Source: Isoetes taiwanensis
Taxonomy: Eukaryota; Streptophyta; Lycopodiopsida; Isoetales; Isoetaceae
Length of the DNA: 64,000 nt
Direction of reading: 5' to 3'
Assembly: GCA_021234155.1 (NCBI GenBank)
Contig: JAJEKV010000170.1
Coordinates: 248,001-312,000 of the forward strand
Shown here: positions 1-64,000 of the stretch, in pieces
How positions within the stretch are numbered: position 1 is the stretch's first letter
Layout: each line of letters opens with the position of its first letter
Program-made: the position numbers and the translations under genes
The notes under the pieces: model-generated
The model's input: the letters and a program-made list of their open reading frames with translations, nothing else
Database searches by the model: none
What the model was told of the DNA's origin: nothing

Positions 1-671
1 CCCTAATGGAGTCAGAATTGAACGCCACTGGTTACACGATGAAATCTCTCCTCAAACAAGAGATTGTGCCCCATGAATATCTAAAGAAGTTTTGGGGTGA
101 CAGAGTTCTAAATAAATCTGGCTACAAGTATTTTCCCCCAAATGTTTTGTTCAAACTAAAAAACTAAGGCATATGTTTTCTTGTACAGGTTGAAGAATCG
201 AGCAATGAACAATACAAAGACTTCATGAAAATTTACAAAAGAATTACGGGGAAGCCACATTACATGGGGTGGAATGGCTCCGGAACACGGGCGATGGCTT
301 ATTATCCGCATATAGGGGAGGTCACATTAAGTGGAAGAGTTTCGGATTATTATAAAACTCGATGAGAAAGCGAGAGGCCAGTTCTTCTAGACCCAAGAGA
401 AAGCATAGGCAAATCCAACGACCGGGAGGAAAATAGTAAAAGTGGCGAGGGATGATGAAGATGATAGGGGGAAAAACCAAATCGGGTTCCTCTAGACCAC
501 CCATTCAATTTGAACTCACAATCAAAACAGAAAAGCGAGCAATGTTGCGAGACCAAAACATGCCATTGCGGGTATGTTCAATTATTAGTTGTGTTACAGC
601 GAAAAAAATCTCAAAGATTGTTTTTCTATCAACACGTAGAAAAGGTAACCTCAAATCCACTTCAAGAATCG
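1..671 (+). pseudogene. Possible 5' exons of the FCP1-like/Ulp1 gene
   Basis: Several short coding-like stretches are separated by plausible GT-AG introns: about 3-130, 190-364, 447-571 and 600-671. Acceptors are visible at the CAG ending 189 and at ACAG ending 599; donors are GGTATG at 571 and 671. The second stretch reads without stops for about 58 codons and includes KPHYMGWNGSG. I do not recognise a domain. Joining these exons to the gene downstream is inference from strand, spacing and the large intron at 672-1418. The true 5' end lies before the window. An unrelated gene fragment remains possible. Confidence 0.35.
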
Positions 672-764
672 GTATGTCTACTACCATTTTGCATCAACCG
701 TATTGTCATGTTGTGTCTCTATGATGCCCGTGGGGCATTTCAATGGATGAATGATAGATGAGGT

Positions 765-1345
765 ATGTGTGGTCCGGTGAGTGGTGAGTTGTTGGCATCT
801 ACCACGTCCCCACACCACACCCCACCATCTCCCACCACTACACTCTACCATCTCCCACCACCACACTCCACCATGTCCCACATCACACCCCTCCACCTCC
901 ACCACCACCACCACACTCCACCACCACCACACCACACTACCAGACTCCACCATGTCCCACACCACCCCTCCACCACACTCCACCACCACCACACTCCTCC
1001 ACCACCACCACCACACTCCACCATGTCCCACACCACAATCCACCACCACCAAACTCCCACCACCACACCCCCCACCACCACCACACCACCACCACCACAC
1101 TCCACCATGTCCCACACCACACTCCACCACCACCACACCACACCACATACTCCACCACCACCACACACTCCACCACCACCACCACCACCAAACCCCACCA
1201 CCACCACACTTCACCACCCTGCACAATGTCCCACCACTCCTTGCTACCACCACAGCGTGTTGTGTGGTGTGTACTATGCAGCGTATGTTGTGTGGTGTGT
1301 GGTATGTGGTGGTGTATAGAGAGTACCTTGTGTTGTGTGGTGTGT
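765..1345 (+). repeat. CAC/CCA-rich minisatellite with a strand switch, inside an intron
   Basis: About 450 bases of imperfect CCACCA and CACACTCCA repeats (with CCATGTCCCACACCA units) end in a non-repetitive segment near 1220-1255. The composition then flips to GTG/TGTGGTG-rich sequence to about 1345, so the stretch could fold back on itself. It sits in the intron between donor 672 and acceptor 1418. The long proline/threonine/histidine and tryptophan/valine open frames here come from the repeat and are not genes. The same composite, with the shared segment CTGCACAATGTCC, recurs on the minus strand at 13610-14345. Confidence 0.85.
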
Positions 1346-1893
1346 GATTATGGTTTTCCATCAGTACGTGGCTTACTATGTTAGGAGGCTGACATATACG
1401 TAGTGTTTTGTTTTGCAGACTATGGCAGACTTGTGAAGGAATGGTTGGCTGCAACATCAGCTAGGTTTGATAGATGCAAGCAACGATTGCAAGCAAAGGG
1501 AGGACAGGAAAAATGATATCAAAAGAAAGATTGAGTTGATGGAGCATAAAGCATCAGAAATTAGAGCTGATTTGCACAGATGGCAATCAATCATGACAAC
1601 AAATCCGAAAGCAGCAGAGGGTGTTCGGGTTGTGTTTAAACAAAGGATGAAGAGCTAAATGGTACAGTGTTGCCTGGGCTGAATCAATTAAATAAGAAAC
1701 TAGCAGAAACTGAAATTGAGCTAAAGGCATGTGAAGACTTACTGCTGCAGCTGCAACCTCGAATGCAAAGATTTGAGATTTTTTCTGAGCGTAGTGGTCA
1801 TGACACTCCTTTAGATCGGGCACTTCCAGAAGAAGAGGGTGATGAAGGTTGCCCATTTTGTGGACGTTGTCTGAAATGGGAGGGTAAAATGTT

Positions 1894-1930
1894 TGAAGAT
1901 ATTGATTGATTAAATATTCCAAACAATACA

Positions 1931-1964
<34 letters not shown>

Positions 1965-3790
1965 AAGGTAAGAATTTTTATATTTTATATATGAAAGAAA
2001 AGTACAATGTTTCAAGCTTATAGAGAATTACTATAGGAGTAATCTCAACTTCTTCATTCTCTATATGCAGAAACTTATTGATTGCTCTAGAAGCAAAATA
2101 CACATGAAGCTCATAACTTGCTCTTGTAGCTGATATCCTGGAATAATCCATAACATCCATCTGCATCGTATCCAGATTATAGAAGATGATCCAAAGTAGC
2201 CAGAAGGCCCTGGAAATAATAACTCTTATCTTGAAGAATGTGCAAATGCCCTGACCCACTGGAATAGAAGAAACTTTGTTCCATGCAAGTTGCAAATCTG
2301 TATGAGAATAGCCAATGGAATGAAATTAGGGCATATCGATTACTGATTTAGCACACTTCTCAAACGTAGCAGTATTTGAGAAGACCAGATCCAGCAGAGT
2401 AGATTCAATGGGAATTTGGCATCAGTACCAAATTACATTCAAGTTTAAACTTGAAAGGTTTTTTCAAGCATAGCAGTACTTGAAAAATACTATATCCATT
2501 GAGAGGATAATTTGGCGTCAGTACCAAATTACAGGCTTGAATGGCTTTTTCAAGCATAACAGTACTTGAAAAATACAACCAATGTGCTAAAAGATTTCAA
2601 GTATTCAGCAATCTGTCATACAACCTAGAAGCCCAATCTCTTCAACATAAACAAGTAACTCAGAACTAACCTTGCAATTCTTCAGCCATAAGGTATCTTC
2701 CTGATTCATCAATTACTAAAATCTGAATCTTCCTGCTAGTAAGAAAGAGCGGACGGAAAGGAAGGGCCACAAATAGAATTCCTTTCAAAGTACAGATTAT
2801 GATATTCCCTGTTAGAAAGAAACGCAATTGATGATCTTTACCAGCCTTGCAGTCGTTCTTTGCCTTATAGGTCGGCATCCATCAAGATGAATCTACCATT
2901 TCGGCATCTCTGAAAGAAAGGGCAAAGGCATCAAGAATACCTCCGCGCTAAAGAACTTACCTCGTTAGAGGGTAATTTCTACAAGCCCGCCGCCGAAAAG
3001 AAAAAAATTGCATCACTTCAACAGATCTTTTTTCTGTCCTCTGAACGTGCCAACTCTATCTGGCCCTGCTAGCCTCGAAAACAGGAGATTTCGTCTTCAA
3101 TCCCACCGCTGTGACAGCCAGCAAAGAAGCAGGGCGGCCGCTGCCCTAGCCGGCCAAGACAGCGCTAGCCGCTGAGCGCCAAGAACCCATCACCCTTGAA
3201 AACTTTTCAATACAAGCTTATTAGCACATCAACTTCAAATGAATATGAGCATAGACCTTCGACTCAAATTATTATTTCAAACCATTGATATAACCATTGG
3301 GAGCACTTATTTACTTGAATAAGATGTAAAACACTGTAGCACATATATTCATGGAAGTTAGCAATGCCCCCGAGAGCCCAAGCACCACATTGTTCCGGCT
3401 GAGTTCCCTATCAACACCAGCATACCATTGATCTAATCTCCCCTTCCATATATACTGCTAATTCGGCGGTGTCCTCAGCTCGGCAAGCCGATCTTCATGG
3501 CCTTGCTATTTTCTGCTCGTCGCCAACAATATCCCACATGCATTTACTCATTTTCGGGATCAACCAAAATATCCCACATGCACTTCTTTTAGATTTAACA
3601 TCGAACCATTGAACAACCAAATAGGTTAATATTGGTTGCAACTATGTTCTTCATCATATCTCACATGGTCATGAATGATCCTTCACCTTAGGTAGTTAAA
3701 CCTTTTGGAGCTCAACCAGTTTCATCATGATATCTGACTAGATCCCTTCAGGATCATAATATCTTAAAGATAACATGAACATTTTCTACA
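1894..3790 (-). repeat. Copia 3' LTR, split by a retroposon
   Basis: LTR sequence is present at 1894-1935 and 3208-3790. It matches 8151-8763 from TGAAGATATTGATT to AACATTTTCTACA in plus orientation. The gap is the 1936-3207 insertion, whose 12-bp target duplication CAATACAAGCTT is LTR sequence. Confidence 0.92.
1936..3207 (-). mobile_element. Poly(A) retroposon of unknown family inside the copia LTR
   Basis: A 1.27 kb insertion begins on the plus strand with about 30 T residues, so its poly(A) tail is on the minus strand. It is flanked by the 12-bp duplication CAATACAAGCTT (1924-1935 and 3208-3219), the signature of LINE-type target-primed insertion. On the minus strand it holds two short open frames (2666-2878 and 1978-2295) separated by GT...AG-like segments. 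The 2666-2878 frame ends at a GTTAGT donor-like site. Two tandem copies of an approximately 95-bp unit lie near 2430-2590. It ends CCTTC directly before the poly(A). I recognise no protein domain. It may be a non-autonomous LINE or SINE-like element, or a retrocopy of an unspliced transcript. Confidence 0.7.
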
Positions 3791-5378
3791 TCTCCCCTTT
3801 CATGTTATCTTCCTTGCTGCCCTGTATCAATTGTTTTAATTCTATAAACCTTCTTTCAGGCAATGCCTTTGTTAAAATGTCTGCCAGCTGTCTTAATGTA
3901 TTCACATTAACCAATTTGACTGTATTCTTCTTCACAATCTCCCTGATGAAATGAAGTTCCAGCTCTATGTGTTTAGTTCTCTCGTGGAGAACTGGATCTT
4001 TGGTCATTGCAATGCAGCTGGTGCTATCACAGAGTAGTTCAGTGGCCTCAAGCTTATTATGACCAAGTTCACATAATAGCCACCTCTCCCAAATTATCTC
4101 CGTAGTGGTTAAAGCAGCTGAGGCATATTCTGCCTCAGCACTAGACATAGCAATTGCAGTTTGCTTCTTGCATTTCCATGCAACTGGAGCCCCTCCTAAG
4201 AAAATTAGGTAGCCAGAAGTTGATTTTCGTGTGGCAAGGTCTCCCCCCCAATCTGCATCACAGTAGGCTTGCAATTGCATATTTCCAGTACAATATGTTA
4301 TCCCATCATCCATTGTTCCTTTGAGGTATCTTAATACCCTTTTTGCTGCTATCCAATGATCCCTTCCTGGATCATTGTTGTATCTGCTTAACATATTGAC
4401 TGCAAATGCTATATCAGGGCGTGTGCAATTTGGTACATAAGATAAGCATCCTACCAGTGACATGTAAGGTACAGTTTTCATCTCCTCCCTTTCCTCTTCT
4501 GTTCTTGGACCCATCTTGGCAGATATCTTCATACCTGGTATAATGGGAGTCTTTGACATATTGCACCCCTCCATATTAAATTTTTTGAGCATTCCTTCTA
4601 TTTGACTTCTCTGAGTGAGTGTCAGGGTTTTATTAAACCGGTTCCTGTGCACCTCAATCCCTAAGAACTTCCTTAATTCACCCAGATCTGACATCTTAAA
4701 TTTGTTATTCAAGACTTTCTTGCAGTGATCCAAGGCTTTTATTCCATTTGACACCATCAAGTTATCATCAACATATAAGGCTATTATGCACCAATCTTCC
4801 CCTGCTTTGTATTTGTAAAGGTTGCCATCATTCTGAAACTTGTCAAACCCTTGTTCTCTCAAGTAAGAATCAATACATTTGTACCATTCCCTTGGAGACT
4901 GCTTCAAACCATATACAGCCCTGTTTAACTTCCATACTTTTCCAGTTCCCTCTTCAAAGCCTTTAGGCTGTTTCATATAAATGTCTTCCTCAAGCTTTGC
5001 ATTTAGAAATGCAGTGTTTACATCCATATGATGTATCTCCAAATTTGCTGCATTGGCAATAGCTAAGAGCATTCTTATACTATTCATTTTGACAAGAGGG
5101 GAAAACGTCTCTTCATAATCCTGACCATATTTCTGTGAAAAACCTTGGGCCACTAGTCTAGCTTTAAACTTAGGAGTTTTCCCATCTGCCTCTGTCTTTA
5201 GCTTGTACAACCATTTACATCCCACAATGTTTTTATTTTCTGAAGCATCTACCAATGTGTATGTATCAGTCCTGCTAAAGGAACTCATTTCCACTTGCAT
5301 TGCCTTTAACCATTCTTTGTTGTCAGCAGAATTAATTGCCTCTTCATAAGTTTTGGGAACTGAAATATCCAAGTGCAT
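3786..5378 (-). CDS. Copia reverse transcriptase and RNase H (530 aa open frame)
   Basis: This is the 3' part of copia pol and is uninterrupted for 530 codons. Near the N-terminus are ENKNIVGCKWLYKLK and FKARLVAQGFSQ, typical of the copia RT start, then HHMDVNTAFLNAKLEEDIYM. The RT catalytic box is YVDDNLMVS, with both aspartates present. The RNase H region has YCDADWGGD and SSAEAEYASAA, and ends with DILTKALPERRF. The product would copy the element's RNA into cDNA inside virus-like particles. It is normally cleaved from a longer polyprotein. Upstream frameshifts near 5380-5610 now separate it from integrase, so this copy probably cannot make a full Pol. Confidence 0.93.
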   Translation of the reverse strand: MHLDISVPKTYEEAINSADNKEWLKAMQVEMSSFSRTDTYTLVDASENKNIVGCKWLYKLKTEADGKTPKFKARLVAQGFSQKYGQDYEETFSPLVKMNSIRMLLAIANAANLEIHHMDVNTAFLNAKLEEDIYMKQPKGFEEGTGKVWKLNRAVYGLKQSPREWYKCIDSYLREQGFDKFQNDGNLYKYKAGEDWCIIALYVDDNLMVSNGIKALDHCKKVLNNKFKMSDLGELRKFLGIEVHRNRFNKTLTLTQRSQIEGMLKKFNMEGCNMSKTPIIPGMKISAKMGPRTEEEREEMKTVPYMSLVGCLSYVPNCTRPDIAFAVNMLSRYNNDPGRDHWIAAKRVLRYLKGTMDDGITYCTGNMQLQAYCDADWGGDLATRKSTSGYLIFLGGAPVAWKCKKQTAIAMSSAEAEYASAALTTTEIIWERWLLCELGHNKLEATELLCDSTSCIAMTKDPVLHERTKHIELELHFIREIVKKNTVKLVNVNTLRQLADILTKALPERRFIELKQLIQGSKEDNMKGEM

Positions 5379-5613
5379 TAGTATTTCAAATAATCCATCT
5401 CACCTTCTTTCTCCTTGAGTTTTTTACTTTTTCCAAGATTGTCCCTTCCAAACTTTCCATAATTAGTTTCACCTTCATCTTTAATGATTTGAGCTTCAGT
5501 TCATTTCTTCCTCCTGATAGGGCCAGCTGGCTTATTTATTTGCTGATCTACTGAGTCATTATTCTGCACATTCTCAACATTCACATCAGTGTTAGGCAAT
5601 ATAGGTTCAACAC

Positions 5614-7039
5614 TCACTTCCCTTTCTTCAACTTCTTGCAGCACACTTGCATTGGGAAGTATTTGACAAATTTTATTTCATCCTCATCATATATATCAGT
5701 AATTATTGCAGGTTTGTTAGCTTCATCCCTGAATTGTACCTGTTTTTCAACCTTACATTCAGCTGGATCTGCAGGGCAATTAATTCTTGGCAGTACCTTA
5801 TAGAATTGATCCTCATCAAACAATACATCTCTACTTATTATGATTCTTCTTTTGCTTGGATCATATAACCTGTAGGCTTTGGATTGTAGATCATACCCGA
5901 CCATATAAGTAATGTATGCCCTGTCATCTAATTTCTTTCTGAGCTCTTCTGGCACATGAACATATGCCAAACAGTCATAGGCTTTCAGCCTAGAATAGTC
6001 AGGTGTCTTTGAACACCAAAGAGTTAATGGGATTTGTCCCTTAATGCTTATAGAGGGCAATAGATTCTGCACAAAGACTGCTGCCTTAACAGCCTCTTCC
6101 CAAAGAAAATTGGGCAACCCTGAATACTTAAGCATGCTTCTGACAACATTAAGTATAGTTCTGTTCTTCCTCTGAGCAATTCCATTTTGTTGAGGGGAGA
6201 ATCTGCATGTCAACTGTCTTTTAATGCCAAGTACATTACAATAATGCTTAAATTCATTTGACAAAAACTCTCCTCCTCTGTCTGTGCGCAAGCATCTCAT
6301 CTTTCTTCCAGTTTCTAGTTGCACTTCATTTACAAAGTGCTTAAATGCTTGAAGGGCTTGATCTTTAGTGTTCAAACAGTATACCTTTGTCAACCTGCTA
6401 TAATCATCAACAAATGTTATAAAATATCTCTTTCCAGAAATAGTTGTTACATTCAATGGTCCACATAGGTTCTTTTGCTCGTTTCAAAGATTTTTTGAAA
6501 GGCAGCCTTGTGTGCTTGCCTACAATACATCCTGCACATTTGAATTTTTCATCCTTGAGTTCAGAAGCTTCAAGCAACCCTTTTTTCATTAAAAGCTCAA
6601 TTGTTTTGGAATTTACATGACACATTCTTTCATGCCACAATTTAACATTTGCACTTTGAACAAGGTGATCAGAATTTAGGCCAAATAAATTCCCAACTCT
6701 TTTGCCAACAAACTTCAATTTATTGTCTAGAAACACTTTACATTGTAATCTTTCAAACAACACTTTATATCCCAGATCCACTAACTGGCACACAGAGATT
6801 AAATTTCTGACTAATCCTGGCACACAGAGAACCTCTTCTAATTTAACTGCTTTGCCTTCCAAATCAAAAAGTTCCAGCATCCCAGTATCTCCAATTTCTT
6901 GTAGCTCTCCATTTCCTAATTGCACGTGCCCTCCTTTAACTCCCCTGCAATTCTTGAGCATGTGTGTAGATGATGTTACTGTCCTCTCAGCTCCTGAATC
7001 TATAATCATCATATCATGGTTATTTTCATGTTTTAGCAA
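5614..7039 (-). pseudogene. Copia protease and integrase (frameshifted)
   Basis: Two overlapping open frames cover this part: 6407-7039 and 5614-6456. The first carries the retroviral-type aspartic protease motif (IIDSGAERTVTSS) followed by the GAG-pre-integrase segment with LWHERMCHVN and two cysteines (CAGCIVGKH), an HHCC-like zinc site. The second is the integrase core: FVDDYSRLTKVY, RTDRGGEFLSNEF and QQNGIAQRKNRTI hold the D, D and E positions. The frames change around 6450, inside the sequence linking the zinc site to the core. Integrase would insert the cDNA; here the frameshift breaks the polyprotein. Confidence 0.9.
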
Positions 7040-7104
7040 GTGGCATAATTCAGGGTACTTTACCTCATCATCTTCATCATCCCCTCGAGATTCTTGAGCT
7101 AGGT

Positions 7105-8127
7105 TTAAAGAAGGACTAGGCTTGGCTGTACCCCTTCCTCTAGCAGCAGATCCTCCTCTATTCCCCCCCTGCCTCTGCCTCTGCCTCTTCCTTTATAGTT
7201 CAAGCCCTTAGGACTTGAACAATTTGAAGCAATGTGACCTTTCCCATCACAATTATAGCAGATTGTGTCTTTCCTTAGCTTAGGACAGTCAGCCTTCAAG
7301 TGCCCATAACTGTTGCAATTATAGCATGGTCCGATTCTCTCCTTGTCACTATTATTGCTGGTTTTCTTCCCTTTATACTTTCCAGCATATAAGACTTCAG
7401 TAGTCTGTTCATCATCATCATATCCCATTTGTTTTTGCTCGAATTATGTTCTTATAATTTGAATGACATGTTCTTTTGTTCTAGCAATTTTTCTCACAAG
7501 GGTAGCAAGATAAGCATTATGTGCAACTGCTCTAGATATGGCTAACAACTGATATTGCTCATTCAAAATAACACCAGCCCCTTCTAGATCAGCTATTATT
7601 GAATCAAACTTCTCTAAAAATTCTGTTATATTCTCCCTGTCACTCAACTTTAGCTTCCTCAACTGCTTTTCTAATACATCTATTTGTGAAGATGTTTTAG
7701 CTTCATAGTTTCTTATCATATATTGCCACATTTCCTTAGGACTTAAACCCCTTAATTTCAACTTAATCACTGGACCAACCTTACAGCAGATGATTGCTTG
7801 TGCCTCCATGATTTTCAGTTGCTCATCCACTCCTGTGCTTGTTGCTGCTATCACTTGGGCAGAGTTATCACTCCCTTCAGCAGTTCCTGCACCTCCACCA
7901 GCTACTGGACCTTCTTCATTCGAACTGGAGCTAGCTCCACCTGTACTAGATGTCCCTAAGACAGCATTAGTACCACCATAACGTCTGCTTATACTTGGCT
8001 CAATCAAGTACCACAAGTTTTCAAATTCCATCACCTCTCTAATACTTTGCTTCCAGATTTGGAAGCCACTCTCACCTTTAAATACTTCTACAGCATTGAG
8101 TAGATTAGCACCAAATCTACTTGTCAT
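7105..8127 (-). pseudogene. Copia gag with two zinc knuckles (nonsense codon, frameshift)
   Basis: The frame starting at 8127 (MTSRFGANLLNAVEVFKGES) has the copia gag layout, with FQIWKQSIREVMEF and the later FLEKFDSIIADLEGAG. It stops at a TAA at 7444-7446. The same frame then continues through EQKQMGYDDDEQT into two CCHC knuckles, CYNCNSYGHLKADC and CYNCDGKGHIASNC, so one nonsense mutation splits it. After the knuckles the frame shifts near a seven-C run around 7165-7171; the correct frame then leads into protease. Gag packages the element RNA. The start is the first ATG after the primer-binding site. Confidence 0.9.
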
Positions 8128-8150
8128 GATTAATCAAGCTCTGATACCAA

Positions 8151-8763
8151 TGAAGATATTGATTGATTAAATATTCCAAACAATACAAGCTTATTAGCAC
8201 ATCAACTTCAAATGAATATGAGCATAGACCTTCGACTCAAATTATTATTTCAAACCATTGATATAACCATTGGGAGCACTTATTTACTTGAATAAGATGT
8301 AAAACACTGTAGCACATATATTCATGGAAGTTAGCAATGCCCCCGAGAGCCCAAGCACCACATTGTTCCAGCTGAGTTCCCTATCAACACCAGCATACTA
8401 TTGATCTAATCTCCCCTTCCATATATACTGCTAATTCGGCGGTGTCCTCAGCTCGGCAAGCCGATCTTCATGGCCTTACTATTTTATGCTCATCGCCAAC
8501 AATATCCCACATGCGTTTACTCATTTTCGGGATCAACCAAAATATCCCACATGCACTTCTTTTAGATTTAACATCGAACCATTGAACAACCAAATAGGTT
8601 AATATTGGTTGCAACTATGTTCTTCATCATATCTCACATGGTCATGAATGATCCTTCACCTTAGGTAGTTAAACCTTTTGGAGCTCAACCAGTTTCATCA
8701 TGATATCTGACTAGATCCCTTCAGGATCATAATATCTTAAAGATAACATGAACATTTTCTACA
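8151..8763 (-). repeat. Copia 5' LTR (613 bp)
   Basis: Bounded in minus orientation by TGTAGAAAATG and ATATCTTCA. The primer-binding site follows at 8138-8149 and the target duplication ATGTT lies at 8764-8768. Confidence 0.93.
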
Positions 8764-9323
8764 ATGTTGCCAGTTGTGATAGCAGAATGCAGTCACCAGT
8801 ATCACATTCCATGTCTATCACACCATTTGAGGTAAATATTATCATCTCTAACCCTCGTCTAAAGACTCTATTGATTTTGAATTTGTTTTGCAGACACTCT
8901 AGAACCTGCTGCAACCCCAGTTGTGCCCACGTTATGACTGAGACATGGCTTTTGGCTTTTGGTGTTCGAGTGGTACCACAAGAACCAATAGACACGAGTA
9001 AGTGCCTTAACCAATGTTTACTGATGTTGTCACAGGTCTACTGACTTAGTGTTTGCAGAATTGCAGAAATTTGAGACCAAGGATATCCAACAGTTATCCA
9101 CGCCTCGATTAGTTATGAGACTGCAAGATACCTCTCAGGTGTACCTAGAATTCACCCCATTGGATACTTCTAATTCAATCCCAGCTGCTGACAGCGTGGA
9201 GACTCCAAAACGAAATTTGGATAGTGAACTGAATGCAGTCGTATCAAGTAAGTACCGATGCCACATACATGGTTTATTTTTTTGTATTTTTCTGTAGTCT
9301 TACTCATTTCAATTATGTTACAG

Positions 9324-10134
9324 AGATAGACGCTACTGCAACTGGAAGCCATCACGAAGAGATTCCTAGTGCATCTGTTTTTGGGGGGGAAATTAATTCC
9401 CTTGAGATTCATTCTGCACGGGATCCTTCACCAAAAAAAAGTTATGGTGCTGAACATGAGCCAAATGCGGAGGTGATGAAGTTGACAAAGAAACCCCAGA
9501 TCCTGGGCAAGATGCAGACTGCTCAACGAGTCTAATACAACCTCAACCAAGAAAAACCAAGAGGTTAACTAAAATTCTCCTTGTTCTGGATTTTAATGGG
9601 GTTTTAGGCAAGTTTTATGACTTGAAAGAGAGGATCCCTGCATCGGCCGAGCCAGAAGTGACCCTCCAGAAATTGAACCTTCAAAAGGCAGAAGTTTCCA
9701 GGTCTGGATTACAGGAGTTCTTAGAATGGAGTACATCAAAATTTGAGATTGCATTGTGGTCCAGCATGGCTAAGAGTAACGTTGACTTGTTGATGAGAAA
9801 GTTGCTGCATGAATAGAAGGGCAGATTTTTTTTTATTTGGAATCAGGATGACTGCACCAACACAAAATTAAAAGTGGTTAATAAGCCAATTTTCGTTAAG
9901 GATCTGTCCAAAGTGTACAAGAAATACTGGAAATACCAAGTGAAAAACACATTGTTGATAGATGACAACAGATATAAGGGTTCTGCCAACCAGCCGAACA
10001 CAATGATATGTCCAAATAGTTTTGCTCCCGACAGGTTGGATTCCAATTTCCTTTTGGAGCAACTCAAACCATGGCTGGAAGCACTTCTGGCTGCAGAAAG
10101 TGTGCCAGCTTATGTGAAGGAGCATCAAATGTGA
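9324..10134 (+). pseudogene. FCP1/NIF-type HAD phosphatase domain, broken by a stop codon
   Basis: After a linker (9324-9570) there is a HAD-like domain. It starts at ILLVLDFNGVLGKF (9574 on), the position of the FCP1/SCP DxDx(T/V) motif. Here the second acidic residue is asparagine (D-F-N-G), so classic phosphatase chemistry is doubtful. Downstream are FEIALWSSMAK and NTLLIDDNRYKG, matching the motif II region and the DD motif III region. An in-frame TAG at 9814-9816 interrupts an otherwise continuous frame, because WNQDDC and PIFVKDLSKVYKKYW follow in the same frame. A further frame change lies around 9324-9500 near G7 and A8 runs. FCP1-like proteins act on phosphoserine substrates such as the polymerase II tail; the substrate here is unknown. 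Confidence 0.75.
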
Positions 10135-10379
10135 AACATGTGGGATTCTGAAGAGTCGCGCAACTGCATGAAAATGCTCGACAAGTATTTTCATAAATGA
10201 ATCTTGTAAAACTCTTTGAAAGTCAATATAAGTAAAACAATATCTATGATATGTGTTGTACTTTTTCAATTTAAAATATTTGAATGGATTGTGAGCAAAT
10301 GTTCTCGTGTGTGTTTAGAACTAGAGATGATAGAGCTTCCCTGTCTATCTAAAGCCACATACACATTTGGAAGTGGTGT

Positions 10380-11248
10380 TGAGTGGAACTGAAACTGTCG
10401 TGATTAGCTCCATCGACATCAAAATTTTGGAAGCTGATACGCAGTGGTTCAATGATCAATTGATCCTCCTCTTCTCAAGGTGATACTTTCATCTGATTTG
10501 TGATCATCAGGATTGTGCCATCATATGCATATGTTTGCAGATACATGGAATACTACTTGATGCTCTAAGGAATGAACCATCCCTTTCATTTCTTTGACCC
10601 TCTTTTTCACTCGACATTGTCCAAGGACACAAATAGTTACAAAACAATAAGGAAACATGTGAATCTAGATAAGTGCCAGTACATGTTTTTGCCTGCTTGT
10701 GATGGATATCACTGGACCTGTTTTCTGATTGTAAGCCACGCGTGTCTCGCACAGAGATATAAACCAGGGATATATCACTTTGATAGCTCGGGCTTGCACG
10801 GCAGAAGTAGACATATTGAGAGGTTAGTGCTTGCTCATTGCATTTTGCGGTTATGGCACAATGACAACAAACTTTGAATGCAGGTTCTTGGAATTGCTTG
10901 GACACAATAATTTCAGCTTTACAACCTCAGATGTTGTGAAAATTTTCAGAACGCCTCTTCAAACTGATGGTCATTCATGTGGCCCTGCCGTATATTCGTT
11001 TATGCACAAATTTGTGAGGGGATACTTGAAAGGAGTGAATATATTGTTGCCTGATCTAGTAAGTCAACTCAAATGCAGCAGACAAACCAAACTCTGTTAT
11101 TGACAAAGTGTGGTTAATGCAGGTTGTGGACATTTCAGACCAGGATCTAGTTGATGTTAGAGTGTTCATGCTTGAAATTTTAAGATTGGAAGCAACAAAG
11201 CTTTTGGGCGAGAGGAATATATGTATTGGGAAGTATGTAGGTGCATGA
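10380..11248 (+). pseudogene. Ulp1-type (C48) cysteine protease domain
   Basis: Exons are approximately 10380-10479, 10544-10822, 10884-11058 and 11123-11248, with GT-AG introns at 10823-10883 and 11059-11122. The first has ADTQWFNDQLI, the W-x-N-D segment at the start of Ulp domains. The second has GYHWTCFLIV (catalytic His) and YHFDSSG (catalytic Asp). The third has QTDGHSCGPAVY with the oxyanion Gln and catalytic Cys. All catalytic residues are present. A frame change near 10563-10580 disrupts the start of exon 2. The stop TGA is at 11246-11248. Ulp1 enzymes cleave SUMO or related peptide bonds; in plants such domains are also common in DNA transposons (MULE and CACTA types). Fusion with the FCP1-like domain is inferred from strand and spacing. 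Confidence 0.8.
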
Positions 11249-11499
11249 GTCACCTCGTACTTTAAATCACTGCATATCTTTCTTATGTACATAATTGTTA
11301 TTGTAACCTCGATTCATTTGAATGAAAATTCATATTCAATTCATCTTCAAGTGTTCAGAAGAATTCAAATCTTCAAAAGAAATCAAGACAAACTCATTTT
11401 CACAATTTGAAGCACAAAACTTGGATGAGTTTGAAAAACTTCTGAGAATGGTTTTACATTTCATCATCATCGAGAAAAGAACTTGAGTAAATTACGTAA

Positions 11500-13554
11500 A
11501 ATGTTCTCCTCATCTAAAGGATCCAGCCTATATCTGATCTGTTTTTGGCGTTTAGTTGGTGGCATGTGAAGTCTGATTACCTGGATCGTGTTGTGAATAC
11601 TATGCCTAAAGCGTCTTTCTTTGCAAAGGTCATAGGCGGCCCGGTTGATCTTGCGCCCTTCTTGTAGTACATACCTTCTATGACACTATCACCGGCGTGA
11701 GGTACCATATTCCATTGAGTTGGAAGTCTTTCTCCACTATCCATTTTGGTTTTGTGCACATGAGAATCCAAAATTGAACCCTCATCATTCCCTTCGAACA
11801 ATGACGGCAAAATTATCACCAACTCTAAGTGCCTGCTAACATCGTGGGATTGGAGAACAAGGACTAGCTTTGGATTTCACGGTCCTCAATGTCGGCATGC
11901 ACATTGGAGGATGGTACAATAACTTAAAGTTTTCAATCATCAACATAGTGCTTGTTCACACAATCGTCCCACATGCCATCCAAGCAATAGGCTGCGAGAA
12001 GCATGAAAGTTCCTAGATATTGCAAGCGCAATGGAGGTTCAGGATTGAATGCATGTACACAATGGATCTGCCTAGTGTCCAAAATCCTTTCTGCACCCCA
12101 TGCTTTATTTCTATCTATATCCTCCACCTTGACTTCCCAAAAGAACCTTTTTATATTCTTTCTCTTACTGGTTTCAGATGTGTTCATCCCAAGGGGGGTT
12201 CACAGTTTTGGGCGTATAACCCATCTGCATGCACGGGAAGGGGGTTTTTTGGACCCATTTTCGTACATATACGATCGGCGGGGGGTCCTTTTTCGGGTAT
12301 TTTTTGCACTATCCTAGGTAATTTTTATTCGAACGGGGTCAAAATTTGCTTTTAAAGATCAGTATACAGGGGGTTTTTTGCCACCCCATGCATGCAGATG
12401 GCATATCCCCCTTATACATGAGTGAATCCCCCTTGGTTCATCCACTCGGATGTTCCACAAGTAAACATCTCTTTGGCAACTTCTAACACTTCATGAGCAT
12501 TACCCAATTTTATGCTGCTGTATTTTAATTGCAGTTATCTTAACCATCTCTTCAACTCAGCAGCTTTGCCATCGTGTTTACCTTTCCTGTGGTTAGAATC
12601 AAACAAATTCCACATCATATAGACATCAGTGTACCTAGCCACAAAGTAAAATAGTCTAGAAGCCTTGAATTGAGATGCTGCACCATCTGAAAACACATAA
12701 TGTCTCTTTGGCACCCTTCCTTTCTGCTCCAGATATTTATGGTGCTTCATGAAGCAGTGTTGCACGAACAAAGTATCGTGTTCCTTATCATCTGATACAT
12801 AGTAATGTGTTTCCTTGATAATATCATCTGCCACTGAGTCGTACTGATATGTTATTTGAACCAAAATGGTAATTTGGTTATTGACCCAGCGCATTGACTG
12901 CACCTCCTCTTGTTCCTTGAATGTATAGTTCTCTGCAAAATCCACTACCGAAAGACATGCATCTGCTGGGAGATTCTCCAGAAGCTCCTTAAATTGTTTT
13001 GCCTGCCATTGGTACCTGAAATTATGCAGTGGAAAGATTTTTAGACGCTCTTTTAGTTTATCCAGAAGCTCCTTGGGTTTTGTCTCATTGTACTGATGAG
13101 TCAGTCTCCTACCAGAACTCGAGACGTTGTTTTTTTCATAGTCAATGTACTCTCATTTCACTTTCCTGTTACTGCCACTTTCTTCCATGGGACAAGTCTG
13201 AAACTTCTTGATTCCACACAGTCCTCCAAGGATGCACGCCTTCTTGTGAAACTCATCTAATTCACTCTTTAGACACAATATAGATCTCCACAAGCTTCCT
13301 GTATTTGCAATTTTATGCAAGTTTCTGTGATCTACAAACATCGCAGGTGCAAGTGCAATTCTTCGGATGTTTGGTTCTCATCCCATTGAGTCCATCCACT
13401 AGCATTTGCATCCTCACGTGCTGAATGCAACAGCAACTATTGAAGTCCTTCAATTTCACAACAAACCAGGGTTTTAGCTTCTCAAAAAGCTCGAAGACGA
13501 ATCTTAATTTATGGATGTTGGTCCAGAAACCTCTTGAACAATAACATCTGCATG
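11500..13554 (-). pseudogene. DDE-like transposase-related gene, C-terminal two thirds
   Basis: Coding sequence begins after an acceptor (TTCATGCAG) near 13554. It gives FEKLKPWFVVKLKDFNSCCC, a Cys-rich stretch (CTCTCDVC, CGIKKFQTCP), then DFAENYTFKEQEEVQSMRW, YVSDDKEHDTLFVQHCF, YVFSDGAASQFKASRLF and HRKGKHDG. Conserved acidic residues in the last motifs suggest an RNase H-fold core, but the catalytic set is inference. From memory this matches an uncharacterised family spread through plants and animals. It is broken by a frameshift near 13330, a TAA at about 12535 in continuous frame, and a MITE at 12188-12436. The frame resumes beyond both and reaches LELVIILPSLF near 11800. Confidence 0.65.
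12188..12436. mobile_element. MITE with CCCAAGGGGG ends and TTCAT duplication
   Basis: A 249-bp insertion is flanked by TTCAT (12183-12187 and 12437-12441). Its ends are inverted repeats: CCCAAGGGGGGTTCAC on the left, GTGAATCCCCCTTGG on the right. More inward similarity includes CATCTGCATGCA. It contains G-runs and C-runs and no gene. It sits inside a coding stretch of the minus-strand DDE-like gene, and the reading frame joins up when it is ignored. Confidence 0.8.
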
Positions 13555-13609
13555 AAATGAACACTAAACTGTTAGGATGTGTATACCACACCAAACCATG
13601 CACCATACC

Positions 13610-14345
13610 ATGCCTCACACTCATCATATTCACCAGAACGAGCACCTTAGTGCTGTGTATATTACCACACACCACACCACACCACACCCCACCACACACC
13701 ACACCATTCACCACACACCATACACCATACACCAAATGTGTGGTGGTAGCAAGGAGTTGTAGGACATTGTGCAGGGTGGTGGAGTGTGGTGGTGGTGGAG
13801 TGGTGGTGGTGGTGGTGAGTGGTGGTGGTGGTGGGTGTGGTGGTGTGGGTGGTGGTGGGGTGGTGGTGGTGGGGGCTGGTGGTGGTGGTGTGTGTGGTGG
13901 TGTGTGGTGGTATGATGTGGTGTGGTGGAGTGTGGTGGTGGGGGGTGTGGTGGTGTGTGGTGTGATGTGGTGGAGTGTGGTGGTGGTGGAGTGTGGTGGG
14001 GGGTGTGGTGGTGGTGGTGTGGTGTGGTGTTGTGGATTGTGGTGTGATGTGGTGTGGTGGAGTGTGGTGTGATGTGGCGTGGTGGAGTGTGGTGGAGGGG
14101 TGTGGTGTGGTACATGGTTGAGTGTGGTGGTGGTGGAGTGTGGTGGCGGGGTGTGGTGTGGGATATGGTGGAGGGGTGTGGTGTGGGATATGGTGGAGTG
14201 TGGTGGTAATGGACAATGCGGTGCATGTGGTGGTAATGTGGTGGTAATAGACAATGTGGTGCATGTGGTGGTAATGTGGTGGTCACAAAGATGTGGTGGT
14301 AGTCTATGGTGGTGGGATAGATGATGGGGTGTGGTGGGGTGAGGG
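13610..14345 (-). repeat. GTG/TGG-rich minisatellite, minus-strand counterpart of 765-1345
   Basis: About 590 bases of TGGTGG, GTGTGGTGG and GGAGTGTGG units are preceded at 13655-13735 by CAC-rich sequence. Read on the minus strand the order is CAC-rich repeat, then CTGCACAATGTCC and CTCCTTGCTACCACCACA, then GTG-rich sequence, as at 765-1345. It lies in an intron immediately upstream of the DDE-like exon that starts near 13554, in the same relation to its gene as the first copy. Long open frames here are repeat artefacts. Confidence 0.85.
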
Positions 14346-15511
14346 GGAAGAATAAATAAAATTGAATCCACACATATCATACATTAACATGCACACACCC
14401 ACATGACACCATAGACATAACGCACCCCACACCACACCACCACGACACCACACCACACATCACATCACATCACTTTTATCCTATTTCGTCTGACATAAAA
14501 AATCTGCCTAGCCTGCTCTCATAAACATTTCTGAAATTCGTACACCCTGATAATAATTACATTCCTCTTCTAATCATTAGAAAAGGAATTGGGTCCTAAA
14601 TCCTGTTCATGCGTCTGATTTTTGGCGTTTCATTCTCAAACGAACAAGTTCATTCAGGCAATGGTAGGGATATTCAGAGATCACTACAGCCTACCCCGGG
14701 TGAGCGAGGAGGGCCTTCGGCATATGTTAAATAGGGCTCGTGACCAATCTCTGAAGGTGGAAATGCCTAAATCCACCTTCTTTGCTGATTTCGAATCCAC
14801 CCTAAAGCCATACAGCAGACTGGATGCTGGGCCTTCAATGGCTATGTTTGGGGTCAGATTGACAGGAAGTGAGCTCAGAGACAAGGTCCATGACCTTATG
14901 TTACATGCTGCTACAGGCAGCCAGTTTATTTGTTATCTGTCACTTGCCCGCTCTGAGTCAGCAACAACGGGAATTACTGGCAGGGTTGCATTCTTACCAC
15001 CAGGGGATGCAGGAAGCACTGGAAAACCTGATCCTGTTGAATGACTGCAGAAAGCTTAGATGCTTTAGTGCAGAAAACAGTAGTTTTGGATGCACTAGAA
15101 GTCGAGCCAGTCATACCAGCATTTCCTGCTGCTTAGGAAATGCATGTAAATTTAGTTCTCGGGTACAGAGCTTTCAATGGAAAGCCAAATTTTGTAAAGC
15201 CAAATTTTATAAGATATGCTCCTTTTTTTAATATATTATACTTTCCAACAGAGCTGTGCTTGAATCTGACAAAAAATTGTCTTTATTCAACAAAAATTTG
15301 TACTTCTTAGGATCAGTTAGTTATCTGTCATTTTCAAATATTTTTAGACTACACAACCAGTAAAGGAATACTCAATTCTGTCATGTTCTAATATTCCAAA
15401 CATTAAATATTGCATTTCAGACTAGAGTCAACTACACACAATTCACATGCTACATACAGTACACCACAATCACTGTACAACACAATAACCACCACATGCA
15501 CCACCACACTA
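14346..15511. other. Unassigned stretch with a weak coding-like segment
   Basis: Simple CAC-rich tracts lie at 14410-14475 and 15470-15510. Between them, 14622-15044 on the plus strand is open for 140 codons. An overlapping frame (from 14950) continues with LSQQQRELLAGLHSYHQG and NLILLND, suggesting one decayed exon with a frameshift near 14940. I recognise no domain. The remainder (15060-15470) is AT-rich with no gene that I can support. Confidence 0.3.
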
Positions 15512-15939
15512 ATGCCACGGTTCTATTGCGACAGCAATAGAACCGACATTCCTTGGATGGGGACGTCCCTTTGTCACTCCTCCTATTTATTCAGCCTCTC
15601 TTCATTGTTCTATCATCGGCGTTCTCTTGAGCTAGATTTCTCCTTCTTCTCTATCCTATCAGTTTCCCTCACCCTCCCTCCCGTGATGGTTATTTGCATT
15701 TGATCGTGTTCGTTATTTCTTTTTCTTTCTATGTCCTTTAAATGTGCATTCTTTATGTCCTCAGCATGGCTTTGTAGCCTCTGAGGCGTACTTATTAGTT
15801 TACTCCGTGTGCGTGTCAATACATGTCAAGTGAAAATTTCCCGCCCGCCTCTCCCTTCTTCAGCTTGTTGTCATATCAAAGGTTTTTCATATAATTTTTT
15901 ATGGGTTCGTGTTCAGTCTATGGTGTGGCTTAGTGGCCT

Positions 15940-16215
15940 TCTATTCTTGTGACACTAGTGGTATTTTATTTATTCATTCATGTTTTCTCTCGGTGTGGCA
16001 TTGTAGCCTCTGAGTCAATATTTATTCATGTTTTCTCTCGGCCATTTGTTGACTCGAGATCATATTTATTCTTTTCTTTTTCGTGGTGGCTGTAGCCTCG
16101 GCGACACTAATCGGTTGTTTTTCCAGCGATGGTCATTCTGCGGGCCGGTTCCCGATTGGTCGTTTGTTGTTTTCTTTTCGGCGTGGCCCTGGAGCCTCCG
16201 AGTCTCCTTGCCTCT
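15940..16215 (+). repeat. Minisatellite of TCTCGGCGTGGC...GTAGCCTCCGAG units, unit 1
   Basis: Degenerate repeats of about 60-70 bases share the core TCTCGGYGTGGC followed by TGTAGCCTCYGAG. The same array at 33895-34125 in unit 3 is clearer, with at least four copies of the core. Confidence 0.65.
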
Positions 16216-16693
16216 GACATCTAACTCATTGGCGTGTTATTTTTTCTTTTCAGCCTTGACTTTGCGGGATTTTTTAAGGTCTTGTGGTTCTTAGAGTCGC
16301 GGGGATCGTGCTTCAACTATTTGCTTGGGTTTTCCTCAAAACCTAAGAAGGCATGATTCTTCTTTCCAATGAGGAGGCTTGATCAATGTGTCGTCTCACC
16401 TTTGCATCGACCAATTGGCGGAGTAAAACCATCTTTTATGTTGTATTCTTCAATTATCATCATGCTCTCGATGATTGTCTAGTTTGAACATTTAAAGTTC
16501 ACATTTTTGAACTTATCTATCCCTAGTGAGGGTTCCATTTGTACTCAATGTTTTACAAAGCTCAATGAGAACACCACTTCACTTCTCTAATTGCAGATTT
16601 CACTCTGACTGTGGCCCCTTGGGCTCAGGATTCGCCCCATGCCAGTTCATTCATCCGACATCATCCAAGAAGCCTCATCTAGATCTTTGCCAT

Positions 16694-17247
16694 TGTTAGC
16701 CCATTGCAGGCGGACACCACGTGTCTATACTTTGCATGAGGGCGAGGCCCCACAGCCCGCGGTGTCCAAGAAGAGGGATCCACAAAAAGCCACGGCCGGG
16801 TCAAAGCCACTACTTGTCTGTAGCGGCCGCGGGCGGCTCAATTCTGTTCGAGTGCCCAAGTAGTGGAGCAGCGTTGTCATGATGAGGATCAGATTCAGGC
16901 CCGTAGGCCACTCAGGTGTTCCTATATATTGTAGCATTTTGCTCCTTCAAAAAGAGGGTTGAGTGTTCTTTTGTGTCACTCTGGAGGCGGACATCTTTGG
17001 TGCTTTGTTGTCGCGCTCTTTTGAGCCTTCATTGTACACTTGTTTTGATCAATGGATTGCCGTGTTCTCCACAAGTGTCTTGTGTGTTTCATTGTGTATT
17101 GCCATTCTTTGTTTTATCGAGTTTTCTTGTTCTTTCCTCTGTTAGCAAAAATCGGCGTGACAAGAGTGTCTCGGGATTTGCCTGCTTGGGACTTCCGCGG
17201 ATCTCCGCGGAGATCGTCCCTCGGCGATCGAGCCCGGACCCCAAACA
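16694..17247 (+). repeat. Gypsy 5' LTR
   Basis: Starts TGTTAGCCC directly after the target duplication GCCAT and ends CCAAACA before the primer-binding site. It matches 27047-27655 with several small indels, including a deletion around the AAAGCTCCTCC segment that is present only in the 3' copy. Confidence 0.9.
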
Positions 17248-17289
17248 ACTGGCGCTGTTGCGGGCTCCTTACGAAGGCGTATTGATACC

Positions 17290-19350
17290 ATGTTCAATCC
17301 CTTCTTTACTCGGCGATATTCAACACCGGATGGAGTCAAGGCCCGTCGCCATGAGCTGCTTGCGGCCTCGGCGAATATGTCCACATACACTCACGGTTCG
17401 ATTGTCTCTTTCTCGGTTAATGCGAGGCGCCAATCATTCCACCTACACCCGCGACAACTTTCGGACCAGGCCTCCCCGGTGGAAGGTAAGCCATTATTCC
17501 GTTCACTGTTAAGCCACATCATGCGGCTGCAACAACCGCGACCCTTTGAATTTACTCAGGAATCCCCAACTCAAGATCGGCGGAACCACGCCAATTTTTC
17601 TACGGAACATCGCAAAATGTTTTTCTCTATTGGTAATCTTTCTTTAGGAACCCGATTTACCACCGCTTCCACCTTTGTCAATTCCCCTACCGTACGTTTC
17701 CTTAAGCTTTTGATTTCCCCCCCACCCATTTGTTCATGCTGTCACAACCTTTGTTCCCACTACAAGCGCTTGATTACCTCTTTTTACTAATCTCACACAA
17801 CCTATGCGGTTTCGGTACCTATCGACAACCAACACCCCTTGTCTTTTCTTTTCCACAAATGCAAACACCCATTCATGCGTAGAGCTCCTACACATGCTTT
17901 AAAACTCCCATATCCACTCTTTGGAAATGATAAAGGTAAACACATAGACCCGAGTGCTCGGGGCTCACATGGATGAATTTGAGTCACTTGCGGATCTCAA
18001 TGGTCACTCAGATCAAAACTAAAATTCCACATCTTTTCGGCGACCCTGCGTGGAGCACCCACGAATGGTGATGGCAAACAAAAGCCCTTTGGAAACAAGA
18101 TTGGATACACATGAAGACCTCTTTTCTTTCCCATTCACGGCACCCTTGCGGATGATCAACAAGCTGGCTGAGCGACCTCAACACACTCAAAGCGAGAACC
18201 AGGAGAATGCAGAGACTTTCTTGAGGCCAGGCCATTTGCGGATCTTAGTCAACAAGTTGAAGGAATTTCCAACCCAAAGCCAAATTCTAGTGTGGTTTCT
18301 TCAAGGCTTACCCTCTCACATCCGATTTATGGTGAGTATTTGCGCCCCAAGACATTACAAAGAAGCCATTGAATTAGTCAATCACTTTCTGTTCATGTTT
18401 CCCTCAGCGGTGATCAAACCCGCGATACTCCCATTTCCCTCGGCTACACCCCGGCGCACCTCATTTGCCTCCGCGGCGGTTCCCCAGAAATAACATTTGG
18501 TGTACTATTTGCGATTTTTCGGGACATCGGCGAATGAGTGTAACTTCTGTGGATAGCATGATCCATTGCAAGCGGCTGCAACATGCGAGAACCACACCAG
18601 CGAAGAATGTACAAATCCACGACCAAATCCGTATCGACAGCGTCTTGTTCACCAAGTGCGAGAAGGTACCCACGCCAAACTCAACCACGAACCGCGAGGC
18701 GACCCGACAACAACAACAACCCGGCAACAGCGGCAACCACAGCGTGGACCTCCTCGTTCCACTTTTGATCCAAGCAAGTCCCAATGTTTCAAGCTGTGAC
18801 CAATGGGGTCATCGGTCTGCGATTGTCCTCAACTTCCTCAAGTTCAAATACAAATTCGGCACCAATCAAACCCACGGCGGTCGTCTTACACCTTTTCAAG
18901 TATGGGAAGCCAAGGGAAGGCAAGGCCCGCCCGATTCTCAAGCGGCCACCACGGCCACCACAACAACAACCCGCCAGCGGCAAACAACTCAAAAACAATT
19001 GGATGATCAACTCCAAGAAGAAATTTACCATGCAATCAACACCAGCCTTGAATCCTCCAAGCTGGATTGAGGTTCTCCCTCATTCCCCACGCCATAAGCA
19101 CCCGGTGCACCAAGTTTTTGCGGCCCGATTACGTACCGGTGAGCCATCAACCAAATCTGTTCATTTTGCACCCAATGCGGATCAACTACTTCCTCATGTT
19201 CAACCTAAACCGCGCAAAAGTCTGCTTCAACTCATCGAGCGTGCGGAAGGTAAGGCACTCAAGTCTGTCAATGCTACCACCACGATCGGGAGCCCGACCA
19301 CGAATGCCCCGACATCGCAACACCACCACTCAACATTTCTTTGCTGAAGT
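17290..19350 (+). pseudogene. Gypsy gag (fragmented)
   Basis: The coding signal moves among frames: 17290-17790, 18050-18493, 18465-19070, 18784-19347. Recognisable parts are LVWFLQGLPSHIRFMVSIC near 18290 (gag core) and a zinc-knuckle remnant (WCTICDFSGHRR near 18500), followed by a Q/T-rich spacer. The product would be the capsid-nucleocapsid precursor. No single frame is long enough to be functional. Confidence 0.7.
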
Positions 19351-19499
19351 CGACCTCCTCAACAAGGTAGCGACATCTATTGCTGAGCAACAACAACCCG
19401 CGGATCCACCACAACTACACGCAATCCCTCACGAACTTCAACAAGAACTTGCTAAAATCAAAATTCCTCTCGACCTTACGACTATCCTACAACTATGTC

Positions 19500-22400
19500 G
19501 GCACTTCTGAGCACATTTTACAAAACACGTATTACATTGTTAATGCGATCGCCACATCAACACCCACGGTGCATGCACCGCGTGGGCCAAAAAAACTGTT
19601 CACCATGTTGGTCGATGGTGGCGGCTTGATCAATCTTATTACGGATAATCTCCGGGCGACAATTGGGGCATAGGGGGCTCCATCGCCCCTTATGACATCA
19701 AGCTTGCGAATGGCCATATCAGCGACCACAAGGAGTTACACAACCAATACCGGTCAATATTGGAGATCTACAATTTACCATGGAATTCGGTGTTTGGAAG
19801 CGGGGAGAAGATCAGGAGATTATGAAATGTTAGTAGGGCGACCCTTTTTTGAGACAAGCTAAAAGCATTCACTCTTTGGGCCCCGAGATCAACTTGTTAT
19901 CACGGATGGCAAGCTCAACGCCCACGATGGATCGACCACGGGCGGATCATTTACGTAGATCATCCGCTGAATCGGGCGGTGACTCACGAACAAGTTTGCA
20001 ACACCTATCGGTTACAAGCCAAGGGTTTGCCACTCCACGGCTTACCGAATACAATCAACCATGGGAAGACATGGATATTGATAAAGGCATATTTGGTTGA
20101 CCCCTATTTGACACCTTGTAACAATGTCACATTGGTTCCACATGAGGAGGCGGTACCCCGGCTCCTCCTCTGTTCAAGAAGACACCACACCAACTCCTAG
20201 TGGCGCGCCACTATTTTTCAAAATTGGTCAACATGAACATCTGTCCTACTCGTGAGCCAGCCCACCTTTGTTGGGGATGATCAAGTCATTCCACACATTC
20301 AAACTCTGCGGTAGACATAATTGATATTGGAACAAATCAACCAATCCGATTGGCACGCGACCTCACGCCCGACATTGGGGAGCAAGCCATTTGTGCTATT
20401 CAAGCGTTTCAAGCACATCTTTGCTTGGAGCTACAAAGACCTCAGGGTATCAAGAAAGAATTGGGACAACTCTCGATTCCCACCAAGCGGATGCTAGACC
20501 CATCTAGCAGCGGCGATGCAGAAGCTTAACCCAAACTACCGTGAAAAGGTTAAAGCCGAAATTGACAAGCTTTTGAATTATTTGGACTTATCTACGAGGT
20601 CAAACATTGAGAATGGGTAAGTCCTATTGTTATTGCCCTCAAACATAATGGAAAAATTGGCGTTTGTGTGGATTATAGAAAACTCAATCAAAGCCGCGGA
20701 CGGGATCATTTCCCTCTCCCTTCCGCGGATCAAGTGTTGGAAGATGTAGCGAGGCCACGAGATGTACTCCTTCATGGGCGGCTTCTCAGGTTATAATCAA
20801 ATATCCATTAGAAGAAGATCAACTAAAGACTACCTTCACTACTCCATGGGGTACCTTTGCTTACAAAGTCGTTCCTTTTGGATTGTCAAACTCACCATCC
20901 ACATTTCAGCGCATTATGCTTCTTTGTTTTCAAGAGTACATGCAAGTTCATCCCTTTCGCAAGTCTTTTCGGGATGACTTCTCCACTTACACCCGTTATG
21001 GACCATTTGGTAAAACTTGAACTAGTTTTTCAGCGGTATTTGTGATGAATGCGGAATTAGCCTCAATCAGGAAAAGTGCACATACATTGTCACCTCGGGT
21101 GTACTTCTAGGACATGTAGGTGAGTCGACCGCGGCATTACAACGGACCCGACCAAAATCAGGTTTGTGTCATCGAGCATATCCACTGCGAATATCAAGGA
21201 CACCGCGTTCCTTTCTTGGCAAAGTCAACTTCTATGCCACCTTTATTCGAATTGGCACCACTTTGCCGATCAATTCACAAAGCCCATTTGGAAATCCATA
21301 CACATGGACTTGGACATCGATGCAAATCAAGCTTTTAAAGAACTCAAAGTCAAGCTCACGAAGCCCGTGCTAGTACCACCTCAATGGGACAAACCATTTC
21401 ATGTCCATGTTGATGTTTGGGGCTTTGCGATTGGGCTGTTCTAGCTCAGAGTATGCACCAAATCGGGACAAGCCCATCGGATCGCCCGGTGAGAAAACTC
21501 AATCTGCTGGCGCAACTATTCGACCCGCGGAAAGGGAAGCCCTTGGCCTTATCTTTTGTGTACAGCGCTTTCGACACTATCTTCTTGGTAGTCAAATTGG
21601 CTTTTATGTGGATCATCAAGCTCTTCTATATTTAATCAATAAGCCAAACCCCACGGGCGAATTGCTTTCGATGGATATTGATATTGCAAGAGTTTGCCCC
21701 TTTTGACATTATTCTGGCGGGGCCGGCGCTCACCACGGTCCCAGACTATCTTTCCGCATACACCGCGGATGATCCCTCGGAAGGAGTTCACGATGCCCGC
21801 CAGGATGCTCAAGCTTGTTCACGGTCGCGCCCGCCTCATTGGTACCCGCGACTATCAGCGCTTTTCCTCCTCGGGCGCACTCGTCAAGTGACTACGCTCT
21901 CTCGAGAAAGACAACTTCGCATAAACAACAATTCGCCCGCGAAATGCGAGATTATCACGATGGTTCTTTGGCCATCTCTATAAATGTGGCAAAGACAATG
22001 TGCTCGACGATGTGTTCTTCCTCACGAAGTCCACGATCTAGTCAAACAAGCCCACGAAGGACTTGGCGGTGGTCATTTCGGTGAGGGAACACCACGCAAA
22101 GGAAACTCCTCCTTCTTTGGGTATTGCGGCCACGCTTTTCAAAGATGCTCACAAAAACACGCGCCGCGTGTGATGTTTGTCGAGGCTTAGTAGACCCCCG
22201 GCCCGTGGCGGCTCTGCGCTCCGCCAATATATACGCCTCTCCCCTTTGCCAAATGGGGTATGGATTTTGTTGGTCCCATGGACCCCACGCAATCAACACT
22301 AGGGCGCGCTACATTCTAGTCTTCACGGACTATGCAACCAAATGGGCTGGCGTGTGCTCTGCGACAACCGCGGCTGCTGAATGCGGACTAAGGTTCTCTA

Positions 22401-23166
22401 CAAGAACATCATCGCGATTTGGATGTCCCTTAGAATTAGTTAGTGATCGTGGAGTTCATTTCATCAATCACACTATTCTTTGAACTCACTAACTATCGCA
22501 CATTCATCACGGAAAAAGCGCGCCTTACTATCCCGTGGTAATGGCTTGGCTGAAAGCACAAACAAGGTGCTTATCCACATTACGAAGAAGATTTGTGATC
22601 CTACAAGAAAAGATTGGCAAGATAAGTTACCCTCTGGTTTTATGGGCTTACAATACAACATACAAAGTAGCAAGCTGGTCAAACACCTTTTCGACTTGTG
22701 TATGGCCAAGAGGCTCTTATGCCTTTTGAGTTCATTTTACCCTCACTCAAATTTCGGTTAACAGCAGAACATAATCCATCGGCGGCTTTGCAAAGCGAGT
22801 TTATCAAGCTGGAACAAGCTGGATGAACTTGAAGAGATGCTTTTCTTAGACTTCAACAAGGCAAACAACTACAAAAACAATGGCATGACAAACACATCAA
22901 AAACAAAACTTTTCAAATTGGCGACTTAGTTCTTCTTCACATTTCGAGATATCAACAACATCTGGCAAACTCAAGCTCGGATGTTTGGGACCATACAAAA
23001 TTTCGAGATACCACATCACGGAGTTTTACAATTACAAGAATTGAATGGCACTCCATTTCCTACATTAGTCAATGGATTTCGACTCAAGAAATTTCAAACC
23101 CTAGCTGCGGCATCCTTAGCTCAAGAACAAAATTTACAACAAGATACCACTTGTACAAATTTATGA
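19500..23166 (+). pseudogene. Gypsy pol: protease, RT, RNase H, integrase (many frameshifts)
   Basis: Protease is suggested by FTMLVDGGGLINLIT near 19600. RT has HIFAWSYKDL near 20415, KLNPNYREKVKAEIDKLLN near 20520, VCVDYRKLN near 20660, MGGFSGYNQISI near 20770 and the catalytic RDDFS near 20972. RNase H has REALGLIFCVQRFRHYLLG and FYVDHQALLYLINKPN near 21530-21650. Integrase has ARYILVFTDYATKWA near 22305 and LVSDRGVHFINH near 22440. Frames change repeatedly. The HIFAWSYKDL and DDF forms resemble gypsy elements of the Tat/Athila or early-plant type. Confidence 0.88.
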
Positions 23167-23249
23167 GAAACACTTTTCTATTATGTACAAAATTGCGAAG
23201 GCTACAATTATTTGTGGGATTTTTTCACGAACAGTCCTAAACTAAACAA

Positions 23250-26200
23250 AAATTGGGAAAACCCTATCATCTTTGCTACTCGCCCTTTACTGCGGGGGCA
23301 CTCCACTCGGAGGATCACGGAAGCCCACACTGCGACCACTCGGTGAGCGATCACCTCGAGGCGTCGAGTTTATCTCGGGTTGGCGGCGGTGCCTCCAACC
23401 AAGGATCCATAGGGATCCGGCGATTCCACGAGCGCCCTGGATCGGCGTCGTCCATCTTGCATGTAATCGGTCGCGGAAGCTCACCGGACCTTTGTTATCG
23501 AGTTCTCCATCTTCCGCGAATTTTGGTTCTTTCGGCCGAACCCAACTTCCAATTTAGGCGAATACCAACCCTAGCGGTGTTTCACGCGAAAGGTCACCTC
23601 CGCGGATATTAAAGTAATCATTCCCCAGCGATATTTTTGTACACGCAAACTTTTCGACTCCTCTTTTTAATATTACGACAAGCTGCCCCGGTGATTAATA
23701 CCGATCGCCATTAAAGTTTTATTCTCCGCCGGGGAACTCTCCGCATCTTGGTGCGAAGGCTGTCTCTTGAGATTCTCAATCGTCCGCGATCTTTCGACCG
23801 CGTGTCTCCCGAAAAAAAAAAAAAAACCCTTCCCAGCCGTCACTTCCACTCCTCACTTTTCACTCATACTCCCTCCGTCCTTCCGGACGCCATTACTCCG
23901 TGACCTCGACCTTCAAGATGGCTTCTACCTCCAAGAACTCAACACTCCTTGTTGCACCAATGGATCGGCGCAATTCGAAAATATCAAGTTCGTTTCTTCA
24001 TGCGCACCGGCTCCCACATCACGGCATCACCTATAACCTCTGGTGAGTTCCGGATTGTTTCATTTTCTGCAGCGGGAACTCCGGCTCCCAACAAGAACAA
24101 ATTACGACAATTTGTGGCTAACACAGTGAAGGCGGAAGATGGATATGCCTCCCAAGTCGATGGAAACCCTATACTCCTAAACCCTCAAACCATAGCCCTC
24201 GCCTTTTCTCTACCCAATCCGCCCAATGCCTTGTCTTACCTTGACATTGGTAAATATGATATTTCCAAATTACGCTCTATTCCTTATAATCTTTGCACAA
24301 ACCAAAGCTGTCCACCTTTCCAAAGCAACATGATGCCTTTACCAAGTTTCTTTGGAGGAAATTTTTAAGGTTACTCCATGAAGAATACCTCTATTGCGAT
24401 GTTTTCTACCATCGTACTATATCCTCACCAACACCCTTTGAAACAATCAATTGGACTCAACTCTGTATCGGAGATTTCAGCGAGGAACTTGGCGGATTTC
24501 GAGAAAAATCCTAACTCTTCCTCGGATTTGCCCCATGGGAGCCCACTTCCGGGCTTTCATTAATCATCGGACCCCCCGCGCCATCATGCCCCTTCTCCAC
24601 CAAGCCAACATCGACCTTATTGATGCTTTGAAAGGTCTTCAACCAAACTCTCCTCCTTCCAAGACCGTCAATCTCGACCAACTCGGGCAGAAATATTTCA
24701 CAACCACAGTCTCCACCTCCTGTAAATTCCAATTCTCTAAAACCTATTCATTACATTGATAACCAACCACCGGAACAACCACCCGGTTAACCTTGTGCAA
24801 CAATTCCACTTTCGGACTCAGCGGCACCGGCAAAAAACGGCGGCGACACAACAAAACTCCCATTGATCTCACGGTACTCACAAGGACACTCACGGCAATG
24901 ACCAAGGATCTATAAACAAGGGTGCGGATCAAAGCCATCCCATCCACCTCCTCACACCGTGGATACCTACTGATGAAGCTGTCCTCGGTGCCTTGATGCC
25001 CTCCGTGATCATCACGAACTTCATAGCGACCACCCGGGGACGCGACACGAGTCCGTGGACCAACTCCAAGCGAAGTCATCCTGCGAAGGCGATTTGGGTA
25101 TTTGTGAGGCCGAGAAGAAGCCTTGCACAATCAATTCATGATCCATCGAGAAACCCTTCATCAATCCCGACCAAATTGTCAAGGAACTCAAGGAGTCCCT
25201 CAAACAAAAGCGACACCAAGTACAGCGATCTTGAGACACGCTACAACAATCGGGTGCGTCACGAATAATGCTACTCGGCCGAAACGGCACGCCGTGCGAC
25301 CAACTTGATACTTGAGTCAAGGTCACGACTTTGAAACCACCTTGCGGAATAAGGATGCTCACATCGCATCTCTCCAAGGCAAGTTAGACCAGCTCCGGCA
25401 ACACCGCATTGCTGCAGATGCTCTTGAAATAGCTGCACTCAAAAGCAGGACTTGCAAGCCACTCGGGCTTCAAGCTCCTCGATTCCCAACTTCTCCGGCA
25501 AGTCCAGACACCTCACCGCCAAAGTCCGGGCTGCGGACCCGGTCTCTCAGAGCAACAAGATATCATTGCGGATTACAAGATACGGCTTTCCAGATAGGCG
25601 GCGGGGCGGCGGATGATGCGGAAGAAAAGCGAGAACAAACCTATCGGCATACGCTATTCCCCCTGGACTATCCGAAACCCGGCCGGTTACCATGACTATG
25701 TGCAAGCAAGGAAAAACACTTTTCTTTTATTACGGGTGAGAAACAAGGGTGATACCACAAGTCCACGATCAGTAGGCGATATCGAGCGACAATGGCCCTT
25801 CATAATACGTCCATGAGCGAGGCACACTTTGTGCTCTCGTCAATTTTGATATCCTGGGGTTGCGGATCTCGACCATTTCGGCTCTCGGCACCATAGCCCC
25901 CCGGCTTATGTCATGCCGCGACTTCTACGGCACATGTTTTTCGGGCTCATCACGGATAAACGCGAGAACTTTAAAGGAGATACGTGGGCGGGTTCTTTTG
26001 ACCAAGAAGAACAAGTACCTCCAAGACACAAAATTTCGCAAGCTGTTACCTCGGAATACATGCCTCTTCTCTGAGAAGAAGTGGAGCTATGGCTAGCTGA
26101 ACTTGGCGCGCTCGCCGGACACTATACAACTCGAACAAGAACTTGACCTTTGCGGTTGTTCTTACAACATTATGCTTCCTTGCCGCGATCGCACCGCGGG

Positions 26201-26660
26201 CTGAAAGCGAGCGTCCTCCACGATGAGTGGGACCACATGCACTGTGACGGCACATGTACATTCCGGTGCATGGGAGGCGGTTACAAAAAGCTACTACGAG
26301 AAGATATTATTGGAATTCCAAGAACAGATGCGGGATGACCGGCACCAACCCCCAAACAACAGGAGTACACTAGCAAGCTTTGGATGCCCACCTCGATCAA
26401 GGTCAATTCCCGGCATGGAGACAAGAATTACGGACTCTTTGAAGTCAAAGAACATGCGGATTGGACACCCACGGCAATTTGCAGCCGAGACAAGCGTTGG
26501 GACCCACGCTTCATCCATGAGACGAAATGGCGTGAGGATGAAACTTTGGACAACACCAACAAGCTGGATATACATGCCCAATGCGTGTTGGTGGAAGGCG
26601 CCCGAATGCAATTTACGGTCTTGTAACCTTCCTTGCCAAGGCCAAAACTTCAGCTGATCC
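23250..26660 (+). other. Gypsy 3' region with extra degraded open frames
   Basis: Between integrase and the 3' LTR are about 3.9 kb. Scattered frames look like decayed coding sequence: 23949-24368 (NPILLNPQTIALAFSLPNPP), 25312-25695 (coiled-coil-like, IASLQGKLDQLRQHR) and 26223-26657. Athila and Tat elements have extra genes in this place, but I cannot match these to an envelope-like or other family. The start near 23918 (MASTSKNS in the other frame) may be the original ATG. Confidence 0.45.
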
Positions 26661-27046
26661 ATCGTATTTGGAGAAGCGAGAATGCGTGTAAAGCACTCAT
26701 GACCATACTCGTAGTATCGTGAAACGCAAGTGCGGATCCATTTTGCAACCCCAATGCAAAATTTGGAAAGTTCGGGTTGGACCTTGTCTTATACATGGAG
26801 ATCACAAATCTTCCATCGAGATCCACGCCATTTGGAGAACATGATTTCTGAAGGCTTTCTCATAGGAGCGGTAGAATGTTTGGCATCCGGGACTCAAGCA
26901 AATCTGGAAAGAGGCGAACAACACTCGGTGAATACGATGGTGAGCCTCCCTCATCTCTATGTTCAAGATCGAGGAAGAGGAGCGAGGATTCCCACCCCGG
27001 AATTCATGCCCCTTTTCTAGCCAATAAGTGTAGTTTGGTAGGGGAG

Positions 27047-27655
27047 TGTTAGCCACAATGCTGGCGGACACACGCAGTGTCTATACTCTTTGCATGAGGC
27101 GAGGCCCCACTGGCCCACGGTGTCCAAGAAGAGGGATCCACAAAGAGCCACGGTGGGTCAAAGCTCCTCCAAAAGCGAAGACCCAAAGGTAGGACCCAGC
27201 GGGCCACTACTTGTCTGTTAGCGGCGCGGGCGGCTCAGATTCTGTTCGAGTGCCCAAGTAGTGGAGCAGCGTTGTCATGATGAGGATCAGATTCAGGGCC
27301 GTAGGCCACTCCCAGGTGTTCCTATATATTGTAGCATTTTTGCTCCTTCAAAAAGAGGGTTGAGTGTTCTTTTGTGTCACTCTGAGCGGACATATCTTTG
27401 CCGTGCGCTTTGTTAATGCGCTCTTTTGAGCCTTCATTGTACACTTGTTTTGATCAATGGATTGCCGTGTTCTCCACAAGTGTCTTGTGTGTTTCATTGT
27501 GTATTGCCATTGCTGTTTTATCTGAGTTTTTCTTGTTCTTTCCTCTGTTAGCAAAAATCCCGCGTGACAAGAGTGTCTCAGGATTTGCCCTGCCGGACTT
27601 CACGGATCTCACAGAGATCTGTCCCTCAGGCGATCCCGAGCCCGGACCCCAAACA
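27047..27655 (+). repeat. Gypsy 3' LTR (609 bp)
   Basis: Follows the purine tract GGTAGGGGAG. Starts TGTTAGCC, ends CCCCAAACA, and is followed by GCCAT. Confidence 0.92.
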
Positions 27656-27771
27656 GCCATCGGAAGTCTATATTCTTCTGCCATTTTATTTCTAGTCAGT
27701 ATTTGATGCCCAATATCCAACATATGGTAGCCCTGGTACAGTATATGCCTATCATAGGACCCATCCTAGGA

Positions 27772-30700
27772 ATGCCACGGTTCTATTGCGACAGCAATAG
27801 AACCGACAGCAATAGAACCGACATTCCTTGGATGGGGACGTCCCTTTGTCACTCCTCCTATTTATTCAACCTCTCTTCATTGTTCTATCATCGGCGTTCT
27901 CTTGAGCTAGATTTCTCCTTCTTCTCTATCCTATCAGTTTCTCTACCCTATTCCTATTCTATTTTGTTTTACATTAGCTTCTCCTATCGTGTCTACCTAT
28001 TACATTTGAGCATCTAATCATTTGTTACAATCTTGGCTATTTAGCGCCCTAGGCCCGGATTAAGAATATGAGGAAGAAACTTCGTCGATCTTGTTTGCCA
28101 AGATTCGATGAGGCTATTCGTTCTTCAACATATGGGCGATTTTTCTAAGATAAGTTGCTATTCTCTTTTTTATCTTTGTGGCATGGATTTTTGAAGCGAT
28201 TTGGGGCTTTAGTTTTCGTGGATTGATTTTTTCTTGGCTGTGGCCATTCCGTTGCTGCCTAAAACCCCTTTTTGCCTTTTTCTTTCTGCCCGGGCCGCCT
28301 ACCCTCTTTGGTTTAGAGTGATTGAACCGATTGATAGATAAACCCTTTGTTACGTATGCCATGTTTCTTGCAAAGCAACTAAATCCCTCGATTTTTTGGT
28401 AGGTCTTCTTTGGCTTGGGTTGATTCCATCCTTTGTTTTTGTTTGTGGTTGTCTTGGATTAGAGCCTATGCGGTATTCGCTTAAGAATGCATGCATCGGA
28501 TGCTTTCAAAATAGCGGGGTTCCGGCTGTTCATAGTTTTGATGCGTCTGCATGATGGAGCTATGATGTCGATCGCGATGGCATGACATGATGGTTGGAGA
28601 TCGCCATACACGAGAAGGTTTGTCTTTTATCGATTAAAATTTTTATGTTTTCTTCTTACGCCTCGATTTGAGCTTGGGTCAATAGAATAGTCTTATTCGT
28701 CGGGATTGAATTTCGCCCTTGGCTTGGGGGATCGATATGGAAGCTTGCATTGAATTTGAGTTGTCTCTCGGTCTTGCTATATTTTATATTTTATCCATCG
28801 TTGTTATGATTTTGCCTTCCACGGTGTAACGTGGCCTCCTAAAGATTCTATTCTACTAGTTTCTAATTGCAGATTTCACTCGGCGGGGCCCCTTGGGCTC
28901 GTGGATTAAGCCCCATGCCGGTTCATTCATCCGACATCATCCAAGAAGCCTCATCTAGATCTTTGCCATCGGAAGTCTATATTCTTCTGCCATTTTATTT
29001 CTAGTCAGTATTTGATGCCCAATATCCAACATATGGTAGCCCTTGTACAGATTTGCGCTGTTAATGTCTGGTCATGGCTCTTCATTCTTGGACTCTTCTT
29101 TCTTCTGGCTGTTTTTTTGGTGGCTGCAGCCATACAATCATCTCTTGTGTAAGTCTGGAGCTCGGGTTCTAATTATGTGGACTCGAGCTCGTTCGATCCT
29201 CTAAGGAGGTCGGCTCTGAGTTTCGTCTTCTACCACAGGTTCGTTCTCTCCCTGCACATCATGCAGAGCATAAATAGTGTTCCGGAATTGGCTTTTAGAT
29301 ATGACATTTGAGTATTTCTTTCATAGTAATGCTGCTGACTTGTTGGTGGAGATGCATGGTTTTTTCCCATTGTGTTAGAAGTTCGAATCCTTGCACTTGT
29401 TTTTTTTTTTTTTCTCGTTGCTTCCAAAGACATTGCCATTTTGTTCAAATCCTTATTTTTGTCCTTTTGTAGTATCTTTAAGAATCTTTGTGGTTGCCTT
29501 TTTTGGTTGTTCAATCCATGCATTTGCCTCCTTTTTGTTTGTTTAAACATTTTTTCTTCTCCTCTCGGGTCGCTCGTATAGATCTGCATTTCCATTAGAT
29601 TGCTTCTTTTATGCATGTTCTTTCTCTCATGAGAATGAAATCGAGTTTTGTTTTTCCATAGATCCTTGTTTGTCCTTGTCGCATTAAACATGACATGCAT
29701 ACATTTTCCTTTTCTCTTGGAAATTCATAGGCTTATATATCCCTTAAATGTGCTTTCATCATCTCCTTATGCAAAGCCGTTATATGTAGATTTTGTACAA
29801 TTGACATTGCATTGGATCATGATTTTGTACAATTGACATTGCATTGGATCATTATGCATGGGTTTTTTGTCCCCTTGTCATCAGCATGGGTGTTTATGGC
29901 TATGCACTTTGCATGTTAGTAGGCATCTTGATGCTTGTGTGGCGCTTGTTCTATTTGGCTAGATGCCTAGCGAGGGGTGGTGCATGTATGCTCTTTGCAA
30001 TGTGGCATGCATCCTGGCACTGATTCAAAATTTGTACATTCGTCCGTTTGTCTTTTTTAGTCATGTTAGCTTCTTTTTTGATTGTCATGCTTATTCCCTT
30101 TGTTCCGGGGTTGTTCTATTTGCTCCTACAATCTTGTTTTTAGCTCCATCTGTTTTACATTGTTTTACACCTTATACCACGAACATTGTCAGAGATTATT
30201 CTGGACTCGTGAGTCATGTTATACCAAGTAAGTACATTTGCCCCATGGGTCCCATCGTCATTATACGTGCATATGCATGCTTTCATTTCTTGTAGGCTCA
30301 CTTTCTCCTATCTAGTTGGTCCCTGTGCATGTTTATTTCCAATTTTCATGCTCATGTTAATGCATTTATGTTGGGTACACATACATGCATATTTTCATTT
30401 CCATAAGTTAGTCTCTCCTATTTACTTTGTCTATTTATTCATTTCCGTATCTATGCATGGGTCCCATATATGTGTGTATGCATAATGAGGCGATTTTCTG
30501 ACATTTTTTCATCTAGTTCCCTTGTGTCTTTGTTAGATTCCGCACTTTATTTCCTTGTCATTTTTGTGGATAAATTAGGCTGAGGTTTGGCATGTTTAAT
30601 CTCATTTTGACTAGATCGTAGTATAGGATAGGTTTTCATCTTCTCTAGAGTTCTTATCGAGTTTGTGCTTTTAGCTTAGGGTGTTGATCCACAAAGTGCT

Positions 30701-33430
30701 AAGAGAGTGCTTAGGCATTATTACAAGTGGCATTGCGCATGCTTGTATGGGTTTTGGGATCTCTATGCCATCATTTTTGCTATAGTTAGTTACTTGTATT
30801 TTTGATGAATGTCCTGTTCTACATTTTTGTCAACCGTTGGTTCATGATCAATCATCCACATTTCATCACAAACAATCTCGATCATGTTTTAATTTTGATT
30901 TAGATTTTTTGGCTATATGATTGTCCTCTATTCGTTGACTCGTACTCCTTTTGAGTTTGATCATACCCAGGTTCGTCATGGATGACGTTCACATTCGATA
31001 TTTTCATCTCGTCAATTCTTGGGCTCTCTATAGTTTCGTTTAGTCTCTTTTTGGTCTTCAACATGGTATGTTTGTTCCATTTTTTGGTCATATACATCTG
31101 GGTGATGATGTTTGTATTACATGGTTTCTTTTTTGTCGTAGGTTTGTTTCAATGTCTTTGTTCCTTTTTTGGTCCTTTTGCTTGATTTGTTCCTTTTCAC
31201 TTCGTTAAGCCATTTGTTCCATTGGCTCTTGTAATTCATTTAGTATTTTGCTTCGTGTCAATTTTTGCTTCATGCAGGTAGGTTATTCCTTTGTGCCTTT
31301 GCCCATTTGTCCCATGTTGGTAGCTCTTTGTTCTAGTTGATTCACTATAGACATCTGCTGCAGCTATCCCTTTACGGATGCCTTTTTGCTCTACAATGTA
31401 CTATTTGCCTCTTAATGTCATTATTCCAGTTACTTTGTATTCCTATGAGCTTATTTAGTCCGTCCTTTTGTTTCTCGATGTGATTTTTCCGGTCGCTTCA
31501 ATAGTTTCAATTTGTTTTTTAGTTTGCTTGCTCTTTTAATTCTATTAGTTCTATTTTGCCCATGTACTTTGTGCCTTTAATTCCATTGTTCTGCTTCATT
31601 AGTACTTTGTGAGTGATTTTTATATTTTTAAGTGCTCCTTAGAATTATCACCTGAGCATTCTTTGCTCTTTTACTCCGGTTTCTATGTTTCTATGTTCTT
31701 TACATTGGTCGACTTGATATAATTTATAATTCATGTGCATCTTTTGGCATTTATGTGCACCTTTGCTCTATTTTCTTCTTTTGTTAGAATTCCTCAACTC
31801 GCTCTAGCTGTCTTGTTTGCCTCGTCCCTCATCCAGTTTTGACACCCTCGTGGAATTTTCAAGGGTCTTCTAGTATCTGGTACTCTAATGTCTAGTTCTT
31901 CCTTTAATATTTTGGTCGTTTTATTTTTCTTAGGCTCTCATTTTCGCTACATTGTTGCTTTGTTTGCTTTCTCTTGTGTGCTCTTACTATTTTATTGCGC
32001 TTCTGCATTGCATATCATTTTCTGTGGTATGTCATTTGTTTGGTTTCTCTTTTTCTACTTTGTAATTTTAGTGTTATCCATTTTTGCATTGCGAAGATTC
32101 CCTTGCTCCTCTTGTCCCGTTTCTTTCGTTATTCGTTTCTCCTTTGTTGGACATTTTTCCAGTAGTTTCTTTAGTTTTATGCTCTAGGTCTTTCAATCAT
32201 GTTTGTTCACCTTCTCCCTAGTGTCCTTTGAGGTCGTTGATTCCTTGGTCTCGTTCCTTGTTCCAGTATTCTGGCACTCCTCTGCCCCTTCTGCCTTGTT
32301 CGTTCCAATGTTCTATTACCTTGGTTGTCCCTTTTCTCCATTTATCATTTTCTGCACTATATTGTTTTGCTGTTCTGGCAATTCCTTACTTGCTCCTCTC
32401 TTCTCGTTCTTTTACTTGCTCCACATTTCCCTTCAGCTTCTTATCATACACTGTTTCATTTTGTTGCTTTGACCTTTGTAGGCTTGTTTCTCCCTTTGGC
32501 TTTTACATTTCATGTGCTTCGTGTCACCTCCTTTTCCATAGCCTTTTGTGTCCTTCTGGCCTTTTAGACTCTGTATCTTATTCGCGCTGCCCTTAGTTTA
32601 CCATCTTGACCTCGGCTCGACTGCTTTTTCTCTAGGTTTCTCCACTAAGCTGCTTAGTATTCTTGTTCTAGTTTTTCGTCTTTCTTTGAACTTGCTTGTT
32701 ATATTGGTCCATCCATTCGCCATTGCTTCATTAGTCCCGGTTTGTTAGCCCCATTCGCTCATTCCATTATTCCTAGTTTCCCCAGTAGTTTGTGCTTTCG
32801 AGTCCGTGGTTTCAGTTTGTCTATAGATTTTGACGATTCTAGGTGGTTGTCACTCGAGAGCTTGTCTACGGGTATTTTTGTGTCCCTTCTTTGCTCCTTT
32901 TTGTACATCCTGTTATTTTTGCATTCTTAGGTTTTAGGTAGAATCATTGATTCCTTTTCTCCGTCCGCTTTTCCTGCTGAGTTTTGTCCCCGTCCACCTT
33001 CTCCACTTTTTCTTGTCCACTCTTTTTTATTTTTGGCCTTTTACTTTGCTTCACTTGCATGGTTTCTTAGTCGCCTTGTTTCCCATGCCACTATCCGTTC
33101 TGGCTCCCACTTACCTGGCTCCTTTCTGGCGTATTATGTCCTTCCTTTCTTTGTGTTCTTCCTCACTCGTCATTCCTCCCATCGGCTCTTTCGATGTTCT
33201 GTCTATTCTTATGCCTTTGATGTTGCCATTTTCAGATCCATTTTGTTCCGCTGTCTCATCAGCCTTTTCCGTGCATTCTTTTCCAGTGTCCCTTGTAGAC
33301 TCGTTTCTCCTTTTCTTTATACTATATTTCTCTTTAGCTTCTCTTCTTTTCAGTCTCCATGCTGAGTAGTTTTGAGTTTTGTTCCTCTTCTATCGGCCAG
33401 TATATGCCTATCATAGGACCCATCCTAGGA
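27772..33430 (-). mobile_element. Array unit 2 (longest version), keeps the empty gypsy site
   Basis: Shares its first about 230 bases and 28860-29047 with unit 1, and its last 33 bases (33398-33430) with units 1 and 3. At 28960-29047 it reads uninterrupted through ATCTTTGCCATCGGAAGTC, the point where unit 1 carries the gypsy element. The segment 29050-33397 is unique, T-rich (TTTG and TTCTT tracts) and has no convincing gene. Its short open frames are hydrophobic artefacts of T-richness. It resembles long intron or untranslated sequence. Confidence 0.65.
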
Positions 33431-34526
33431 ATGCCACGGTTCTATTGCGACAGCAATAGAACCGACATTCCTTGGATGGGGACGTCCCTTTGTCACTCCT
33501 CCTATTTATTCAGCCTCTCTTCATTGTTCTATCATCTCTCTTGAGCTAGATTTCTCCTTCTTCCCTATCAGTTTCCCTCACCCTCCCTCCAGTGATGGTT
33601 ATTTGCATTTGATCGTGTTCGTTATTTCTTTTTCTTTCTATGTCCTTTAAATGTGCATTCTTTATGTCCTCAGCATGGCTTTGTAGCCTCTGAGGCGTAC
33701 TTATTAGTTTACTCCGTGTGCGTGTCAATACATGTCAAGTGAAAATTTCCCGCCCGCCTCTCCCTTCTTCAGCTTGTTGTCATATCAAAGGTTTTTCATA
33801 TAATTTTTTATGGGTTCGTGTTCAGTCTATGGTGTGGCTTAGTGGCCTTCTATTCTTGTGACACTAGTGGTATTTTATTTATTCATTCATGTTTTCTCTC
33901 GGTGTGGCATTGTAGCCTCTGAGTCAATATTTATTCATGTTTTCTCTCGGCGTGGCGCTGTTGACTCCGAGATCATATTTATTCTTTTTCTCGGCGTGGC
34001 GCTGTAGCCTCCGAGGCAGCACTAATCGGTTGTTTTTTCCCGCGATGGTCATTCTGCGGACGGTTCCCGATTGGTCGGCTGTTGTTTCTTTCTCGGCGTG
34101 GCCCTGGAGCCTCCGAGTCTCCTTGCCTACGGCATCTAACTCATTGACGTGTTATTTTTTCTTTCAGCCTTGACTTTGCAGGATTTTTTAAGGTCTTGTG
34201 GTTGCCGAGTGCGGGGGATCGTGCTTCAACTATTTGCTTGGGTTTTCCTCAAAAACCTAAGAAGGCGCAGTTCTTCTTTCCAATGAGGAGCAGTCACCAG
34301 GTCGTCTCACCTTTGCATCGACCAATTGGCGGAGTAAAACCATCTTTTATGTTGTATTCTTCAGTATCATCATGCTCTCGATGATTGTCTAGTTTCGGAG
34401 CATTTGAAGTTCACATTTTTGAACTTACCTATCCCTAGTGAGGGTTCCATTTGTACTCAATGTTTTACAAAGCTCAATGAGAACACCACTTCACAGTATA
34501 TGCCTATCATAGGACCCATCCTAGGA
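33431..34526 (-). mobile_element. Array unit 3 (shortest version)
   Basis: Matches unit 1 from the hairpin end through the minisatellite (33895-34125) to CACCACTTCA. It then joins directly to the shared 33-bp end at 34494-34526, lacking the ATTGCAGATTTC...GGTAGCCC part. It has the clearest copy of the terminal hairpin: stem 33437-33448 with 33453-33464. Confidence 0.7.
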
Positions 34527-34539
34527 AACACCATAACTA

Positions 34540-35992
34540 AGAAAACATGAATTTAACAGAAATAAACTAACATGTGATTCCTCCAGATAGTGGACAACAT
34601 GTTCTTCTCTTATATTTCTCTCCAATCTTCTAGTTCTAACATCCTTTGTGTTAGGAGACACTCTGGTGTTCTCAATCCAAAATTTTTGAATCTTTTCTAT
34701 ATGTTCATCTGAAATTGCATCGAATCTTTTAGCCCTCTTGTAAGAAACCCATTTTCCACCATTGTAATCGATCTCTTCCTTCTTTTTCTTTGCCTTTTGC
34801 AGGTTTTTTGGGTGAACACCTAATACCTTTCCAAGATCTCGCTGGCTGATTTTGTCACTTATTTCAGAATCTGCACGGCATGGTACAGACATTGCAAGGC
34901 AGCTATTCTTGGCTGCTAGGCAGTCATTGCTGGTAGAGAGTTTGACAGTCTGCATGGAGTCCCAGAGGCTCCTTCCAAATCTTTTATTTCTTCACCTATG
35001 AATTTTTCCAATGTTTTATCCCTCAAAAACTCAAGTAAAATTTCTTTCTTCATGCTATCCTCAATTCTTTTGGTCTGTTTATGGAAAGACATTAGCAAAT
35101 TAAGGACAATACGGCGTTTATTGCTTGCACTTCTTGATGAACCGGATCCTTCTGCCAATTCTGCAAGCTCCAATTTTTCTTCTCTTCTTCTTTTCCTCTG
35201 GCGTCTTTTCTTCAACATTTATTCTTCCTTGGTTCTTCTTCGTTTTCTCCTGTCTGAAATGCCGGTTTGTGGACAGATTACCTCATTGACATCCATATCC
35301 ACAATGGATTGGAGCTTGCAGCATGGAGGGAGCCAAAGAACAGGACGTAGGCGAAGAACAGGAAGGGGCCAAAGAATAGGAATTTGAATTTTAGTTTTTG
35401 AAATTAGAATTTCCCTCACAAATTGGGACTCCATTCTTAAATAATGGCAGTTGAGCGGTGCCATAATTATACTTTCATACCACAAAAGTGGCGGATGCAA
35501 CGCCACATTTTGGGGGGACAGGGGGGACAACCGAATTGGAACACCACACCGTGCTTTTACCCTAACTGCAACGGTAACACTCTCAGCTATTGTGTTAATT
35601 CCCATAACATTCTCAAGCATTTCTGCTGCCACATGCACATGCTCATTCTCTCCACCAGCAACTATAGGGTGTGGCAGCCCATTTGATACTAGATTTGCAA
35701 CAACGGGTAATTGAGGAATATGAGGACGAGGCGGAGGCCCATATGGGACACCATTTGGAAGGATATGCAGCTGCCCAGGAAAGAAAGTTGACAAAACAAG
35801 AGGTCGTGGGAAATCAATGTGCACAGGGGGTGAAGGGCCTGGATGAGACAAAGGGTCAGTCACAATGCCGTCATTGCTACTATCACTTATCTCTACTACT
35901 TCAGGTGTTACAGCATCATGACCATTACCCTCTACACTTGCAGCATGGACATTACATTCCATGCCTGGCATACCTGCATGATCAAAGGACAT
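34540..35992 (-). pseudogene. DDE-like transposase-related gene, N-terminal half (second copy)
   Basis: Two minus-strand open frames abut: 35219-35992 (257 aa) and 34916-35218. A TAA immediately followed by ATG separates two basic runs (RRKRRRTKEE and MLKKRRQRKRRREEK), so one nonsense codon may have split a single protein. The first frame has a SUMO-interaction-like motif (VVEISDSSND) and is proline-rich. A third frame, 34521-34955, has QRDLGKVLGVHPKNLQKAKK, then FWIENTRVSPNTKDV and NIREEHVVHYLEESH. By family memory that is the part just upstream of the FEKLKPW segment seen at 13500. It ends near the Helentron-like array, so the C-terminal half is missing. Confidence 0.5.
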
Positions 35993-36137
35993 GCATACTA
36001 TGAACTACATTAAACTACCACAACATATAGTGCTCAAATACACAACATTTGTAAAGAAACAAAATAGGACGTCCACATTCATTTGAAGATAACATCACAT
36101 GCAAGGAAAAACAAACAACACATCAACAACTCAACAC

Positions 36138-37488
36138 TAGTCCACTGCCATGGTGTAATCAATCAGATTCAAAGGAATAAAGTCAGCTCCCATGCCCTCT
36201 CCCTCTGCCCCAGGCCTGTACTCACTACTACAAAAATAGGTAGAAATGGCACAAAAGTGACATTTATCCTCCGCCCTTTTACCGCGTATAAACGTCACTT
36301 TTGTGCCATTTATAACGTTTGTGCTCCCCAAATGGCACAAAAGTGACGTTTATACGCGGTAAAAAGGCGGAGGATAAATGTCACTTTTGTGCCATTTCTA
36401 CCTATTTTTGTAGTAGTGACTCTTCATCCTGCGCATCAACAAAATGGGCATCATCATCACCCTCGCTACTTGCATCATCCCAATAACGCTTCCTTGCCTT
36501 CCCAACCCGCCTCCACTGGCTGCATTTCAGCAAGAACACCAAACAGCACGCATCTCACATCACTAGGCATTGCATGCTCAGGATTGAGCATCATCCTCCA
36601 CGCTGCCTTCACTCTGTTCTCAAATATGAAGGCCGTACATCGCAAATTTCCTTGTCCTCAACATGCGACACATAGTGTAAACCAAGGCACTTGTTTTCTA
36701 CCATGGTAATTGACATAATGGGCAGCCCTGTGCAACACATTCTTGTTGTCCAATACAAAAAGGTTCTTCAAATCTCTTGCACCATACCTCAGATAAAGAT
36801 CTTTGTCTATCTCTATCTGCTTCTCACTCACGTTATGGAGACAGACCTTGTAGTGGACTTTTCCGTAGTCCTTGAGACAGTAGCCCACGATTCCCTCGAA
36901 GCAATGAAGCTTCGTGTTTTTCAGGGCCTTACAGATCAACAACACACCCGCTGGCTTTTGAACACCCCAACCAAGGTACTTCTTTATTGCAGTGTTCACT
37001 TGCCTCGGAGTCTTAATGACCATCCTGAAGACTGCCTGGCAATGCAGGAGGTCCAATATTGAACCTCTTTCCAATGCCACTGCTCCAGTAACAGTATCAG
37101 ACTTACATCAAGTATCCATTCCTGCATATCCCAGAGTGACACTGACATCAAGTTGACTGCTACCTTCCTCCACAACCTTCCCACCCTCCCTCGCCCTTGC
37201 ATTACCCCTACCCTTCCCACCAATGTCCAATAGCTCATCTATGCTGCCAGCATACAAATTCACACCAAGCCTACCTTTCCCCTTCCTGGCCTGCCTCTTC
37301 AGCATACCTATTGATCGACAAGTGCCACCACCAAATCCAAGCTCTTGCAAATACTCGCAGCACAGCTTCAAACAACAGACTACAAAAACCTCTACGCTAT
37401 GCCATATCTGGAACCGCCCTACGCCTTTAACCCTCCACCATGCCGACCACCTCGCCACACCTTCTACGTGCTGCAACCATACTGCCAT
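36138..37488 (-). pseudogene. HUH-endonuclease Rep-like protein (replitron type?), nearly intact
   Basis: The frame from 37488 reads 126 codons to a TGA at about 37108-37110. It then continues in the same frame through AVALERGSILDLLHCQAVF and TPRQVNTAIKKYLGWG to about 36658. LLHCQAVF fits the HUH motif II (H-x-Q form), GIVGYCLKDYGK fits motif III (Y-x-x-K-D), and SVTLGYAG upstream could be motif I. Later frames carry NRVKAAWRMMLNPEHAM near 36590 and end at FIPLNLIDYTMAVD near 36140; the latter is separated by a MITE at 36223-36418. Rep proteins nick and join single-stranded DNA to start rolling-circle replication. The match to plant and algal replitron-like Rep proteins is from memory. Confidence 0.6.
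36223..36418. mobile_element. CACTA-type MITE, 196-bp near-perfect palindrome
   Basis: Ends are CACTACTACAAAAATAGG and its exact complement, flanked by the 3-bp duplication ACT (36220-36222 and 36419-36421), as for CACTA elements. The arms extend about 85 bases each and include GGCACAAAAGTGAC and ACCGCGTATAAACGTC, around a short centre near 36310-36335. It carries no gene and interrupts the 3' coding part of the Rep-like gene. Confidence 0.9.
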
Positions 37489-38929
37489 GTGGAATCAGCA
37501 TTTGCACCAACTCATCGCCTCCTCATGCATTCCAAAGGATCGCCCTTCCAAACCCTCGGACAGTCTCCAAGACTCGAACTCCATATTCCAGCATAGGATT
37601 TATACATATAGGTATATGAATACTGCTCCAAAACCACACGAAATCATAGGGTACACGATACTCCAAATACATTTTGGGAACCTTACATCATAATATGAAA
37701 TGGGTAGATGCATGCATGAACTACTTGCCACAAGGTTTAAGAGTTCTATCCCTGCATTTATTGTATCAGAGATCGTGCCTGCTTAATTTTTCAATTGATG
37801 AATGAATGGAACAGTGGGCTGTCATATGTTGGTAATTTTATGATTTCATGCTCTAGGTGTAGGTATGCATCTGCTGAAGCTATGGATAACCTGTGTTTTG
37901 GATTATTTTTTATTTTCCTCCTTATATATTTCTTTCTTCTTGATGCCAGGGCATGGAGGTCGCGTCGTTGTGTGATGCTCCACTTGATCTGATGAACTAG
38001 AGTTTTGCTTCAATCTAAGCCCATTCAGGAATACATTATGTCATATATCTCTACAATTTTTGCATCAGTTCCTAGCCCTATTTTGGCAAACATGTACTTA
38101 GCTCTGCCCGTCAATTCTTTTGTTGTTCTAAATTGGAAAAAAGTTAACACCGTTCACTTTTATCAGTTGGTCCCACTGATTCTTAGAATGCAATGATGAA
38201 AAAGTTTATGACATCTCTGTTTCAAGTCTAATTGCCTTACTTCTCAGCCTTTTCAAATTCTGATGGCACCTTAGCCGAACCAAATTGCTCAATCACTTGG
38301 AATTGCGAGACCATGGAGAGAATCGAATTCAAGACCTTCCGATGGCAATATAAGGTCTTACCACATGACTGAAGCTCTTTAAATTTAAAAAATATGAACT
38401 AATGACACTATTTCCATTGAAATAATGCTGATCCAGACGAAATATCTTTGAAATATCCATCAGACTAGACCTAGAATATAAACCAACCTACTCTACCATA
38501 TGGAATAGTTACAAAAAAGACAATCCCTAAATAAAATGGAAAGGTATAAACAACACGTCACATCTAAGAGAAGATTAACTATAATCAGATCTTATCCTCC
38601 CTCCATTTGACTATCTTTTGCCTCAGTATTATTGCCTGGACTATCTTTACCAGAAGACAACTATATATTCAAGCCAAACCCAACATTACTTTAGTTTTAA
38701 GCAGCTTTTGCTTTTCAATTGCGTTGATAACATGCTGAATAATATATTCTTCAAAGAGATGGCAGGATGCTGGTGTTTTTACTCTTGCGGCCTAGACTTC
38801 CACATATAAGAAATCTGCAGACAACATCCCTCTTGTACCTAACCACGAATAGGAGCGAATCTAGAAAACTAATAAGAATATTTCATTATGTAGGATTACG
38901 TTAATCAATGCTACCAATTCTTGGCATCT
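37489..38929. other. No supported gene
   Basis: AT-rich sequence with only short open frames. I see nothing to assign except the tRNA-like stretch at 38308-38380. Confidence 0.4.
38308..38380 (-). repeat. tRNA-Gly-like remnant (SINE head or tRNA pseudogene)
   Basis: On the minus strand the order is CAGTCATGTGGTAAGAC (A-box-like), TTGCCAT (a Gly GCC anticodon loop) and GAATTCGATTC (B-box-like). Stems are imperfect and the acceptor does not pair, so it is not a working tRNA gene. A tRNA-derived SINE is possible, but I cannot define its ends. Confidence 0.35.
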
Positions 38930-39527
38930 GCTCCTCCCTAGCCTATCTTCGCATTAGGCATTGATGGTACAAGAGGAACATCTCCATTGTGTATGGAACT
39001 GCATCTTGGATAAAAATATTATTTCAAAGCACTCAATGCTTCTCTGGCAGATTGCTCATCGCTCAATGAGGGTAAATGTAAAGGTTCATTCATTCATTTA
39101 AGCCATGAGTAAGCCCACTCTGCCATGTATGCAAGTTGCCTGAGACTATTGAGCAATGATTTGTCTTGTATGGAAATATTCACACCACATGGCATGGATT
39201 CAGGGTCGCTTTCAGTCGCATCTCAACAATCAACAAATTCTTCTTGGTTCACTTCTTAGATGTTGGCCGAGACTCAAGAAACTAGTGTTTCATATTGCGA
39301 GAGCATTGCCTGTTTGATAGTATTTAGAAACGTTCTCCCTACTTCCGATCAACTACTTTGCGAGATGAAGAATAGATTATGTGATCAGTACATAATGTGC
39401 AGACTATCCGATGATGATAAAGATGAGATTTGGGGATCTTATCTCCGTCTCATTAATTTCTTTATAGTCTTGTAATAACTTTTTGGAGTCTTGGATATAA
39501 ATTATACCTTCTTCAAAAAAAAAAAAA
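38930..39527 (+). mobile_element. 3' end of a LINE (decayed) with poly(A)
   Basis: Decayed coding signal on the plus strand resembles the C-terminal zinc-finger region after a plant LINE reverse transcriptase: LLWQIAHRSMRVNVK in one frame near 39045, a CMQVA...W spacing near 39125, and LLGSL near 39240. An open frame at 39260-39475 ends just before a short 3' tail, ATAAATTATACCTTCTTC, and 13 A residues at 39515-39527. The target duplication is not evident. The assignment rests mainly on the poly(A) end. Confidence 0.4.
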
Positions 39528-39540
39528 GATTCAAAGAGGA

Positions 39541-42150
39541 TTTATGGACTGCTCAGAAGGAGACTTTTTTTGGACTGCTATTAGTAGAATCAAAATTGCT
39601 TTGGTATGAAGCATATCTAGTCGAAGTAATACCGCGAACTTTGCTCCTGGAATCAAACCAAGTTCATAGGTTCTTCTTATTTTCTGTTGTTCATTGATGA
39701 TTACACACGATATACTTTTGTCTATCTATTGAAAAAGAAATCAGATGTATTTGATATTTTTAAAGTTTTTTACAAACTTGTTGAAACTCAAATTGGCCTT
39801 CCTCTTAAGTTCAGGCATTTTGCACAGAACATGGGATTCAACATGAGTTTAATGTACCAGAGACACCACAGCAAAATGGTGTTTCTGAATGAAAGAACCG
39901 CACTGTTTTAAATTCCGTAAGATCTATGTTGATTCATGCAAATTTGTCCGTGCAGTTTTGGGCTGAAGCTGTTCTTACTGATGTTTACATTCAAAATCAT
40001 CTCACTACATCTGCACTAAAATCTATTACTCCTGTTGAGGCTTGGACAGGTATAAAACCATCAGTTTCTCATTTGCGAATCTTTAGATGTATTGCTTATA
40101 TACTTGTTTCTCATAAAGATTCGCAAGAAACTTGACCCTAGAGGTCGAAAGGTTATTTTTATTGGATATTCTGCAGATTCAAAGGCTTATAGGTTCTTTG
40201 ACCCTGAGACACGTAAGGTGTCCATTAGTCATAGTGCTATCTTTAATGAATCTGCAATGGGTGGAGATGCAAATTCAGTAAATCAATTAGATAGTATTCT
40301 AACTGTTTTTCCAGATGATGATTTTACTGGTATAACTCCTGATGCTCATACTCCAGTTTTGCATGTTGCTAACGGAAGTGAGAATGTAGAAGCACCCCAT
40401 GCCAATGTTGATGATTTTGCTGACGTTGATGCTCTTGACAATTTTGTTGATGAAGTCATTCCAGATAATATTGAGCCTAATCCAGAAAATAGTCTAAGGC
40501 ACACAACTCGAACTTGGGTTCCTACTTAGAAGATTCTTGATTATCATGCCTTGGCTGTTTCTCATGATCCTGTTACATATGAGCAAGCTATCTCTTCACC
40601 AAATCATGAGATGTGGAAAATTGCAATGCAGGATGAATATGATTCTTTGCTTTCTAAAGGTACTTGGACTATAACTGAATTACCTTTTGGGAGAAGAGCA
40701 ATCAAGTGAATGGGTTTTTAAGACAAAAATGTTGGCTGATGAAACTTTTGATAAGTTTAAAGCTCGATTGGTAGCCAAAGGGTACTCACAAATTGAGGGT
40801 GTTGATTATGAAGAAATCTTTTCTCCAGTTGTGCGTTTGACCACTGTTCGTGCATTGTTAGCATTTGCGGTGCAATTTGACTTGAAAGTTCATCAGATAG
40901 ATGTAAAGACTGCTTTTGTTAACAGAGATATCACAGAAGAGATTTACATGGACCAGCCCAAAGGTTTTGCACTTCCAGGAAAGGAGGAAATGGTTTGTAA
41001 GTTGAATCGTTCCCTTTATGTGCTAAAACAAGCTTCAAGGAAATGGTATGAGAAAATGGATGCTTTTCTTTGTTCCATTGGTTTTCGATCATCTCATGCA
41101 GATCCTAATCTTTATAATAGGCATCATGACAAGTCATTCATTTTCATTGCACTCTATGTTGATGATAATATTCTCGTCTGTAATGATATGGATCTTCTAA
41201 TCTCTGTCAAGAAGCAGTTAGTATCAACATTTGAGATGACTGATCTTGGAAATATCCGTTCTTATCTTGGCGTTCAACATTCAACGTGATCGTTCAAAAG
41301 GATGGATGCATTTGAGCCACACAAATGCTATACTAGAGGCAGTGGACAAGTTTGGTTTGTCCCAGTGCAAAGTTGTAGCATCGCCTATGGTTGTTAGTCC
41401 AAAAATTTTGCATTTCTCTAAGTTGCATTGTCCCCAAACAGATCAAGAGCATGATGCCATGAAAGATATTCCTTATGCCAGTTTGGTTGGAGCTCTTCAA
41501 TACTTTGCACATGCTCTCGCCCAGATATTTCATTTGCAGCTAATCTTTTGGGTCAATTTATGTCTTCTCCTGGAAGAACATTGGATTGCTGCAATTTGAG
41601 ATATTTGAAAGGCACAGCTAACTATGGACTTCTATATTGTAAGCAAGACAGTAAACAAGGGATTATGTCCTTAACAGGTTATACAGATGCAGATTGGGCA
41701 AGTTCTGATCATTTAATGCGATCTAAAAGTGGGAATTGTTTTACCATTGGATTGTCTTTAGTATCATGGGCATGTAAGAAACAAAATTGTATTGCAACTT
41801 CCACCACAAAAGCTGAATATGTGGCTGCTTCCTTTGCTTGTCGGAAGTTAGTTTGGTTGCGATGACTCCTTGCAGATTTTGGATTTCCACCATCTCAAAG
41901 GACAATTTTGTTTTGTGACAATCAGGGTGCTAATTTGCTTGCGAAAGATCAAGTGTTGAATTCCAAATCTAAGCACATAGAGATACATAATCATTATGTT
42001 CGCGCAGAAGTTAAAAAGGGCACTATTAAGATTGAATATTGTCCTTCATATTTAATGCGTGCTGATATGTTTACAAAAGCACTTCCTGAGAAGCCCTTAT
42101 CTGAGCATAGAATTGCTTTGGGAGTTACACTATCTCCCCTATGAGTATAC
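39541..42150 (+). pseudogene. Truncated Ty1/copia pol (integrase, RT, RNase H)
   Basis: Integrase core starts at FIDDYTRYTFVYLLKKKSDV (39690). MVFLNERTA near 39880 is where QQNG...R is expected. Then come GRKVIFIGYSADSKAYRFFD near 40145, FKARLVAKGYSQIEGVDYEE near 40758, VDVKTAFVNRDITEEIYMDQ-like sequence near 40900, YVDDNILVC near 41157 (RT catalytic pair), YTDADWASSDH near 41680 and STTKAEYVAAS near 41803. It ends in DMFTKALPEKPL near 42064. Frames switch near 39690, 40130, 40530, 40690, 41245 and 41550. No gag, protease or LTR is recognisable, so it is a truncated old copy, unrelated in detail to the copia element at 1894. Confidence 0.88.
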
Positions 42151-42206
42151 TCATACTTGGAGGGAGCTCGGGTTTTTTCCTTTTGATTCCCACAAAAGGT
42201 TTTCTA

Positions 42207-42567
42207 CATTACACACCTCAAAATTAAATCCCCCCTTGAACCCCCTTTGGTTTGGGTGCTTATTCACACGAGGGGTGACTCCGAGCATCGAGAGCCGTTG
42301 GATAGGCATATTTCCCCTTTATTCCTTAATCTACATCGTACATAAAGTTCCTCGTTTGTGAGGTATACATGTACAAAATTTGCTATACTGTATAACAAGA
42401 TTTGCAAAATACTATAAGATTTGAGGTAATATACTACATGGTGTTGATTTCGTACATGCGAAACATAATTTTAGGGGCTCTCGCTGCCCTACGTCACCCC
42501 TCGTGTGAATAAGCACCCAAACCAAAGGGGGTTTAAGGGGAAATTTAATTTTGAAGTGTGTAATATA
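42207..42567. mobile_element. Long inverted-repeat element (MITE), arms about 75 bp
   Basis: The left arm (about 42209-42281) contains CATTACACACCTCAAAATTA and GGTTTGGGTGCTTATTCACA. The right arm (about 42490-42565) is its complement with few changes. TA flanks each end, which would fit a mariner-like target duplication, but exact ends are uncertain. The centre (42282-42489) has no gene. Confidence 0.65.
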
Positions 42568-43500
42568 ATGGTTTATGTCAGGGCTAAAATTTTTTTGGCC
42601 CCTTCGGGGCCTCGAACAAAAAAAAAACATTATACTAGTTAATGTTAATGGTAGTAGGAAAAAAAATTTGGGCCCTTTGGGCCCTAATAAATGCAAACAT
42701 AGGTAAAATTTGAGGGCAAAGTAAGATGCCTTAGCCATTAGCCTAATATCTATATATGGACCAAGGATTGTAAAGAAATTAAAGAGACAAATTTGTAAAT
42801 CACCTTCACTTCATTCCCTTATAGTATACCCAAGTATACCCAAGTTTATGTTTGAGAAATTGGTAAATAAATACAATCCAGTATCACCGTGTGAGATAAT
42901 TCACAATCATAATATGACTGAAGAAGGTCTGATGAAGTAAGCATATGAAGATAAGTTCGATGGTCATTGCAACTTGATATCCAAAGATAAGGGCTCCTTT
43001 TTCAACTTTATATCCAAAGATAGCATTTTAATATACAAAAGCATTGTGTAACAGAAATACATGTCCTGAAGCCTTGATGCTCATAATGTATGCTCCAAAA
43101 TGGCATCTGTAAGTAGATCAAGTAAATACAAGGAAAGAAAAAATGAATTAACATAGCAAAATTTAAACATACAAAAACCGCTCTCAAATCTGCCCAAGAT
43201 CCGAGCACTTTTAAAGCTCTCAGCATAGTCCAAGAGGACTAAAGTGAACTTCCTTATATATTTTCCACTAATCTATAAGACCATGGCAAGATTGGCCCAT
43301 GCACAGTGCAACTATGGCCTTTTAGTAGCCACCATCACTGCCAAGAGTAGTTGTTTACAGCTTGCCACCATCACTGCCAATAGTAGTTGTGTTCAAATGT
43401 GGCAAATTATTTCATGGTCCATTGTTTAACGGAGTTTCCTGCAAGCGGTTGCAGATGTCAATAAAACATAGGAGCCTTAAGATCAAGCGTAGAAACAAGT
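42568..43500. other. No supported gene
   Basis: AT-rich sequence with a few short direct repeats (ACCATCACTGCCAA... near 43330 and 43365). Nothing else is assigned. Confidence 0.4.
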
Positions 43501-43509
43501 CTTAGTGCA

Positions 43510-44110
43510 AAGCATCTGCAAGAAGGAACTATAGCTTTGATCCAATTCAAATACAAAGAAACCAGCTTGGGTCTATAAAGTATAAATGCGGAACTATAGG
43601 TGTGAAGACATATGAACAAGTGCGTTGTTACCTAAAGTCAAGATGAGGTGTGAGAGCTCCATACAAGCAGTTACTAATGCCAATGATATAATATAGCCTT
43701 CAAGATCTAGCACTTGAAGCAGTCTTGGCAGAGCAGAGCATCTTCGAAACGGAGCTTTTGTAATGGGATATCATCACCTTGTCATAGCTCTGATCCAATT
43801 TCAATACAAAGAATCCAGCTTGGGCCTACAAACCATAAACTGGTAAGTGCCAATAGATGCACAAGCCTCTTGTTACCTGAAGGAAGAATGAGATGCAGGA
43901 GTTCTCTGCCAACAATTGCAACTGCCAATATAGGAAATAGCATTGAAGGCCTAACATTGGGACAGGTGTTATCAGAGCGTAGCATCTGCAAGGAGGAGCT
44001 TTTTCTCATAGCATATCATTATCTAGCCATAGCCCTAATCCAATTCCAATACAAAGAACTGAGTTGGACATATAAAGCATAAACTGAACAAGCGTGTTGT
44101 TACTACCTGA
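43510..44110. repeat. Three degenerate tandem repeats of about 245-255 bp
   Basis: Copies are anchored by ATCCAATTYCAATACAAAGAA near 43540, 43793 and 44037. They are preceded each time by GCATCTKCRARRRGGA near 43517, 43738 and 43982, and followed by a GTTGTTACCTRA-like segment. No open frame is conserved among copies. They could be a non-coding repeat or an array of small RNA genes; I do not recognise one. Confidence 0.65.
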
Positions 44111-45462
44111 GGAAGAACATGGTATAGGAGCCGTTGCAAGCATGACTCCAGCCCGCCTATTGCTAGATCCGATCATCAGCCCCATCGCTACTGTTTAAAA
44201 AAGCCGATTACCCTAGTTCCATTCCACGTTCTTCTTCATGGCGACATTTCTGTTCACCATGGAATTCAGCAATTCATAGATATATTCAGCATCTTGATTG
44301 GAAAAACCACGCCACATAAGCCTTGCCCAGTAAACTATGTCTGGCATGAACCACCGGCAAAGCAGAAAACACACATCAGAAACAATTTTTAGAGACCCTA
44401 AACTCGATGGTTGCATGTCTTTTTTTAGCCCTTTAAAAAAAAACTAATACAAAAACAATATGGTCCACCCTCAGCAAATATAGAGAAATTTAATCACGAC
44501 CGTAGAATTTTGCCTCATAAAAGATCAGTGGCCAAGAAACGGTGCACTCTATAAATACCGTTTAGTAGACATAGATGAATACGGCCACCAAATCATAGAA
44601 AAACCTTAGTAAAAAGCGTACAAAAACACAAAAAAAACCCCTGTTATAATGCTAGATATTCATAATTGCAAGGTCCTATTGCATGCAAATCATGGACACG
44701 GTCATTGAAAGTTTTCGTATGCTTCCTCTCCTCCTGGAGTATTTGTTATGTCAATGATTATTTTCAACGACTAATATCTTAAGGATTTTTTGTTTAATGA
44801 CTAAGATCCACCTGTTTGTGACTTTTTATGGCACATGAATAGAATGCGTGAACATGAAAAAAAAAATTGAAGCCATAAGCATAAGATATCTAATCACGCT
44901 TAAAACCCACTCTCTCAATAACAAATTGCTCCCTAATGGAGGCAATCCATAAAACAGCAACTATTAACGACATAAAAGACTAGATTCCCTATTAGCAACT
45001 TTCGCTGCTCAAAGCAGAATGCAATGAGTACCAACTAATAAACAACAAGATTAAATAGATTGGCAATAAAACGCACAAAAAGAAAGGTAAACCACCCATG
45101 GTCAAGAATTATCCAAAAGAAAAACTTATCAATAGATGCATGACCCTTTGATTCTGTAACCCTATAACTGCCTTGAGAACCATGCTTGCCTTTATAATCC
45201 ACTTACCATGAATTTTTGGGCAAGGTATCTAAACACAATAAGTTTAGTGGTCGTTCCAAAGAAAGCACATTTAGTAAGTCCATGTGGCACAACTAAAGTG
45301 GCAGTGCCACGAAACTTGTGAGTTATATAAGACATTATGGATCTCTTTGAAACTATGAGCTAAACGGAGGAAGCAAGAATCAACCAAAGATCCAATGGTG
45401 AACCTACAATTAGGGTTTGCTAAATTCAAGGTTGAAGCCAAGGTCGTGATGCCCTCCATTGG
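44111..45462. other. No supported gene
   Basis: AT-rich. A 67-codon minus-strand frame at 44213-44416 has no recognisable domain and may be chance. Confidence 0.35.
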
Positions 45463-45603
45463 CATGAAATTGCTCCACCCTACTATTATCAGACTATATT
45501 GTAAGAACGAACCATGTAAACGAGATCTTTATGGGCATGAAATTGCCCCACCCTACTACTATCAGACTATATTGTAAGCACGAACCATGTAAACGAGATC
45601 TTT
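45463..45603. repeat. Tandem duplication of about 70 bp
   Basis: CATGAAATTGC, CCACCCTACTA and CGAACCATGTAAACGAGATC occur twice in direct order with few differences (45463-45535 and 45536-45603). Confidence 0.8.
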
Positions 45604-45719
45604 ATGGAGGATATACAATCTCCAGGTACTTGGAGTCTTCATGGAGAATATACCAAGGGCTTGGAATCTCTTGGGATCACTGAGCTAGCTAGCTTACTAC
45701 AATACGTGAACCTAGGAGG

Positions 45720-46938
45720 TTTATCATGGGGAGTCTTGCACTCGTGTGTGGCATGAACCCCAATTGGGTCGCATCTTTGAATGTGTTCGATTGCAAATTC
45801 CCGATTTTATGACTGCTATTGCAAATAGATTGGGTATGCATCTTGCCCATTTTATTGTTAATGGCCCTTGAATTTGCACGCCCCTTCCCACTGGTCTCTC
45901 TATCCCCCAGTCAGTGGTGATTAAGAGCGGCCCTCTTTTCTTCAAATACCAATTGCATTTGCTTAATAGATTAGAGCTTACCAAGATATTTCCTAGTGTT
46001 GAAGCTTTTGCTACTTATAGATCTAGTCAGACTTTTGTATCTGCCTCCCCAATTGCTTCTACACCATGTCAGATAGCATCTTCTTCAGCTGTACGTCATG
46101 TTGTGTCATCTTCTGATGTGTCTCTTTCTGCACCAGTTAATCACTAGTATTACCGTCTCTTATGTCATACCCTCAAGTTGCTTCTGCATCACCACCTCCT
46201 TCTAGTGCATATGCCTCTCATATTATGTCATCAAGCCCTTTTAGTGAGGACCAACATTCTTTCCTTCAAGACATTGCTCGCAAACTAGAACTTCTGGAAG
46301 AAGGATGGTCTTCCCCGTTTTTGTATTGGGTCCCATAGACCGATTGGTCTCCGTGGACGATAAAAGTAACTTCCTTCCTTCCTTCCTTCCCTCGTATAAA
46401 GAAGGTTGCATGCCGCAAGAACTGTTCGGCTCTTCTTATTCATCCAGTAGCTCCAATATCTATTACTATTATTACTGTGGATGCCCCTCCACATGATCCA
46501 ATGGCATTCAGACACCAGAAGACAAGTGCACTTGCTCTTAGTGATTCTATGGCTGTGGAACTTCGACCTGACTACGTTCATCTGTATTGAAGGTATATGT
46601 GTATTATTCTTCTCTTTGTAAGAAGAACATAATTTTTCTTACATTATGTTATCATGTTTAGATGGGTACCTTTGCTCAGTTGGGTCTATTTATCCACTCG
46701 GTTTTTATTCATGTCTTCGCATTGTATCATGTATTGTTTAGTCTGTCGTCCTTCAGAAAAAAGAAAAAAAAGAAAAAAGAAAAAAGAAAAAAGAAAAAAG
46801 AAAAAAGAAAAAAGAAAAAAGAAAAAAGAAAAAAGAAAAAAGAAAAAAGAAAAAAGAAAAAAGAAAAAGAAAAAAAAAAAGAAAAAAGAAAAAAGAAAAA
46901 AGAAAAAAGAAAAAAGAAAAAAGAAAAAAGAAAAAAAG
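45720..46938 (+). mobile_element. LINE copy, 5'-truncated, related to the 61280-63402 element
   Basis: Plus-strand ORF1 remnants read IANRLGMHLAHFIVNGP and SVVIKSGPLFFKYQL near 45820-45950, in the same order as the minus-strand element at 61.3 kb. The sequence ends GTCTGTCGTCCTTCAG at about 46756, against GACTGTCGTCCTTCAAC in the other copy, so both belong to one family. A segment at 46300-46395 with a TTCC microsatellite looks like an addition or local expansion. In-frame stops show it is dead. A Lys-rich open frame over the tail is an artefact. Confidence 0.65.
46757..46938 (+). repeat. AAAAAAG microsatellite grown from a LINE poly(A) tail
   Basis: About 180 bases of near-perfect AAAAAAG repeats start exactly at the LINE 3' end, where other copies have pure A. 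Confidence 0.95.
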
Positions 46939-47249
46939 AGGGCATTTTGGTAAATATGCAAATAAAATGTATCTCCCTTATTCTAGAAATAGAAGAGGAT
47001 GTCTTGATGTGTGTTGCTAGCAACTTTCTCTATGGCTTCAAATTAAAATAGGTGCCCAACTCAATGAGCATTAGCTCGATAGGCATTGGATTAAACATAT
47101 CTCGTTTGCCCAAAAATTTATGGACCAAAGTCACCATATACTCCTTGTTTATCATCGCCAAGTTGCAGCTAGTATTCAAGTTGCATCCCTCTATAGCATA
47201 CAATAATGTGTTGCTCTCCAATTCCATACACATGGCTTTTTTTTCGAGG

Positions 47250-47437
47250 CAGGGGTTTTTTAATCCTACAGTAATAGTTGTGCTAGGCCATATGGGTCCC
47301 ATGGCCTTTTGATCTTCGTCGATGTTAAAAAATCTATTCTATTCAGGGGTTTTTTAATCCTACAGTAATAGTTGTGCTAGGCCATATGGGTCCCATGGCC
47401 TTTTGATCTTCGTCGATGTTAAAAAATCTATTCTATT
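47250..47437. repeat. Exact tandem duplication of 94 bp
   Basis: CAGGGGTTTTTTAATCC to the CTATTCTATT region occurs at 47250-47343 and again at 47344-47437, apparently identical. Partial further repetition (TCTATTCTCARTGTGCCTAG) follows to about 47515. Confidence 0.93.
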
Positions 47438-47519
47438 CTATTCTCAGTGTGCCTAGTATCAATCTGTATCATCTATTCGATTCTATTCTCAATGTGCCTA
47501 GTATCAATTTATATCATTG

Positions 47520-48357
47520 GCTGTTCATCCACTTTTTCGCACCACTAATCCTAGTCTTTGCTTCCCTCTCTTCCTTGCAGCTTTTAGATGCAATAATAAC
47601 TATGCAATATCAACACGTTAACAGTTCTCTATTGTTAAGATTGGCAGTAACTATTATTTCTCAAATTTAGAGCTGCTGGCGTTTGTCAATACTCTTATTC
47701 ACCAAATTCCGAGCTGTTGGCGTTTGTCAATATTCTTACTCACCAAATTCCGAATAAGGTTAGTGGCCTACGTTGGGTAATTGTATTCCTTATTTTGAAT
47801 TTGATGATTTGTACTTGACTGAGCTTTTGTTCCCACCATGAGGTCTTTTATTTCCGGTTGACATAAACAAAAGGTCTATGGAACGTTTGCTATGATGTTT
47901 ATAAATTATCGTCCTAGTACAGGAAGGTCCTTTTTCCTCTACTATATCCAGTCGGAACTTTCCATTGTGCCATCATGGATGGATGCGTTGATGATATTCT
48001 TCCGACCCAGGCACTAAAGCACACCTCATTGTCAATATATTCCTGCAACAAGATTCCTCAAGATGATCTAAGTAGCCTTATTCAATGGTCAACCCCAACA
48101 ACAGATCCCATCATAAAAGGAATAGATTATGTTTTTATAAAAGTCCCACCTGTTCAGAAGCTTGCAGCAAAAAGCTTTCAGAACATGTTTATCCATGTTT
48201 TGATCATATACCATTCTGACTGATCCGTCCTATTGCAATGTAAAGTACTTTTGAAGATTGGCCGTAACCAATCACAAGGTAAAATAGACCGAGTTTTTCA
48301 ACAATGTACAAGACAACATTGCCCTTTCTATTTCAGCAGACTATATGTACAATGGAC
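47520..48357. other. Spacer downstream of EAPP, no supported gene
   Basis: A short direct repeat (GAGCTGYTGGCGTTTGTCAAT) lies at about 47670 and 47710. An 82-codon plus-strand frame at 47975-48223 has no recognised domain. Confidence 0.35.
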
Positions 48358-49232
48358 TCAAGAATAACTAGGTATGATGTTAAAAAAATGATATACTTCA
48401 TCTTTGTCTATAACAGCCACTTCAGTATCGCAAACGGAACAGGACACTGGATTATATGCCTCTTCATCATTATACACATGTTCAGCATGTTGAGCACTTC
48501 GTGATTTTCGTTTCCTATTGGTCTGCAACGGAAATTGAACTTTAACATTTTCCTTTATCCTGCAGTTTCTTACAAACATAGCTCTGTACTGCGTAACATA
48601 TACCTCATGCCTGCATTTTGCATCATCAGCGTCTGTGAAATCCAATTTCATCATAAGCATGGCTTCCTAATACATATGACAGAATTACAAGGTGTATTGC
48701 TCGGTCTTCCTACAGCTTTTTAACGAACCTTCACCATAGGAGGTTATAGTTTCTCTATTTTGGTTTAAACAAAACCAATTCTACATGCCCTTTGCTCTAA
48801 ATGCCCTTTGCTAATTACAGCTTCTGATAAACCAGTCTATGATTCCCAAACACAAAGCAGGTTTAATATCGATCATGAAACGTTAGATGACTTTGAAAAA
48901 ACAGAATCTTTTTTCTACTGTAAATTAGATGCTTATACATTACCGTTGGCAATCAAGACAAAGCGTAGTAAAGCATGCCGGGCAGCTCAAAACAGCATCT
49001 GATTTACGACCTTGGCGTTGGAAATCAGCCCAATGCTGGTCTTTGTCATCAATTGACGCATCATAATACTCTGGTTCGTCCAACTTCAGCTTCTCATCAG
49101 CATCTACAAATAAAGCTGTGACTCACCATACGGCTCCTACACACGATTACTGCAAACAGTCATATTACCAGACGAAGACGAGGAGCATGGTGAAGCCGCT
49201 ACAGGGGCCTTCGCTCCATCGCCGGACTCCAT
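48358..49232 (-). CDS. EAPP: E2F-associated phosphoprotein (EAPP) family, three exons, intact
   Basis: Exons are 49232-49169, 49103-48944 and 48610-48358 (about 158 aa). The start ATG (49230-49232) opens MESGDGAKAPVAAS, and the splice sites are GT-AG. Exon 2 has YYDASIDDKDQHWADFQR and SCPACFTTLCLDCQR. Exon 3 has YVTQYRAMFVRNC and SCSVCDTEVAVIDKDEVYHF, giving the CxxC pairs and the VxDKDEVYHFFN signature of EAPP. In animals EAPP is a nuclear phosphoprotein that modulates E2F-dependent transcription; the plant role is little known. The protein is shorter than the human one, mainly at its acidic N-terminus. No frame breaks are visible, making it the one clearly intact host gene here. The exon 1 choice is inferred. 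Confidence 0.85.
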
Positions 49233-50055
49233 AATCTTCAAACCCTAAAATACGCAGCCACTGCAAAATTATCGCATTCTTTAACCATTTTAGGGCGGCT
49301 CGATTCCAAAAAACAAAAAATGCCACATTAGCTAATTATCCATGTCAGCAAATTGCTAAAACTTAAATTAAGGCCCAGATTCCACTGGGCCGGGAGTTGC
49401 TATGAGGACAAATCGATGGGCAACAAATAAGCAACTGACGCCGCTGTTGGGATTCCACTGCAGGGTGGAAATTCCTGAGGTGGAGTCAGTTACAAGAATT
49501 TTTTGTGACGGGGGATGTTGCCCGGCAGATGGCTGGCAGATGCACGAAATGATGCCAGCTAAGCTCAAGAAAGCTTCAATTACAAAACTATCATGACCTG
49601 TGTGGAATGCTGATTCCAACACTTTGATTCCAATAAGCTGGTATTTGTTGCAAGCAAGGTTGCAATCTGCCGGCCTGGTGGAATTTGGGCCTAACTTCCA
49701 TGCTAAATTCCAGACTCACGATTCCACTCCACCTTCGGCAAGCTTCCTAAGAACACTATGATCTGCTTGTGTGACTGATTCTTGAAGGTGATAATAAAAA
49801 CTGCCGGGGGAACTTGCCCTGGAGTTAAATCACTAATTTTGGGTGCCACATCGGAAATTTTTGGACTATAGTGGAATGCCAAAATCAGAATTTCTTGCTG
49901 CCGTGGAGCTCTCAGGTTTATCCACCTCTAATCTTCCATCGGAGTGGAATCTAGGCCTAATTGTCAATAGTCTCTCCGTCATTTAAAGTTAGTTTGGCTA
50001 AATCTTGCCCCGAGCCTTTCAAGAGTGATTTTCCACTATGACGGTGTTTTATATT
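49233..50055. other. EAPP upstream region and spacer
   Basis: The EAPP promoter should lie just above 49232. The rest (49380-50000) has repeated GATTCCAC and TGGAAT words and no supported gene. A 64-codon plus-strand frame at 49402-49596 is not recognised. Confidence 0.4.
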
Positions 50056-50607
50056 TTAACACTAGAGTTGTCCCGGGGACCATTCTGGATCCATGGACCA
50101 GAATTGGTCCCCCTGACCCCCTAGCACGTAAACCCATAATTCTCGTAATATAAATACCAATTTTAGATTTTAAAAACTAAATATGGTTCTCAACTCGATT
50201 TTGAATAACCTTATAAAATTTCATTACATTTGGAGACTGATAATTGAAGTTATAATCATTTGAAAATGGGCAATTTTGCCCCTTTTTCTCCTCAACTCCA
50301 TGCGCCCGTTAAAAAAAATTCCCGCTTCTTTTTTAGTTAGCTAACAATTTTCCCCAAAAAACCAAACAGGGGAAGTACTGCTATCATTAGCATGGCGCGA
50401 ACGAACCTGAGGCCCTGACTTTTTGATCGGATGGCGTCCCGGACGCCACCTCGACTTCATCGACGGATGGGAGAGAAGGCCCAAAAGATCCGTTTCTCCC
50501 CCAAAATTGGCTCTGTGAAACAGAGCTTTGGAGGAGGAACGACCCATCTCTGATCTTCCCTTTTTTTCTGAAGCGATACTCCACCATTTTGCTTGATTCC
50601 GGTTGCA

Positions 50608-51683
50608 ATGAAACGGCAAGAGATACATGGTGATGTTTTTTTCAAGGGTTTAGAGGGACGTATGATCTTGGTACCTGCACTTGAATTTGGCGAAGAATGG
50701 GCAAGGGAAAGATACTTGGAATTTGCAGAAGAAGCGACTCTTCCAGAGAAAATTTGTTCTTATGACAGCAAGAAGTTATTTGAGGTGTATTTCGAAGCAG
50801 ATGGAGATAAAATGAAGTTAAATTGGGGCCAGATTGAGAGATTTTTGGTGCCAGAAGCAAAAGACAGCCATGCAAAGCCTGAAAAATCTGAGAAGAACAA
50901 TGAAAATCTCAGTGCAAGTCCCTCCAAAAGTAATGCAAATGAGAAGAAGAAGCTGCCTACTAAAGATTTGGAGACAGATTTCGAAGAAGAAGAACCGGAT
51001 GAAGACAATGTACCACTTGGTTCCCTCTTCACTCCAAAAGGTAAGACCATATAATGGCCTTCTTTTACTTATTCCTTTATGAAATTTGAGAATAGAAGAG
51101 AGGCTTTTGATGCAAATGATCAGAGATGTTTCTTATATTCTGACTAGAGACATTTCTCTCCTTCAAAACATGCTCTTCATCATGCCGAAACTTCAACACC
51201 TGTAACTAAAAACCCTGATATTATTGAACCAGTTCCTCAAATTCCAGAAAATGTCGTGCCTGAACTACAAACTATTATAAAACCAGTTCTACCAATTGTT
51301 GTAGCCCCTTCTGATGTCTTGAATTTGCCATCTCTTTCTTCCAAAACTGAAGCAGAAACTCTTATCTCCAAAACTATAGTTGAAGAGATTTCTTTCATGA
51401 ACCTTTGAATATATTGCCTCCAAAAATTGTAGAAGAAGAGTTACTTGATGCTATGAGTGAAGGTCAAGATATTGAAGATGAGATTGATGATGTGGAGGAT
51501 GTGATCGAGGATGCTGATTATCAGCCATATGGTGAGCACATATTTGATGAAGAGCAGGTTGTTGCTACTACCCGTAAGCGAGGAAGACCAAAGAAAAGGA
51601 AATTGCAACCTTTGAAGAAGGAAGGTAGTAGGGGTCGTGGTCGTCCACGTAAATCCTTTGATGTTGAAACACAACCCCACTAA
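50608..51683 (+). pseudogene. N-terminal region of the piggyBac protein (PWWP/Tudor-like, acidic, AT hook)
   Basis: Exon 1 (50608-51040) starts at MKRQEIHGDVFFKGLEGRM and contains VYFEADGDKMKLNWGQIER, which resembles a small beta-barrel reader domain (PWWP or Tudor class). It then becomes acidic and ends at donor GTAAG. After an intron to about 51150, coding resumes with VTKNPDIIEPVPQIPE. A frame shift near 51395 joins PLNILPPKIVEEELLDAM (51410 on), and then KRGRPKKRK and GRGRPRK, two AT-hook-like motifs that bind AT-rich minor grooves. TAA TAG at about 51681-51686 separates this part from the transposase in the same frame. Reader-domain assignment is tentative. Confidence 0.6.
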
Positions 51684-51707
51684 TAGAGTGAAGAGGATGC
51701 AAGCAAT

Positions 51708-53468
51708 GTGGCATCCACTTCTGGTATGAGAGAAGATACGCCCGAGGGTGATTGTATATCCAGTGATGAGGAAGAGGAATTGCATGAAAGAGATGATTTG
51801 CAGCTTGAGAGAGAGGGTCCAGCATTGCGTGAAGATGTGGATGAGGATGAATTGCCAGGAGCTGAGCCCACAATTGCCACATGGACCCTTGGTGAGGATT
51901 CTTTACCTCATAATTTGCTGCATAAGCTTCCTTCTTATGACCTTGAGAGAGGACCAGCTACAAGAACAAAAAGAATGTCTCCATTTCAGCTGTTCACATG
52001 CTTCTTCTCACATACATTGATGTCTCAGATCTGTCAAGAGACTAATAGGTATGCAGATGAAGCGAGAAATAAAGCAAGACAAAAATTTCAGAATATTAGG
52101 AGCTGGCCTGCTGTCGATGTGAGTACCATGTTCAGGTTTTTGGGTCTGATTGTGGCCATGGCACTAAATCCATACAATAAAGTTCAATCTTATTGGAAAT
52201 CAGGTGAAGTTGGAGCAGTGAATTGGCCAAACTTTGGCAGATTTATGTCCCTCAAAAGAGCTCAACAGATTAAAAGATTCTTTCACTTGAGAGACAATCA
52301 TTTGCATCCTCATGATAAGAATACAAGAGAGTATAGAATTTTCCAAGTTCAGAATGTTGAGAAAGAATGGAACAAAAAGTTTATTGACTTGTATACACCA
52401 GGTAAACAGGTGATTGTAGATGAGAGTATTATTCCATCGAGAAATGCCATGAATCCCTTACGTATTTACAATCCAAAGAAGCCTCATAAGTTTGGTATTC
52501 AGCTTTGGACTTTATGTGATTCGGCTTCTGGATATTGTCTACAATTTGAGGTCTATGACAAGCTCAAACGAGAAGAGGGATTGGAATTTCATGCAGTATC
52601 AGCCCTAGTGAAGAAGCTTCCACCAGGTCATAATGTCTTTTTTGATCGTTATTTTACAAGTGTCAAGCTGCTCCAATGGTTATCAAAGAGAAAGCAAGGT
52701 GGTACAGGTACTATCAACCCTAATAAGACCAAAATGTTTCCCATAAAGCTGCTGAAATTTGATGGAAAAAAGAAAGAGGTCCCAAAGGGGACTCATAAAT
52801 TTGCATTTAGTAAAGAAACCGGCATTGTCGTTAGTGCATGGCAGGATAAAGAAGCAATTCTGTTTGCTTCTAATGTGCACGGTGTAGATATGTCTACGGT
52901 CATGCGTTTGGTGGAGAGAGGCAACCGTCAAGAGGTTGCTGCTCCAGAGATTGCAGTATCATACAATGAACACAAGGCCGGGTGTGATGTGCACAACAAA
53001 ATGTGCTTGGCTTCAAACTATAGCTTGGAGAGGGAGCAAGTTTCTTGGAAATGGTGGCATTCTCTCTTTTGGGGAATGCTCGATTTTCTTTTGACTAATG
53101 CTTACATTATTTATAAGCATTGGAATCCAGAAGTAACACATTATGATTTTCTAACTCTATTACAGAAAGAATTGATAGCTAATGACCTTGATGGAGCCAA
53201 TTTGACAAGGGAGAACTATTTGCACACCACAAGGCATGCTACTTACTATAAATCTGAGGGGCAGCATAGAACATGTGTAGTATGTGCTGCCAATAGGATT
53301 ATAGAAAAAGAAGCTGGTGTTGTGCATGAGACCGCTCGTGCACGAAGAACAAAGTTTTATTGTCCAATATGTAAGGTTTATATTTGCCCAGGAGCATGTG
53401 ATGCTTTATACCATTCAGAGATGTGGAGTCCCCTGCAAGAGATGCCAAGAAAGCGGACAATGCCATGA
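51708..53468 (+). CDS. piggyBac transposase (DDE_Tnp_1_7), 586 aa open
   Basis: The open frame has an acidic N-terminus, then MSPFQLFTCFFSHTLMSQI and FMSLKRAQQIKRFFHLRD, typical of the piggyBac family. Catalytic aspartates lie in VIVDESIIPSRN (about residue 238), NVFFDRYFTS (about 312) and KAGCDVHNKM (about 427); all three are present. The extra Asp found three residues after the third in the moth element is Asn here. The C-terminus has CVVCAANR, FYCPICKVYICPGAC and YHSEM, a cross-brace cysteine-rich domain used to bind the transposon ends. The enzyme would excise and insert the element at TTAA. The frame extends upstream past the ATG to a TAA TAG pair, so the original protein was longer. Confidence 0.93.
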   Translation: MASTSGMREDTPEGDCISSDEEEELHERDDLQLEREGPALREDVDEDELPGAEPTIATWTLGEDSLPHNLLHKLPSYDLERGPATRTKRMSPFQLFTCFFSHTLMSQICQETNRYADEARNKARQKFQNIRSWPAVDVSTMFRFLGLIVAMALNPYNKVQSYWKSGEVGAVNWPNFGRFMSLKRAQQIKRFFHLRDNHLHPHDKNTREYRIFQVQNVEKEWNKKFIDLYTPGKQVIVDESIIPSRNAMNPLRIYNPKKPHKFGIQLWTLCDSASGYCLQFEVYDKLKREEGLEFHAVSALVKKLPPGHNVFFDRYFTSVKLLQWLSKRKQGGTGTINPNKTKMFPIKLLKFDGKKKEVPKGTHKFAFSKETGIVVSAWQDKEAILFASNVHGVDMSTVMRLVERGNRQEVAAPEIAVSYNEHKAGCDVHNKMCLASNYSLEREQVSWKWWHSLFWGMLDFLLTNAYIIYKHWNPEVTHYDFLTLLQKELIANDLDGANLTRENYLHTTRHATYYKSEGQHRTCVVCAANRIIEKEAGVVHETARARRTKFYCPICKVYICPGACDALYHSEMWSPLQEMPRKRTMP

Positions 53469-53796
53469 GGAAGTCTGAAAGAGCAAGCAGGTAAGTGTAA
53501 TTTCTGATATACTTTCTTGTTTGAATGTCTTTTATAGTTTATAACTAACACAGGCACATGTATGACTCTTTTGTTTGTTTAGGATGTGTGGCAGACCTTG
53601 CACTGAAATTACAATTGCATGATAGCATGCAGGTTGCTCGTTCATTTTGCAAAGGTAAACCAACCTTCTTGCTATTGTATTTCTATCATGTTTCAAAACT
53701 TAGCATGCTTTCCTTTCATTGCAGGTTTAGATTGCAAACAAGGCTGTATTTTTGGACTCTAAATGCAATCTGATTTCTCACTCTCTATCCACTTTG
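53469..53796 (+). other. piggyBac 3' region with introns and the first copy of a tandem unit
   Basis: After the stop come a donor-like GCAG|GTAAGTG, an acceptor region and short exon-like pieces (GTTGCTCGTTCATTTTGCAAAG). The segment 53660-53796 recurs at 61140-61279 with about 90% identity by eye (GCATGCTTTCCTTTCATTGC in both), so a unit of about 160 bases was tandemly repeated before the retroelements arrived. Confidence 0.6.
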
Positions 53797-54959
53797 TGTA
53801 ATGAACAAGGAACAAAAGATGCACCATGAAGAGAGCACCAGTTCCTAAACTACATTTCTTATTCCAAGTTAACAAAAATGTACAAAATTGTGGCCTTTTG
53901 TCCATGTGAAAAGACATGAACCAAAAGACACGTAGAAAAATACCGTACAAATACATGTATAAATGTATATGTCTTTTTATCCTAAGGTTCCTTACATTCT
54001 CTCTGACTTAAAAAAGACAATGTCCTCATTGTCAGTCCATGTCTTCAAGTCCGAAGAGTTCCCAAGAGTTCGTCTAGAATCTCAGGATAATCATCTTTCT
54101 CGTATAGCATGTGCTTAGAGAAAGTCTTCCTTCCCATATAGGGTCTTCAACATGATTAAGTCTTCAACTCCTTCATCGTGTGAGGGGTTGTCTTGAATCA
54201 TAGAACCTTATGTGTTTACTTAAATTTCATATGGCCAATCTTGTGTCCAAGGTTAATTTTAAAGTAATTTTTGGACTATTAGTGAATAAATATCACCAAA
54301 CCTTCCCCCTCTCATATAAGACGCCAAGCATCTTAGAGAGATTACACAACTTCATATCTAAAAGTTGTTCTTAACTTAGTCCTTAGAGTAGTAGAAATTT
54401 CACTACCCAGTCGACCATCTCATCATGAGACTCGCCAACTAATTTCATAGACTAACTATAGACAGTTAGTTAGAACATCGTTGCCAAAGCGATGGCTAGT
54501 GTGAATTTCTTGTGAGAAGGTTCTTAATGTCATGTCATCATTGTCATATAACTTAGGTTCCATATTTTCATGAATACTTCTTACTTTTAGAGTGTTGAAA
54601 TATTAAGACTCCGAGTCTCAACACATCAGACAACTCTAGAATTGATCTTTAAAAGATCATGTTCATATGTGGCTAACATGATGTCAATCCACAAATTCTT
54701 GTATCTTAATAAAACACAATCTAAATTTCATTCTTAGATTGTATAAAAGTAAACCATATCCATATCCTTAAAAGAACCTTGGGTAAATGTCATCTTGCCC
54801 AAATGTCCTCATATGCTTTGCAAATTGTTTTGCAAAAGCAAACGTTCTCAGCCTTAACACATTTCTATGGTCTTTGAAGGAACATAGATTCTTGACCATG
54901 ACAACTGCCATGGGTTTCAATTTACATTATTACATGGACCACTTAAGTTCAAAGAGTAT

Positions 54960-55280
54960 GGAGATATCAAGACACCAAGCCTTCTTGAACTTCGTCGTAA
55001 AAGTCCCTCTCGAGACTTGTCTTAATGGAACTTTATCATCAAAATCCCTTTTCGAACTTGTCTTATGGATTTTAAAAATCCCATAGTGCTAAAAAAACAT
55101 GTGTGCTTGTTTTGTGGTCCTATATTCTTGCTCTTAAAATTCCCTCTCGAATCTTGTCTTAGTGGATTAAAATAAAGCCCCTAGTGCTAATACATATGCT
55201 CGTGTTTCAAGTGAGAATCGAACCCTCACCATTTGAAAACAAAACTCTTAGAAATGCCTCTTAACCATCTTAATAAAAAT
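54960..55280. repeat. Internal repeats and a tRNA-like segment in the LTR element
   Basis: The phrase CCCTCTCGARWCTTGTCTTA and a following AGTGCTAA-type segment repeat near 55005, 55045 and 55140. On the minus strand at 55207-55275 there is GATGGTTAAGAGGC (A-box-like) and GGTTCGATTCTCAC (B-box) with an imperfect T arm. It is probably a captured tRNA-related sequence, not a working gene. Confidence 0.4.
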
Positions 55281-55940
55281 GTTTATTAGCACTTTATAGA
55301 TTCGGTTTTTAAAAAAAGCAAATTTTCTTTTATCTTTTTATTTTCTTATTTTCTTACCTTTTCTTTTATGGAAGCGTCTGTTGGCGTCGACGGATTTCTT
55401 CCTTCAAACCCTAATCTGGGTTCATCGAATCTGCTGCCGGAATCATGTTTTTCAATTGCTGTGGTAAGAGCCGAGTCATGGACCCGTCTGCAAATCTTAA
55501 GATGCTTGGGCTAATTCGTATGTAAATATTTCTTTCCTCCAGTTCTTATTCCATTCAAAGATGGATGAATCTTCTGCCGTTCTTTTCTATCAACAATGGC
55601 AGATTCCTCTGCCCTATTATTCTTGCATTTATTGTTCTTAAATATGCTTCTTATTTCTTTTGTCTCTCAATAGAAAGATTCTTCAGTTCGTGATTAATCT
55701 TTGTTCTTGCAGGGAAGCAAATTTCTTCCTAAATCTTCCTGTTTTTGCGGCAGGTTGGGTTCCCTCCTGTTCATATATTTCTTAAACATGCTATCCCGTT
55801 CTAGGGCCTGAATCTTGTCACAAATACAGATTTCTAATTCTTATTTTCTTATGATTGTTTCCATTACTTATTATTTTCCTTGAAGGTTTCTTACGGTTTT
55901 GTGGATATGGCCACAAATCTTTGTGTGCACGACCACACAG

Positions 55941-56163
55941 TAAAACACACACTTGACGTGGCACGCTATCTCACCACCCAACCACGAGCCCTCAGCTAAC
56001 ACAGCTGCCCCAGAGCTCTCCCCCGAGCTACTATATAGCATGCACGCCCCTTTGGTCCATCTTTGGACCAAAGCCCTCTTTGGACCATAAGCCCCCTTTT
56101 GGACTAAAGGCCCTCTTTTGGCCTAAAAGCCATCTTTGGACTCCACGTCCTTAGCATATAGCA
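55941..56163 (-). repeat. Nested gypsy 3' LTR
   Basis: Contains repeated TTTGGACCA and TTTGGACT words. Starts TGCTATATGC on the minus strand and ends GTGTGTTTTA. Confidence 0.92.
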
Positions 56164-56622
56164 TTCCCCCCTTGACATTGCAAAGGTCCCTGCCGCAAAA
56201 GGGTATCTAAATACCTTTAGCCATCCGAGCATAATCCTTCCTTGGCCCTCGCTTAGGACCTGGGCTTAGTAGAAGCCTGCTTGGACTTCCTCTTGTCCCT
56301 CGGCTTCCTTTGCTTTCCGATCTTTATATTCTCTAAGAATATCCAGGATAAGCTTCTAAAACATTGCCACGCACCCATGAAGCGTCCTCCAAAGGTTTGT
56401 GAGCGAACTTAACCAAAGATTGTCTTGAACCACTAGTGGATTTATCCGCCAAAATTGTTTCAGGCTCTAGAACTTCGAATCATCAATCAATTTCGCTCGG
56501 TTAACCTCCCAAGTTGAGGTAACTCCTTACCATGATAAGCCTTTAGGAATGAAACATTCACTACATCATGCATTTTCCAACCTTGAGGCAATCTTAATTG
56601 ATATGCATTCTCATTGACCACT

Positions 56623-57817
56623 TTAATAACTTGAAATGGTCCATGGAAACGGTGCCAACTTAAGATCCTTCTTGCGCCGAGATCTTTCTTTAAAGTGGCC
56701 TTTATGGATCCTCATCCATACCCAATCTCCTTCCTTAAAAACCATTGGTTGCCGCAACTTAGATGATTTATTTGCAAAAGATGCTTGAGCATCTCGAATA
56801 CGAGCTTGAAGCAAGTCTATGAGATCCTTATGCTCAATAACCAAATCATCGCCCGGTGGAACATCTTCACACACTTTCGAAAGAGGGGCTCCGCATGGTG
56901 ACCATAGACCGCCTCGAAAAGGAGTCATCTTTATGGTAGACCGATAGGTATTATTATACACAAATTCAGCAATAGGCAAATACTCTTCCCAATGACCTTG
57001 ATGTTCATTGACAAACCCCCTTAAGATGGAACAAATAACTTTATTGACCACCTCGGATTGTCCATCAGTTTCTGGGTGAAAAGCAGTGGAGAACCTCAAC
57101 TCTGTCCCCAATTGCATAAATAATGCCTTCCAGAATTTACTAGTAAACTTTGTATCACGATCGGATACAATAATCTTTGGCAAACCATGTAGCCTAAATA
57201 TCTCTTTGATAAAGAGCGTAGCCGCACTATAAGCCGTCAACTTATCCGAACAAGGAATAAAATGAGCGTGCTTAGTTAAACAATCAACAAGTGTCCAAAT
57301 GACAGTGTTCTTGCGAGAACTGGGAGGAAGACCAACAATAAAATCCATAGTGATCTGTTCCCACTTTGCCTCCGGAATAGGCAAGGATAAAGGAACACCA
57401 TGAGGTTTCTTGTTCGCTTTCTTTATCCGTTGACAAGTAACACAATGCCGAATATGAACCAAAACATCTCTCCATAATCCAGGCCAAATAAAGTATGGTT
57501 CAAGCTTTGCCAAAGTTGCCCCACGCCACGATGACCCGCATGAGGGTGCATCATGGACTTCTTTAAGAATAAGTGACCGAAAGTTCCAAGACAATGCATA
57601 GCTTTGGACCTTTATACAAGAACCCATTAACGATCTTATATCCATATGCATTGCCACTTTGAGCTAACAACCAAATATCTTTATAATCAAGGTCAGTGGC
57701 ATACAATGGCTTCATTTCCTCCAAATGGTTGGATTGTGCTATAGAAAGAGAACAAAGCGCATAGCGTCTACTTAAAGCATCGGCTACAACATTCTCTTTA
57801 CCGGGACGATAATCCAT
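56623..57817 (-). pseudogene. Nested gypsy integrase
   Basis: A 344-codon open frame (56623-57657) is preceded by the RNase H end at 57563-57817 (MDYRPGKENVVADALSRR). The zinc site ends in HCVTCQRIKK. The core has MDFIVGLPPSSRKN, IVSDRDTKFTSKFWKALF and ETDGQSEVVNK, giving D, D and E. C-terminal to it, KEGDWVWMRI and KLAPFPWTI match the usual tail. The frames overlap around 57563-57657, showing one frameshift. The protein would integrate the cDNA. Confidence 0.92.
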
Positions 57818-57824
57818 CGAGAAA

Positions 57825-58839
57825 TCATATTAACGCATAAAAGCAACCCATTTCAACCGCCTTTAGATAATGTTTTTCGTGAAACAATGTGCCTAATGCT
57901 TTGGTGGTCAGGTCAAAATATGAACTGTTGACCCTATAAGATAGTGTCGCCACACTTTCAAAGCATGAATGTTTTAAATTCCTTATCATAAACACTATAT
58001 CTACTTTCCGTGTCGAAAACTTTCGACTTTCATAAGCAATAGGATGACCATCTCGCAAGATCAAAACCGCGCCCAAAGCCACACCACTTGCATCAACACA
58101 TAACAAGAAAGGTAGACCAAACTTTGGCAAGCGAGCAGGGAGGATTAACCATGGCATCCTTTAAAACTTGGAAAGCAAACCGATGATTAAAATTCCATTG
58201 GAAAGGAACATCTTTTCAGTAGCAACAAATATAAATCTGAAGCTAAACGAGCAAAATTCTCAGACAAACTTCCTATAATAAGCGATAAGCCCAAAAGGAA
58301 CGCATAATGCAAAGAATCAAGTAGGTACAGGGCCAATCCACAATTGCTTGTACCTTACTGGGATCAACTTTAAGACCCTCAGCGCAAACAATATGACCCA
58401 AATATTCAATTTCCGATTGGAAAAATATACTTTTCTTAGGATTAAGAGTAATAGACTCGCCCTTAACCGACGGAAAACCTCTCGCAAAATGCAAGTAATG
58501 ATCTTCCTGGGACTTACTAAAACTAATATGTCATCAAAGAACACGACAACATAAACACCATGCACATCTTCAAATATTAGCCCCATTAGCCTCATAAAGA
58601 AGTCGGGCGATTTGTAAGTCCAAATGGCATGACTAAAAACTCATAATGTCAAAAGTTGTCCTAAACGCAGTCTTGTGAACATCTTCGGTAGCAACCTTAA
58701 GTTGCCAATACCCCGACTTAAGATCAAGACGGCTAAAAACTGTGGCACCTTGGAGTTGATCAAACAAATCATCCGCCCTTGGTATAGGAAACCGATTCTT
58801 TATGGTTATCTTATTCAAAGCGCGATAATCTATACACAT
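57825..58839 (-). pseudogene. Nested gypsy RT and RNase H (frameshifted)
   Basis: RT pieces are [20 protein letters not shown] and [15 protein letters not shown] (58633-58839), FFDDILVLVS (catalytic DD, 58317-58595), and EIEYLGHIVCAEGLKVDPSK (58273-58494). RNase H follows with FLLCVDASGVALGAVL and HPIAYESRKFS (57825-58157). At least three frame changes separate these. Confidence 0.92.
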
Positions 58840-59230
58840 GCGCCGGGAATTATCTTTTTCTTAACCAACAAGACGGGGAGCACCAAAAGGTGAAGAACTA
58901 TGGCGGATCAATCCAACTTGAAGCAACTCATCAATCGGGCGCCTAATCTCAACTTGTTGGCCATGCATTCTCAGATAAGGAGCTTGATTAGGAGGTGCTT
59001 TCCGTGAAGAAGATCAATCCGTGGTCCTCCAAACGTTGGGGTGGCAAAGTTTGTGGAATTTCATTTGAAAAGACATCATCAAAATAATGCAAAAAGATTT
59101 TTGACGCTCATTTAATGGAGATACTTCTAACTTAGAATAAAACCACCAAATACACAAAATGAGTTTTCATTGCCAAACGTTTAAAAGCGTACAATGTAAA
59201 CCGTGGGAATAGGGGATACAATATCATCCT

Positions 59231-60404
59231 TCACAAACTTGAAGGTCGTTTTACCCCTTCCAAGGATAACATAACAATACCCGCTTTCCAATCTATAAGA
59301 GGATTAATAGCCTTATGCCATGGCATGCCTAGAATAATATCCATACCTCCAAGGTCGGAAACCATGAAAGAACGTTTTACGATATATCCACGCAATTGAA
59401 ATTCAACATCCTTGACCATAAATGAAGAAGGCGGAGGGGCAACATTCAAGAAAGAGAAGCTAATTCTACATCACTTGATAAAGGAATAGAAGTTAAGTTG
59501 AGTTCTTTCACCAAGCGGCAGAAATAAAATCAAACTCCGCCCCGGATCGAATAGGACATGTACTTTTTGATCTTGAATAGTAGCCCAAAATCGTAAGAGA
59601 CTACTATTCTCAACGAGAATCCATATCAGATTTTTCCGGACCGTAGCCACCTTCTTCCCTTTTCCATCTCATGACGAAGCTACTTTCTTACTTTTATCTT
59701 CTTTCTTAGTTCATTATCGCAGCGTCTGTAATGCGGCCGTTTGAGCGCCCGGACCACGGAAGCGAGCCCATTGATTTATCCCGAAAACCACTGGCCGCTT
59801 TCATAGAAACTTTGAGGCCACGTTGAGCATTAATGGCGATGGGGCCAAACCTTCCTCCTCTACTTTCTCGCCATCTTCTGAGCTCACCAAAAGAAAGATT
59901 GGCAACTTGCGGGTCGAGCACCCCACCCAGCGATGCACCCCACCCATGAGTTTTTTCGGACTTTCGGCATCATTTTTACTAAGCTGAAGTCCTTTCTTTA
60001 AAACTTCGTGCGTGAAGGATCGAACGGTTTCCATGTTTTGTTGGGTCAACTTATTCCATTCGCGATAAGATCAAAGGGCTCCCAATTATGACCCAAAAAC
60101 GATTTTTGATTTGCTTTTCAAATTCATAAAGGTAACAATAGGTTGATCGACCGGCCTGGTTCTTACGGATATCCGACCACCGGTCCTTAGCAACCCCATC
60201 CGGATGGCCTTTCGGCAAAATATGGCGAGTGTCCTCGTCATCCTTAGTCTTAGCAAAATATGAATTCAAATCCCGAAGCCACGCGAATAATTCATCCGCA
60301 TCACTAGTGGCAGCGGAATACTTTTTGAATTCAATTTTGACATTGGCACCCGTTTTGATGCCACTACGTGGGCGCCTGACTTTTACGCAGAAGCGCCCTG
60401 GCAT
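59231..60404 (-). pseudogene. Nested gypsy gag and protease (frameshifted)
   Basis: Gag-like frames lie at 60051-60404 (FAWLRDLNSYFAKTKDDED) and 59706-60049. The protease end is at 59231-59449, with MVSDLGGMDIILGMPW, the typical gypsy protease C-terminal motif (D-I-I-L-G-M). The DTG active-site segment is not clear. No zinc knuckle is seen in frame. Confidence 0.75.
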
Positions 60405-60573
60405 TTCAGAGAATCAATTCTTGCGACTCCGAATTCGAGGCCTCGGCGGTGCAAGTTTTTCTCTCATGGCGAATTATCATGCTCTAACTCAAAAAAGTTT
60501 TTCCTTGAGCTCTTCATCTTCCAAGTTAACATTGGCGGGGAACAGGCCATCGAAACTTGTTGCTCGATACCAC

Positions 60574-60796
60574 TAAAAACACACTTGGCGTGGGCGCGCT
60601 ATCTCACCACCCAACCACGAGCCCTCAGCTAACACAGCTGCCCCAGAGCTCTCCCCCGAGCTACTATATAGCATGCACGCCCCTTTGGTCCATCTTTGGA
60701 CCAAAGCCCTCTTTGGACCATAAGCCCCCTTTTGGACTAAAGGCCCTCTTTTGGCCTAAAAGCCATCTTTGGACTCCACGTCCTTAGCATATAGCA
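60574..60796 (-). repeat. Nested gypsy 5' LTR
   Basis: Matches 55941-56163 over its whole length with few changes and is followed on the minus strand by the primer-binding site. Confidence 0.92.
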
Positions 60797-61419
60797 CACA
60801 GACATCACCAGAATTGATTATGCCTTTTTCTTGCTTCTTTTAAAAATAATTCCTTAAAATTTCTTCTTTTCCAGTTTCCTTCTTCTTCGTGAAATGCCCT
60901 TAGATCTTCATTGGCTCTGATACCATATGTAATGAACAAGGAACAAAAGATGCACCATGAAGAGAGCACCAGTTCCTAAACTACATTTCTTATTCCAAGT
61001 TAACAAAAATGTACAAAATTGTGGCCTTTTGTCCATGTGAAAAGACATGAACCAAAAGACACGTAGAAAAATACCGTACAAATACATGTATAAATGTATA
61101 TGTCTTTTTATCCTAAGGTTCCTTACAGTAGGCAACTCAAGTCATTCTTTTTTGCTGTTGTATTTCTGTCATGCTTCAAAAATTAGCATGCTTTCCTTTC
61201 ATTGCAGGTTTAGATTGCCAATAAGGCTAAATTTTCAGACTCTATATGCAATCTGATTTTTCACTCTCTATCCACTTTGTTTTTTTTTTTTTTGTTGAAG
61301 GACGACAGTCTATTATTCATGAAAAAATCAAGAAACATACAAGAGGTCTGTGAAATGGGACTCAAAACCTAGAGGACTACGAAGTCCCCTAAGCAAAACC
61401 ACCCATACACAGTACATAA

Positions 61420-63045
61420 TCAAATATCTTGTACCATCTTGAGGCGTTTAGTAGCCTCATCACAATCAGCATGTTCTACCACATCAATACAATCATTACT
61501 AGACATCAGATTATCGAACTCACGAGAGTATGATGGCCTTACGGGGGGCCTCACGGCATACCTTCTTTGACCTCTTCCTTGCACGAGACCCCATCCTGGC
61601 AACCTTTTTCCAAGTGGCATGTTGCCATAATGCTCTATTACTCGGACTATTAGGACAATCATCCATAGCTATCTTAGGCGATCGGAGAAGAAGAAGTGTC
61701 ACCTTGAGGAATAAAGGGAACAATAGGTGCATGTGAAGGTACAAATGCAGGAACAATAGGCGTATACTTAGGTGCTAGAGACAACGTCGTTGGAGCTAGA
61801 CGTATAGCAACTTCACTCCTAGAAACATCACCTTGCGAAGTAAAAGGAACAATAGATCGCGAGAGGATGGTGCTAAAGCGGTGCCATTGGGAACGGATGT
61901 AAATCAACTTCCATAGCCGAGGAGTGTAAAACAACCTGGAATAGGTTGATCATGAGTAGGTGCAGAATTAACACCATGAACTTGAACCGAGATAAAGCGT
62001 AAGGTTTACGAAGCTTGAGATACACGAGGGGGCCTATGAAAGCCGACAAAAGCCTCTTTATCGAGAAATAAGCGAGCCAATTCGGTCCATTCAAAAGCTT
62101 AAGATCCAATTTCTTATACCAAGGACCACTTTTAACCACTATACACTCTGGTAAAGGCGAATCCACTGGCATAGAAACACAAATCCTTGGGCCATTCATG
62201 ATAGAATGTGAAATATGAACCCCAAGTCCAGATGCAATTTCGATAAGAACCCGATGAGCCATTAAATGCGGAGGAAGATTTGATATTGAAAACCAAGCAA
62301 TGCATCTTTAAAGCACGAACCATACACGGTGTAAAGCCGGGGAATAATATCTTGGTACATTATATACTCCCCACCAATAGGATCAATCCCTCTAGACACC
62401 AAAGACTCCACTGTATCACTATTATCAAACATAATCAGGACAAAGTTTTTTGCCAATAACTTGATGGATTGAAAAGGAGAAAGTTGAAGACGCCGCAAAA
62501 GACGAGATAACCACACACGAAATCGTGAGAAATCTAAATAACCTCCAGAAAAATAGCCAAGGACTGCACAGGAAGATAAGTTCTCAAGACACTTAAGATC
62601 GCATGATGGTCCACCTCAACCGGAGGAATACCGAAGCTTGCACAAATGATTTGACAATCGACCGATAAAATATGTCATCGAAGGTAATTGTTGTTGTTGA
62701 GCTCTTTCGAGCTTTCAATGTATCTAAAATTGATGATAACTCTTCCTTACTCCCCTCAGACAACACCTGCAAAGCAGCTGACACTCGAGCTTTTCTAGAG
62801 GCACTAGGTACATCTTTACAGATCCATTCACTAAATCTTTGATATGAGACTTTTGCAAATGTAATCGGATGATGTCCGTGCACCAAAGATGAGCTTGAGG
62901 TCGAGAAGGCGGGCACAAACCTTGCAGAGGAGGAAAAGCTCCTTCTAGATCTATTGCATGGGATGCAGAAACCACCATCTCTCAAAAAGTGGCCGAAATT
63001 GAAGAGGCCCAATCCGGCCCCTAAGCTGTAAGAAAAAGCTAACAA
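61420..63045 (-). pseudogene. LINE ORF1 (DUF4283-like), frameshifted
   Basis: Coding pieces are 62593-63045 (150 codons), 62262-62516, 61873-62262 and 61420-61662. The 61873-62262 piece has VLIEIASGLGVHISHSIMNG, RICVSMPVDSPLPECIVV and KSGPWYKKLDLKLL, the pattern of the DUF4283 RNA-binding ORF1 of plant LINEs. A CCHC knuckle is not visible. After it comes a P/T/A-rich tail (APTTLSLAPKYTPIVPAF). The 62262-62516 piece includes NFVLIMFDNSDTVESLVSRG, the usual N-terminal part of the same domain. Frame changes lie near 62550, 62262 and 61870. Plant LINE ORF1 proteins bind the element RNA. Confidence 0.7.
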
Positions 63046-63199
63046 AAGTGATACTGGTAGAAAGCCCTTAGAACAAGCTATCCAACGAGCTAAAGATCAT
63101 TACAAACAGAGCCCGGATCCATAAGTTACACGAAAAAGCATCAGCAGCCCTGGGCGCCAGAAGCATGGGCGCCCAGCCTTTTCACCAAGTGTGGTGGTT

Positions 63200-63317
63200 G
63201 GGTGCAGCACCAGGACTTCCCGGGAGGTCACCCATCCCAGTACTATTCCGGCCCAAGCGCGCTTAACTTCGGAGTTCTGATGGGATCCGGTGTGGTAGCG
63301 CTGGTATGACCGCACCA
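63200..63317 (-). rRNA. 5S rRNA-derived sequence (about 118 bp) in the LINE-like head
   Basis: On the minus strand it runs from GTGCGGTCATACCAGCGCTA to GGTGCTGCACCC and follows plant 5S rRNA almost end to end. The internal promoter is kept: AAGTTAAGCGCGCTTG (A box region) and CTGGGATGGGTGACCTCC (C box). Differences from the usual plant sequence are mostly in stems. A lone copy inside a mobile element, not in a tandem 5S array, suggests a promoter role rather than a ribosomal gene. Confidence 0.85.
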
Positions 63318-63321
63318 CAAA

Positions 63322-63394
63322 CGCATTAGACGTGGGTCGAACATGTGACCTTATGCTTAGGAAAGAGATGCTCTATCCACTGAGCTACAAACTC
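63322..63394 (-). tRNA. tRNA-Arg(CCT)-like sequence in the LINE-like head
   Basis: On the minus strand: TAGCTCAGTGGATAGAGC (D arm and A box), TTCCTAA (anticodon loop, CCT), and GTTCGACCC (T loop and B box). The anticodon and D arms follow plant tRNA-Arg(CCT), but the T stem has a mismatch and the acceptor ends do not pair, so it is not expected to work as a tRNA. It lies four bases before the 5S sequence. Confidence 0.75.
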
Positions 63395-63420
63395 ATAAGG
63401 CAACTCTCTATCCACTTTGT

Positions 63421-64000
63421 AGACAATTCAAGTCATTGTTTGCATGGACTAAAAAAGTAACTAAATGAATGCGTTTTATATTTTGTGTAATATGGACCAA
63501 AATTGGTCTCCAAAACAATTCTACTTCCAAAAATTTGTGTACTTGTTCCTTTTTGTATTTTCTGCTGCAAACACACCACATATCCAACCATTTGAAATGT
63601 CTCTATTTAGGAATTGATAGAGATGAATGAAACAAATGAGGTGTATTTTTAAAAACTTTTCTAAGCATAATAGCATAACATTATTTGGTACTAAACCATA
63701 AAACGTGCATCAACATCCCTACCATTAGCTTTTAAATAATTTTCTCCAATAGAGGCTATTGAATTTGTATTGTGTTTGAAATTTGAAGTTATTTACAGTC
63801 AACCTGATTGTGTTGTTATTTTTCAAGTATGACTGGATTCTGTGGACCAGTTCTGGTCTGCATACTGGACCGGGCACAGCAACCTTCAAAGAATTCTTGA
63901 GAGCACATGTTTGAGCCTTTTTTTGTGATTCTTTTTTTATTTGTCTCCTATTCTTCAACACTTTGATGGTTTGTTTTTTTTGGAAGGATTACTTGATCAT
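63421..64000. other. Probable 3' subterminal region of the piggyBac element
   Basis: AT-rich, with no gene. Two GGACCA...TGGTC hairpins (63491-63506 and 63852-63867) echo the hairpin near the left end at 50095. A 78-codon minus-strand frame is not recognised. Confidence 0.4.

Follow-up and report, generated by a model that had tools for sequence, protein, structure and literature searches.

One retroposed insertion of 2.1 kb occupies positions 63402-61281 on the minus strand of the window, the term used here for the whole 64-kb stretch of DNA that was analysed. The insertion begins with a tRNA-like sequence joined to a 5S rRNA-like sequence, continues into a body resembling the ORF1 region of a LINE and ends in a run of A. 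In the preferred explanation, a composite LINE derivative that was itself non-autonomous was retroposed here; this reading is given roughly even odds (a probability of about 0.5). The tRNA/5S-headed structure itself is real and unusual, and is known from a single inserted, dead copy.

Integration at the target site

The unit is bracketed by two exact copies of the 17-mer CAAAGTGGATAGAGAGT (5' copy at 63403..63419 and 3' copy at 61263..61279, minus strand), a repeat whose mean chance occurrence was 0.00 in 100 shuffles. The 3' end carries a tail of 13-14 A (61280..61293, minus strand), the last of which may belong to the target duplication: the duplication is thus 17 bp long and exact, or 18 bp when one tail A is counted in.

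The same 17-mer occurs a third time in the window, at 53780-53796, owing to an old tandem duplication that covers approximately 152 bp of the target. The first unit of this tandem (63441-63403, continuing at 61279) contains the LINE-like insert and the second unit (61150-61128, continuing at 53796) contains an LTR retrotransposon, so that each target copy serves as the empty site of the other. Over their longest stretch the two tandem units differ at 13/132 positions, and over the other stretch at 3/23. The second unit supplies the empty-site paralogue of the LINE insertion point (53666..53796, minus strand): positions 53666-53797 and 61149-61280 are identical at 119 of 132 positions and the paralogue runs uninterrupted across the insertion point, which confirms a single insertion with a 17-bp target duplication. 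The third 17-mer was considered as an argument against a real target duplication, and this objection was dropped once the copy was traced to the old tandem duplication.

The long target duplication, the A tail and the empty-site paralogue together mark the unit as a target-primed insertion of LINE type. Both the 17-bp duplication and the poly(A) tail had been reported in the first-pass annotation of this DNA, and both hold. The nick site in the target (CT/ACAAA) is a poor match to the L1 endonuclease consensus, and this counts against the LINE-derivative reading.

Other elements of the window

The LTR retrotransposon in the second target copy (53797-61127, minus strand) has identical 200-bp LTRs (53797-53996 and 60928-61127), an integrase at 56623-57663 and the primer-site-like motif TGGTATCAGAGC. 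The element lacks the usual 5-bp target duplication though its empty site is known; its flanks are CCTAC and CAAAG. Inside the element, positions 55938-56163 and 60571-60796 are near-identical direct repeats lying 4.6 kb apart (97.8% in an alignment of 227 columns), and each contains a tandem repeat with a 19-bp period.

An uninterrupted frame of 592 codons at 51690-53468 (plus strand) encodes a piggyBac-like transposase (DDE_Tnp_1_7, E 6e-58); the best protein match (40% identity) was from the fern Adiantum, which was named in 10/15 matches. Judged by these matches, the host would be a fern or one of its relatives. A probable Copia-type element lies at 3208-8763 (minus strand); it is bounded by 583-bp repeats (98.97%), matches a copia-type gag at 7444-8133 and contains further long frames. 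For the 205-codon open frame at 12538-13152 (minus strand), the highest-scoring Pfam family was Actin at 17.0 bits, which is below the cut-off and not convincing. Long CCA/GGT-rich low-complexity arrays at 809-1315 and 13679-14187 are mutually inverted copies at 77%, and a 1.08-kb direct repeat of 93% identity was found at 15511-16582 and 33430-34494, with partial copies near 27739-27949.

The tRNA-like and 5S rRNA-like head

All features of the head lie on the minus strand. A leader of 8 nt (63395..63402) stands between the target duplication and the start of the tRNA-like part. This part (63322..63394) resembles tRNA-Arg(CCT), has no CCA end and matched RF00005 with 31.4 bits, the gathering score being 29 (cmscan; E 7e-4 for 3.5 kb and 0.014 for the whole window). 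It was considered degenerate because ARAGORN called no tRNA (0) in the 64-kb window. Against a provisional Arabidopsis tRNA-Arg(CCT) reference, 60/73 positions were identical (approximately 18% divergence) and 6 of the 14 acceptor-stem positions were changed. The box A region is identical to this reference tRNA and box B has two edge mismatches; strict patterns for box A and for box B found no match in the tRNA-like part, and a loose box B pattern matched.

The spacer TTTG (63318..63321) separates the tRNA-like part from a full-length 5S rRNA-like part (63199..63317), which matched RF00001 over model positions 1-120 (110.5 bits, E 1e-24) and was identical at 101/119 positions to a provisional Arabidopsis 5S rRNA reference. 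In the 5S-like part the box A and box C motifs matched, and the pattern for the intermediate element found no match. A G+C-rich hairpin with a 9-bp stem lies just 3' of the 5S-like part (63150..63176); it was read from the sequence and the same stem appeared in the fold of the head (278 nt), whose overall stability was ordinary (z -0.94).

The matches to RF00005 and RF00001 are the only ones at gathering level in the 64-kb window, and they lie 4 nt apart on the same strand in a unit that starts 8 nt before the tRNA-like part. The joined tRNA and 5S rRNA that had been described at the 5' end are thereby borne out. An intact joined tRNA-5S host gene was rejected as the identity of the head: ARAGORN called none, and the tRNA-like part has 13/73 mismatches to the reference tRNA, 6 of them in the acceptor stem.

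The head and the LINE-like body could in principle have come together in separate events, by a tRNA-5S SINE or a pair of pseudogenes falling by chance at the end of a LINE copy. Heads of such a type can stand alone in SINEs. The outer target duplication, however, encloses head and LINE together, and no inner duplication accompanies it: the longest repeat flanking the head alone is 7 nt, a length of at least 7 being reached in 165/500 shuffles. An insertion of the head with its own target duplication, which the first-pass annotation had named as an outcome that would refute its reading, is rejected, since the inner repeat is no longer than chance, and the account by separate events, which is largely refuted, is given very little credence.

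Body and 3' end

Between 61423 and 62978 (61423..62978, minus strand), the unit looks like a decayed LINE ORF1 region, DUF4283-like and spread over several frames, a label that is not secure. The match to DUF4283 (PF14111) reached 17.2 bits (E 0.0044) in one frame and 19.3 bits (E 0.00096) with the frames joined, both below the Pfam cut-off of 27.2. The second match spans a frame change and draws on two frames of a joined 497-residue reading, in which stop-free pieces of three frames were put together at joins picked by eye with LINE ORF1 in mind. In the same Pfam scans, four other pieces of the element matched unrelated families below threshold (E 0.04-0.13), and an unrelated frame of the window matched Actin at E 0.0023.

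Protein relatives of the ORF1-like region were searched in a database that does include fern proteins, and none were found: of the 7996 candidates that were scored none reached E<=1, and of 2677 none reached E<=10. A codon-usage path through the sense strand gave a weak coding signal (frames 0/1/0, score 9.7 at the middle switch setting), for which the controls were 0.0 on the antisense strand and 0.45 as the best of 100 shuffles. This signal was treated as supportive only, because 25/124 segments of the window, including segments with training frames, score at least 25.6.

The longest stop-free stretch in the unit is 167 codons. The DUF4283-like ORF1 of the first-pass annotation is thus retained as a sub-threshold similarity and given up as an open frame; the proposal that the RNA carries a protein gene fails for this copy, in which ORF1 is broken. 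The reported absence of a reverse transcriptase agrees with the present results: the sense strand, to which the scan was confined, contains 17 stop-free pieces that are 35 aa or longer, and none of the 12 scanned (all except 5 of 35-38 aa) matched a reverse transcriptase family; the 2.1-kb insert has no room for ORF2.

Another reading makes this copy an internally deleted member, without ORF2, of an autonomous LINE family of the host whose elements would normally begin with the tRNA-5S head. The ORF1-like region does pass directly into a LINE-like 3' end, and internally deleted LINE derivatives are known, such as the SIDE elements (PMC6740152). No ORF2-bearing relative was seen, however, and an autonomous family of this kind is considered quite improbable.

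The 3' untranslated region (61294..61420, minus strand) is predicted to form a nested stem that terminates in a 12-bp hairpin. In plants, one L1 lineage, together with its SINEs, is described as having a hairpin near the 3' end, with a conserved CGAG after the stem and a UCU loop (PMC3747384); the loop in this unit is UCGU. The predicted energy is -38.8 kcal/mol (z -4.30, 0/200 shuffles as stable), for a stretch that was one of two folded in all and was picked after a palindromic run had been spotted there.

Transcription of the unit

The insert starts 15 nt upstream of the tRNA box A region. Genes of tRNA type transcribed by RNA polymerase III (pol III) start at such a distance from box A, so the insert begins where transcription from a promoter of this type would be expected to begin. 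The TTTG spacer and the lack of CCA fit an unprocessed tRNA-5S precursor and not a mature tRNA. By itself, the head may constitute a short pol III unit.

The first-pass annotation had gone further, proposing a family whose whole RNA, including ORF1, is made from stacked internal pol III promoters. This model is favoured by the absence of changes in the tRNA box A region relative to the reference tRNA, by the box A and box C motifs of the 5S-like part and by the start of the insert at the expected pol III distance; the first 265 nt of the unit also contain no run of at least 4 T, which is not notable as shuffles averaged 0.36. Against it stands a T5 run at nt 266 (63133..63137, minus strand), which is the first run of at least 4 T in the unit, lies 61 nt beyond the Rfam end of the 5S-like part and may act as a pol III terminator. 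From this T5 onward, 18 runs of at least 4 T occur in 1820 nt, no fewer than in shuffled sequence (mean 17.4), and the runs downstream of the 5S-like part include one T6 before the tail. Because the T5 follows the 5S-like part and T runs then occur in chance number, it is unlikely, judged from the sequence, that pol III made the whole RNA as a single transcript spanning the unit and including ORF1. Elements transcribed by pol III are moreover described as limited in length (SINEs 100-700 bp, Helenus up to 1263 bp), a shortness that Kojima ties to the weak processivity of pol III (PMC10886601). With ORF1 broken as well, the model of stacked promoters driving the whole unit is judged improbable.

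Age of the head and origin of the unit

The two target copies show 0/17 differences, and the tRNA-like part shows 13/73 differences from the reference tRNA. With one shared substitution rate since insertion, the tail probabilities of these two counts are 0.030 and 0.028, meeting near 10% divergence; if only 9 of the tRNA differences post-date capture, the probabilities rise to 0.06 and 0.13 at 8% divergence, a better fit to a single rate. Perfect target repeats beside a tRNA diverged by approximately 18% suggest that the head was probably degenerate already at insertion. The comparison argues weakly for an inherited head over a freshly captured one, and was given modest weight because the reference tRNA was provisional and the target is short and without CpG.

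For the composite LINE derivative that is the preferred reading, the following history is proposed. The first step would be an ancestral fusion, made as RNA or as cDNA, that joined a tRNA-5S precursor transcribed by pol III to the 5' part of a LINE RNA. The composite would then have been copied again, and the present insert would be a later copy of this source element with its head degenerate beforehand, a step that rests on the rate argument with its provisional reference tRNA and short CpG-free target duplication. The RNA start of the copied element may have been set by the tRNA-type promoter, or may reproduce it. The full-length template RNA probably escaped pol III termination (transcription by polymerase II or read-through), and mobilisation would have occurred in trans, with an L1-type reverse transcriptase recognising the A tail, the 3' hairpin or both. 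The non-autonomous LINE originally described thus survives in its single target-primed insertion, its joined head and its apparent ORF1-type remnant without reverse transcriptase; the ORF1 gene and the pol III transcription of the whole unit are not supported for this copy.

The same structure could have arisen as a one-off chimera, founding no family, if during a single target-primed insertion a LINE reverse transcriptase had jumped from a truncated or ORF1-only LINE RNA to an RNA containing both tRNA and 5S, or to each in turn with 5S first, or if the RNAs had been ligated beforehand. Only one copy was seen here, and chimeras of mammalian LINE-1 with 5S rRNA (27) and tRNA (21) have been catalogued, with target duplications in 20/27 of the 5S cases and in 8/8 of the tRNA cases checked (PMC13174262). 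In that catalogue, however, truncation and antisense orientation are typical of the 5S parts, and most of the tRNAs are antisense halves, whereas both parts of this unit are full length and in sense orientation. The tRNA-like part also lacks CCA, a second jump would be required unless tRNA and 5S were joined beforehand, and the perfect target repeats contrast with the diverged tRNA (with the provisional reference and short CpG-free target noted above). A one-off origin is therefore regarded as rather unlikely, though well short of improbable.

A bolder extension of the composite reading is that the host lineage, putatively a fern, carries such retroposons in many copies, as a family whose founder was a dicistronic tRNA-Arg/5S precursor made by pol III and joined to the ORF1 region of a LINE. 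This extension is offered tentatively, at less than even odds. If true, the family would be LINE-derived with a head of two pol III units, and linked tRNA-5S transcription units would exist or have existed in plants.

Comparison with known systems

Patterns taken from the unit were run against collections of viral contigs and prokaryote genomes, from which the window's own genome was possibly left out, so that absences say little: the tRNA-5S junction pattern had 0 matches in viral contigs, a land-plant-like 5S pattern had 0 in viral contigs and 0 in prokaryote genome contigs, and a piece of ORF1 had 3 pattern matches in viral contigs, none of which was confirmed. No plant element with a tRNA-5S-ORF1 structure was named among the matches listed from open-licence PMC texts (titles and abstract starts), which is not proof that none has been published.

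Half-LINE (ORF1-only) elements such as HAL1 are LINE derivatives that have the ORF1 region and lack ORF2; they are not known to have a small-RNA head. The Twin SINE of Culex resembles the unit in that a joined pol III precursor, a dimeric tRNA, has been proposed as the founder of a retroposon; it is a tRNA-tRNA element of a mosquito, and this unit joins tRNA to 5S.

Membership among LTR elements and TRIMs (Cassandra/Helenus/Ajax, TRIMp3) was rejected, there being no terminal repeats within the insert and a duplication of 17 bp instead of 4-5 bp. The TRIMs Cassandra, Helenus and Ajax do share with the unit a 5S- or tRNA-derived pol III promoter within a retrotransposon (PMC10886601). They are, however, LTR elements, for which the same source describes primer-binding sites and 4-5 bp duplications in Helenus and Ajax, whereas in this unit the duplication is 17 bp long and the 3' end is an A tail. 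SINEs are 100-700 bp long according to that source, and the unit, at 2.1 kb and with an ORF1-like body, falls outside this range.

In SINE3 and HaSE3 a 5S-derived head precedes a body and tail that a LINE recognises, and in HaSE3 the 5S head is joined to a body and tail that come from a tRNA-headed SINE (PMC3272025). Both are known from insects, and unlike in this unit, neither a tRNA directly upstream of the 5S nor a LINE ORF1 body is described for them in that source. LINEs of RTE type formed SINEs with tRNA or 5S rRNA (Kojima 2018, as cited in PMC13174262). These resemble the unit in that a LINE RNA was fused to a tRNA or 5S and the product was then propagated; they are described with one or the other, whereas here tRNA and 5S occur together, upstream of an ORF1-like body.

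A tRNA immediately beside a 5S gene is found in yeasts: tRNA-5S genes of Trichomonascus are joined at 1-3 bp (PMC13130702), compared with 4 nt in this unit, and Yarrowia also has joined tRNA-5S genes (Acker et al. 2008, as cited in PMC13130702). The yeast examples are host genes, whereas this unit is a mobile element. A heritable tRNA-5S-headed LINE derivative, if confirmed as such, would hint at co-transcription of tRNA and 5S in plants.

The mammalian small-RNA/LINE-1 chimeras share with the unit a 5S or tRNA joined to a LINE copy inside one target duplication (PMC13174262). As catalogued there they are typically truncated and antisense, whereas this unit joins two full-length sense parts and has a tRNA leader. 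Small-RNA heads of SINEs and TRIMs, like accidental small-RNA/LINE chimeras in mammals, are already known; a heritable LINE derivative with a joined tRNA-5S 5' end, if true, would represent a step between an accidental chimera and a new retroposon family.
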